Assembly (NCBI GenBank): GCA_002722735.1
Contig: PBMR01000011.1
Coordinates: 1-38,206 of the forward strand
Length of the DNA stretch: 38,206 nt
DNA from: Methanobacteriota archaeon
Lineage (GTDB): Archaea; Thermoplasmatota; Poseidoniia; Poseidoniales; Thalassarchaeaceae
Reading direction: 5' to 3'
In this document: positions 1 to 38,206 of the stretch, piece by piece
Layout: each line of letters starts with the position of its first letter
How positions within the stretch are numbered: the stretch's first letter is position 1
Program-made: the position numbers and the translations under genes
The notes under the pieces: model-generated
The model's input: only the letters and a program-made list of their open reading frames with translations
The model's database searches: none
What the model was told of the DNA's origin: nothing

Positions 1-314
1 CAGAGGGCCTCACTAGGCAACCCACTGTGGTGCATACAACACATAGATACCGTCTGACTGCTATACCGCTCATACGCTACCGTCTGACCAGCATACGGGT
101 CAGAGGGGTCTCAGAGGGTACCCAATGTGAAGGGATACGAATATCTGTGCTATTCTGCGTTCTTCCGATCGGCCCATAACGCATATAGGGCCGCTGAAAT
201 CGACCCGAATCACAAAATCCCGGCTTCTCAATGGGTCCTTTGCCGTCTACTCTTGGCTCCTGAGTCAGATTAAACTGGTTAAAGTAGCAAATACTCAGCA
301 ATCCGTGATCCCCA
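1..314. other. Intergenic region without a supportable gene
   Basis: No reading frame here shows a recognisable domain, ribosome binding site or box A that would support a gene. A minus-strand open frame covers 77-406, but its first third overlaps the better supported membrane-protein gene at 315-647 and its sequence resembles no family I know. The first 120 bases hold short repeated words, listed separately. No tRNA cloverleaf or clear T-rich terminator is visible. The stretch could be the 3' flank of the eS1 operon or the edge of a gene lying outside the window. Confidence 0.4.
48..88. repeat. Short direct repeat, 11 bp, two copies
   Basis: TACCGTCTGAC occurs at 48-58 and again at 78-88, a 30-base period. 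Around it CAGAGGG occurs at 1-7, 101-107 and 112-118, and GCATAC at 32-37 and 91-96. The pattern resembles a degenerate two-unit tandem repeat. Function unknown. Confidence 0.45.
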
Positions 315-647
315 TCAACGAAATTCTCGACTGGGCGGGGGTTGTTTGGGGTCCGAATCACCACTAGGGAGCACCATTGCCAAACCACCGATTGCTGAGA
401 CGACAAACAGCAGGAGGGAGCCCAAGAAGTGCCTCACCATGCGAGACTTGACCCCCTCCAGCTCATCGCACAGCACGGGGTCGGATGGCTCAGAGGTATC
501 GAGGACAAGTAACCTATACTCAGCGTCACACTCGCGCTCGTGCTCTCGTACCGCATCGTCATGCTCCTGCATCATCTGTAGGGTGAAGGGGAACATCAGT
601 ATTGCTAGGACTACTATTGCGAAGCCGGATGCCCGATTACGATCCAT
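315..647 (-). CDS. Small two-span membrane protein, unknown function
   Basis: The protein has 110 residues with two hydrophobic segments, roughly residues 7-25 and 72-92. They are separated by a charged loop rich in Asp, Glu and Arg that contains two cysteines. The tail is proline-rich and polar. It starts 12 bases after the stop of the methylthioadenosine phosphorylase gene on the same strand, so it is probably the last gene of the eS1 operon. I do not recognise a family. The loop cysteines could form a disulfide if that loop faces outward. The gene is supported by its hydrophobic pattern and its position rather than by homology. Confidence 0.6.
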   Translation of the reverse strand: MDRNRASGFAIVVLAILMFPFTLQMMQEHDDAVREHERECDAEYRLLVLDTSEPSDPVLCDELEGVKSRMVRHFLGSLLLFVVSAIGGLAMVLPSGDSDPKQPPPSREFR

Positions 648-659
648 GAGAATCCCTCA

Positions 660-1424
660 CTAGGTGCCCAGCAGGGACAGAAGGCACTCTGTCACGTGCA
701 GCCTCATGGTGGAGGCAATGGCTTCGACGGAGTGGTGGTCAATTTGCGCAGAAGGATCTCCGGGTTCTCGACCAGCGGCCCAGTTAGATGAGCAGACAAG
801 AGAGACGTGTGGGGTGCCGGTCTCGGAAAGCAGTCGCGACTCTGGGCCGAGGGTCATGCCCACTGCATGCGCCCCGAGTCGTTCGAGAGCGTCGATCTCA
901 GCGATGCTTTCGAACTGCGGACCCACGCACTGAGCCACAACCACTCCTGACGGTGCAGATCCCTGAGTCGTTTCCAGAGAGGTGCAGCAGATGGTCATTG
1001 CAGATGCGTCAAAGGGAGAGGTTCTGTCTGTGTGGACGGCGTTGTCGTCATGGAATGTCCAGGGACGCAAAGCGAGGTCGAGCACATCACTCGTGACGCC
1101 GACGGTGCCTGGAGGCAGGTCCTCGATCATTGATCCGACGGAATTTATGCTCATGACGAGGTCGGGCTTGCAACTAGACGCAGCATAGACGTTGGCCCTG
1201 TGCTCTATCTCGTGTGGCGGGGCCCTGATGGCTTCCTCGGATTGATGCCTGTCGATGACGAGGACCTCACCAACAGTGAAGGAGACCAGAGAGGCCTGGA
1301 CCGGACCCCATTCTGAGTGGATCAACAGGTTGGACGTTGTGGAGTCGCCTAAGGCAGAGAGTTCATCGGCGAGGATGCTCATCCCGGTGCCGCACAGCAC
1401 CGCGACGCGGGGCAATGCCATCAC
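660..1424 (-). CDS. mtnP: Purine nucleoside / 5'-methylthioadenosine phosphorylase family protein
   Basis: This 254-residue protein of the PNP/MTAP family would cleave the glycosidic bond of methylthioadenosine or a related purine nucleoside with phosphate, in purine and methionine salvage. Visible family marks are an N-terminal glycine turn (CGTGMS) for phosphate, DRHQ followed by PPHEIEHRANVYA (family form PPHEINYRANIWA), VGSMIEDLPPG, the purine-site GPQFES (family GPRFET), GMTLGPE, and SSNWAAG near the base-binding region. The start codon overlaps the eS1 stop by four bases, so the two are probably co-translated. The substrate (methylthioadenosine, methylthioinosine or a simple purine nucleoside) cannot be settled by eye. 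The N-terminal motif is more divergent than usual, but the order and spacing of all later motifs fit. Confidence 0.85.
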   Translation of the reverse strand: MMALPRVAVLCGTGMSILADELSALGDSTTSNLLIHSEWGPVQASLVSFTVGEVLVIDRHQSEEAIRAPPHEIEHRANVYAASSCKPDLVMSINSVGSMIEDLPPGTVGVTSDVLDLALRPWTFHDDNAVHTDRTSPFDASAMTICCTSLETTQGSAPSGVVVAQCVGPQFESIAEIDALERLGAHAVGMTLGPESRLLSETGTPHVSLVCSSNWAAGREPGDPSAQIDHHSVEAIASTMRLHVTECLLSLLGT

Positions 1425-2449
1425 TCCGATAGACGGGCGACGAGGTCGGCCTTCTTCCCTGAGACCGGTTTACCGGCCTCCTTGAGCATTGCCTTGAGCT
1501 CGGGGACTGTTAATGACTCGTGTATCCTGTCCACTATCTCCTGTTTCGTGCCGTTGGGGTCCAGTCCCCTGGACTTGGCGATAGACACGATTTCGGACTT
1601 GAGCTTCTTGGAAATCCCTGCGAGACTGGCATCCTCGTCGGCGGATCGAACTTCGGCCATCTCGGTCTGTGCCTCCACCCCAATTACGGGTGCTGTTTCT
1701 TCCGATACTTCGTCGATCACCGCTTCGGTTAGTTCATCCGGAACCTCGATTGCTTCATCAAAGAAATCTTCCTCAGTTTCTGCTGAGGCTTTCTGGGCCT
1801 TCTCAGCCCCTATGACCTCGTCTAGCGTTGGACCATCATCGATTACGACGCCAGACTGAATCAACTGGCTGCGACGGAAGAAGATGGCTCTAACAGGGTG
1901 AATCTTGGAGACGGCCTTCCTAACCTCCTCCTCTAGGGAGCCGTCTAACAGGGCCTTCTGGACGTTGATCCACGTTGACCTAGCACAGAACTTGATGACC
2001 TCGTTCCTCGCTATGGTTCGGGATTCCTGCTTCTGGCTGCCCCTGATGCGATGGCGGGTGACGATGAATGGCTTGAGTCGGATGAAGAATCCGTCTTCCG
2101 TGACCAGATCGATGGTGTCGTCAATCTTCCCACGTTCACGGCGAATCTGGCGCCTCACGTGATCCTTCAAGACATCATGGCCGACGAACTCAGTTAGGGC
2201 ATCGCTGCCTATGACATCGGTGACCCTGAATCGAATCTTGACGTGCATCTTGGTGAAATCGCCATCAAGCTCATTCTGCATGACCTCGTAATGACGACCG
2301 AGCACCATGCTCTCATCCTCGGCAATAGTCTCCCCTATGACCTTGTACGACCAAGGGTTCCTAGGGGCCCGGATGGAATACCAGCGCTTTGCCTTCCACT
2401 TGTCCTTCTGCCTACGAGCAGCCGCTCTAGCCGATGCGCCTTTGGCCAT
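1421..2449 (-). CDS. rps3ae: 30S ribosomal protein eS1 (S3Ae) with C-terminal tandem SAP extension
   Basis: The protein has 342 residues. The first 210 or so are ribosomal protein eS1: a basic start with KDKWKAKRWY, then the RAPRNPW and KIRFRVTDV regions and the closing KIHPVRAIFFRRSQL. Archaeal eS1 usually ends near there. This protein continues with an acidic linker (about 215-278) and two SAP-like helix-turn-helix units at about 282-309 and 313-342, a fold that usually binds nucleic acid. I chose the ATG at 2449 because AAGGAG lies a few bases upstream and the protein then begins MAKGASARA. A longer frame to 2503 adds residues that do not look like eS1. It is the first gene of the operon with the phosphorylase and small membrane protein. 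A box A lies about 60 bases upstream. Confidence 0.93.
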   Translation of the reverse strand: MAKGASARAAARRQKDKWKAKRWYSIRAPRNPWSYKVIGETIAEDESMVLGRHYEVMQNELDGDFTKMHVKIRFRVTDVIGSDALTEFVGHDVLKDHVRRQIRRERGKIDDTIDLVTEDGFFIRLKPFIVTRHRIRGSQKQESRTIARNEVIKFCARSTWINVQKALLDGSLEEEVRKAVSKIHPVRAIFFRRSQLIQSGVVIDDGPTLDEVIGAEKAQKASAETEEDFFDEAIEVPDELTEAVIDEVSEETAPVIGVEAQTEMAEVRSADEDASLAGISKKLKSEIVSIAKSRGLDPNGTKQEIVDRIHESLTVPELKAMLKEAGKPVSGKKADLVARLSE

Positions 2450-2505
2450 AGAAACGACTCCTTCCTCGGGGGCTGCCCCGTTCGCGGGCCGTCCGAACCG
2501 CAACC

Positions 2506-2517
2506 AGTATTTGAACA
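2506..2517 (-). promoter_or_regulatory. Box A (TATA-like) promoter of the eS1 operon
   Basis: Read on the minus strand this is TGTTCAAATACT, an AT-rich block in GC-richer surroundings. Transcription would start near 2485, giving a leader of about 35 bases that holds the AAGGAG ribosome binding site. Predicted from spacing only. Confidence 0.5.
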
Positions 2518-2529
2518 GGACGCCACGGA

Positions 2530-2552
2530 CCCTGTTGAGTCCCTCAACGGGG
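2530..2552. promoter_or_regulatory. Palindrome between divergent box A elements, possible operator
   Basis: GTTGAG-TCC-CTCAAC is a perfect inverted repeat. It extends outward through a T-G pair and three C-G pairs to a ten-pair stem. It lies between the eS1 box A (2506-2517) and the box A of the gene starting at 2584. A regulator bound here could touch both promoters. Confidence 0.5.
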
Positions 2553-2553
2553 G

Positions 2554-2562
2554 TTTGAATAC
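2554..2562 (+). promoter_or_regulatory. Box A promoter of the 2584 gene, leaderless spacing
   Basis: TTTGAATAC is centred about 26 bases before the ATG at 2584. That spacing places the transcription start at or next to the start codon, the leaderless arrangement common in archaea. Confidence 0.5.
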
Positions 2563-2583
2563 GAGACTACAACGTGGGGAGCC

Positions 2584-3012
2584 ATGGGGCTGCACGGAGG
2601 TTCGTGGAGGATTCACTCGAGTGCCGTTGACGATATCAATCTGATCACAGAAGCGCTAACCTGGCTATCTGGTGTTGATTCGGTGATAGAAGTCGAGAAG
2701 GGAAAGTCTGCCCTCGGAGCCCCCCAGATCACCCTGATTGCCCGCCTTTCGAAGAAAGGGGCTCTGAAGTCGCTAGGGATGCTCAGCGTGGAATCCCTAG
2801 AGAATCTGCTCGAAGAAGGCTTGGACAGACGAATCGATGATGAGAAGGTTCTGCACATCAGAATCAGCATCCCTGATTTGGTGGGTGGTGAGGCTGTGCT
2901 ATGCGATAGTAGCGATGGCCCGATAGCCAAGGGGAGATTCAAACTTGAAGCCTACCCAGGAGACGACATCGTTGCCCTAGCAACTCGCATGGTTTCAGAA
3001 CTAATAGGCTGA
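2584..3012 (+). CDS. PF01877-type RNA-binding protein (exosome-linked family)
   Basis: The protein has 142 residues and matches the small archaeal RNA-binding family PF01877 (formerly DUF54), whose genes often travel with exosome or ribosomal genes. It shows the family pattern: an N-terminal strand with a histidine, a helix (EALTWLSG), then GAPQITLIARLSKKGALK, a leucine-rich helix, the strand VLHIRISI, and the closing block GRFKLEAYPGDD. The expected length is about 130-145 residues, so it is complete. It is transcribed away from the eS1 operon from its own promoter, probably leaderless. RNA binding is inferred from the family; no partner is visible nearby except the ribosomal gene on the other side of the promoter region. 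Confidence 0.8.
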   Translation: MGLHGGSWRIHSSAVDDINLITEALTWLSGVDSVIEVEKGKSALGAPQITLIARLSKKGALKSLGMLSVESLENLLEEGLDRRIDDEKVLHIRISIPDLVGGEAVLCDSSDGPIAKGRFKLEAYPGDDIVALATRMVSELIG

Positions 3013-3068
3013 CCAGAACATCTACCAAGCGTTCTTATGCTCATGGCCAATCCATTGACCTAGATAGA

Positions 3069-3341
3069 ATGACTTACGTTGTCACCAGTGCATGCGATGG
3101 GAGCAAGTACCAAGATTGCGTTGCTGTTTGCCCCGTTGAGGCATTCAAAGAGGCCGAAACATACCTGGTGATTGACCCTGACTTGTGCATTGACTGCGCT
3201 GCTTGCGTACCAGAGTGCCCGGCCGATGCCATCTACGCTGACACTGACATTCCCGACTCGGAGATAGAATGGCTGGACAGGAACAAGGACGAGGCGTCCG
3301 ACCTACCTCTGGCAGAGGGCGACTCTCCCGTCCTGGCCTGA
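3069..3341 (+). CDS. 7Fe-type ferredoxin (one [3Fe-4S], one [4Fe-4S])
   Basis: This 90-residue soluble electron carrier is of the FdxA type. Cysteines are at 9, 17, 21, 40, 43, 46 and 50. In the family, C9, C17 and C50 hold the [3Fe-4S] cluster and C21, C40, C43 and C46 the [4Fe-4S] cluster. Residue 12, often a fourth cysteine of the first motif, is serine, which fits a three-iron first cluster. The family block VIDPDLCIDCAACVPECPA is intact. A short acidic tail follows. The gene lies 56 bases after the RNA-binding protein gene and 67 before pdxS, with no evident link between them. It could serve any ferredoxin-dependent oxidoreductase of the cell. Confidence 0.93.
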   Translation: MTYVVTSACDGSKYQDCVAVCPVEAFKEAETYLVIDPDLCIDCAACVPECPADAIYADTDIPDSEIEWLDRNKDEASDLPLAEGDSPVLA

Positions 3342-3408
3342 TCCTTGAGCTCCTCAGCAGACCTTATCGATGAAATAGGTTCATCAATGCATACCCGGGG
3401 GGAGTAAT

Positions 3409-4398
3409 GTGTCCAATAGAGTTGATCTGGAGAGTCTGCGTTATGGAACTGAGCTGTTGAAGCGTGGATTCGCAAAGATGCAGCAGGGCGGTGTCATCAT
3501 GGATGTCGTGACTCCCGAACAAGCCCACATCGCAGAGGATGCAGGGGCTGTCTCGGTGATGGCCCTCGAGAGGGTTCCTGCAGACATCAGAACATCAGGG
3601 GGGGTCGCCCGGATGAGTCACCCCAGCCTCATCAGGGAGATCATTGACACTACCAGTATCCCGGTTATGGCCAAGGCCAGAATCGGTCATGATGAGGAGG
3701 CCCGTGTCTTGGAGGCCCTTGGAGTGGACATGATAGATGAGTCGGAGGTACTGACTCCTGCAGACCCCTTCTTCCACATCGCCAAGCAGAAATTCACCAT
3801 CCCTTTCGTGTGCGGTTGCACGAGCCTCGGTGAGGCTGTTAGGAGGATTGCTGAGGGTGCGGCGATGATTCGCACCAAGGGAGAGGCCGGGACTGGCAAT
3901 GTGGTTAGCGCTGTGAAGCATGCTCGCTTGCTGAACGCAGAAATCGAGTCTGCGAGAGTCAGTGATGCAGAATCGAGGGAGCGGATGGTTGACACCATCA
4001 TGAGTGGTTTTCACAGACTTGAGGCTACTTCCGAACTTGGAATCTCACTACTGAACACACCATTCGGTGACGTTGGCTCCCTCAGGGACGAGGTCTCCTC
4101 AGTATTCGAGGACGTCATCGACCAGAACAGGCTTCCCGTAGTCACATTCTCTGCAGGAGGAATAGCGACTCCGGCCGATGCAGCTCTCATGATGCAGCAT
4201 GGAATGGACGGAATTTTCGTTGGCTCGGGTATTTTCAAGAGTTCTGATCCAACTCGGACCGCTGAGGCCATTGTTCTCGCAACACACCACTACGATGAAC
4301 CAGAGGTAGTTGCCGAGGCTAGTTCAATGGTCGGGGAAGCTATGGCGGGCCTTGAGATAGAGTCCCTGGAGCTGCGTCTCGATGAGCGCGGCTGGTGA
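3409..4398 (+). CDS. pdxS: Pyridoxal 5'-phosphate synthase lyase subunit PdxS
   Basis: PdxS condenses ribose 5-phosphate, glyceraldehyde 3-phosphate and ammonia into pyridoxal 5'-phosphate, forming a (beta/alpha)8 barrel in a dodecamer. The 329-residue protein is close to the usual length of about 295-335. Conserved blocks are easy to read: [43 protein letters not shown] (the Schiff-base lysine region), [25 protein letters not shown], and the glycine-rich phosphate loops [16 protein letters not shown] and [16 protein letters not shown]. The start is GTG at 3409, preceded by a purine-rich GGGGGGAG ribosome binding site; no in-frame ATG fits better. The glutaminase partner pdxT is not in the window. 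Transcription converges on the coiled-coil gene at 4400. Confidence 0.97.
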
Positions 4399-4399
4399 T

Positions 4400-5383
4400 T
4401 TAACCCCGCTTTCCCCTAGTTGTACGCAAGCGCCGTGCCGATCGCTTTCCCCTTTGATGGTCCACCTCAGCGTCCTCGGATTCAGCGACGGTTCCTCCGA
4501 AGGTGATGGAACCACTTTCCATGAGTTCCTGAGAAAGTGAGTCTACCAGCGCCTCGTCCTGATCGGGAGTCTTGAGTGCGTTTCTGACGGATTGGTTGTG
4601 GTCACGGACAAGCCTCTTCGCCTCCTCTAGTTGAGACTTGATCTCGTCACGAATCTCATTGACCTTAGCAAGCATTTCGACGATGGTGGCGTGAGTCTCA
4701 TCTGCCTTCTCCCTCTCGCTTAGGAAGGCTGCGTGAAGACGGTCGCCCTCCCCCTTCAGGAAGTCCCGCTCCTCGAACATAGGTTTGATCTCCGACCAAA
4801 TGCTGTCCGCAAGCTTGTTCTGGTCAATCATCAGTTGGTGCTCGTTATCCGCTTCGGCTTTGAGGCGTTGAATCGACTCTTCCATGGCCCCTAGGTCAAC
4901 GGTGATTATCTGATGCTCCTCAACAGCAGGCAGGAGTTCGTCCCTCTTGGATATCAATGAGCGCAGTTGCTTGATCAAATCGTTCTCCTTCTCCAGAGAG
5001 AGACGGCCGTCAGTCATGATTTGGTTTTCGATCCTGTCAATCTCGCTAACTGTCTCTGAGAGCTGAATGACCACTGACTTGCTACGGCCATCGCCCCGCC
5101 GTCCCCGTTTCCTCGAGATTAGTTCTTTGAAGTGCTTCTGTAACTCGTCGCGGCGCGCCTGATGCACCTTGGCTTGCGAGCGTACCTCCTTCTGCTCGTC
5201 CAGTTGCATCTTGATCTTATCCCTCAACTCAGAACCCTGCTGTTGAATGGAGTTCCTTGAGTCAACAGCCCTCCGAGCGGCCTCGTTGTGCTTGTCCCGC
5301 TGAACTCTCATCCTCCTTAACTTGGCCTCCATGGCATGGAGGCGATTACTGAGGTCATTACTGAGGGAGTCATCCGCCTCCAT
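4400..5383 (-). CDS. COG1340-type archaeal coiled-coil protein (paralogue 1)
   Basis: The protein has 327 residues, almost entirely helical and charged, with long heptad-like stretches and no membrane segment. Residues 115-150 carry the COG1340-like signature: an Ile-Glu helix, a Thr, then LSLEKENDLIKQL and a further leucine-rich helix. The last 30 residues are acidic then strongly basic (GKRSARRLRTTRGKRG). The same central signature occurs in the three coiled-coil proteins at 9343-12075, so these are probably paralogues. A box A at 5403-5412 about 25 bases before the ATG gives this gene its own promoter, although it also follows the 5418-7007 gene. The molecular role of COG1340 proteins is unknown; a scaffold or filament role is only a guess. 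Confidence 0.75.
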   Translation of the reverse strand: MEADDSLSNDLSNRLHAMEAKLRRMRVQRDKHNEAARRAVDSRNSIQQQGSELRDKIKMQLDEQKEVRSQAKVHQARRDELQKHFKELISRKRGRRGDGRSKSVVIQLSETVSEIDRIENQIMTDGRLSLEKENDLIKQLRSLISKRDELLPAVEEHQIITVDLGAMEESIQRLKAEADNEHQLMIDQNKLADSIWSEIKPMFEERDFLKGEGDRLHAAFLSEREKADETHATIVEMLAKVNEIRDEIKSQLEEAKRLVRDHNQSVRNALKTPDQDEALVDSLSQELMESGSITFGGTVAESEDAEVDHQRGKRSARRLRTTRGKRG

Positions 5384-5402
5384 GGGGTCGCGAGGCGCGG
5401 TT

Positions 5403-5412
5403 CCTTATTGAA
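5403..5412 (-). promoter_or_regulatory. Box A promoter of the 5383 gene, leaderless spacing
   Basis: On the minus strand this reads CAATAAGG preceded by TT. The centre is about 25 bases before the ATG at 5383, so the transcript would begin at the start codon. Confidence 0.45.
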
Positions 5413-5417
5413 CCGAA

Positions 5418-7007
5418 CTAAAGACCGAGGAGAGAGGCTAGGAATGGTACTAGTGGGGAAAATACAGCAAGAGCGGCTCCGAGCATGAACAGTGCGCCGG
5501 TGGTCATTCGCAGTCTAGTGAACAAGTCAGACTTGACCTGAGCAGTTAGAACCTTCCCGGAAATCAAGTTCCCGGAGGAGTCCTCAAGCCTGACTGTCAC
5601 CGTTGTCTCGCCCATGGAGGAAGGAATAAGGCTCTGCCAGACAATTCTTGATGACAACATGGCACCTGTGAGCAACTCGAACAAGGGCTTTTCTCGTAGG
5701 GACGATCCATCACCCTGTGGGTCGGCATGAAGGCGGTACACGCATTCGTTAGGGCGGAAGTCCGGCGTTTGCACCCTCAGAATCAGGTCTTGGCTTTCAT
5801 CGGTCTGATTGAGGACGAAGGCAAATAGGTTGGCATGACCAAGAGTGAGATTCTCCATGTCCACATCGAACCAAACTCCAGGAGACGGGTTTTCGAGGTG
5901 CATTCTCAACCGATCGTGCAACCTGAAGAATGGGGCACAACGCTGGCGTGCGTGCATCAGTAGTCTGTCAAGAGTCTCTTCGCCTAGATCTGGGTGGTTG
6001 ATTATCTGATCGATGGTCTTTGGGTCTATTACCGATTCCAAGGCAAAGTGGAACTCTTCTTCGTCGATCAACCCTGACCGAAACATGTGAAGAAGTTGGA
6101 GAAGGTACTCCTGAAAATCCGATAATAGGCCACCGCTGCGCAAATCGTCTGAAAATGAAGATACGTACTTCGAAACACGAACAGATAGGAGAGGGTCGAC
6201 ATGCGCCCTGATGACGTCACTGAAAGGCTTGTTGAGAAGTGCGGGGTGGATGGGGGGGGAGAATGCGTCCAACAGGCCCCATGGTTTCACGGTATTGAAC
6301 CGTGGCCGATTGGAGACCATGTACACGCTATGACCGGAGAGAAGGGTGCCCGTGGACAGGGCAATCAGAACCGGTACGCCACTGGTGCCACTAGGGAAGT
6401 TCAATGCCAGACCAAGAAAGATGGTGGCGAGCACCATCAGGGTTGTTGTTAGGTTCAGCTGTCGGGATACGCCATTGATGACCGCCCACATTTCAGTATA
6501 ACCGTGAACGCTTCGGAAAGTCATGCCAGCATTAGTTATCTCATCAGTTTCCAACTGAAATATCCGCTGCGTTATCCAAAGAAGGTAGTGCAGTATGAAG
6601 AGCAGGACCAGGTCGGCAACCATGATTGCAAGAGAGAGCGCGTAGATTGCAGTGGATAATCTGAGGTCGAAGAACAAGCCCGAGATGCTTCCTGTCCACC
6701 ACCCGGGGTCAGAACCGCGATAAGACTGGGCTAGTCCAAAGAGGACGACTACTATGATTGGCAAGAACAAAATCAGCCTGACACCGCCACTGATCAGGAA
6801 GTCGTCTATCCCCTTCAAAGCAAGCTCCCGGGCCTTCAGGGATTCTTTCTCCTGGCTAATGAGTATCGCTGGGGCTTCTGATTCCTTCAGGGATCGGAGA
6901 TCGGGTGCGGGTGGTGCCTCCGAAGCGAGTACATCCATCATGGAGTCGGTGTCCTCGTTTTCTCGAAGCGAAGTCCCGAGGTTTTCCTTCTCATCCATCT
7001 GGTTCAA
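5418..7007 (-). CDS. Multi-span membrane protein with large cytosolic or external middle domain, unknown family
   Basis: The protein has 529 residues. An acidic N-terminal tail (1-60) precedes hydrophobic segments at about 76-95, 118-147, 187-203 and 209-230. A soluble region of about 260 residues follows, and a final membrane segment lies at about 503-527. The soluble part has a helical first half (240-350), with IDEEEFHFALESV and an HPDLGEETLDRLL stretch. Its second half is beta-rich and may form an immunoglobulin-like or C2-like domain (370-490). I do not recognise the family. The start overlaps the DtxR gene by four bases, so the two are co-translated. A metal-linked envelope role is possible only by association. 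Confidence 0.75.
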   Translation of the reverse strand: MNQMDEKENLGTSLRENEDTDSMMDVLASEAPPAPDLRSLKESEAPAILISQEKESLKARELALKGIDDFLISGGVRLILFLPIIVVVLFGLAQSYRGSDPGWWTGSISGLFFDLRLSTAIYALSLAIMVADLVLLFILHYLLWITQRIFQLETDEITNAGMTFRSVHGYTEMWAVINGVSRQLNLTTTLMVLATIFLGLALNFPSGTSGVPVLIALSTGTLLSGHSVYMVSNRPRFNTVKPWGLLDAFSPPIHPALLNKPFSDVIRAHVDPLLSVRVSKYVSSFSDDLRSGGLLSDFQEYLLQLLHMFRSGLIDEEEFHFALESVIDPKTIDQIINHPDLGEETLDRLLMHARQRCAPFFRLHDRLRMHLENPSPGVWFDVDMENLTLGHANLFAFVLNQTDESQDLILRVQTPDFRPNECVYRLHADPQGDGSSLREKPLFELLTGAMLSSRIVWQSLIPSSMGETTVTVRLEDSSGNLISGKVLTAQVKSDLFTRLRMTTGALFMLGAALAVFSPLVPFLASLLGL

Positions 7008-7666
7008 CCACCAACATCACCGTTAAGTCTAGCGAGTATCCTCATGGACATTGACCTAGACACCTCTAGCGTCCTGCCGTCACATGTGAGCACGTCTCCG
7101 GAGTTAGTGATTGTGGAGCCAACCACCACCCCGGCGTCTCGAATTGTCACCTCCTCAACATCGCTAACAAGTATTAGTTCCACTGTCGCAATGGAGTCCT
7201 CGGGAAGTACCCCTATAGGCAGGAGGGTGCCCTTGCCGATGGCACTCACACGACGTTCGACAGCAGGGATGCGGGAGCCATCGGGAGCATTCTCTGGATA
7301 TCCTAGTAACCTGTCCAACACGGCCTCCAGATCATCATCGATGGCGTGTTCCAGCCTGCACGCAGCAGCGGAGATGTCCCCCGTATACCCTATCACTTCC
7401 AAGAGGAGAATCTGGAGTAAACCCTCCCTGCGCTTAATTCGGGCTGCGGACAGAAAGCCGGGTGGAGTGAGTCTGCAGCCTTTGTAAGGAATGTGAGTAA
7501 CCAAGCCTCTACTGGAGAGGCGATGAATCATCTCGGTGGCAGAGGCTGGGCTGATATCCATCAGATTAGCGAGTTGTGTTGTCCTGACTATGGCATCGGG
7601 AGTCTCTACGTGAACCTCGAAGATCCGCTTGATGTACATCTCCTCGATTTCACTCAAGTCTGACAT
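7004..7666 (-). CDS. DtxR/MntR-family metal-dependent transcriptional regulator
   Basis: This 220-residue repressor type senses Fe2+ or Mn2+. The N-terminal winged helix (about 5-70) contains the recognition region DISPASATEMIHRL. A dimerisation and metal domain follows (about 72-138) with RLEHAIDDDLEAVLDRLLG and the family GYPENAPDGSRIP. The tail (145-220) resembles the FeoA/SH3-like domain. Aligned with DtxR, the primary metal ligands are kept: M10, C103, E106 and H107. The three ancillary-site residues of DtxR (H79, E83, H98) are E81, Q85 and S99 here, so the second site is probably absent or altered. The methionine and cysteine favour iron-type over MntR-type coordination. The gene lies between two membrane-protein genes in one tight unit that it may control. 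Confidence 0.92.
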   Translation of the reverse strand: MSDLSEIEEMYIKRIFEVHVETPDAIVRTTQLANLMDISPASATEMIHRLSSRGLVTHIPYKGCRLTPPGFLSAARIKRREGLLQILLLEVIGYTGDISAAACRLEHAIDDDLEAVLDRLLGYPENAPDGSRIPAVERRVSAIGKGTLLPIGVLPEDSIATVELILVSDVEEVTIRDAGVVVGSTITNSGDVLTCDGRTLEVSRSMSMRILARLNGDVGG

Positions 7667-7668
7667 TT

Positions 7669-9270
7669 CTACTCCTCGGAAGCCTCGGCCATGAATTCCA
7701 ACTTACATACCGGGCATCGCGAACGAACGGGTCTGCGTTCGATTGGCACCCTCAGGGTCTGGCTGCAGTCAGGGCATTGTAAGAGATCGTCAGATGAGCT
7801 GGAGACCCGGTCGGGGGAGATGGTTGGATCGGCGATAGGGACTCGCTCTTCGGTTTCTGGGACTATTTTTTGGGAGTCGCCCGCCCCTACTTCGAATTGC
7901 ATGGTGCAAGCAGGGCACTTAACCCCTCCCGAGTGCCTGATGGGTACATTGAGGCGTTGCTCGCAATGAGGGCATGAGACCTCCCTTTTCGCTTGTTCAC
8001 CTCGGCTGGTCCTTGGCTCCCTCGGAGTCCGTATGCCTCCCTGTTCAGTAGACGGGGTCCTTGAAGAAACCGTTCGCCAAGTCACCCTCGCTGCAAGGAT
8101 TACTGCAATGCCAGCGAGAGCACCATAGATGGCAGCGATGGAGTCGAATGGCAATTCAAAGCCACTGGCTTCGGGCTCAGAGTCGATATTGACTGAGCTT
8201 GTAGCGAATGCTTCACCCATCATCCACACTAGATCAAAGTCGACGGCGTTTGCATCGGGCCAAGTAGGAATTTCCATCACACTGGAGAAACTCCCGTGGG
8301 GGGGAACGGGGGGGACTGAGGTCTCAGATAAGATGGTGTGATCAGAAGAGAGGACCAACCTAGCTTTTCCTGCTGGAGTGGCAGAGTTTCCGTCGTTGGA
8401 CAACAAGAATTCGATCAGGACCTTCTCGCCCGTCCTCGGAAGTTCTGGTGTGGAGCCTACGAAGGATGCAGAGGGCTCTGGGATCGGTGCGATGGGAAAG
8501 ATATCCGTGGAGTTCGCGTATGAGTTTTCGGCTACCCATGATTGCGGAATCAGTTCAAGGAAAATTGACTTAGCCTCGGGATGACCAAGTTCGATGGTCA
8601 TGCTTCTTCGTCCCGGGTCCAATTCAACAGTGAAGCTCTGCATCAATGAGCGGACGTCTCGGAGGTCCTTTGAGATCTCAAGCAATAGAGGACGAGAGCG
8701 TCCAGGCGAGAGGGTCATGGAAGCATCAATCGAAAGGCCCCCCTCCAACGACCACTCATACGACTCCACGGAGACTTCGATGGATTGAGGCTGGTGAACC
8801 TCAACGACAAAGTCACCGTTTAACGAAGCATCGACTTGAGAGTCTGAGCTGGTAAGCCACCAATGATAGGACATTGTCCCGTTGGTTTCTGGGGTGAAGG
8901 TGACGCTGACCTCCCTGCTGGAACCGGAAGAAATCTCCACTTGGTTTCCCGAAGTAGAGAATCCACTGTTAGGATTTTCAAGATTAAGGGCGGCACTACC
9001 AGTATGGGCCCCCTGATTGCTTACGAGCACGGAAACTAGGAGGCGGTCCCCCACGTGTGCAGGCTCACCAACTACGGCCGCTCCAGATCCACCTGTTGAA
9101 GTGAGGTTGGCAGAGGGAGAGGTTCGGTCTGTGGTCAATGATCGATTCAATGATTCATCGAGAATGTCTTCGGAACCAAAGCCGTGAGGGGTTATGGGGG
9201 GGGCCAGTGCCATGAGCAGGGTGATGCATAATGCTCTCGCAAACAATCTGTGCACTATCACATCCCCCAT
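7669..9270 (-). CDS. Secreted-domain membrane protein with two cytosolic zinc ribbons
   Basis: The 533-residue protein has four visible parts. Residues 1-30 look like a signal peptide or N-terminal anchor. Residues 45-365 are beta-rich and resemble repeated CARDB/immunoglobulin-like modules, with phrases such as LVSVLVSNQGAHTGSAAL and VLIEFLLSNDGNSATPAG. A membrane segment lies at about 372-395. The tail holds two CxxC...CxxC zinc ribbons beginning at residues 433 and 499, which are similar to each other. Topology would put the beta domains outside and the ribbons inside. The stop is two bases before the DtxR start, so it is the first gene of that operon. The outside-sensor, inside-zinc-ribbon layout suggests signalling or assembly, but no function is established. 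Confidence 0.8.
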   Translation of the reverse strand: MGDVIVHRLFARALCITLLMALAPPITPHGFGSEDILDESLNRSLTTDRTSPSANLTSTGGSGAAVVGEPAHVGDRLLVSVLVSNQGAHTGSAALNLENPNSGFSTSGNQVEISSGSSREVSVTFTPETNGTMSYHWWLTSSDSQVDASLNGDFVVEVHQPQSIEVSVESYEWSLEGGLSIDASMTLSPGRSRPLLLEISKDLRDVRSLMQSFTVELDPGRRSMTIELGHPEAKSIFLELIPQSWVAENSYANSTDIFPIAPIPEPSASFVGSTPELPRTGEKVLIEFLLSNDGNSATPAGKARLVLSSDHTILSETSVPPVPPHGSFSSVMEIPTWPDANAVDFDLVWMMGEAFATSSVNIDSEPEASGFELPFDSIAAIYGALAGIAVILAARVTWRTVSSRTPSTEQGGIRTPREPRTSRGEQAKREVSCPHCEQRLNVPIRHSGGVKCPACTMQFEVGAGDSQKIVPETEERVPIADPTISPDRVSSSSDDLLQCPDCSQTLRVPIERRPVRSRCPVCKLEFMAEASEE

Positions 9271-9314
9271 ACTTCATCGTATCAATCAAACCCCAATAAT
9301 TCGGCCACAGATGG

Positions 9315-9321
9315 CTTTAAT
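9315..9321 (+). promoter_or_regulatory. Box A promoter of the coiled-coil operon
   Basis: CTTTAAT is centred about 25 bases before the ATG at 9343. This spacing decides the start: the longer frame from 9250 would run through the opposite gene's signal peptide and this promoter. Confidence 0.5.
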
Positions 9322-9342
9322 GCAGTGATTACGCCGCGCCAG

Positions 9343-10185
9343 ATGACCATGGACAACGATGGACTTCTCAAGGTCGGGCCGGATGAGCTCGCCCAGTCCC
9401 TACTAAACAGGAGAAGGATGCTTAAGGAAACCCTACCGGGTGTTATCAGAAATCTAGAGGCTGAGGAGGATTCGTTGATTCCTAAGCTAGAGAGGCAAAT
9501 TAACGCCCACCAACGAGCCAACGAACGCGTAGCGGAATTAAAGCTAGCAAGGGATGAGGGGCAACGAAAAGCATCGGGGATAATAGGCGAAGTGAAGTCC
9601 GTTAGAGAGGGGTTGATGGAAGGCCGTGGGATGGTCAACTTAGATCCGAGGTGGAAAAGGGAGAAGCTCTTTGAGAAACTTGAGGAGATAGAGCAGAAGA
9701 TTCAGACCTCGGCCTTGGATCACAAATCAGAGAGGAAGATGTTGGATCGGAGAAAGAAGCTTCTCGAAGAGAACGAAAGCTGGCTTGCCGACAGGAAGGA
9801 GTCAAACCCCCAAATGACATCGTACGTCGAGAAGAGCAGGGAGTTGTCTAAACTCTACAAATCCGCTGACAAAGCCCACAGGGGGATGCTAGCGGCAGTG
9901 GAGAAAGCACGACCGCTTTATGAAAAATTGATTGTGCTTCGGGCCGAACTCATAGATGTAAGAAGTCAGCTCGATAGAGCCAAGGAGTTGCTTTCCCAGT
10001 CAGACAATGCAATAGAACATTGGGAGAGAAGACTGTCGGATGGATTCGGCGACCTAGGGCCTGGATTTCCTGACCTTCTCAAGGACAGTAGGAAAGTTAC
10101 CGGTGGGGGGGCCTCGTCCTTTGCGGGGAAATCTAGTTCTAGCGTTTCACGAACTACAAATAGCGCTCGGGGTGAAGGGGGATGA
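9343..10185 (+). CDS. COG1340-type coiled-coil protein (paralogue 2)
   Basis: The protein has 280 residues from the ATG at 9343, chosen because a box A sits about 25 bases upstream. It is helical and charged for most of its length. Residues 112-143 show the clearest COG1340-like signature of the four local paralogues: EEIEQKIQTSALDHKSER followed by a lysine-rich helix. The last 40 residues are glycine- and serine-rich and look disordered. The stop overlaps the start of the next coiled-coil gene by four bases. No enzyme motif, membrane segment or zinc site is visible. It was probably made by duplication of an ancestral gene shared with 10182-11144, 11173-12075 and 4400-5383. Confidence 0.75.
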   Translation: MTMDNDGLLKVGPDELAQSLLNRRRMLKETLPGVIRNLEAEEDSLIPKLERQINAHQRANERVAELKLARDEGQRKASGIIGEVKSVREGLMEGRGMVNLDPRWKREKLFEKLEEIEQKIQTSALDHKSERKMLDRRKKLLEENESWLADRKESNPQMTSYVEKSRELSKLYKSADKAHRGMLAAVEKARPLYEKLIVLRAELIDVRSQLDRAKELLSQSDNAIEHWERRLSDGFGDLGPGFPDLLKDSRKVTGGGASSFAGKSSSSVSRTTNSARGEGG

Positions 10186-11144
10186 GTGAGTCTGATCAGA
10201 CTGATTTGTGGGGCGAACTAGAGGAAATGGATCATTCTGACATTGAGGATCTGAGAGGCGAGCACAAACGTTTGCTAGCGACAATGGACGATGAGTTGAG
10301 GGGGCTCAAGGCAGAGCGGAAGGAACAGGTTGAGATTGTCAAATCACTCAGATCGGCCATAGGTAAGGTGGAAGTCGCTGACTCGGGACGAAGGTCACTG
10401 CTGAGAGAGTTCCACCGCTCAAGAAAATCCGCCCAGAAAGAGAAGGGGGTGAGGGATTCGATTAACAAGTGCGTTCCCCCTCCAGCGAACATTTTGCTCG
10501 AATGGCTTTCCGTCACTCATACAAGGCTCACCACTGTGGACAATGACTTGACAGCGGTTCCTATGCTCAATAGGGAGTTCGATTCATTCAGTAGGTTCTT
10601 TGAGTTACAGTCCGCAATAGAACGGAAGAAAGTGGCGGAATCGGCCCATGGCAGATATGCTGCTTACGTAAGCGAAATGAGGGAGATTACGACGAAACTC
10701 GATAAATACAAGGCTGAGAAGGAAAGAAGCGTATCTGAAATCACAGAAGATCTAGGAATAGAAGACAGGAATATTACAAGGAAGGAGATTAGGGGAATTA
10801 GCAATCGAATCTCCGACATAGACAATAGGATGGATTCCTTGATCGAGGAGCGGAGAACCGCTCGAAAGGAACTGAGACGAATTGAAGCATACTCCAGGAT
10901 TTCTCGGAGCGGTCACGGGCGCGTGAAGATTTCCGACATCAAGGATGTCGCTCGCAGTGGTGGGACTCTGAGTACCGGGGAGATGGATGCCTTGCTCAAG
11001 ATGGGGGGGCTCGCCTCATTGGGAAATCAAACCGATGATAAGAAACAACCAACTACAGGGAAGAAGCGGAAGAAGAAAGGGAGGAAACTGGGGGTTTCTA
11101 GGAGTGGCAGCAGAAAAGGAAAACTGGCTACCCGAAAGGAGTAA
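10182..11144 (+). CDS. Divergent COG1340-like coiled-coil protein with basic tail (paralogue 3)
   Basis: The 320-residue protein is mostly helical and charged. The central signature (115-150) is recognisable but weaker: a Val-Asp helix, a Thr, then LNREFDSFSRF and a further helix. Near the C-terminus, SGGTLSTGEMDALLKMGG (259-276) closely parallels the end of the next protein (SGDTLSTEELMLLQRG). This supports common ancestry even where the coiled coil has drifted. The last 35 residues are extremely basic (KKRKKKGRK and similar), which suggests binding to nucleic acid or an acidic surface. It is translationally coupled to the preceding gene by a four-base overlap. Confidence 0.75.
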   Translation: MSESDQTDLWGELEEMDHSDIEDLRGEHKRLLATMDDELRGLKAERKEQVEIVKSLRSAIGKVEVADSGRRSLLREFHRSRKSAQKEKGVRDSINKCVPPPANILLEWLSVTHTRLTTVDNDLTAVPMLNREFDSFSRFFELQSAIERKKVAESAHGRYAAYVSEMREITTKLDKYKAEKERSVSEITEDLGIEDRNITRKEIRGISNRISDIDNRMDSLIEERRTARKELRRIEAYSRISRSGHGRVKISDIKDVARSGGTLSTGEMDALLKMGGLASLGNQTDDKKQPTTGKKRKKKGRKLGVSRSGSRKGKLATRKE

Positions 11145-11172
11145 TGAATTTCTACACTTTGGTATTGCTTAA

Positions 11173-12075
11173 ATGGAGAGGCAAAATCGAAGGGACAGAG
11201 GCTTTGTTTTGGTGGTCAATAGTACAACTCTGGGAGAGGTCCTCGGACCACTATCGGACAAAGTTAGCAAGAAGCTATTAGATTTCAAAGACAGACGTGA
11301 CGAGTTGAACGTGAACGTGAGGTGCCACCTTGACAAGAGGAACGATATCAACAGACAGGTGAAAGAGCTAATCCATGAGGTTCAGAACCAGAAGACGATT
11401 CGAAATGAGGCCAATGCAACAGTCAAGGATCTAAAGGCGATTAGGCTTGAAAGAACTAACGTCCTAAAGGAGAAGCGTGAAGAACTAAGGAGCAGCTACG
11501 ACCAGAGAAAACCTGAGGTTAGAGAAAAGACCCAGGGGCCACCTTCACACAAAATTAGGGCTGAAATGAACAAGCTCGAGAGGAGATTTGAGACCGGTCA
11601 GATCAAACCCAACAAGGAAAATGAGTTCTTCGCCAAGATGAAGAAACTACAGAAGCAACTCAAAGATACCATGGAAAGGGAGGAGGCGAGCAGCTCCGAA
11701 TCACTGAAGAGGGTTCAAGTTGCCGAAGACCTTCAGACAGCAGCGCACAAATCAGTTGAACAGGCGGTAGCTTCTGCGCAGGAGGCTCACGATTTGATGA
11801 TTGAGCTCTCGGATGAGGTCGATAGGCTGAGGGAGTCGGCAAATAATGAGCACCTTAGCCTAACCTCTAGCAAACGTAAAGCGGATTCCCTCCACAACCA
11901 ATACATTGTCTCACTACGTTGCATTCATTCAATGAAGGACATAATGAAATTAGCAGAGTCCAAACAGAAGCGGGATGAAGAAGACGGTAAGGTAGGAGTA
12001 TCTGACTTGATGTCCCGTCTGATGTCTGGAGACACCTTGTCGACCGAAGAACTCATGTTGTTGCAGAGGGGCTAG
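11173..12075 (+). CDS. COG1340-type coiled-coil protein (paralogue 4)
   Basis: The protein has 300 residues, mostly coiled coil. The signature at 131-165 contains KLERRFETGQIKPNKENEFF. The region around 225-265, with the NNEHLSL stretch and KRKADSLHNQY, parallels the 4400-5383 protein, its closest relative here. It ends with SGDTLSTEELMLLQRG (285-300), as in the preceding protein. The ATG at 11173 is used; an AT-rich GAATTT block about 25 bases upstream could be a box A, so the gene may be transcribed separately as well as from the upstream operon. Its 3' end overlaps the convergent gene at 12053 by 23 bases. Confidence 0.78.
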   Translation: MERQNRRDRGFVLVVNSTTLGEVLGPLSDKVSKKLLDFKDRRDELNVNVRCHLDKRNDINRQVKELIHEVQNQKTIRNEANATVKDLKAIRLERTNVLKEKREELRSSYDQRKPEVREKTQGPPSHKIRAEMNKLERRFETGQIKPNKENEFFAKMKKLQKQLKDTMEREEASSSESLKRVQVAEDLQTAAHKSVEQAVASAQEAHDLMIELSDEVDRLRESANNEHLSLTSSKRKADSLHNQYIVSLRCIHSMKDIMKLAESKQKRDEEDGKVGVSDLMSRLMSGDTLSTEELMLLQRG

Positions 12076-13003
12076 CATCTAGATTGTAGGTTCGACCATT
12101 GCTTCCATGCAATATCTTCCCTGTTGTTTGAATAATCCACCCAGGGATGAATAGTGCTGACTCGTGAAACTGAGCGGACTCCTTTCTGAATGACCACTTC
12201 TCCAATAGCATACTTTTGACGGGCCCGGATGAATCGGTTTCCTCAACACGACTCCTTTTTCTCACCTCGAGTAACTTCTGAATCTCCATATGGAGCCTAG
12301 ATTCGGGCAACCAGGATTCATCAGCGGGGGAGATAGTTCGGAGGTCGGGGATGTTATTGGCCTGATCGGAATAGTCTAGCATCCTCAGACAGGCCGACCA
12401 CGGGTCCTCGATGACAGACCAATGATCGCGTTCGACATCTAGGGAGGGAGCCACGAGATCACCGGTCACTGTCCACAACTTCGCATTCAGAAGAACCGGG
12501 GTGATTACGGACCCCTCCATACCCCTGTGTGCAAGCCAGTAGGCAGGGTCGAACGACGGCTTGAGCGAAATGGGCTCACAGTTGTCAGGATTATCTGAAT
12601 CGGAAAGAAGAAGATCGCCTTTTGGCATGCCATCGGGATTTCGAGCAACCAATTCGCCGGACAGCACTGCCTGACCTATCCAGTTTGATATGGAATCTGG
12701 CCCCCAGAAAATAACATCACTTGAATTGAATGGGCTTGAATCCGGTGATAGCTCTCTTTCACTGAGAATCCAATGCCGCCCTTTAGGAGCATCCACCCTC
12801 CATCTTTCCAACTCCTGTTCAGATAGTGAGAGCAGGTCCGAGGGAACATGCCAGACAAATACCTCACGGTTGTCCGAAGGGTGCAAATCAGGCACCCTCT
12901 TCGCAATTCCGATACATATGAAACCGTGGGGAGGAGACTCAACGGGGGACGGTCGAAGGTTGACGGCTCGGTTCTCGAGCAACTTTCTTATTGCCGACTC
13001 CAT
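12053..13003 (-). CDS. Unrecognised 316-residue soluble protein downstream of rpl30e
   Basis: I do not recognise this family. The protein is soluble, of mixed alpha/beta character, and tryptophan-rich. It has an N-terminal helix (MESAIRKLLENRAV), a strand-rich region with HGFICIGIAKRVPDL, and a conserved-looking patch around FWGPDSISNWIGQAVLSGEL. The ATG at 13003 is preferred to the longer frame from 13042 because an AT-rich box lies about 25 bases upstream. In other archaea the genes after rpl30e are nusA, rps12 and rps7. This protein has no KH domain and is not NusA. A nuclease or NTPase fold cannot be claimed from what is visible. The 3' end overlaps the convergent coiled-coil gene. Confidence 0.65.
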   Translation of the reverse strand: MESAIRKLLENRAVNLRPSPVESPPHGFICIGIAKRVPDLHPSDNREVFVWHVPSDLLSLSEQELERWRVDAPKGRHWILSERELSPDSSPFNSSDVIFWGPDSISNWIGQAVLSGELVARNPDGMPKGDLLLSDSDNPDNCEPISLKPSFDPAYWLAHRGMEGSVITPVLLNAKLWTVTGDLVAPSLDVERDHWSVIEDPWSACLRMLDYSDQANNIPDLRTISPADESWLPESRLHMEIQKLLEVRKRSRVEETDSSGPVKSMLLEKWSFRKESAQFHESALFIPGWIIQTTGKILHGSNGRTYNLDASPSATT

Positions 13004-13020
13004 GATGCTAGGGGGGAAGG

Positions 13021-13034
13021 GGTGATTTTGAAAC
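13021..13034 (-). promoter_or_regulatory. Box A promoter of the 13003 gene, leaderless spacing
   Basis: On the minus strand this reads GTTTCAAAATCACC. The centre is about 25 bases before the ATG at 13003, between the eL30 stop and this start. It suggests separate transcription from the polymerase operon. Confidence 0.45.
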
Positions 13035-13072
13035 GAACCCATGGTGAAGGTGCTTCGGCCTCGATTTGGGCA

Positions 13073-13375
13073 TCAGAAATTCGAGCCAAGTTGGAGGAGG
13101 TCGCTTTGGCCGGGGTCCAAGACGCAGAGTGCACTAACGGGGAATGGCTTTCCACAAGCAGCACCAAGTTGGCGGTTGACCATGAGTACCTGATGAATCG
13201 GGACATTTGGGGAGGAGGTTCTCAATTCGTTGATGAATGACTCGGGGCAGTTTGCCGCTACCAGTACTACTTTGGCTTCCCCACTTGTGCAAGCAACTGA
13301 AGTTTGGCGCTGACCAAACACAAGGTCGCCGGTGTTTACGCCTTGCTTCAATTGGCGTGCGATGTCCATCCCCAC
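13073..13375 (-). CDS. rpl30e: 50S ribosomal protein eL30
   Basis: The 100-residue protein is the archaeal/eukaryotic L30e of the L7Ae/L30e RNA-binding fold. Family marks are visible: an N-terminal helix with DIARQLKQGVNTGDLVFGQ, then SGEAKVVLVAANCPES, the segment VPIHQV, and the near-invariant end LGAACGKPFPVSALCVLDPG followed by SDLLQL. It starts three bases after the rpoA2 stop. The order rpoH-rpoB-rpoA1-rpoA2-rpl30e is the standard archaeal one, so it belongs to the polymerase operon. Confidence 0.95.
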   Translation of the reverse strand: MGMDIARQLKQGVNTGDLVFGQRQTSVACTSGEAKVVLVAANCPESFINELRTSSPNVPIHQVLMVNRQLGAACGKPFPVSALCVLDPGQSDLLQLGSNF

Positions 13376-13378
13376 ACC

Positions 13379-14959
13379 TCAACGATGTTCCTCTGGAATG
13401 TAGAACAACTCAACGCTACCAGTTCCAAGTGCCACTGGCTGCCCAACGATGATGTTCTCAGTGACCCCAGAAAGATCGTCTCTCTCCCCAATTATTCCGG
13501 CCTTCAGGAGATGGGTCACAGTGACCTCAAAGGCCGAGCGAGCGAGGATCGAATGCTTGGCACCACTCACGCCGTGTCTGCCGATAGCCCTGACTTCGCC
13601 CCCAGTGGTCATGACATCAGATACCATGAGCAAGTGCCGTACATCAACATCGAGGCCGGCCCCTTCCAAAGTGTCCCACATCTCGTTGATGATGGCTTGG
13701 CGAGCGGCTTCGATACCGAGGTAGTCGTGAATCTCGCTGATGTTGTTGGTGTAGGTACGCGATCTATCAATTCCGGCAAACTCACTCACCTTAGCAAGAT
13801 TGGAGCCGATGGTGGAGATGTAGTACTCCCCGGTTTCTGCGATGGGACCCTGGACGTTGGCCCGTGAAATGCCTGGAAGGCCTTTCAGCCTCAGCTTCTT
13901 GATCTTGTCTTCGAGTTGAAGTAGTGCAGTATAGGTGGGTGGATCAGCGGAAATATTAGCAAGATCCTGTTCCTTTGAAATTCCGGGGATAATGCGCAGG
14001 GACTTGGGCTTGTCATCGTTGTCAGCCTGGACGTAGAGCCGGAGAGCCCTGGATAGCTTGTCACGAATTTCTGCACCTGTCATCTTTTTCAGCCTCATAT
14101 TGCTGAAATTCAACTGGAGGTTGATGTTTCTCTGTGCCACGTCTACATCGATAGTCGCAATATCCATGGCGGTAGTTGTCTCTAATCCGGCAGCAATGTC
14201 CCGAACGAACTTCTCATTGGTTCTCAGAGGTTTGCCCTTGGCATTGAACTCGTCTAGATAGATAATCATCGTAGGTGTCTTGGGAACCTTGCGAGCGTCG
14301 ACGATCTCGATGATTCGCGGGAGTCCTTGAGTGACGTTCACTGTGGCGACTCCAGCATAGTGAAAGGTCCTCATTGTCATCTGGGTACCTGGTTCTCCAA
14401 TCGACTGGGCTGTTGTTATGCCTACGGCTTCGTACGGAATTGCTTTAGCTTCATCAGCGAAGACGCCGGCAGATTCTACGACCTTCTTAGCCTTTGCAGG
14501 AGTCAGCTTCTTCACGCCACGCTTCTGCAGCCCCTTGACTAGGGCGTCAACCATCTTCGGAGTCAATTTGGTACCACTGCTACGCAAGGCCTCGGAAAGT
14601 CGTACGTACATTTCATCTTCAGTATCGACATCACGAATTAACTGCTTCATCTTGGCATCCACATCGTAGTCCTCAAGGGGGAGTGAACGCTTCATTCGCC
14701 TAGTCCTGGACACAGTCCGTCTACGAACTATGGTCTTCTGAGATTGGGCAGAGGCAGCCCTAGTAGACTTCGTTGAGCTCGACATGATCTCGTGAATCCT
14801 CTGAGAGGTTCCGGAGTCAATGCCACAAATTTGGGCTATCTGGCCAGGAGAGAGGCCCTTGACGTTGTCCCACTTCCTGTCGTCTGCAAGCTTATGGGCA
14901 TACTCTTCCTCGATTCCGAGGTCCATCAGCTTCTTCTTTGTCGCACTCTTGACAACCAT
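13379..14959 (-). CDS. rpoA2: DNA-directed RNA polymerase subunit Rpo1C (A'') with N-terminal extension
   Basis: This is the C-terminal part of the largest RNA polymerase subunit. The core carries the trigger-loop region [17 protein letters not shown] (184-200), followed by [18 protein letters not shown], and later [18 protein letters not shown] and the [18 protein letters not shown] block near the end. Its 526 residues exceed the roughly 390 usual for archaeal A''. The excess is largely N-terminal: residues 1-62 form an extra helical domain, then a basic linker ([16 protein letters not shown]) to about residue 95. The extra domain is nearly the same as the N-terminus of RpoH in this operon. 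The start overlaps the rpoA1 stop by one base (TAATG on the coding strand). Confidence 0.97.
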
Positions 14960-17900
14960 TAGTCGGCACCCCCCAGCGCATCATCGAGTACTTGGTCAAC
15001 ATCGAAAGCGTTACCTTTGCGGCTGCGGGCGGGATCGATTCCATCCTCCCCGTACTCGAACTGAATGATTCGATTTGCAGTGTTCCTCACAGAGGCCTGG
15101 TCATCGGCGGAGACCTTCAGGTCGTCCATCGCGTTAATTAGGCGGCGTTGCATGTAACCAGACTTACTGGTCCTTACAGCGGTGTCAACGAGGGACTCTC
15201 TCCCTGAGACTGACAACATGAAGAACTCAGTGGGCTCGAGGCCGCTCTTGAAAGATGAAGAAACGAAGCCCTTCTCTTTGGCTCCCTTGACTTTGCGGGG
15301 GAAGTGTGAGAGCACCCGGTCTTGGTAGCCGCGCTCCAGCCTCTTGCCTCGGACTTTAGGCTGGCCAATTGATCCAGCCATCATTGCTAGGTTATCCATT
15401 GATCCTCGGGCTCCTGAAGTAGCCATCAAGACGGCTGAGTTTCCCTCACCCAGTAGAGACTTGGCGACGTTGCCCGTCTCGGCCTTGCCCTCGTCGAGAA
15501 TGGTCAGGATGTTCTCCTCCAGTGTTTCCAGGGGAGTCCTGCCCGGCCTAGACTCGTACTTCTTTCCATCCTTGCCGAATTTCTGCAACTCGGAGTCAAC
15601 CTTGTCGCTAGCAGTTCGATTAATCTCGGCAATCTCCGTCTTCGCTGCTGGAGGAAGGTCCTCGTCGTCAATTCCGGTGGTGAATCCCATGGCCGTGCAG
15701 ATAGCGATAGTCATCTTAGTCATCTTGTTGATGAATTCTGCTCCCACGTCAGTCCCATGAGTCTGAACCACTGCATCTAGGAGTCTGCCATCCTCCGCCC
15801 CTATTCCGCGTTTGTCTATTGAGCCTGTCACGTCACCCTTGGAGACGTTCACTGTCTCGCCTGCGCGATTTTTGAAATTGAGGCTGAACCCTTCACCCAC
15901 TAGGAGGCTGAAAATTTCATTTCCCCTATAACCGATCTCACCATTCTTCTTGACTTCGTCGGGAAGGTTGCCATCCCAGCCAACAGAGCCTAGGATGTCC
16001 AGGACCACATGCTTGGGAAGGAAAGCGTCGCCATGAGTAAGTAGGTAGGCGCCCGTGATGTGGTCATGGATCCCACCAATTACGCTGCCACCATAACGAG
16101 GTGAGACAATGTGCTCTTGCACGCGCATGAGGATTCTGGCCTCAGCTCGCGCCTCCTCGCTCTGGATGACGTGGAGGTTCATCTCGTCACCATCGAAATC
16201 CGCATTGTAGGGTGTGCAATCAGCGAGGTTGAATCGAAACGTCTTTCCCTGCATCACGCGAATCTCGTGGACAAGCATAGACATCCTGTGCAATGAAGGT
16301 TGGCGGTTGAAAATAGCAACATCTCCGTCTATGAGATGGCGTTCTACAACCACCCCCGGACGTGGATTACCGTCCCTGTCATAGGTACTAAGCCGGTCCT
16401 CCACATCAGTGGGGTACACATTTCCGTGCTCGTCCTCGATCTCGGGACTTCCACAATGGGGGCACTTCACTTCCAAATGCTCAGGCAAGTACTCTGCGGG
16501 GTTCTCCACCTCCCACCTCCAACGGTTATGGATGACTGCATTGTGGTCCATCTCATCTAGAGGGTTCCCGTTGTCGTCCTCTCCCGAGAGGTTGGATAGC
16601 GTGCCCTCTAGGTCAACAGCCCACTCCTCCCTGAGTTCATCAGTGATATGGTCTCGGCGCATCTGACGCATCAGGACCAGTCCGGGTAGGAAATTAGGGG
16701 CAGGTAGGACTTCATTCAACTCGGGCTTGTATCCAGTGTATGGCTCGTCGTCACTACCAGAATGACATTCTGGGTTGAGGCATCTGAAGCCAGCCCAGAT
16801 GTACTTCGTGCGATCGGTGATCCTGACTCGGAATCGGTCTCCCCGGATTATGTAATTCACTCCCGGGTGCACATCGGGTCCACGCAGGATCATCTGTCGG
16901 AGCTGTTCCCTGTTACGTCTAGTTACTCGTATGGGTACGGTGAGTTCCTTGGCTGTAGAAACGGGGACTCCGACTTCGTTGATCCCAAGATTGGGGTCGG
17001 GACTGATGACTGTTCGGGCACAGAAGTTCACTCGCTTGCCGGAGAGATTGCTACGGAATCTTCCCTCCTTGCCCTTGAGACGCTGGGAGAGTGTCTTCAG
17101 GGGTCGGCCCGACCTGTGTCTAGCGGGGGGAATTCCGCTGGTTTGGTTGTCGAAGTATGTCGTGCAGTGGTACTGAAGCAGTTCCCACAAATCCTCAACG
17201 ATGAGTTGGGGGGCTCCCGAGTCCCGATTCTCCCTAAGCCTCTGGTTAATCCGCAGCACGTCTACGAGCTTGTGGGTCAAGTCGTCTTCAGATCTGTCGC
17301 CGCTCTCCAATGTGATTGAAGGGCGCACGGTGATGGGAGGTACGGGAAGGACCTTCATTATGGTCCACTCCGGTCTGCTGACGTCACTCTCCATTCCAAT
17401 GAAGATCAAGTGCTCATCAGGAATTTTCTCTAGCCACTCTCTGATGTCCCTAGCATTCAGTTTGTGTTCGCCCTTGTCGGCCTTCTTCTCCTTGAAGGTG
17501 GTGGGCTTGTCTAGGACGATCTTTCCCTGCTCCGATCCACAGTGCATGCAGATAGCCCTCTTAGGGCCTGCGCAGATATTCTCTATGTCCTTGATGACCT
17601 TCTTGAATTCCCTGCCACCGACACCGTGCTTCAGGATGACGTCATTCACCTTGTCGCGATAGTAATCCTGTTCGGACTTCTCGGGATCTAGGGGGTGCGT
17701 CTCGGGAGCGTCGAGGAGGAGGACCTTACTGCAGGAGTTGCACGTTGTCTTGAGGCACGTCTTGATCAGCATTGTGAAGCCAATGTGCATGACGGGCAGC
17801 TCTAATGCGATATGCCCGAAGTGGCTGGGGCATTCCTCGTGCTTGTTTCCACAGGTCTCGCACCTGATTCCAGGGTCAATGACTCCCATCTTGGGGTCCA

Positions 17901-18054
17901 TCAGGCCTTGCTTGAAGGCATGCCCATCGTCCTTGTAGGTGTCAGCTGTCTTGACCTCGACCGAGGACATCTTCCTGATTTCATTGGGGTCCATGAGGGT
18001 GAATCTGATCGAATCAATCCTCTTCGGAATCTTTGCTGCGTCACGTACACTCAT
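14959..18054 (-). CDS. rpoA1: DNA-directed RNA polymerase subunit Rpo1N (A') with zinc-ribbon insertion
   Basis: This is the N-terminal part of the largest subunit, holding the catalytic magnesium loop NADFDGDEM (from N617, with the three aspartates). The N-terminal clamp zinc site is present ([17 protein letters not shown]), as are the [12 protein letters not shown] switch region, [10 protein letters not shown] before the active site, and the bridge-helix region [19 protein letters not shown] near the end. At 1031 residues it is about 140 longer than typical archaeal A'. The extra length is an insertion at about 421-563, between the [13 protein letters not shown] segment and [16 protein letters not shown]. 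It contains Cys425, Cys430, Cys531 and Cys534, which could form a split zinc site. The start overlaps the rpoB stop by four bases. Confidence 0.97.
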
Positions 18055-21000
18055 CTTCTATCCTCCAATTCCAGCCTCATGGCCACTCCAAGACTCTTCA
18101 TTTCATCCAAAAGGAGCTTGAAAGCGTACGAAGTCTGCACAGAATGGACATCTGCTCGGTCACCACAAACAGGACAGACACTGGTTCTCCTCTTCCAGTC
18201 GTGGTAAGCTATATGCCCGCACCTTGGAGTGTTGCAAACCATAAGGTTCCATCCATCCGATTCATCGAGGAGTCGGTCCTTGATTACCATGGAAGCACCA
18301 TGGGAAATCAGGCAATCCCTCTCCATCTCACCGAACCTCAGACCGCCCTGACGAGCCCTCCCCTCGGTCGGTTGTCTAGTGAGAATCTGAACTCTCCCGC
18401 GACTTCTAGCGTGAAGCTTGCTGCTGACCAAATGATGTAGCCTCTGATAGTAAATGACTCCAATGAAGGTGTCCACGGGAAAAGACTCTCCAGTCTCACC
18501 GTTGACCATTGTTTGGCGCCCGGTGTGATTGAGTCCATTCCTGAGGAGGCCGGCTCGGAGAGATTCTTCCTTCTCCCCAGTGAAGGCGGTCCCGTCGATT
18601 CTACGGCCCTCCATCGAGCCAACTTTGCCCCCAATCATTTCAAGGACGTGCGCGACAGTCATCCTCGAAGGAATGGCATGGGGGTTGATTAGGAGATCGG
18701 GGATTACGCCATCCTCGGTGAATGGCATGTCCTCTTGGTTCACTAGTCTGCCGATGATTCCCTTCTGACCGTGTCTGCTGGCAAATTTATCCCCCAGCTC
18801 CGGAATCTTATTGGTTCGCAGAGTCAACCTGACCAACCTCCCTGAATCCAGTGACTCGGTGACGTACACGTTGTCGACCCATCCCTTCTCCCCGTGTCGA
18901 ACGAGCATCGAAGACTCTCGACGCTCCTGGGCCTGCAAGAAGGCTCCGTGGGCCTCTTCGAGAAAACGCGGTGGACTTGTCTTGCCGACAAGGATCGACC
19001 TGCCCCCCTCCTCGCTGGTGAGTTCCTCCTCGGGAACAGGCAGCCCATCGCGTTCTAGGTGGGAATATGAGTCCCAAGACTTTAGGCCCTTAATCTCATC
19101 AAGTCCAGTGCCGGGAATCTCAATCTTCTCCTCCTGACCCCCTGGGAATCTCTTGTTCTCTGCATTGTAGGTCCGGACAAAGGCAGAGCGGCCTAGAGCA
19201 CGCTCTACGGAAGCTCGGTTCATGATAACTGCATCTTGCATGTTGTATCCATGATGGCTGATGATTGCAACAACAAGATTCTGCCCACCGGGCCTCTTGT
19301 CGAAGTTTGTCGACTTCATCGCTCGGGTGCTCACAATAGACCTCTGTGGGTAATGCATGACATGAGCCCGGGTATCGGGACGGAGCCGGAAGTTGGCGCT
19401 AGCGACACCGAGGCTCTGCTTGACCATGGCAGTTCCTCCGGTAACCCTGGGGGTGGAGTTATGCTCAGGGTATGGCACTAGCGAAGCGCAGACACCGAGG
19501 ATTAGTTGGGGGTCGATCTCAACATGGGTGAAAACTAGGACTGTGTTGTCCTTCTTTTCCTTCCTTCGGAGGGAGTCGATATTGTCCTGGAAATAATTCA
19601 GGGGTACTTTGAACTCCTCAATGACTACGTCCGAGTTGGGTAGGCACACTTCGACCGAGAGTTCGGCATGGGAAATTCCATGATCCCCCATGTTCAGCCA
19701 CTCAACCTTCGATGGATCTATCGGCCTATTGTGCTCGGGTGAGAGAGGTGGCAGATCGAAGGGCCGCGGGGCGATGAGAAGATCCTCCTCTTCCTCGGCG
19801 TCTACCCATTCTACGACACCGCTCGAAACAAGGTCAGAGAACGTGACTTCCCCCGAGTTAAGGCCGTCGAGGTGCATTTTCGTAATCTGCAGGCTGCCAT
19901 GGTCGATTATTAGCAATGGGCGTAGCATCCTGCCCCTATCTGTGTTGATGTAGACATCACGATTCTCAAGATCGTGACGAATGCTGACTTCGGGCCTGAT
20001 TCGGCCGGAACGTCTGCGCCTCTTGAATTGGCTAACCAACTTGTGTGGCCTCTTGTGCAAGCCGAAAATGTCACCGTTGACATGAATTCTCGAACCGGCT
20101 GCCCAGCCATCGGGGTTGTCATTGACTCCCGCTTCTTTGAGCAGGTCTTTGACATCATCCGCAGGGACCTCTTCCGAAATGTCAATCATCTGAGCAGCAT
20201 TCTTGACTAGGCCACAATTCTGCCCCTCCGGTGTCTCGTTGGGGCATAGGCGTCCCCACTGAGTCGGATGCAAGTCCCTAGCCTCGAAGTGGGGTTGGCT
20301 CCTGACTAGGGGGCTTGTCACCCTCCTGAGGTGAGACAGGGCAGAAAGGAATGTGGTGCGGTCGAGGAGTTGACTGACTCCGGATCGGCCACCCACCCAG
20401 TTCCCAGTAGCTAAAGCATGCATTATCTTAGTTGTGAGCACATCAGGTCGTAGACAAGAGGAAATCCTCAACTCTCGCTTGCGGTTGTGATGCCTTTCGA
20501 GTTGGTACTTGAGGTCTCTCGCTAATTGCTGCAGGCTGACGCGGAACAGGTCCTCAACTAGGTCTCCGGCAAGTCGGACGCGCTTGTTCGCATAGTGGTC
20601 CTTGTCATTGGGGTCCCTGTCCTTGATCGCCATTTCGAGGACCTGTCTGGCGATTCTTCCGAGGAAGATGGCCTTCTTCTCCCTATTATCCGGGCTCGAT
20701 CCCAGATGTGGCAGGAGTTCGTTGTCCAATAGGTTCTGTATGCGAGACTCCCTGTATTCCTTTTGCTGCCCCGCAGCGAACTTCTTCTCCAGCCACGATA
20801 GGGCCTCTTCGCTAGTGTCGACACCGTATTCCTCGTTATCCCTGACATCATTCAGGTTGGCAACGGTGTATTTCATGGCTTCAGGAGGTCCAGCTATGGA
20901 GGCGAAAATCTCCCTATCGTTCTCAACCCCAAGAGCCCTCATCAAGAGGACGAGTGGGACAGGCGTGGTGCCTGCACTGGGAATCTTTACCATCAGCAAG

Positions 21001-21743
21001 CCGTCTCTGCGCTTCTCGACGTTGAGAGGCTTCCTAACTCCGTCCTTCTGGGAGAAGATCTTCGCTACTTGAGTCTCGTGCGCGTACTTCTTATTCTTCT
21101 CGACAGTAACTCTGTTGGGTGCAAGATCCTCCATTGAGATTAGTACTCGTTCCGTCCCGTTGATTATGAAATAGCCACCCGGATCGACTGGATCTTCCCC
21201 GAACTTCCTGAGGAGTTGGGTATTTCTCTGGGAATCCTCGGCTGATGTTTCGGGGGAAAGCCTCCTGTTTTCATCGACGTGGTTGGGATGCAGGTTGCAC
21301 CGGGCTGAGCGGACCATTATCGGGAGGTTTCCTATGTGAACGCTCTTCTCCTCTTGAAATCCTAGATCGGCCCCGGGGCCCGGAGGGAGATCGTCACGGA
21401 AGATCTTGAAGTCAAGGTATACTGGAGAGAAGTAGGTCAATTTTCTGAGACGGCATTCCAATGGGGTCGCTGGGTGCTCGGCACCGTTGGCCTCCTTGAT
21501 TGTGGGCTTGCCTAACCTGAGATTCTTCATCCTCACGACAATCTCCTTGTCCAGTAAGTCAAGTTTGACCATCCCGCCCTCATCGTCTTCGATTTGCTCG
21601 TCGCTGCCAATCTTGATATTCCTAACGATGCGCTCCATCCTGCTTTCTCGGCCATCACCGACGGGAATGCAATCGTTGTAGGAGGCAAGCTGGTGATTAA
21701 CCAGGCTGCGCTGCTTGAAATAACTCTCAACTATTTCCTTCAT
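18051..21743 (-). CDS. rpoB: DNA-directed RNA polymerase subunit Rpo2 (B), undivided
   Basis: The 1230-residue second-largest subunit is a single chain, unlike the split B'/B'' of methanogens and haloarchaea; an undivided B is found in Thermoplasmatota and several other archaeal groups. Blocks visible in order are FIINGTERVLISMEDLAPN, the region TQWGRLCPNETPEGQNCGL, GGQNLVVAIISHHGYNMQD with MNRASVERA, the catalytic-centre LGDKFASRHGQKGIIG, and the hybrid-binding REGGLRFGEMERD-like GLRFGEMERDCLISHGAS. A C-terminal zinc ribbon begins at C1170 (CNTPRCGH then CPVCGD). The start lies 15 bases after rpoH. No intein or frameshift is visible. Confidence 0.98.
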   Translation of the reverse strand: MKEIVESYFKQRSLVNHQLASYNDCIPVGDGRESRMERIVRNIKIGSDEQIEDDEGGMVKLDLLDKEIVVRMKNLRLGKPTIKEANGAEHPATPLECRLRKLTYFSPVYLDFKIFRDDLPPGPGADLGFQEEKSVHIGNLPIMVRSARCNLHPNHVDENRRLSPETSAEDSQRNTQLLRKFGEDPVDPGGYFIINGTERVLISMEDLAPNRVTVEKNKKYAHETQVAKIFSQKDGVRKPLNVEKRRDGLLMVKIPSAGTTPVPLVLLMRALGVENDREIFASIAGPPEAMKYTVANLNDVRDNEEYGVDTSEEALSWLEKKFAAGQQKEYRESRIQNLLDNELLPHLGSSPDNREKKAIFLGRIARQVLEMAIKDRDPNDKDHYANKRVRLAGDLVEDLFRVSLQQLARDLKYQLERHHNRKRELRISSCLRPDVLTTKIMHALATGNWVGGRSGVSQLLDRTTFLSALSHLRRVTSPLVRSQPHFEARDLHPTQWGRLCPNETPEGQNCGLVKNAAQMIDISEEVPADDVKDLLKEAGVNDNPDGWAAGSRIHVNGDIFGLHKRPHKLVSQFKRRRRSGRIRPEVSIRHDLENRDVYINTDRGRMLRPLLIIDHGSLQITKMHLDGLNSGEVTFSDLVSSGVVEWVDAEEEEDLLIAPRPFDLPPLSPEHNRPIDPSKVEWLNMGDHGISHAELSVEVCLPNSDVVIEEFKVPLNYFQDNIDSLRRKEKKDNTVLVFTHVEIDPQLILGVCASLVPYPEHNSTPRVTGGTAMVKQSLGVASANFRLRPDTRAHVMHYPQRSIVSTRAMKSTNFDKRPGGQNLVVAIISHHGYNMQDAVIMNRASVERALGRSAFVRTYNAENKRFPGGQEEKIEIPGTGLDEIKGLKSWDSYSHLERDGLPVPEEELTSEEGGRSILVGKTSPPRFLEEAHGAFLQAQERRESSMLVRHGEKGWVDNVYVTESLDSGRLVRLTLRTNKIPELGDKFASRHGQKGIIGRLVNQEDMPFTEDGVIPDLLINPHAIPSRMTVAHVLEMIGGKVGSMEGRRIDGTAFTGEKEESLRAGLLRNGLNHTGRQTMVNGETGESFPVDTFIGVIYYQRLHHLVSSKLHARSRGRVQILTRQPTEGRARQGGLRFGEMERDCLISHGASMVIKDRLLDESDGWNLMVCNTPRCGHIAYHDWKRRTSVCPVCGDRADVHSVQTSYAFKLLLDEMKSLGVAMRLELEDRR

Positions 21744-21758
21744 TCTATAATCCCCCAG

Positions 21759-22346
21759 TCATGTTCTCTCCACTATGAGTCGGTATGCAACGGAACTACC
21801 TGCGGACCTGCTGTACCTGATGACTTTGACCACACGATTTGTCAGCCAACCAGCAGGGAGTTCATCATTCTCAGACTCTTCCACCTCCTTGATGGCTTGG
21901 ATTGCCGGATCGGTGATTAGGATCTTTGGAAGCAGCTCCTTGGCGAGGCGATCGTTGCCATGGGCATCTGATTCCATCAAGTTCCAAGGTTCGAGCACAT
22001 TTGCTTCTAAGTCAATTGGAACCAGTTCGTGATGGGGGACGAGGAAGTGATTCAAGACGTTGAATCTATCCTCACCTCTGGGTATGTCCTCATCCAGCAA
22101 GGCCCTCCTGGAAATGGTGATTCGGTTGCTCTTGCTGCGCTTACGGGAGCCGACATGCTCGCTAATCACATTCATGATATTCTCTAGAGTGGAGTCGCCA
22201 GTCTCAAGACCGACCTTCTTGGCCACTTGGTCGCCGGTCATCCTCTTGATCGCATCTAGGTTCGCATCGTCTGCGAGCTTGTGCGCGTACTCGTCGGGAA
22301 TCCCTAGTTCGATAAGCCTTTTTTTCGTCGAGCTCTTCACTGCCAA
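21759..22346 (-). CDS. rpoH: DNA-directed RNA polymerase subunit Rpo5 (H) with N-terminal extension
   Basis: Archaeal Rpo5 is usually about 80 residues and forms the jaw/assembly module homologous to the C-terminal domain of eukaryotic Rpb5. Here the core lies in residues 94-195: FNVLNHFLVPHHELVP, then LLPKILITDPAIQAI, and the end VVKVIRYSRSAGSSVAYRLI, with two lineage insertions. Before it, residues 1-64 form an extra helical domain nearly matching the first 62 residues of RpoA'' (20 of the first 27 positions identical), followed by a similar basic linker. The start is read as TTG at 22346 because that makes the two N-termini align from residue 1. It is the first gene of the polymerase operon. 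Confidence 0.93.
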   Translation of the reverse strand: MAVKSSTKKRLIELGIPDEYAHKLADDANLDAIKRMTGDQVAKKVGLETGDSTLENIMNVISEHVGSRKRSKSNRITISRRALLDEDIPRGEDRFNVLNHFLVPHHELVPIDLEANVLEPWNLMESDAHGNDRLAKELLPKILITDPAIQAIKEVEESENDELPAGWLTNRVVKVIRYSRSAGSSVAYRLIVERT

Positions 22347-22394
22347 AACGCATTCCCCCTATCCAGAAATGCAAGGGACTGAGGCTCTATCAGG

Positions 22395-22468
22395 CGGGCC
22401 TGAGGGGATTCGAACCCCCGGCCACCGGGTTAAAAGCCCGGCGCTCTACCTGACTAAGCTACAGGCCC
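22395..22468 (-). tRNA. tRNA-Lys (anticodon TTT)
   Basis: The minus strand folds into a cloverleaf. The 7-bp acceptor GGGCCTG pairs with CAGGCCC. A D arm is present, and the anticodon stem CCGGG/CCCGG encloses the loop CTTTTAA with anticodon TTT at 22432-22434. The T arm is GGGG-TTCGAAT-CCCC. The discriminator base is G, and the following CCT shows that CCA is not encoded. It has 74 bases and no intron. It lies 48 bases upstream of rpoH on the same strand. Confidence 0.95.
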
Positions 22469-22592
22469 AAAGCAAATGCTGGGCTTTCCTCCGACCTAGG
22501 GGGGGTTCTAAAGGCTTCCGGCACAACAAACGCTGAACGCCGGTGGGCACTCCCAAGGGGGGCGGGGAGCAGATGCTCATTCAAGTGACTTC

Positions 22593-22600
22593 GGATAAAT
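22593..22600 (+). promoter_or_regulatory. Box A promoter of the methyltransferase-biotin ligase gene
   Basis: GATAAATG is centred near 22597. A start site about 25 bases on would fall at 22622-22625, just before the ATG at 22628. This favours that ATG over the tandem GTG codons at 22616 and 22619. Confidence 0.45.
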
Positions 22601-22627
22601 GTTTTCAATGCCCCGGTGGTGCAAGCA

Positions 22628-24004
22628 ATGGATAACTTGACTCAAGGTGAAGGCACTGAGAATCAGGCGATTAGGGGCAATTTCCATAACTTTTCCCTCG
22701 AGGAGGTGGGATCGTGGACAGTACTGGTTCCACATACAGTCTACCCCCCTAGAGAGGACACTGAACTGATTAGCAGGGCTATTTCAGGTCTACGACGCTC
22801 TGACGGGCTTGCGCTCGAAATCGGTTGCGGCTCGGGCGCCGTAACATTGGTCCTAGCTAGCCTAGGTTGGAATGTCTATTCCTGTGATGTCAACCCGTTT
22901 GCAGTCGCTGCGACGAAGGGGAACTTGGATGAGCACGAACTGCACGACGATGTCGAAGTTTGGGAAGCAGGAATTGATGATGGGTTGAAAGTCCCCGAAA
23001 ACACCTCCCTTATTCTTTGGAATCTACCGTATTTGGAGCCAGTGGGGGAGAAGTTCAGATTGTCGGCTATCGAGGAAGCCTCCCTCACAGACCGCGAAGA
23101 TGGTGGTTGGAGCGAATCCCTACTAGATTTATTGACCAGAGATTACGACTCGTTGAATGACGACGGACTGGTCTTGCTGCTTTTTCGAACGGATCCCAGA
23201 GGTTCCAGTTCTCCCGATAGTTGGAAGGCAAGTGGTTGGTCTGTGCGTTCGATGGTTTCCCTGAGAATTGGAGAGGAGCGACTGGAAGTCTTCGCATTGT
23301 GGAGGCCAGGACAAGGAATTGACCCCATAATTCTCGAGAAATGTGACTCGACTATGGATGAAGCAATCTCCATTGGAGATGTTGGATGGCAGAGGGTCTT
23401 CACCCACGAACAGACCAGTGGCAGAGGCAGGAAAGGGGCGGAGTGGAAATCCACAAGAGGTGATGTTTCCGCTACGTGGTCACTGGCACCCGAAGTCGTA
23501 GGCAACATCCCTCCCGGATTGCTTCAGACAAGTATCGGAGCCATAGTCTCTGATGCTCTCGGTGCGGTGGTTAAGTGGCCCAATGACATCATGTCGGCTG
23601 ATTGCATAAAAATGGGCGGGATTCTAGTCGAATCGAGTGGTTCCGACAATATTCGAGTTGGGGTGGGAGTGAACTGGCGCGACTTCGAGGAAGGGGGCTT
23701 CAGTGCGGCAGGATGGTCCAGTACCTTGGGAGAAATTTGTGCGGTCGAGGTATTTCACAGAATCGATGCGTCAATTTCATCCTACTTCGAGGATACGGGT
23801 TGGCTTCCGATGCCTACAGTCGATGAATTGGTGGATATCTCATGGCGAGGGATTTCTCACCAACTATCCAGAGGCGTTTCTATTGAGTTTGAGGGAGAAC
23901 ACCTGAGGCCCATAGGGATCACAACTAACGGCGAGCTGGAGGCCATAGGCAGAGAGTCGCTAATGATAATAGATGACCTTGATGGACTGTTGTGGTCATT
24001 CTGA
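22628..24004 (+). CDS. Fusion of HemK2-like methyltransferase and biotin-protein ligase
   Basis: The protein has 458 residues in two domains. Residues 1-215 are a SAM-dependent methyltransferase of the archaeal HemK2/PrmC type, which methylates a release-factor glutamine in known members. It shows PPREDTEL (40-47), the SAM loop EIGCGSG (64-70), and NLPY (132-135) where the family has NPPY. Residues 235-458 are a biotin-protein ligase: DSTMDEA, GRGRKGAEW (265-273), KWPNDI (316-321), KMGGILVE (328-335), a VGVGVNW strand and a small C-terminal beta domain. The ligase lacks the DNA-binding domain of BirA. The reading frame runs through both domains without interruption. A frame starting at GTG 22616 is possible. 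The Leu in NLPY may alter the methyl-acceptor pocket. Confidence 0.88.
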   Translation: MDNLTQGEGTENQAIRGNFHNFSLEEVGSWTVLVPHTVYPPREDTELISRAISGLRRSDGLALEIGCGSGAVTLVLASLGWNVYSCDVNPFAVAATKGNLDEHELHDDVEVWEAGIDDGLKVPENTSLILWNLPYLEPVGEKFRLSAIEEASLTDREDGGWSESLLDLLTRDYDSLNDDGLVLLLFRTDPRGSSSPDSWKASGWSVRSMVSLRIGEERLEVFALWRPGQGIDPIILEKCDSTMDEAISIGDVGWQRVFTHEQTSGRGRKGAEWKSTRGDVSATWSLAPEVVGNIPPGLLQTSIGAIVSDALGAVVKWPNDIMSADCIKMGGILVESSGSDNIRVGVGVNWRDFEEGGFSAAGWSSTLGEICAVEVFHRIDASISSYFEDTGWLPMPTVDELVDISWRGISHQLSRGVSIEFEGEHLRPIGITTNGELEAIGRESLMIIDDLDGLLWSF

Positions 24005-24298
24005 GATTTCAAAGGCAGACAACCTAGAACGAACCAAACGAATCTTGCCCGAGCTGGTGATCGTCGAAATCGATGCAGTGGCATTCAAGTTGGAAACTGC
24101 TGAGGGATGGTCCTCTAGTCCGACCTTAAGGATTGCAAGAGATGAGTCTGCAGACTGCTTGACGTCGAAAAGTCTCCAACTCATGTCCCCGAGAGCGTTT
24201 CTCATGGCACTCTTGACGTCCCCCCTCGAGGTTGACTGCCCTATGTGCACCCCAATCCACCTGTGCTTCCCCCGAGCAGCCTTGTTCGGCCTCGCCAT
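23996..24298 (-). CDS. rnp2: Ribonuclease P protein component 2 (Pop5 family)
   Basis: The 100-residue basic protein resembles archaeal Rnp2/Pop5, a protein subunit of the RNase P ribozyme that trims the 5' leader of tRNAs. The recognisable pattern is the opening strand HRWIGVHIG, a helix with SRGDVKSAMRNALGD, a strand SSLAILKVGLEDHPSAV, a helix and the closing strand IRLVRSRLSAF. The length is typical for a compact archaeal form. The 3' end overlaps the end of the fusion gene by nine bases in convergent orientation. The assignment rests on pattern and length and lacks an absolutely diagnostic motif. Confidence 0.75.
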   Translation of the reverse strand: MARPNKAARGKHRWIGVHIGQSTSRGDVKSAMRNALGDMSWRLFDVKQSADSSLAILKVGLEDHPSAVSNLNATASISTITSSGKIRLVRSRLSAFEISE

Positions 24299-24326
24299 GG
24301 TACTGGGAGGGGGTTTACCTTAACCA

Positions 24327-25610
24327 ATGGTGGGTTTCCCCAGTATCATGCAAGGAGGTTCTCAGACAAACGAAACAGGCCCTCAGGGCATCCTAAAGTC
24401 GTTTGCCAGCCCCGCGACCCTACCTCACTTTCTGCTCCTGATGGCCAATACGGGATTCCTCTACGTGATAATGAAAGCAGATTGGGGGGGTTTAGCGGCT
24501 GTCGGAAGCTCTGTGTTCCTCTCTCTCACCGTCGCATACTGCTTCGCAGCTATTTTGGCCCCTAGTCGGCTAGGGAACAAACTGTTTCGCGTCGACGATG
24601 ATGGCAGGGGCGTTCTCAATTCCTCCTATTGGTTGAGCAGCCTTCTGACACTCTTGCCCATTGGGATTACGGTAGCCCTGGTATTTGCAACAGTCTTGAC
24701 TCAACTCGAGGCGGAGAGGTTGACATTAATCGCCTACCTAATGGCATCCATATTTATCCTCATGTCCATTGGACAAGCGCTCTCGCTGACTTTCGGTAGC
24801 ATTGCTTATGCATCGAAGAAATCCGCCTCTGCCCGACCTAGCAGGATGGGGGTCACCTACACTGTCACGAGGACTGTCTTTTCAGTGGCTGTATTCGTCC
24901 CCCTAGTTTGGTGGTTCGGATACGGAGCCGGTGACCTCTCTGATCAGAGTTTGGTATCACATGCCACGTGGATGGGTTTCCTAGCAGTGGTCGGGCTTGT
25001 GACTGTGGTTGCGGACAGATACACGAATAGAGCGAGATCTGCGGGCGGGATGGATGGCTTGGCTGCCGACAGACTGATGGTGGTGATTGTTCTAGCCATA
25101 TGCTGGCACCTGCTCAGTGCATGGAGGAGGAATCCACTGTGGGTTAATTCGGCTACTGGATCGATGCTGGTCGAGGAGGGAATACTAATGGCCGTTACAA
25201 TTTTGCTAGCCGTTTGGAGCATGGCCAACCGTGGCCACAAAAAGGGATGGAGGATTTTTCAAGGGCAATCCGCAGTTTTCTGGGGCATTGGATTCGGCTA
25301 TGCCTATGGGGGCAGTATCGCCTCCTTGACTGCCCTCTCAGAAGGGAGTCTCCTCACAACGACCGCGGGGGGGCATCTCCTGACGGCTGTGGTGATGCTA
25401 GCAATACTGCCGTTGGCGATTTCGAGGATTGGAAACCCCACGAGCGAAGAGCTGGAAACTGGTATCGATATTTCTAGTGATTTCGAGAGTCCCGAGGTGT
25501 CTCCCATTCCACAAACTTCGGCTTTGACCAGCATGAATGAAAGAAGAGATGCCGAAGATGGGGGGTCGTTGGAATCTGATTGGGAGGACGTCGTCGAACT
25601 TGTCGACTAA
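24327..25610 (+). CDS. Polytopic membrane protein, unknown function
   Basis: The 427-residue protein has about nine or ten hydrophobic segments between residues 35 and 365, with a soluble acidic tail of about 60 residues that is rich in Ser, Glu and Asp and probably disordered. I see no transporter signature, cofactor motif or catalytic residues. The loops are short, and one cytoplasmic-looking loop is basic (KKSASARPSRMG). Two starts are possible, ATG 24327 and ATG 24348. A TTTACC block near 24314 is better placed for the second, while the first gives the longer frame. The 3' end overlaps the convergent ftsZ gene by four bases. Confidence 0.72.
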   Translation: MVGFPSIMQGGSQTNETGPQGILKSFASPATLPHFLLLMANTGFLYVIMKADWGGLAAVGSSVFLSLTVAYCFAAILAPSRLGNKLFRVDDDGRGVLNSSYWLSSLLTLLPIGITVALVFATVLTQLEAERLTLIAYLMASIFILMSIGQALSLTFGSIAYASKKSASARPSRMGVTYTVTRTVFSVAVFVPLVWWFGYGAGDLSDQSLVSHATWMGFLAVVGLVTVVADRYTNRARSAGGMDGLAADRLMVVIVLAICWHLLSAWRRNPLWVNSATGSMLVEEGILMAVTILLAVWSMANRGHKKGWRIFQGQSAVFWGIGFGYAYGGSIASLTALSEGSLLTTTAGGHLLTAVVMLAILPLAISRIGNPTSEELETGIDISSDFESPEVSPIPQTSALTSMNERRDAEDGGSLESDWEDVVELVD

Positions 25611-26512
25611 AGGCCGCTTACGACGGCAACCAGCCTTAGCCTCCCTACCATGTCATCGCTCGCCCTAGCACCTAGAATGACCTGGCAGTCCTCATCTAGG
25701 GACGAGACAAATGCCTCAGAGATCAAATTGAGGTGGGCGAGGGTCATGTCAGGCCCGCCTTCTATCTGTATGAGGCATCCCTTCGCCCCTTCAACCTCGA
25801 TTTCCGATAGCGGGGAGTTCCTTGCCATGCTGACCACCCCCATGGGGTTTTCAGAAGATCCAGTCCCCACAATCAAAGTGGCGTTGCCAGGCCTGTCAAT
25901 GACAGTCCGTAGATCCATCAGATCAAGATTCATCTTTCCGACCTTAGCAAGAGTGGTCACTAGTCCCTCAATGAGCTCTCCAATCCATTCCGAACCCAAT
26001 TTCCAGTCAGAATTCCTGTGCCTAGCCTGCCAAGCTAACCGCTCCAAGCTGACTCGGATGCATAGGTGAGAGTTGCGTTCTATTTCAGGGAGGGCCCGCC
26101 CGGCAATGGCACACCTCAAGGGCTGCTCTGCGAACGGCAGGCCCACGACGCTCAGTACCAAACTTCCGGCCTCCCTTGCTCTGGCTGCTAACTCAGCAGC
26201 AGCCCCTGATCCGGTACCCCCTCCAAGGGCAGTAAGGAAGACCACCAACTCTGACCTTGCCAGGAGATGCGAAATGTTCCCGAGCCCATCCTTTAGCCTG
26301 TGGGCAGCCAAGTTGGGCAGTGCTGCTGTCCCCTTGCCGTCTCCTGTCGCGTCAAGATGTAGGCAATGAGCTTCCTGAGCAGAGGAGAATGAGGACTCGT
26401 CGGCATCAATCAGAAGCAGGTCTGCTAACTGCGGACACCTATGATGGGCTCGCTCGGACCACCCGCAGCCAACACCACCCACCCCCACGATGAGGATTGC
26501 GCCTTCGTCCAT
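25607..26512 (-). CDS. ftsZ: Divergent FtsZ/tubulin-superfamily GTPase
   Basis: The protein has 301 residues; FtsZ polymerises at midcell with GTP. Visible motifs are the N-terminal VGVGGVG turn (9-15), the tubulin signature GGGTGSG (97-103), VGLPFAEQ (family T-x-PF), and the T7 synergy loop NLDLMD (195-200). Its aspartate activates GTP hydrolysis across the subunit interface. Both nucleotide binding and catalysis therefore look intact. The sequence is otherwise divergent and shorter than typical archaeal FtsZ1 or FtsZ2 (about 360-400). There is no C-terminal tail with the usual FtsZ partner-binding peptide. It could be the division FtsZ of this lineage or a specialised paralogue. A box A about 26 bases upstream suggests its own leaderless promoter. 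Confidence 0.8.
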   Translation of the reverse strand: MDEGAILIVGVGGVGCGWSERAHHRCPQLADLLLIDADESSFSSAQEAHCLHLDATGDGKGTAALPNLAAHRLKDGLGNISHLLARSELVVFLTALGGGTGSGAAAELAARAREAGSLVLSVVGLPFAEQPLRCAIAGRALPEIERNSHLCIRVSLERLAWQARHRNSDWKLGSEWIGELIEGLVTTLAKVGKMNLDLMDLRTVIDRPGNATLIVGTGSSENPMGVVSMARNSPLSEIEVEGAKGCLIQIEGGPDMTLAHLNLISEAFVSSLDEDCQVILGARASDDMVGRLRLVAVVSGL

Positions 26513-26533
26513 AGAGAGCGGTCGGTAGCAGAC

Positions 26534-26541
26534 TAGATTAT
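26534..26541 (-). promoter_or_regulatory. Box A promoter of ftsZ, leaderless spacing
   Basis: On the minus strand this reads CATAATCT, centred about 26 bases before the ATG at 26512. It sits just after the TPR gene's stop codon. Confidence 0.4.
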
Positions 26542-26547
26542 GTTGTT

Positions 26548-26853
26548 CTAATCGTAGCTTTGGTAGCGCCTGTATCTACGCCTCTCGTCACGTGCCCACG
26601 CATTATCCGGTTCTAACGATAGTACCTTGTCGTAGAACTCCACAGCCCGCTCAAAATCTGAGAGGTGCCTGCCGTGTAGATGAGCGAGGATGTTCAGTGC
26701 GGGAATACAATCCGAGACTTCATCGAGAATTGCCAGAAGAATGCTCTCGGCCTCGTTGATCTCCATCATGTCCATGTGATCCTCGGCCTTGTCAAGTCTC
26801 TCAATTTGGCCCTCTGTAAGATCGTAAACGTTCCTCCAAACCGGCCCCGACAT
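26548..26853 (-). CDS. Small TPR-type repeat protein
   Basis: The 101-residue protein is helical, with TPR-like spacing: MEINEAESILLAILDEVSD and ALNILAHLHGRHLSDFERA, then the canonical repeat AVEFYDKVLSLEPDNAWAR. It probably makes about two repeats plus a capping helix ending in an Arg/Tyr-rich tail. TPR units bind peptides of partner proteins; no partner can be named. It lies 35 bases upstream of ftsZ on the same strand, so a link to FtsZ is possible but not shown. Confidence 0.75.
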   Translation of the reverse strand: MSGPVWRNVYDLTEGQIERLDKAEDHMDMMEINEAESILLAILDEVSDCIPALNILAHLHGRHLSDFERAVEFYDKVLSLEPDNAWARDERRRYRRYQSYD

Positions 26854-26916
26854 GCACCAGCCTCGACGGCCTCATGTTTGAGGCTTATTCAATAGGAGTA
26901 TTGCAATGGGAAATGC

Positions 26917-26933
26917 CGGCCCCTGAGGGGCCG
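26917..26933. promoter_or_regulatory. Perfect palindrome next to the respiratory operon promoter
   Basis: CGGCCCC-TGA-GGGGCCG is a perfect seven-pair inverted repeat with a three-base spacer. It lies between the divergent TPR gene and the box A at 26943-26950. Position and symmetry suit a repressor or activator site. As RNA it could form a hairpin only if transcription began further upstream. Confidence 0.5.
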
Positions 26934-26942
26934 AGGTGGAAC

Positions 26943-26950
26943 GTTAATAT
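26943..26950 (+). promoter_or_regulatory. Box A promoter of the Rieske/cytochrome b operon
   Basis: GTTAATAT lies about 45 bases before the ATG at 26991. This gives a leader of about 20 bases that contains a GGGGG-type ribosome binding site. It begins ten bases after the palindrome. Confidence 0.5.
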
Positions 26951-26990
26951 CCCCCTTTTTCGTGGACGAGGCAGTCTCAAGGGGGCTAGC

Positions 26991-27806
26991 ATGAGTCGAT
27001 TCGTGATATCCCTGCAGAAGGCCCTCATTCTGAGTGTCGTCATCGTGTTGTTATCCGGAACCGGCCAAGGCCTGCACTCCGGCATAGGTGGTGATGCCAA
27101 TGGCGAGGGAGATGTTTCCTTGTCTGGCTGCACCTGCCACTCCGGCCAACCAGACAATTCTGTCACAATCATACTCGATGGGGTCCCATACCACTACGAA
27201 TCCGAACACGTGTACGAACTGAGGATTCAACTCGTTGGGGGGCCTGAAATCGACACCACCTCGCAAACCGGTGGTTTCGCAATGACGATCAGCTCGGGAA
27301 CCCTAGGGCCTGGGGCGGGGTCCGAGGGACTCGTTCAGAATTGGAATGATGATCCGGCTAGACTGACACATACGGACTCTGGATCCAATACGGCAGATAG
27401 AACTTGGGTGGTCTCTTGGACTAGCCCGACGGAAGGAAGCGGTGCAGTCACCTTCTGGTTGGTCGGCAACGCTGTCAATGGTGATTTGGCGCCATCCGAT
27501 CTCGATAGGTGGAATAGGCTGACCACCACCGTAGACGAGGGTTCCGACGATGGCAGGGTCAGGACCGTCTTCTCGGGCAACGGGGACATCGAGCCCCCCG
27601 CACCGACCGAAGGCCACGTCGATATCCACCTCATGGGGGCCGAGCTCTTGGCGCACTGGCTTGGTCTGCTTGGTTTCGTCTCCGTATTCCTCGTGATTAT
27701 CTTCTGCGGCTTCTTCCTCAGGTATGGTTTCTCCCGCCATTATGAGGGTAGAAGCAACCTTCTCAGACTGAGGATCAAACACCTTCGAAGAGGTGACCAA
27801 ACATGA
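26991..27806 (+). CDS. Reeler-like (choice-of-anchor V) exported protein, C-terminally anchored
   Basis: The 271-residue protein has a signal peptide (about 1-28), a beta-sandwich domain resembling the Reeler / choice-of-anchor V family (40-205), and a membrane anchor (about 228-253) with a basic cytosolic tail. The family's N-terminal cysteine motif appears as SGCTCHSG (C47, C49, H50); it is C-x-C-H and not the CxxCH of c-type cytochromes. The start at 26991 is preferred over a longer frame because a ribosome binding site precedes it and the signal peptide follows. It is the first gene of the respiratory operon and overlaps the next by four bases. It may bind a metal or partner on the outer face of the complex. 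Heme attachment is not supported. Confidence 0.78.
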   Translation: MSRFVISLQKALILSVVIVLLSGTGQGLHSGIGGDANGEGDVSLSGCTCHSGQPDNSVTIILDGVPYHYESEHVYELRIQLVGGPEIDTTSQTGGFAMTISSGTLGPGAGSEGLVQNWNDDPARLTHTDSGSNTADRTWVVSWTSPTEGSGAVTFWLVGNAVNGDLAPSDLDRWNRLTTTVDEGSDDGRVRTVFSGNGDIEPPAPTEGHVDIHLMGAELLAHWLGLLGFVSVFLVIIFCGFFLRYGFSRHYEGRSNLLRLRIKHLRRGDQT

Positions 27807-28252
27807 AGGATGACGTCGTGATGCGTCTCCTCAGAGAGGTCAGGTCTGGAAGAGTAAGTGTCGATGATGCCAGAAGAGCACTCGAGGATGTGGCACTGTC
27901 CGAGGATTCGTATGCCGCGGCTACTGACCACGGCGTGTTCAACGAACCGAGGCCGGGTACCATCGTACGGGCTAGCATCTCGCCTGCTGGGGATTCCTGG
28001 CTGATTATCATCGTCGCCCTGTGGGGATTGCTCTGGACGCTGTATTGGGCCGGCGCCCTTTCTTATGGCCTGTTCAATCACTGGGACCAGCAGCTCCTCT
28101 CATTCAATCTGGCAATGACCCTTCTAACAGTGATAATTATGGGAATTGTCTACCTGAAGTACGTTCTTCCCGACGTGTTGGTCGTCAAGCACCGTAGGAA
28201 CAAGTTCATCACCCAGAACGACCCAGAAGGCTGGAAGGATTACGAGGTGTGA
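27803..28252 (+). CDS. Two-span membrane protein of the Rieske/cytochrome b operon
   Basis: The 149-residue protein has an N-terminal cytosolic helix region (MRLLREVRSGRVSVDDARR) that looks like a SHOCT- or short helical docking motif. Membrane segments lie at about 66-87 and 103-124, followed by a basic C-terminal tail. It overlaps the genes on both sides by four bases, so it is almost certainly made in fixed ratio with them. It lacks heme- or cluster-binding residues. It is probably an assembly or accessory subunit of the complex. I do not recognise a named family. Confidence 0.75.
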   Translation: MKDDVVMRLLREVRSGRVSVDDARRALEDVALSEDSYAAATDHGVFNEPRPGTIVRASISPAGDSWLIIIVALWGLLWTLYWAGALSYGLFNHWDQQLLSFNLAMTLLTVIIMGIVYLKYVLPDVLVVKHRRNKFITQNDPEGWKDYEV

Positions 28253-29103
28253 TTTTGGCAAGGAGATTCAGACTGCGTTCTCTGTCTAGCGGGGATGGCG
28301 GATACCACGAGACCGCGGGTGGAATCAATCGCAGGGACTTCATGCGATTGTCATTCAATACCGCGGCCGGACTTATCACAATGGCTAGTCTTGGGAGCGT
28401 GGGCTTCGCATCATTCCTGATGGGGCAGTCCAGTTCGGGTGGCTCGGACAGCGCCATCATCTTCTACGCCCCCAAGGGTGCTGATGTTTGGTACAACAGC
28501 ATGGATAGGCAGCCCATGTCCCTTCAGTCATTCGTTGATGAGGCTGCTAATTCGGAAACGGGAATTTCTGCTGCAGCCGGACTGTGGTCCGGGCTTCCCG
28601 TGGTGGCCATCTACGTCCCCCATCAGGAGAACTCGAACAAGCCCCTTGCTGGGAATGTGCCTAGGTTCCAGTTTCACGACGGCTACACCTCAAGCGGTGC
28701 CTACGTCGGATCAGGCTACGAGATTGATGAAAAGGAGGAGTACGCCTCGTTGGCAATCCACGATAACATGGTTATCTTCTTCTCGAGGTGTCCACACCTA
28801 TGCTGCATACCTGGCTGGCAGTTGGTCAGCAATGACTTCACAGCCGACGACTGGATGCCGGGGGGGACAGACTCGGGAGGCAGCAAGTTGTTCTGCATTT
28901 GCCATTCAAGCCGGTTCGACCCCACTGTCATCGAGAAGAACCGGAGCCGTAACAGATCCAGTGGGGCTGAGTTTGACTACATCGGAATTAAGAGGACTGG
29001 GGGGCCAGCCCCGGTTGGAATGCCATTGATTCCATTCGTTGTTAACGGGGACAATATCGAAGCTTTGCCCGACTTCAAAGACTGGTACACTTACTGTGCA
29101 TGA
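28249..29103 (+). CDS. Rieske [2Fe-2S] protein with Tat-type N-terminus
   Basis: The protein has 284 residues from a GTG start. A twin-arginine motif NRRDFMRLSF (27-36) and hydrophobic stretch (37-60) would anchor it with the cluster domain outside. Box I is CPHLCC (181-186) and box II CICHSS (216-221). Aligned with the canonical CTHLGC and CPCHGS, the ligands C181, H183, C216 and H219 and the disulfide pair C186-C218 are present. The glycine of box I is Cys185 and the glycine of box II is Ser220, while the cluster-tuning Ser221 is kept. It transfers electrons from quinol oxidised at the Qo site to an external acceptor that is not encoded here. It lies directly before the cytochrome b gene. 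Confidence 0.93.
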   Translation: MILARRFRLRSLSSGDGGYHETAGGINRRDFMRLSFNTAAGLITMASLGSVGFASFLMGQSSSGGSDSAIIFYAPKGADVWYNSMDRQPMSLQSFVDEAANSETGISAAAGLWSGLPVVAIYVPHQENSNKPLAGNVPRFQFHDGYTSSGAYVGSGYEIDEKEEYASLAIHDNMVIFFSRCPHLCCIPGWQLVSNDFTADDWMPGGTDSGGSKLFCICHSSRFDPTVIEKNRSRNRSSGAEFDYIGIKRTGGPAPVGMPLIPFVVNGDNIEALPDFKDWYTYCA

Positions 29104-29112
29104 GGTGAGAAT

Positions 29113-29985
29113 GTGATTCAGTTCTGGTTCCTCTGGCTTTTCATTGCCATAGTCGTGGTAATCGTGGCCTTCACCCTCAGACGGGAGCCGGACGACATGC
29201 CTCGAAAGGACATCTTGAGGGCTGTCGAGACCAATGCAGGCAGCATGGGGCTCGCGGAGAAGAGCTTCCTTTGGGCATTCTCCTGGCTTGATACCCGCTT
29301 CAGGATTCAGGACTATTGGGGCATGAGCAGGGATGCATACCACAGTGTGCACAGGCAGATGCCACTCACTCACGCTGAGAAGTACAAGCTACGTATCATC
29401 TGGTACTGGTACCCCCTGTACTGCCTCGGTGGCATTTCTTTCCTCGCCTTCATCATCCTCGTCATTTCAGGCACCATTCTCGGCTTCTACTACGTTCCCG
29501 GTGGGGACCTGAGCTCAGATCCGACCCCTGCCTACGCATCGATGGAATTCATCATGGTAGAACTTCCCTTCGGCTACATAATCCGTTCCATTCATCACTG
29601 GACCACGCACTTCATGGTGGCCTCGGTTTTCCTACATATGTGCAGGGTGTACTTCACCGGGGCGTACCGAAATCCAAGGGAGCTGAACTGGCTGATTGGA
29701 GTGGCCCTCATGTTCTTCACCATATTCTTCGGTTACTCCGGTTATCTCCTCCCATGGGATAGCCTTGCATTCGGAGCGGCCACCATAGGTATCAACATGG
29801 CCAACTCCACGCCACTGATTGGAGATTGGGCGTCAGCCCTGCTATTCGGAGGCACCGAGCTTACTGGACAGACCGTCATTCGAATGTACTTCCTGCACGT
29901 GTTCGTCCTACCTGTCATCGTGACTGCGCTGATTCTAGCCCACCTGTTCATCGTTTGGGTCCAAGGGATAGCGGAGCCGCATTGA
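29113..29985 (+). CDS. Cytochrome b N-terminal half, b6-type
   Basis: The protein has 290 residues from a GTG start. After an extra N-terminal membrane segment (3-21) and a cytosolic stretch, four cytochrome b helices follow. Heme ligands are His161 and His175 (13 residues between) and His262 and His277 (14 between). The longer second spacing is the b6f-type diagnostic; mitochondrial-type cytochrome b has 13 in both. Other marks are SIHHWTTHFMVASVFLHM, RVYFTGAYRNPRELNW and GYLLPWDS (family PWDQ). The chain ends after the fourth helix as in cytochrome b6, and the rest is encoded in the next gene. The extra first helix is unusual for the family. Confidence 0.95.
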   Translation: MIQFWFLWLFIAIVVVIVAFTLRREPDDMPRKDILRAVETNAGSMGLAEKSFLWAFSWLDTRFRIQDYWGMSRDAYHSVHRQMPLTHAEKYKLRIIWYWYPLYCLGGISFLAFIILVISGTILGFYYVPGGDLSSDPTPAYASMEFIMVELPFGYIIRSIHHWTTHFMVASVFLHMCRVYFTGAYRNPRELNWLIGVALMFFTIFFGYSGYLLPWDSLAFGAATIGINMANSTPLIGDWASALLFGGTELTGQTVIRMYFLHVFVLPVIVTALILAHLFIVWVQGIAEPH

Positions 29986-29993
29986 GGGATTTC

Positions 29994-32807
29994 ATGGGAA
30001 TACTCGAGAGGTTCGGCAGGATCGCTGACACATACATTACTGAGAAGGAGCGGCTGATTGAGGCGGAAGAGGAACGCACTAGGGTCTTCGTCGGGCACTC
30101 GTTATGGCCGACTGAGGTGCTGAGGGACTCCATCGTTTTCGCGGCCATATTGATGGTGATTGCGTTCTATTCGTGGATTATCCCCCCACCCCTCCACAAT
30201 GCTGCCGATCCATATGCACAGGCCGGTTTCGTATTCCCCGACTGGTACGTCCTTTTCTCCTACGGATACCTCAGATGGGGCGAGTACCTCCCACAGTTCA
30301 CCATTCCCGCCGGCCCCATAGGGGACTTCTTTGGCTCCCCGGTGATCTCTTGGAACGCCGCTTGGTGGGGATCACTCATCACTGGCATTCCCGTAGGCCT
30401 GCTCGCACTTCCGCCCTTCATAATCGGCAAGAAGGAGAAAAGGGGCGTGGAAGACCCGTGGTTCGCCACTGCTGGTGCCGTGTACCTAGCTCACGTCTGG
30501 TTCATCTCGGTATTCTCTATCAACATCTTCCTCGAACTCTATTCGAAAAACAGAAGTGATTACTGCTGGGCAGGATCTCATGGCAATTTCATGTGCGGTA
30601 CTCAACCGCCTTGGACTGCCGAAGTGTTCAATGCCGTTCCCTGGGTGCTCACTGGGATATTCGTCTTCGCCCTCCTGTATTTCTGGATCAGGAGCTTCCT
30701 GCTGGGCCCATTGGGTGCTAGGCTGACCCCCTTGCTCGGCAGGCAGGTAGCCGTGGGCTCGCTGATAGGTGCTGTTCTGCTTTGTACCGTAACCTGGCCA
30801 GTCTACGAAAACGGCTTCTGGGACCAAAGGGGACTGGGAACGATGGGTTTCTGGGAATATCAAGCCGAGGATAATTTGGATGAGCTGGACGGCATGAGGG
30901 GTCAGCCCACTGACACCCTAGTGCTCTACGAGCACGGCAACGCGTGGGCGGAATGGGGGGATGAGTGCCTTCCATACTATGCGACCAGCCAATTGTCAGT
31001 GTGGGAGGATGTCCATGGGAGCGGGGAATCCTCGGATTGGTGTGTGATTCCCGCAGTTCATTGGCTTGATTGGGGGGTCTACCAACCAACCAAAGCCACG
31101 ATTATCGACTTTGGTGATATCAATGGTCATGCCGATTCTCAGACATCAAGGAATTTCGGCGGCGCAGCGTTCAACTACACGGGGCCAAGTGACGGCAGCC
31201 CCATTGAAATCACCGAGACGCACACATTCAACGTCGAAGATCTCGGAGTCACTAGGGTCCCTGCGGATATAGGATGCAGCTTCAGGACCACGGCTAGGGG
31301 AGTGGGGTCTCATTTCCAGAGCGTGTCCCTAACTGACTCTGCAGACCAGACCCTCTGGGAGAACGAGGGGGGGGTCTGTGATTCCACAACGATGTATTTG
31401 GATTCAGGCCAGACCTACACAATCACATTCGTAACCTCCTCGTCGGAAGTTGACGAGGCTGTGACGATGATTGCTGGTTTCTCCGCTATCGCCTACCAAC
31501 CACTGCTTCTCAATGAGGACGGAACGGTGCTGGTACGAGCTGATGGCACTCATGATGCCAATGCATTGGCAACGATGTCCATTGCCAATCCCACCTTCCA
31601 CAAGAATCCGAAGAGCCTCGATGCCAAACTCATCTACTCCCTATTCATACCCTGCCTAGGCGTTGGGGCAGTGGTTTTCATGCTGATGCGGAGCATGGCT
31701 AGGGGATATGAATGGGAGATGAACAAGTGCTACGGATGCGACCTCTGCGATGACGCTTGTCCAATCCGGCTATTCAATGCAGGAGACAAGCTCAACATAA
31801 TCTACAACACGTGGAACAATGAGGATGATGGAGTTCCGTTGTTCTCCTGCTTGACATGCTCCGCTTGTACCAACGCCTGTCCCCAATTGGTGGACTACGA
31901 CTCTTACGTTGACCTCAGGCGCAACCTGATTGTAGGGGGGCCCCCCGCCACTGAGATTCCCCATACCGTTCTTCAAGCAGTATTAGCCGCTGAGGCAGAT
32001 GAGGATGCTGACGAGGTGTTCATCTCGGTTGAGGACTATCAAATCGACTCCAGCGTGGGCTACTACCCCGGGTGCGTTGGCTATCTGGATCAGGAGATGG
32101 TCTTCAGCGATGCAAATGAGGGCACCATGAATCTGAGTGAGACGACAACAGCAGCCTTCACGCTATTCGAGGAAATTGGGGAGGAAGTCACCTATCTGGG
32201 GAGGGATTTCCTCAAATGCTGCGGGCACGACCAGAAGTGGCAGGGCATGACCGAAGTCTTCGAGAAGCTGAAGGCCTACAACCAGAAGAAGCTGGGGCAA
32301 AGCGGAATCGATACCTTGGTGACCTCATGCGCTGAGTGTCTCCGCACTTTCGCCCTGGACTATGAACTGGAGGACATGAAGGTCATGCATACAACGGAGT
32401 TCTTGCTCGAGAATGGCTTTGAAACGCAACTGCAGACCAGAGATGACCTCACGGTGACATTCCACGACCCGTGCCGTCTGGGTCGGCAGATGAACATCTA
32501 TGACGAGCCTAGGAGCCTTGTCAATTCTGTGGAGGGCGTCAACCTCGTCGAGATGGAGCACCATGGCGAGGATGGACTTTGTTGCGGAGTCTCTGGAATG
32601 ATGGCGTGCAACGAGAACAGCAGGGCCCTCAGAATTCAGCGATTCGATGAAGTCGTGGCTACGGGGGCAGAGATGATGCTGACATCCTGCCCCAAGTGCG
32701 TCAGTCATTTCGAGTGCCTGAAGTTCGAAGGCGACCCTAGGTACGACTTCGAAATACTCGACGTAGTCAGCTTCCTCGCCCGACAGATCGAGGAAACCAA
32801 GAAGTGA
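29994..32807 (+). CDS. Fusion: cytochrome b C-terminal half + external domain + HdrD-like iron-sulfur module
   Basis: The protein has 938 residues from the ATG at 29994; a longer frame overlaps cytochrome b. Residues 35-270 correspond to cytochrome b subunit IV-like helices and include PDWY (82-85), the Qo-site equivalent of PEWY. Residues about 275-540 form a beta-rich domain that should face outward. A further membrane helix (about 545-568) returns to the cytosol. Residues 575-938 match HdrD/GlpC-type proteins. Two CxxCxxCxxxCP sites begin at C579 and C619 for [4Fe-4S] clusters, and two complete CCG domains have CCG at 742-744 and 863-865, each followed by a CxxC (SCAEC, SCPKC). CCG domains can hold the noncubane cluster that splits disulfides in HdrB/HdrD. 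The frame is continuous across all parts. Confidence 0.93.
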   Translation: MGILERFGRIADTYITEKERLIEAEEERTRVFVGHSLWPTEVLRDSIVFAAILMVIAFYSWIIPPPLHNAADPYAQAGFVFPDWYVLFSYGYLRWGEYLPQFTIPAGPIGDFFGSPVISWNAAWWGSLITGIPVGLLALPPFIIGKKEKRGVEDPWFATAGAVYLAHVWFISVFSINIFLELYSKNRSDYCWAGSHGNFMCGTQPPWTAEVFNAVPWVLTGIFVFALLYFWIRSFLLGPLGARLTPLLGRQVAVGSLIGAVLLCTVTWPVYENGFWDQRGLGTMGFWEYQAEDNLDELDGMRGQPTDTLVLYEHGNAWAEWGDECLPYYATSQLSVWEDVHGSGESSDWCVIPAVHWLDWGVYQPTKATIIDFGDINGHADSQTSRNFGGAAFNYTGPSDGSPIEITETHTFNVEDLGVTRVPADIGCSFRTTARGVGSHFQSVSLTDSADQTLWENEGGVCDSTTMYLDSGQTYTITFVTSSSEVDEAVTMIAGFSAIAYQPLLLNEDGTVLVRADGTHDANALATMSIANPTFHKNPKSLDAKLIYSLFIPCLGVGAVVFMLMRSMARGYEWEMNKCYGCDLCDDACPIRLFNAGDKLNIIYNTWNNEDDGVPLFSCLTCSACTNACPQLVDYDSYVDLRRNLIVGGPPATEIPHTVLQAVLAAEADEDADEVFISVEDYQIDSSVGYYPGCVGYLDQEMVFSDANEGTMNLSETTTAAFTLFEEIGEEVTYLGRDFLKCCGHDQKWQGMTEVFEKLKAYNQKKLGQSGIDTLVTSCAECLRTFALDYELEDMKVMHTTEFLLENGFETQLQTRDDLTVTFHDPCRLGRQMNIYDEPRSLVNSVEGVNLVEMEHHGEDGLCCGVSGMMACNENSRALRIQRFDEVVATGAEMMLTSCPKCVSHFECLKFEGDPRYDFEILDVVSFLARQIEETKK

Positions 32808-32810
32808 CTG

Positions 32811-33092
32811 CTAGAATGCGTAGTACGCGGACACACCAGCGAGAATTGCGTTGAGCAAGATGCCCCCGATAGTGGCCCTCGCAAACCTCCGATCCTGGTA
32901 TCCGAACGCCACAAGCAATAGGAAGAATCCGATAATGCCCCCACAAGCAATTGAGATCCACGCCACCGAAAGACCGATTTCCACAGCCATGGCAACCCAA
33001 ATCGCGACTCCCTGCAGCAGTCCCAGCCAAACCATCGGGTCGACCCACCACGAACTCTGGGTTTCCTCCACGGCGTCTCGTAGCGAACTCAT
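32811..33092 (-). CDS. Small three-span membrane protein, unknown function
   Basis: The 93-residue protein is almost wholly hydrophobic after a short charged start, with likely spans at about 18-38, 41-63 and 73-92. A short basic loop (GYQDRRFAR) lies between the second and third. No functional motif is visible. It converges on the end of the cytochrome/HdrD fusion gene with three bases between stops, and it shares a short intergenic region with the ferredoxin gene at 33148. Confidence 0.6.
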   Translation of the reverse strand: MSSLRDAVEETQSSWWVDPMVWLGLLQGVAIWVAMAVEIGLSVAWISIACGGIIGFFLLLVAFGYQDRRFARATIGGILLNAILAGVSAYYAF

Positions 33093-33147
33093 GGAATCAA
33101 ACTGACTATCTTAAGAACGAATTGGCTGAGAAGGAATCGGGGGGAGC

Positions 33148-33480
33148 ATGGCAGAGATTCCTGACCTAGAAGCGAGGAGAGTGGCTGAGCAGGCCAGGAT
33201 TAGGATGCTTCTGAATTCGAAGCGAACAGAGGAGAGAGCCGGCATCAAAGGGGGTATAGACACCGTTGCTTGGGTCGAGGTGGGGCTCTGCATTGGTTGC
33301 GACCAATGCACAATTGTCTGCGATGACGATGCCATAGAGCTGTACGACACCCCTCTCGAGAGTCGAATAATGAGCGTGGAAGTCAACAAGAAGGCGAGGA
33401 TCCTGCGTGAGCCGTGCACAGGGTGCAAGCTCTGTGTTCTGGCCTGCCCGACCGATGCCATAGTGATGATAGACAGGTGA
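33148..33480 (+). CDS. Dicluster ferredoxin, two [4Fe-4S]
   Basis: The 110-residue soluble protein has a helical charged N-terminus (1-40) and two canonical four-cysteine motifs: CIGCDQCTIVC and CTGCKLCVLACP. The second cysteine-proline is present in the second motif; the first ends in Cys-Asp. The arrangement is that of 8Fe ferredoxins in which each motif donates its fourth cysteine to the other cluster. The leading GGGGGAG before the ATG is a ribosome binding site. It is the first of three tightly spaced genes. Its closeness to the HdrD-like fusion makes it a candidate electron partner, which is inference. Confidence 0.92.
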   Translation: MAEIPDLEARRVAEQARIRMLLNSKRTEERAGIKGGIDTVAWVEVGLCIGCDQCTIVCDDDAIELYDTPLESRIMSVEVNKKARILREPCTGCKLCVLACPTDAIVMIDR

Positions 33481-33484
33481 GGAA

Positions 33485-33766
33485 ATGGAAGAGGATGATC
33501 CAGTTAGATTCGGTGCAGAATTCGGCCCCATGAGGACTAAGTCGTCCAGCGGCGTCTCCCTGTCCACGTTCAAGACACTGGTATGGGTCTCCAACCTCGG
33601 AGGGCTCTTGCTATTCGTAATCGGCCTTGAACTGATGGTGGTCAAGCAGTCCTTCGCATTCGGACTGGCATGCATCGTGGCCGGCGTGGCAATTGCCCTA
33701 TTCCCGTCAAACTACGAAATCATCGGGATGGAAGAACAGGGAAAAGAGGGCGGCAATGAGGGGTGA
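33485..33766 (+). CDS. Small two-span membrane protein
   Basis: The 93-residue protein has a polar N-terminus and hydrophobic segments at about 35-54 and 58-77, joined by a very short loop to form a hairpin. The C-terminal tail is acidic and glycine-rich. It begins four bases after the ferredoxin stop and overlaps the alkyltransferase gene by eleven bases, so the three are co-transcribed. No family is recognised. Confidence 0.6.
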   Translation: MEEDDPVRFGAEFGPMRTKSSSGVSLSTFKTLVWVSNLGGLLLFVIGLELMVVKQSFAFGLACIVAGVAIALFPSNYEIIGMEEQGKEGGNEG

Positions 33767-34043
33767 GGAAATCGAACTCAAGGGAACCGAATTCCAAATA
33801 AAGGTCTGGATGGAACTGATGAAGATTCCCACTGGTGAGACTAGGTCATACAAGGAGGTGGCTGAGGCTATCGGGCACCCGAATTCCTCGAGGGCGGTTG
33901 CCAATGCCTGTGCAAGCAACCCTCATCCAGTTATCATTCCCTGCCACAGAGTGATTCGTTCGGATGGGGGATTGGGCGGGTACAGCGGAGGGGGCGGTAT
34001 GGAGACGAAACTCGGGCTCCTGAATAGTGAAGGGGAATCCTAG
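33756..34043 (+). CDS. ogt: O6-alkylguanine-DNA alkyltransferase, catalytic domain only
   Basis: The 95-residue protein removes O6-alkyl groups from guanine by transfer to its own cysteine, consuming one protein per repair. It shows the family blocks GTEFQIKVWMELMKIPTGET, then RAVANACASNPHPVIIPCHR (active-site Cys in PCHRV) and GGLGGYSGGGGMETKLGLL. Only the C-terminal catalytic domain is present; many bacterial and eukaryotic relatives have an extra N-terminal domain. The ATG at 33756 was chosen because a longer frame reads into the preceding gene in another phase. It is also possible that the protein is an alkyltransferase-like protein, but the Cys argues for activity. Confidence 0.92.
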   Translation: MRGEEIELKGTEFQIKVWMELMKIPTGETRSYKEVAEAIGHPNSSRAVANACASNPHPVIIPCHRVIRSDGGLGGYSGGGGMETKLGLLNSEGES

Positions 34044-34125
34044 GCCTCAGTTGGTTCCGACCATTGAGCCTTATTCGAATCAAGGTCCCCTGACGATGCA
34101 GCAAAGTCCCGAGAACGGGCTTGGG

Positions 34126-34407
34126 CTACATGGACCACATTACGGGACCGGTTTTCTGCATCGGTGGCGCAGTGAAGAATGTGGACAAGCCGCCCAAAAT
34201 CTGCTGTACTTGGGGGGTTGCGGCATCGGCATTCTCCTGGGTGTCATAGGTGGCCATGCCGATAGCCTCGCCTTCAGAGGTCTCTACTATGGTTACTGAC
34301 TGGATGCATGAAATTCCTTTCATCTCATCACGCACGTTGTCTGCCTGGGCTATGAACTCATCACGTCGGACTGCATCGAAGTATAGCGCCGTTATTCGGT
34401 AGTACAT
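34126..34407 (-). CDS. ABM-like ferredoxin-fold protein
   Basis: The 93-residue protein fits the dimeric alpha-beta barrel of antibiotic-biosynthesis-monooxygenase-like proteins. It has an opening strand MYYRITALYFDA, a helix with EFIAQADNVRDEM, a strand SCIQSVTIVETSEGEAIG, a helix with DAATPQVQQIL, and a final strand. No catalytic residue can be named. The start at 34407 is supported by an AT-rich box about 27 bases upstream; the longer frame from 34506 would include that promoter. Confidence 0.6.
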   Translation of the reverse strand: MYYRITALYFDAVRRDEFIAQADNVRDEMKGISCIQSVTIVETSEGEAIGMATYDTQENADAATPQVQQILGGLSTFFTAPPMQKTGPVMWSM

Positions 34408-34430
34408 GATGTCCCGATTCCCTGTTTCCG

Positions 34431-34438
34431 CATAATCT
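34431..34438 (-). promoter_or_regulatory. Box A promoter of the ABM-like gene
   Basis: On the minus strand this reads AGATTATG, centred about 27 bases before the ATG at 34407. Predicted from spacing and base composition only. Confidence 0.4.
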
Positions 34439-34516
34439 TGAAGTTGCCATTGTAGAGGGATGCGAAAGGCGGCTACGCTGTGAAAAGGCCAAAGCGCTAA
34501 TCCCATTGGCTAAGTC

Positions 34517-35563
34517 ATGGGCAGAGTTGGGTACAGGTGGAGTTCCCTCCACACGAAGCAGAAGGCTTCGGCAATCGCACTGGCCTGCCTCTTCGGCTTC
34601 TCAATCGGTTACGTGGGTATTGGATATGTAATCGCATCACAGGCCATGGCAGCCAATCCAGGATGTGGGATCTGGTCCGATAATACACCCTCTGAGTGGA
34701 CCTCTTATGATGATTGGGAGAGCTTTGAGCCATGGCCCTTGGCGGAAGAGAGGGTCGAGATAAGGCGCGATTTCGACGTATCCCCGTTCCAGATGGGGGA
34801 CTACGAGGACGTCTCTTTCCACCCCCGCGACGATTCTGGCATCACCCTTAGGGGATGGTATGTCGAAGTCGACCCATTCGCCCCGGTCGTAATTCAGACC
34901 CATGGGATGCCCATGAACGGCAAGTGCAAGCCAGAGATGCTTCTGATGCAGGGATATCTTGCTGAAGGGGGTTTCAACTCGCTCTCCTTCGATCTCAGGA
35001 ACTACGGAGAGAGCGATGTTGTGAACGACTACTTCGCCGTCGGGCAGATTGAGTACAAAGATCTTCTAGGGGCATACGACTGGTTGATCTCCGAGAAGGG
35101 ATACCAGCCCGGAGAGGTAGGAATGACCGCATTCTCAGCTGGAGGGGGGGCTGCAATCGCCTTTGCGGAGGAACCGGGGATAGGTGCATTGTGGCTCGAC
35201 AGTGCCGTATTGGACTTTCCCCTGGTGGTGAAGAATGAACTTGGCAGACTCGGATACCCCCCCATTTTCGCAGGGCCTGCTGTGAGGGTCGGAGGTTGGC
35301 TTGCGGGCGTCGACCTAGATGAACGGTCGCCGATGGAGGCAGCGGGCGAAGCAGGTGAAAGGCCGGTTTTCCTGACTCACGGGAAGGAGGACCCGCGAGT
35401 TTCGATAGTGCATTCGGAGCGATTCGAGGCAAGAATGTTGGATAACGGGGGTACTGTGACGGCATGGTATGTTGACGACAGGGGCCATGTGGATGCCATA
35501 TGGGGGGAGTCCGATGAGTATCAAGAAAGGCTCGTCGGATTCTTCTCAAATGCCCTGATTTGA
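34517..35563 (+). CDS. Membrane-anchored alpha/beta hydrolase
   Basis: The 348-residue protein has an N-terminal membrane segment (about 17-40) followed by an alpha/beta hydrolase domain of the serine-hydrolase fold. The nucleophile elbow is AFSAGG with Ser207 (family G-x-S-x-G; the first glycine is Ala). The acid is probably Asp292 in THGKEDPRV and the histidine His324 in DRGHVDAI. An oxyanion-region THGMPMNG (128-135) and FDLRNYGESD (158-167) are also typical. The domain would face outward. The substrate is unknown; esterases, peptidases and bacteriocin-like hydrolases share this layout. No operon partner is evident. Confidence 0.85.
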   Translation: MGRVGYRWSSLHTKQKASAIALACLFGFSIGYVGIGYVIASQAMAANPGCGIWSDNTPSEWTSYDDWESFEPWPLAEERVEIRRDFDVSPFQMGDYEDVSFHPRDDSGITLRGWYVEVDPFAPVVIQTHGMPMNGKCKPEMLLMQGYLAEGGFNSLSFDLRNYGESDVVNDYFAVGQIEYKDLLGAYDWLISEKGYQPGEVGMTAFSAGGGAAIAFAEEPGIGALWLDSAVLDFPLVVKNELGRLGYPPIFAGPAVRVGGWLAGVDLDERSPMEAAGEAGERPVFLTHGKEDPRVSIVHSERFEARMLDNGGTVTAWYVDDRGHVDAIWGESDEYQERLVGFFSNALI

Positions 35564-35588
35564 ATGGCCCGAGTGCCAAGGGAACCCC

Positions 35589-35593
35589 TTTAT
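35589..35593 (+). promoter_or_regulatory. Box A promoter of the GMC oxidoreductase operon
   Basis: TTTAT is centred 25 bases before the ATG at 35616. The earlier in-frame ATG at 35592 overlaps this box, so 35616 is the better start. Confidence 0.45.
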
Positions 35594-35615
35594 GCCCGGG
35601 CCCACCAAAGCAATT

Positions 35616-36107
35616 ATGGCCTTAGCGACCGGTCTTTCCTTCCTCTCTACTAGGGAAGCGGAAGTCGTGAAATGCGCAGGTGAAGCACTGCTTGGAGTAC
35701 CTAGAAAGGAACTGGGGGATGATTTCGTAGCTGCGTTCGACAGGGTAGCTGCAGGCCTAGAGGACTTTCTACGCTCCGACCTGCACAAACTCATGCTCCT
35801 GTTGAATGTCGTTACCCTCGGACGATTCACACGGATGGAAGTCTCGCGGCGCGAGAGGCTACTCACTGGATGGGGGCACAGTAGAATGCCCCTTCTACGA
35901 ACGAGCTTCGTCACTCTGCGGGCCCTCTGCGGCTGGTCCTGGTACTCACTGAGGAAATCATGGCCCGAACTCGAATTTCCAGGGGAGACCATCGGCAGAG
36001 AGCATGAACTCCCAACTCTACTGTTCGGCAAGAGCCCGTGGACACCTCCTGGTTCGAAACCAGATGCCAGGCTACCATGGTTAACCCCTGAGGAGAAGAT
36101 CGGGTGA
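35616..36107 (+). CDS. Small partner subunit of GMC oxidoreductase
   Basis: The protein has 163 residues from the ATG at 35616. Helical segments with FLSTREAEVVKCAGEALLG near the N-terminus and RRERLLTGWGHSRMPLLR and FVTLRALCGWSWYSL in the second half resemble the small subunit or N-terminal domain that accompanies fatty-alcohol-oxidase and gluconate-dehydrogenase-type GMC enzymes. The stop overlaps the GTG start of the GMC gene by four bases. In plant and yeast fatty alcohol oxidases a comparable stretch is fused to the enzyme; here it is separate. Its exact role (assembly, membrane contact or electron exit) is not visible. Confidence 0.75.
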   Translation: MALATGLSFLSTREAEVVKCAGEALLGVPRKELGDDFVAAFDRVAAGLEDFLRSDLHKLMLLLNVVTLGRFTRMEVSRRERLLTGWGHSRMPLLRTSFVTLRALCGWSWYSLRKSWPELEFPGETIGREHELPTLLFGKSPWTPPGSKPDARLPWLTPEEKIG

Positions 36108-37660
36108 TCCTGACTCCCGGGGAAATCACCTCCACCCGTTGGGAGGTTGATATCTGCATTATAGGAAGTGGGGCCGGAGGGGCGATTGCCGCTGCCAAGA
36201 TAGCGTCCAGTGGGCAGCGGGTTCTGCTTCTAGAGGAAGGAAGCAAGGTCCAGCAAGGGGACTTGAATCAGGATGCGGCCCGTTTGGTGCCTCTGATGTA
36301 TCGCCGAGCAGGGGGGCTTGGCACCGATGACATGTCTATTCGCATCTTGCAAGGAAAGGTGTTGGGCGGGTCTTGCACGATCAACTGGATGACCTGCCTG
36401 CGCACACCCGACATGGTTCTCGACGAATGGGGCGACCGATTCGGACTCGAGGAGTACCGCCCGGGGGAAATGACGCCTCACTTCGAAGCTGTCGAGCAAC
36501 GCCTCTCTGTCCACACGATTCCTGAGGAGAATCACAATCCGCAGAATAGAATCATCCTCGATGGTGCAAGGGAATTAGGAGTGCATGCCGAGGCATCAGC
36601 CAACAACTCCGTCGACTGCATTGGCTGTGGCACTTGTGGGCTTGGCTGCCCTTACGATGCGAAACAGGACATGCGACTCACATACCTGGCTGATGCTCAG
36701 GCCCACGGCACAACGATACTCACTGGGGTTCGGGCCGAGAGGATTCACAGTCTCTCCCCAAGCCAGCAACGAGTAGAGGCCACGATACTTGGCGAGGGGA
36801 ATGGTGCTATCGAACGGAGGCTGGAGGTGGCCTGCACGAAGGTTGTGGTTGCAGCTAGCGCCATTGGGACCCCCCTAATATTGCAACGCTCCCGACTGAA
36901 TGGCTCCAGATTGCTGGGCAAATTCCTGCACCTGCACCCAGTGACGGCCACCATAGGGGTCTACGATGAAATCCTCGACCCGACCTACGGAATCCCGCAA
37001 TCAACTGTCTGCGAGCACTACTCGAACCTGGATGGGAAGGGGTACGGCTTCTGGCTCGAGGTTCCCGACATCGAGCCATTCCTCGCAGGTGTGAACTTTC
37101 CTGGATTGGGGCGTAGCAGGCGAGACGGGATGCGCAATATGCGACGAATGGGGATGATTATCACGCTTGTTCGCGATGGAGCCGACAAGAGATCCAATGG
37201 CGAGGTTCGCTGGCGGCGTGGGCTGAACACACAGAGCGGCCATCTCTCGATATCGAAGGTTCCGTCCATCCGATACCGACTCTCGCCTACCGATAAGGAA
37301 CACCTCCAACAGGGAATGGAGGCGTCCATCGCCTTCCACTTCGCAGCTGGTGCGCGTGAGGTAATGACCATGCACAATCAGCATCAGACGCTGACCTCTC
37401 CCGGTCAGATTCCGCCACTACGCAGGCTTGCTTCTGGTCCGAACCAACTCTCGATGTTCAGCGCCCATCCGACAGGCACAGCCCGAATGGGAAAGGATAG
37501 GCGCTTGAGCGTGGTCGATGAAACGATGCAAATGCACCACCATCCTGGCATCTATGTGATGGACGGCAGCACATTGCCGACCGCTCCGGGAGTAAACCCG
37601 ATGATCACCATACTTGCGACCGTATCCAGGGCCCTCGAGCTCGGTGACCTTGTCAGTTGA
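36104..37660 (+). CDS. GMC-family FAD oxidoreductase with four-cysteine motif
   Basis: The 518-residue protein starts with GTG at 36104. Residues 18-45 hold the FAD-binding GSGAGGAIAAAKIASSG and following LEEG. GGSCTINWMTCLRTP is the flavin-near GMC block. The C-terminal part has HPTGTARMG with the catalytic histidine, and GIYVMDGSTLPTAPGVNP plus an MITILATVSRALE helix, as in fatty alcohol oxidases and related dehydrogenases. Cysteines C172, C175, C178 and C182 form CIGCGTCGLGC followed by Pro. A similar Cys-rich patch occurs in long-chain alcohol oxidases, but here the spacing equals a ferredoxin [4Fe-4S] site. The likely reaction is oxidation of an alcohol; the substrate and electron acceptor are unknown. 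Confidence 0.93.
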   Translation: MILTPGEITSTRWEVDICIIGSGAGGAIAAAKIASSGQRVLLLEEGSKVQQGDLNQDAARLVPLMYRRAGGLGTDDMSIRILQGKVLGGSCTINWMTCLRTPDMVLDEWGDRFGLEEYRPGEMTPHFEAVEQRLSVHTIPEENHNPQNRIILDGARELGVHAEASANNSVDCIGCGTCGLGCPYDAKQDMRLTYLADAQAHGTTILTGVRAERIHSLSPSQQRVEATILGEGNGAIERRLEVACTKVVVAASAIGTPLILQRSRLNGSRLLGKFLHLHPVTATIGVYDEILDPTYGIPQSTVCEHYSNLDGKGYGFWLEVPDIEPFLAGVNFPGLGRSRRDGMRNMRRMGMIITLVRDGADKRSNGEVRWRRGLNTQSGHLSISKVPSIRYRLSPTDKEHLQQGMEASIAFHFAAGAREVMTMHNQHQTLTSPGQIPPLRRLASGPNQLSMFSAHPTGTARMGKDRRLSVVDETMQMHHHPGIYVMDGSTLPTAPGVNPMITILATVSRALELGDLVS

Positions 37661-37701
37661 ACTGTTCCGAAGTCATTATGTCCTGATTATTAATGACAGG
37701 C

Positions 37702-37708
37702 TTATTAG
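37702..37708 (+). promoter_or_regulatory. Box A promoter of the 37731 gene, leaderless spacing
   Basis: CTTATTA is centred about 26 bases before the ATG at 37731. Confidence 0.5.
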
Positions 37709-37730
37709 GCACAGTCTTCAACCATAATTC

Positions 37731-38027
37731 ATGACCAAAGACAAACTGAAAAGCACCACCAAGAACCCACGATTTCTCTATATTTTGGTGCAGAGCAACG
37801 ACGGGGACGACGTGAATATTCGCATCCCACTAATCCTCATCAATTTGTCCATGAAATTCCATCACTTCATCCCCACAAGCGCTAGGAAAGTCATGGAGGA
37901 CGAGGGCTTCGATCTAGACCGATTCATAGACGAAGTACCTACGGAGGAGTTGCTGGAAGCTGTCAAGGAATTCGACGTGAACATCGTCAGCAGTGACGGT
38001 GACACTGTCAGAGTGTTCTGCGAGTGA
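37731..38027 (+). CDS. Small conserved-looking protein, YvlB/SHOCT-like
   Basis: The 98-residue soluble protein has the pattern of a strand with VNIRIPLILINLSMKF, a helix ARKVMEDEGFDLDRFID, a second helix TEELLEAVKEF and a closing strand DTVRVFCE. The combination of a 'VNIRIPL' strand, an internal DLDxFID and a terminal acidic-edge strand resembles small proteins associated with the YvlB/DUF4097 group in bacteria, but this is a weak impression. The gene has a box A in leaderless position. No operon neighbour is visible in the window. Confidence 0.6.
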   Translation: MTKDKLKSTTKNPRFLYILVQSNDGDDVNIRIPLILINLSMKFHHFIPTSARKVMEDEGFDLDRFIDEVPTEELLEAVKEFDVNIVSSDGDTVRVFCE

Positions 38028-38039
38028 TTCTACAGAATC
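38026..38039. repeat. 14-bp palindrome at the 38027 stop codon
   Basis: GATTCT-AC-AGAATC is a perfect six-pair inverted repeat with a two-base centre, too short for a stable hairpin loop. It overlaps the stop codon of the preceding gene. A protein-binding site is possible. No T-run follows, so it is not a typical terminator. Confidence 0.35.
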
Positions 38040-38106
38040 CTCGTGCGTCCGACAGGCCCGTGCTGGTGGCCGTCGAAGCCCTGCTGAGGGAGATTTGAAA
38101 GAGAAG

Positions 38107-38206
38107 CTAGACCTGCTCGTTGCCCATTTTCGACTTGATTTTGAGAAATATGAGACCGACTAGATTTATTGGAATGGCTAAGAATAGCGACCCGATAATC
38201 GATATC
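38107..38206 (-). CDS. C-terminal end of a membrane protein, cut by the window edge
   Basis: In the minus-strand frame that begins at 38205, 32 codons run to a TAG at 38107-38109. They encode a hydrophobic segment (ISIIGSLFLAIPINLVGLIF) followed by a short positively charged cytosolic end (KIKSKMGNEQV). This is the usual look of a final membrane helix with a basic inner tail. The start lies beyond the window. No family can be assigned from 32 residues. Confidence 0.45.
   Translation of the reverse strand, partial: ISIIGSLFLAIPINLVGLIFLKIKSKMGNEQV

Follow-up and report, generated by a model that had tools for sequence, protein, structure and literature searches.

How is ferredoxin re-oxidised after the action of 2-oxoacid:ferredoxin oxidoreductases? 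For aerobic thermoacidophilic archaea this was stated to be an open question in 2010 (PMC2946596; this and the other papers cited are represented here by excerpts, to which statements on their content are limited). For Candidatus Angelarchaeales, members of the Thermoplasmata with a cytochrome b complex III near hdrD-like and rnfB-like genes, one sentence proposes from these neighbours that ferredoxin electrons enter at complex III (PMC9038741). The anammox complexes Kuste4569-4574 and Kustd1480-1485 combine a b6f-like cytochrome b and a subunit IV with extra helices with an n-side Fe-S module, and a non-canonical low-potential branch has been proposed for them (PMC12954380). Mycobacterial EtfD (9ojn) holds a membrane heme domain, two [4Fe-4S] clusters and two CCG domains in a single chain that passes electrons to quinone (PMC13083937). 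HdrD of HdrDE, and HdrB/HdrC, likewise carry 2[4Fe-4S] and two five-cysteine CCG sites; the HdrD discussed in PMC4153887 concerns Methanomassiliicoccales. Marine Group II (MGII) is described as having a complex III with cytochrome b and Rieske protein but no canonical bc1, and RnfB without RnfACDEG (PMC6336850).

How does the present locus compare? The window, by which we mean the whole stretch of 38,206 nucleotides analysed here, comes from a member of the Poseidoniales, which are common marine archaea. The Angelarchaeales genes are described as proximal to complex III, not as a subunit IV fusion, and the excerpted account does not treat cluster ligands, spread or heme ci; ferredoxin entry at complex III has thus already been proposed, and the fused subunit IV is a variant of that idea (PMC9038741). 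Unlike the anammox complexes, whose module forms a subunit of its own, a putative NAD(P) reductase, alongside multiheme cytochromes c (PMC12954380), the window encodes a CCG module fused to subunit IV, in an operon without a CxxCH cytochrome. EtfD brings a heme-binding membrane domain of its own and has Thr539 in place of a D1 cysteine and His583 to D2 (PMC13083937), whereas the fusion uses subunit IV of complex III as its membrane part and has all ten CCG cysteines. In contrast to HdrD, the module is joined to a complex III subunit, brings no NCBIfam model above its cut-off and gives no sign of a heterodisulfide substrate. The excerpted MGII account does not mention the fusion and calls complex I canonical (PMC6336850), whereas we find NuoF in 3 of 60 genomes of the class. 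A search of the open-licence PMC literature did not find the fusion.

Subunit IV is covalently extended by an iron-sulfur module

As the initial annotation had it, one uninterrupted frame runs from a cytochrome subunit IV with its PDWY motif through two [4Fe-4S] motifs and two full CCG domains of five cysteines each (Table 1). Pfam recognises CCG in two stretches (9.9e-22) and Fer4_9 (1.1e-7), but neither an FAD nor an NAD domain in the fusion. The cytochrome part matches no Pfam family up to E 0.01; it is homologous to an unfused subunit IV (33% over 171 residues, 3e-20) that itself matches PF00032 Cytochrom_B_C (9.6e-11), and a profile of seven sequences finds b6f subunit IV chains among PDB entries (7.1e-5). 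By both sequence and fold the closest solved relative is EtfD (2.4e-35 by profile; Foldseek 2.0e-11), and a fold match to HdrB (5odc_B) is found at 7.1e-7. The EtfD-type residues themselves are missing: C743 stands at the place of the D1 threonine and E781 at that of the histidine. Among NCBIfam models the best is TfrB, at 111.7 bits against a cut-off of 385; HdrC reaches 17.2 against 160, and DsrK is also far below its cut-off. The 18 cluster cysteines show no variation across 72 Poseidoniales-type sequences.

Table 1. Coordinates of the fusion, its domains and the surrounding genes in the window.
Feature	Position	Strand	Basis
Choice-of-anchor V protein with CxCH, in cytochrome c1/f place	26874..27806	+	NCBIfam NF041895 7.7e-23, above cut-off
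Small membrane protein, DUF7318-like	27803..28252	+	Pfam PF24002 2.8e-5, 24.6 bits, below cut-off 27
Rieske iron-sulfur protein (CPHLCC ... CICHSS)	28249..29103	+	TIGR01416 3.8e-9, 36.8 bits, below cut-off 97.4
Cytochrome b N-terminal four-helix half, b6 type, heme ci cysteine (YCLGG)	29113..29985	+	PF00033 4.6e-41
Fusion: subunit IV, membrane hairpin with ectodomain, 2[4Fe-4S], 2 CCG; start ATG at 29994, 937 aa	29994..32807	+	frame, Pfam, alignment
Membrane part, subunit IV, residues 1-272; PDWY at 82 (30237), five TM-like segments	29994..30809	+	homology, profile, TM prediction
Extracytoplasmic part, residues 275-540, beta-rich	30816..31613	+	AlphaFold model; Foldseek
Last TM helix and YEWEMN junction, residues 541-572	31614..31709	+	alignment, AlphaFold model
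Two [4Fe-4S] motifs, residues 573-640; CxxCxxCx3C at 579 and 619	31710..31913	+	motifs, Pfam, alignment
CCG domain D1: C694 C742 C743 C779 C782; CCG at 742	32049..32348	+	motifs, Pfam, alignment
CCG domain D2: C827 C863 C864 C899 C902; CCG at 863	32451..32714	+	motifs, Pfam, alignment
RnfB-like 2[4Fe-4S] ferredoxin, proposed partner	33148..33480	+	TIGR01944 1.6e-10, 40.9 bits, below cut-off 68.7
GMC oxidoreductase	36104..37660

The external domain and return helix that had been read from the letters are borne out by six TM-like segments and by an AlphaFold model in which residues 301-510 form a confidently predicted beta region, with pLDDT of 75-92 in every block but the first. Its membrane and Fe-S parts are modelled with little confidence, and the Fe-S block, at pLDDT 28-42, is too low for cluster-to-heme distances. 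Foldseek matches the model to p24 GOLD domains (1.4e-4, 109 columns); as match ranges are absent from its output, we assigned this match to the extracytoplasmic part by size and fold. Given six TM-like segments, and provided that the PDWY loop lies on the p-side as in subunit IV, a placement that rests on homology, the CCG/[4Fe-4S] module is predicted to be cytosolic.

The genes around the fusion encode a b6f-type complex with a split cytochrome b: a four-helix b6, with histidine spacings of 14 and 15 and YCLGG, is followed by a subunit IV with the P(D/E)WY Qo motif. The Rieske protein has an intact motif and no Pfam match. Within the operon there is no CxxCH protein and no match to a cytochrome c family, and the CxCH protein is found instead; CxCH is present in 62 choice-of-anchor V proteins chosen by the pattern C-x(1-6)-CH. 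Choice-of-anchor V, DUF7318-like and Rieske genes each accompany the fusion in 62/62 testable loci, the first of them upstream, and an RnfB-like gene lies close by in 62/63. Rieske protein, cytochrome b N-half, fusion and RnfB-like ferredoxin genes travel together. No flavoprotein gene stands beside the fusion in the window operon (Pfam). An EtfD-like paralogue, distinct from the fusion and bearing CSGD and CPHC, is encoded in the same genome.

Spread of the fusion and of its partner genes

Could the fusion be a chimera in which assembly joined a cytochrome gene to an hdrD gene, a possibility that the initial annotation had raised? We searched 194 genomes, 173 in families f1 and f2, which we infer from kinship and named loci to be the two Poseidoniales families, and 21 in f3, by the same reasoning Marine Group III. 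By hand count among the matches listed, residue 1 to 933-937 falls in one alignment without a stop in at least 126 of the 173 Poseidoniales-type genomes, and a further 15 among the matches listed have a single open frame of 921-963 aa. In genome G025 the whole gene lies inside a single contig of 2,064,136 bases. The named loci, which are the best 80 of 459 relatives in a scan of genome contigs, contain the whole fusion in 71 cases; the remaining 9 start at a contig end. The 71 complete fusions are of Poseidoniales-type length (915-967 aa), with titles that give Poseidoniales groups or just Euryarchaeota/Thermoplasmata, and L166, L203, L227 and L234 (isolates AH-273-F07, AG-404-A19, AH-287-P07 and AH-287-M04) carry no MAG label in their titles and are, by their isolate names, apparent single-cell genomes. 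In favour of a chimera one might cite frame breaks inside the gene in four genomes, near residues 355 (G057), 440 (G014), 540 (G001) and 640 (G095); since their positions differ and most genomes are unbroken, we took them as probable single sequence errors. With the fusion unbroken across independent genomes, and found in two further Thermoplasmatota families, a chimera can be dismissed as having practically no chance of being correct. One locus, L311 (G193), shows a partial duplication close to a contig end. A tblastn search of plasmids with the fusion matched 62 records, none of which covers 80% of the query; the 25 listed match residues 556-936 only.

The two further families are f22 and f25; there the arrangement that the initial annotation suggested seeking in other Thermoplasmatota does recur, but without the ectodomain. 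The spread described here is a lower bound, given by the matches listed in phylum searches of 292 and 389 genomes. In f3 the CCG part is a separate gene, the next one after subunit IV. In seven families examined, a set that excludes more distant cytochrome b matches (f6, f27, f35 and others), subunit IV is unfused and ends where the module would start, at a tail matching the YEWEMN junction of the fusion. The unfused subunit IV of f21 carries an insertion with no detectable homology to the window ectodomain, and locus L306 (f53) has a PEWY-type complex with CxxCH proteins.

Do the partner genes follow the module? Among the 71 complete loci there are 68 RnfB-like matches, of which 32 share the strand of the fusion and 36 are on the other, at gaps of 32-2217 bp, and every one of the 39 Poseidoniales-type genomes has the gene (E <= 1.7e-33); in G025 and G030 it lies about 14 kb from the fusion. 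In f22 a polyferredoxin gene that reaches the RnfB cut-off (68.7 bits) directly follows the fusion. The next gene in f3 joins a zinc-ferredoxin-like domain (NF041165 5.6e-18, 65.6 bits, below the cut-off of 280) to an RnfB-like dicluster (55.8 bits, below 68.7). In f25 no RnfB-like match was found near the fusion, and the next gene is HdrA-like with FlpD (PF02662 1.4e-17, above cut-off). Module-bearing lineages thus have a ferredoxin-type partner nearby, be it RnfB-like, ferredoxin plus RnfB-like, or HdrA/FlpD-like; by tblastn, nine stretches of 7.7-13 kb around unfused complexes (L155-L160, L303-L305) contain no RnfB-like gene.

The heme ci cysteine was found in 68 and 63 Poseidoniales-type loci, two sets overlapping in species, which is every locus where the pattern matched; this pattern demanded GG after the position, so that odd variants could escape it, and it missed the unfused cases, for which the position was read directly. 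The cysteine is also present in f22, f25 and both loci of f3 genus g22. Strict coupling of cysteine and module is excluded: in f3 genus g23, which has the module, serine occupies the position in 4/4 loci read, and in f31, whose subunit IV is unfused, the cysteine is present. In a tree of 21 hand-picked rows, with long branches for f31, f25 and f22, the seven unfused rows that lack the cysteine group in a single clade, so the association of heme ci with the module may go back to a single historical event. Two origins of the fusion cannot be claimed as proven: the tree needs two changes, yet the test does not reject a single clade (p-AU 0.216). This tree omits most Poseidoniales and L306 as well as L074, L077, L080, L158 and L161, each of which is cut or a near-copy.

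All ten CCG cysteines are retained in f22 and f25 as well as in Poseidoniales (72/72 rows). In 18/18 f3 CCG genes one of the five D1 cysteines is lost, and D2 is retained.

Possible routes for electrons through the module

What could a complex III do with such a module? We propose as the likeliest reading, at about even odds, that the fusion serves ferredoxin as an n-side electron port, which leads to the Qn side of a b6f-type Rieske/cytochrome b complex. Reduced ferredoxin from 2-oxoacid:ferredoxin oxidoreductases would dock via the RnfB-like protein, and electrons would pass from the CCG clusters through the two cubane clusters to heme ci/bN and on to quinone at Qn; the quinol would then enter the usual Q cycle and be oxidised at Qo, its electrons moving on toward the terminal oxidase. 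As in EtfD, the CCG domains would conduct electrons like a wire instead of reducing a disulfide. If true, complex III would be a respiratory entry point beyond its role as a middle step, and the covalent port, conserved throughout the order, would offer a concrete and testable answer on ferredoxin re-oxidation. A ferredoxin-to-heme-ci route, of which the port would be a natural analogue, is debated for chloroplast b6f.

This proposal is supported by the predicted cytosolic place of the module, by the RnfB-like neighbour and its absence from the nine unfused stretches, by the ferredoxin-type or HdrA/FlpD-like partners in f22, f3 and f25, by the heme ci cysteine in Poseidoniales-type loci, f22, f25 and f3 genus g22, and by the separate EtfD-like paralogue. 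It is also supported by POR_N in 39/39 Poseidoniales-type genomes (48/60 in the class) together with the rarity of NuoF, and by the ferredoxin entry proposed for Angelarchaeales (PMC9038741); the D1 cysteine loss in f3 favours a wire. Against it stand the distant RnfB-like gene of G025 and G030 and its lack near the f25 fusion, the serine of f3 genus g23 and the cysteine of unfused f31. The ten cysteines kept in Poseidoniales, f22 and f25 exceed what an EtfD-like wire requires, and complex I without NuoF could already accept ferredoxin electrons.

Might electrons run the other way? Quinol would then be bifurcated at Qo, and the low-potential electron, helped by proton-motive force, would travel via the b hemes and the Fe-S module to reduce a cytosolic ferredoxin or flavoprotein. 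An analogous proposal exists for NAD(P)H in the anammox complexes, which pair an n-side Fe-S/flavin module with a five-helix subunit IV (PMC12954380), and an HdrA/FlpD-like gene follows the f25 fusion. However, Poseidoniales are described as aerobic heterotrophs (PMC6336850), have 2-oxoacid:ferredoxin oxidoreductase-type genes and so should need a sink for ferredoxin electrons, not a source, and no flavoprotein gene adjoins the fusion in the window operon; we regard reverse flow as unlikely. A broader view, in which an Hdr-type catalytic module is permanently tied into the low-potential branch of a Q-cycle enzyme and one complex links quinol oxidation and proton-motive force, in either direction, to low-potential reactions of ferredoxin, flavin or disulfides in the cytosol, strikes us as improbable to a like degree; the complex may have an electron-bifurcating role.

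The initial annotation had wired the Rieske/cytochrome b unit to a cytosolic HdrD-like module in one chain, which stands, and had offered a thiol-disulfide or related reaction, which is not favoured as the main explanation. Here the CCG pair would be a true Hdr-type active site that reduces or oxidises a disulfide in the cytosol, with the quinone pool as its source or its recipient of electrons. Five cysteines per CCG domain in Poseidoniales-type rows, f22 and f25, and E781 at the position of the absent EtfD-type histidine, would suit such a site. No thiol or other substrate is indicated, though; 18/18 f3 CCG genes are short of a D1 cysteine, neighbouring genes are ferredoxin-type or HdrA-type, the TfrB, DsrK and HdrC models stay far below cut-off, and EtfD is a precedent for such modules as pure wires (PMC13083937). 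We consider disulfide chemistry quite unlikely. EtfD also qualifies the accompanying statement that CCG modules normally pair with a separate cytochrome, since it unites a heme domain and a CCG module in one chain (PMC13083937). As the best solved relative, it suggests in turn that the module takes electrons from a flavoprotein dehydrogenase or ETF, as do EtfD, GlpC, GlcF or LutA. This is very unlikely: in the window no dehydrogenase gene directly adjoins the fusion, the GMC oxidoreductase lying further downstream, and the EtfD residues reside in the separate paralogue of the same genome, matched in most relatives by frames of similar length (a comparison of length only).

The fusion and its continuity across genomes

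The fusion forms a single frame from ATG, 937 residues long. As the initial annotation had read it, subunit-IV helices with PDWY, an external domain, two [4Fe-4S] motifs and two CCG domains share this one frame. Pfam detects CCG and Fer4 domains. For the cytochrome part, the assignment to subunit IV comes through relatives rather than from Pfam directly: this part is 33% identical to an unfused 233-residue subunit IV that matches PF00032, and its family profile finds subunit IV chains of b6f complexes in the PDB. Six segments are transmembrane-like. The ectodomain is modelled as beta structure and we link it to GOLD-domain matches in Foldseek, whose output gives no ranges.

Features of the window and related loci (nucleotides unless residues are stated)
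Feature	Sequence	Position	Strand
FtsZ-like protein	window	25607-26512	
Choice-of-anchor V protein	window	26874-27806	
Fusion	window	29994-32807	+
PDWY	fusion	residue 82	
[4Fe-4S] motifs	fusion	residues 579, 619	
CCG motifs	fusion	residues 742, 863	
Small membrane protein	window	33485-33766	
MGMT-type DNA repair domain	window	33693-34043	
Unfused subunit IV with insertion	L157 (f21)	5000-6733	
Cytochrome b N-half with preceding stretch	L072	10089-11975	
Cytochrome b N-half with preceding stretch	L073	788-3610	
HdrA-like protein	L075 (f25)	757-2289	
Fusion gene with partly duplicated Fe-S part	L311 (G193)	1-3060	

Could this frame be an assembly chimera, a possibility raised at the outset? The class search covered 194 genomes: families f1 and f2 (taken as Poseidoniales) account for 173 and f3 (taken as Marine Group III) for 21. 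A single full-length match without a stop occurs in at least 126 of the 173, and 15 further matches, among those listed, are one frame of 921-963 residues. The fusion is whole in 71 of 80 named loci (the best 80 of 459 relatives), including four from apparent single-cell genomes; the other nine start at a contig end. Frames break in four genomes, at a different place in each. With the fusion unbroken in most independent genomes, we reject a chimera. Across 72 aligned sequences none of the cluster cysteines varies, neither the eight of the cubane sites nor the ten of the CCG domains. In L311 the Fe-S part of the fusion gene is partly duplicated near a contig end, giving a frame of 1020 residues with four [4Fe-4S] motifs.

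The point of fusion in other families

Searching other Thermoplasmatota for the same domain order, as initially advised, we found it fused, without the ectodomain, in f22 (789 residues, G232) and f25 (606 residues, G240; cut in G245). Six f3 loci split it between adjacent genes, subunit IV with two [4Fe-4S] motifs in one and the CCG pair in the next. Subunit IV is unfused in seven families examined (f4, f15, f21, f23, f31, f32, f39), where its tail reads YExxLNxxYYxVR or a variant (VFKLNRNYYRVR in f23, YENKLSxxY(Y/F)xIR in f32 and f39). Exactly there, fused forms continue as YExx(M/L)NxCxxC. Because the unfused tail ends where fused forms run on, the fusion point is conserved. A single origin is not rejected (p-AU 0.216, 21-row tree).

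The unfused subunit IV of f21 carries its own large insertion in the region of the ectodomain, with no detectable homology to that of the window. In f22 and f25 (L072, L073), a long extracytoplasmic stretch precedes the cytochrome b N-half in frame; a domain scan identifies that of L072 as Big_5 Ig-like.

Putative partner genes and metabolic setting

All 62 testable loci have genes for the choice-of-anchor V protein, a DUF7318-like protein, Rieske and the cytochrome b N-half upstream of the fusion. Near it, 62 of 63 testable loci carry an RnfB-like gene (L169 is the miss); among 68 hits at 71 complete loci, 32 are on the same strand and 36 on the opposite one. It is present in 39/39 Poseidoniales-type genomes, about 14 kb away in G025 and G030. 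Matches in f3 are weaker (20/21, hence 59/60 class genomes), and at least two of these (G050, G058) may be other ferredoxins. A four-motif polyferredoxin gene adjoins the fusion in f22. The gene after the f3 CCG gene joins a zinc-ferredoxin-like domain to an RnfB-like dicluster, both below model cut-offs. Directly after the f25 fusion comes an HdrA-like protein with an FlpD/MvhD domain, an Hdr-type flavin module adjoining complex III. No RnfB-like gene was found in nine stretches searched around unfused complexes.

POR_N occurs in 48 of 60 class genomes, and in 39/39 Poseidoniales-type genomes of the draw; NuoF occurs in three of the 60. To judge by gene content, then, the class probably produces reduced ferredoxin and for the most part lacks a way for NADH to feed complex I. 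Passages of PMC2946596 call ferredoxin re-oxidation in aerobic thermoacidophilic archaea unsettled.

The choice-of-anchor V protein occupies the cytochrome c1/f place and carries CxCH, one residue shorter than the c-type heme motif. Invariant in 63 aligned proteins and also found in f4, f21 and f3 (L155, L157, L162), CxCH may form an atypical site for heme or metal that accepts Rieske electrons. The FtsZ-like gene near the operon (TIGR00065 3.6e-36, below cut-off) is matched in 56 of 63 loci counted. The MGMT-type frame (PF01035 2.1e-32) overlaps the end of the small membrane protein frame.

Cluster ligands and proposed electron route

What might the fused module do? We give an even chance to an electron port from ferredoxin to quinone at Qn. 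Ferredoxin would pass electrons to the RnfB-like protein, and this to the CCG/cubane wire of the fusion; heme ci/bN would then relay them to quinone at Qn, and an ordinary Q cycle would follow. The heme ci cysteine is present in Poseidoniales-type loci with a detectable pattern (68 and 63), in f22, f25 and both loci of f3 genus g22. All four loci of f3 genus g23 have Ser at this position; six unfused families have Ser, Thr or Ala, and unfused f31 has Cys. This suits an n-side port and is no proof of it, because the unfused rows without the cysteine group in a single clade. For Angelarchaeales, parts of PMC9038741 place genes resembling hdrD and rnfB close to complex III and propose ferredoxin entry. 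We found no earlier description of fusion to subunit IV in open-licence literature. Judged by this literature, the covalent link itself is new, as are its conservation throughout the order, the junction described here, the comparison of cluster ligands and the pattern of partner genes.

By analogy with the proposal for anammox complexes, electrons could flow in reverse, which we think unlikely. Disulfide chemistry at the CCG module, suggested initially, draws support from the window protein, which keeps the full Hdr-type cysteine set. In the mycobacterial EtfD chain, described as a wire, the first CCG domain (D1) holds a linear [3Fe-4S] cluster, with Thr539 where Hdr has cysteine, and the second (D2) a noncubane cluster completed by His583 (parts of PMC13083937). 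C743 and E781 stand at the matching positions of the window protein, which is thus not EtfD. However, each of 18 f3 CCG genes, from 17 of 21 genomes, lacks one D1 cysteine (CS for CC in 14, within CxxC in 4), with D2 intact; in this set one L264 residue is ambiguous and the G065 fragment is excluded. It is therefore hard to see how a function shared by the class could depend on both Hdr sites being intact, and disulfide chemistry seems rather improbable. That a flavoprotein donates electrons to the module is the least probable of these readings. The window's genome also encodes a paralogue resembling EtfD, in which CSGD and CPHC are present.
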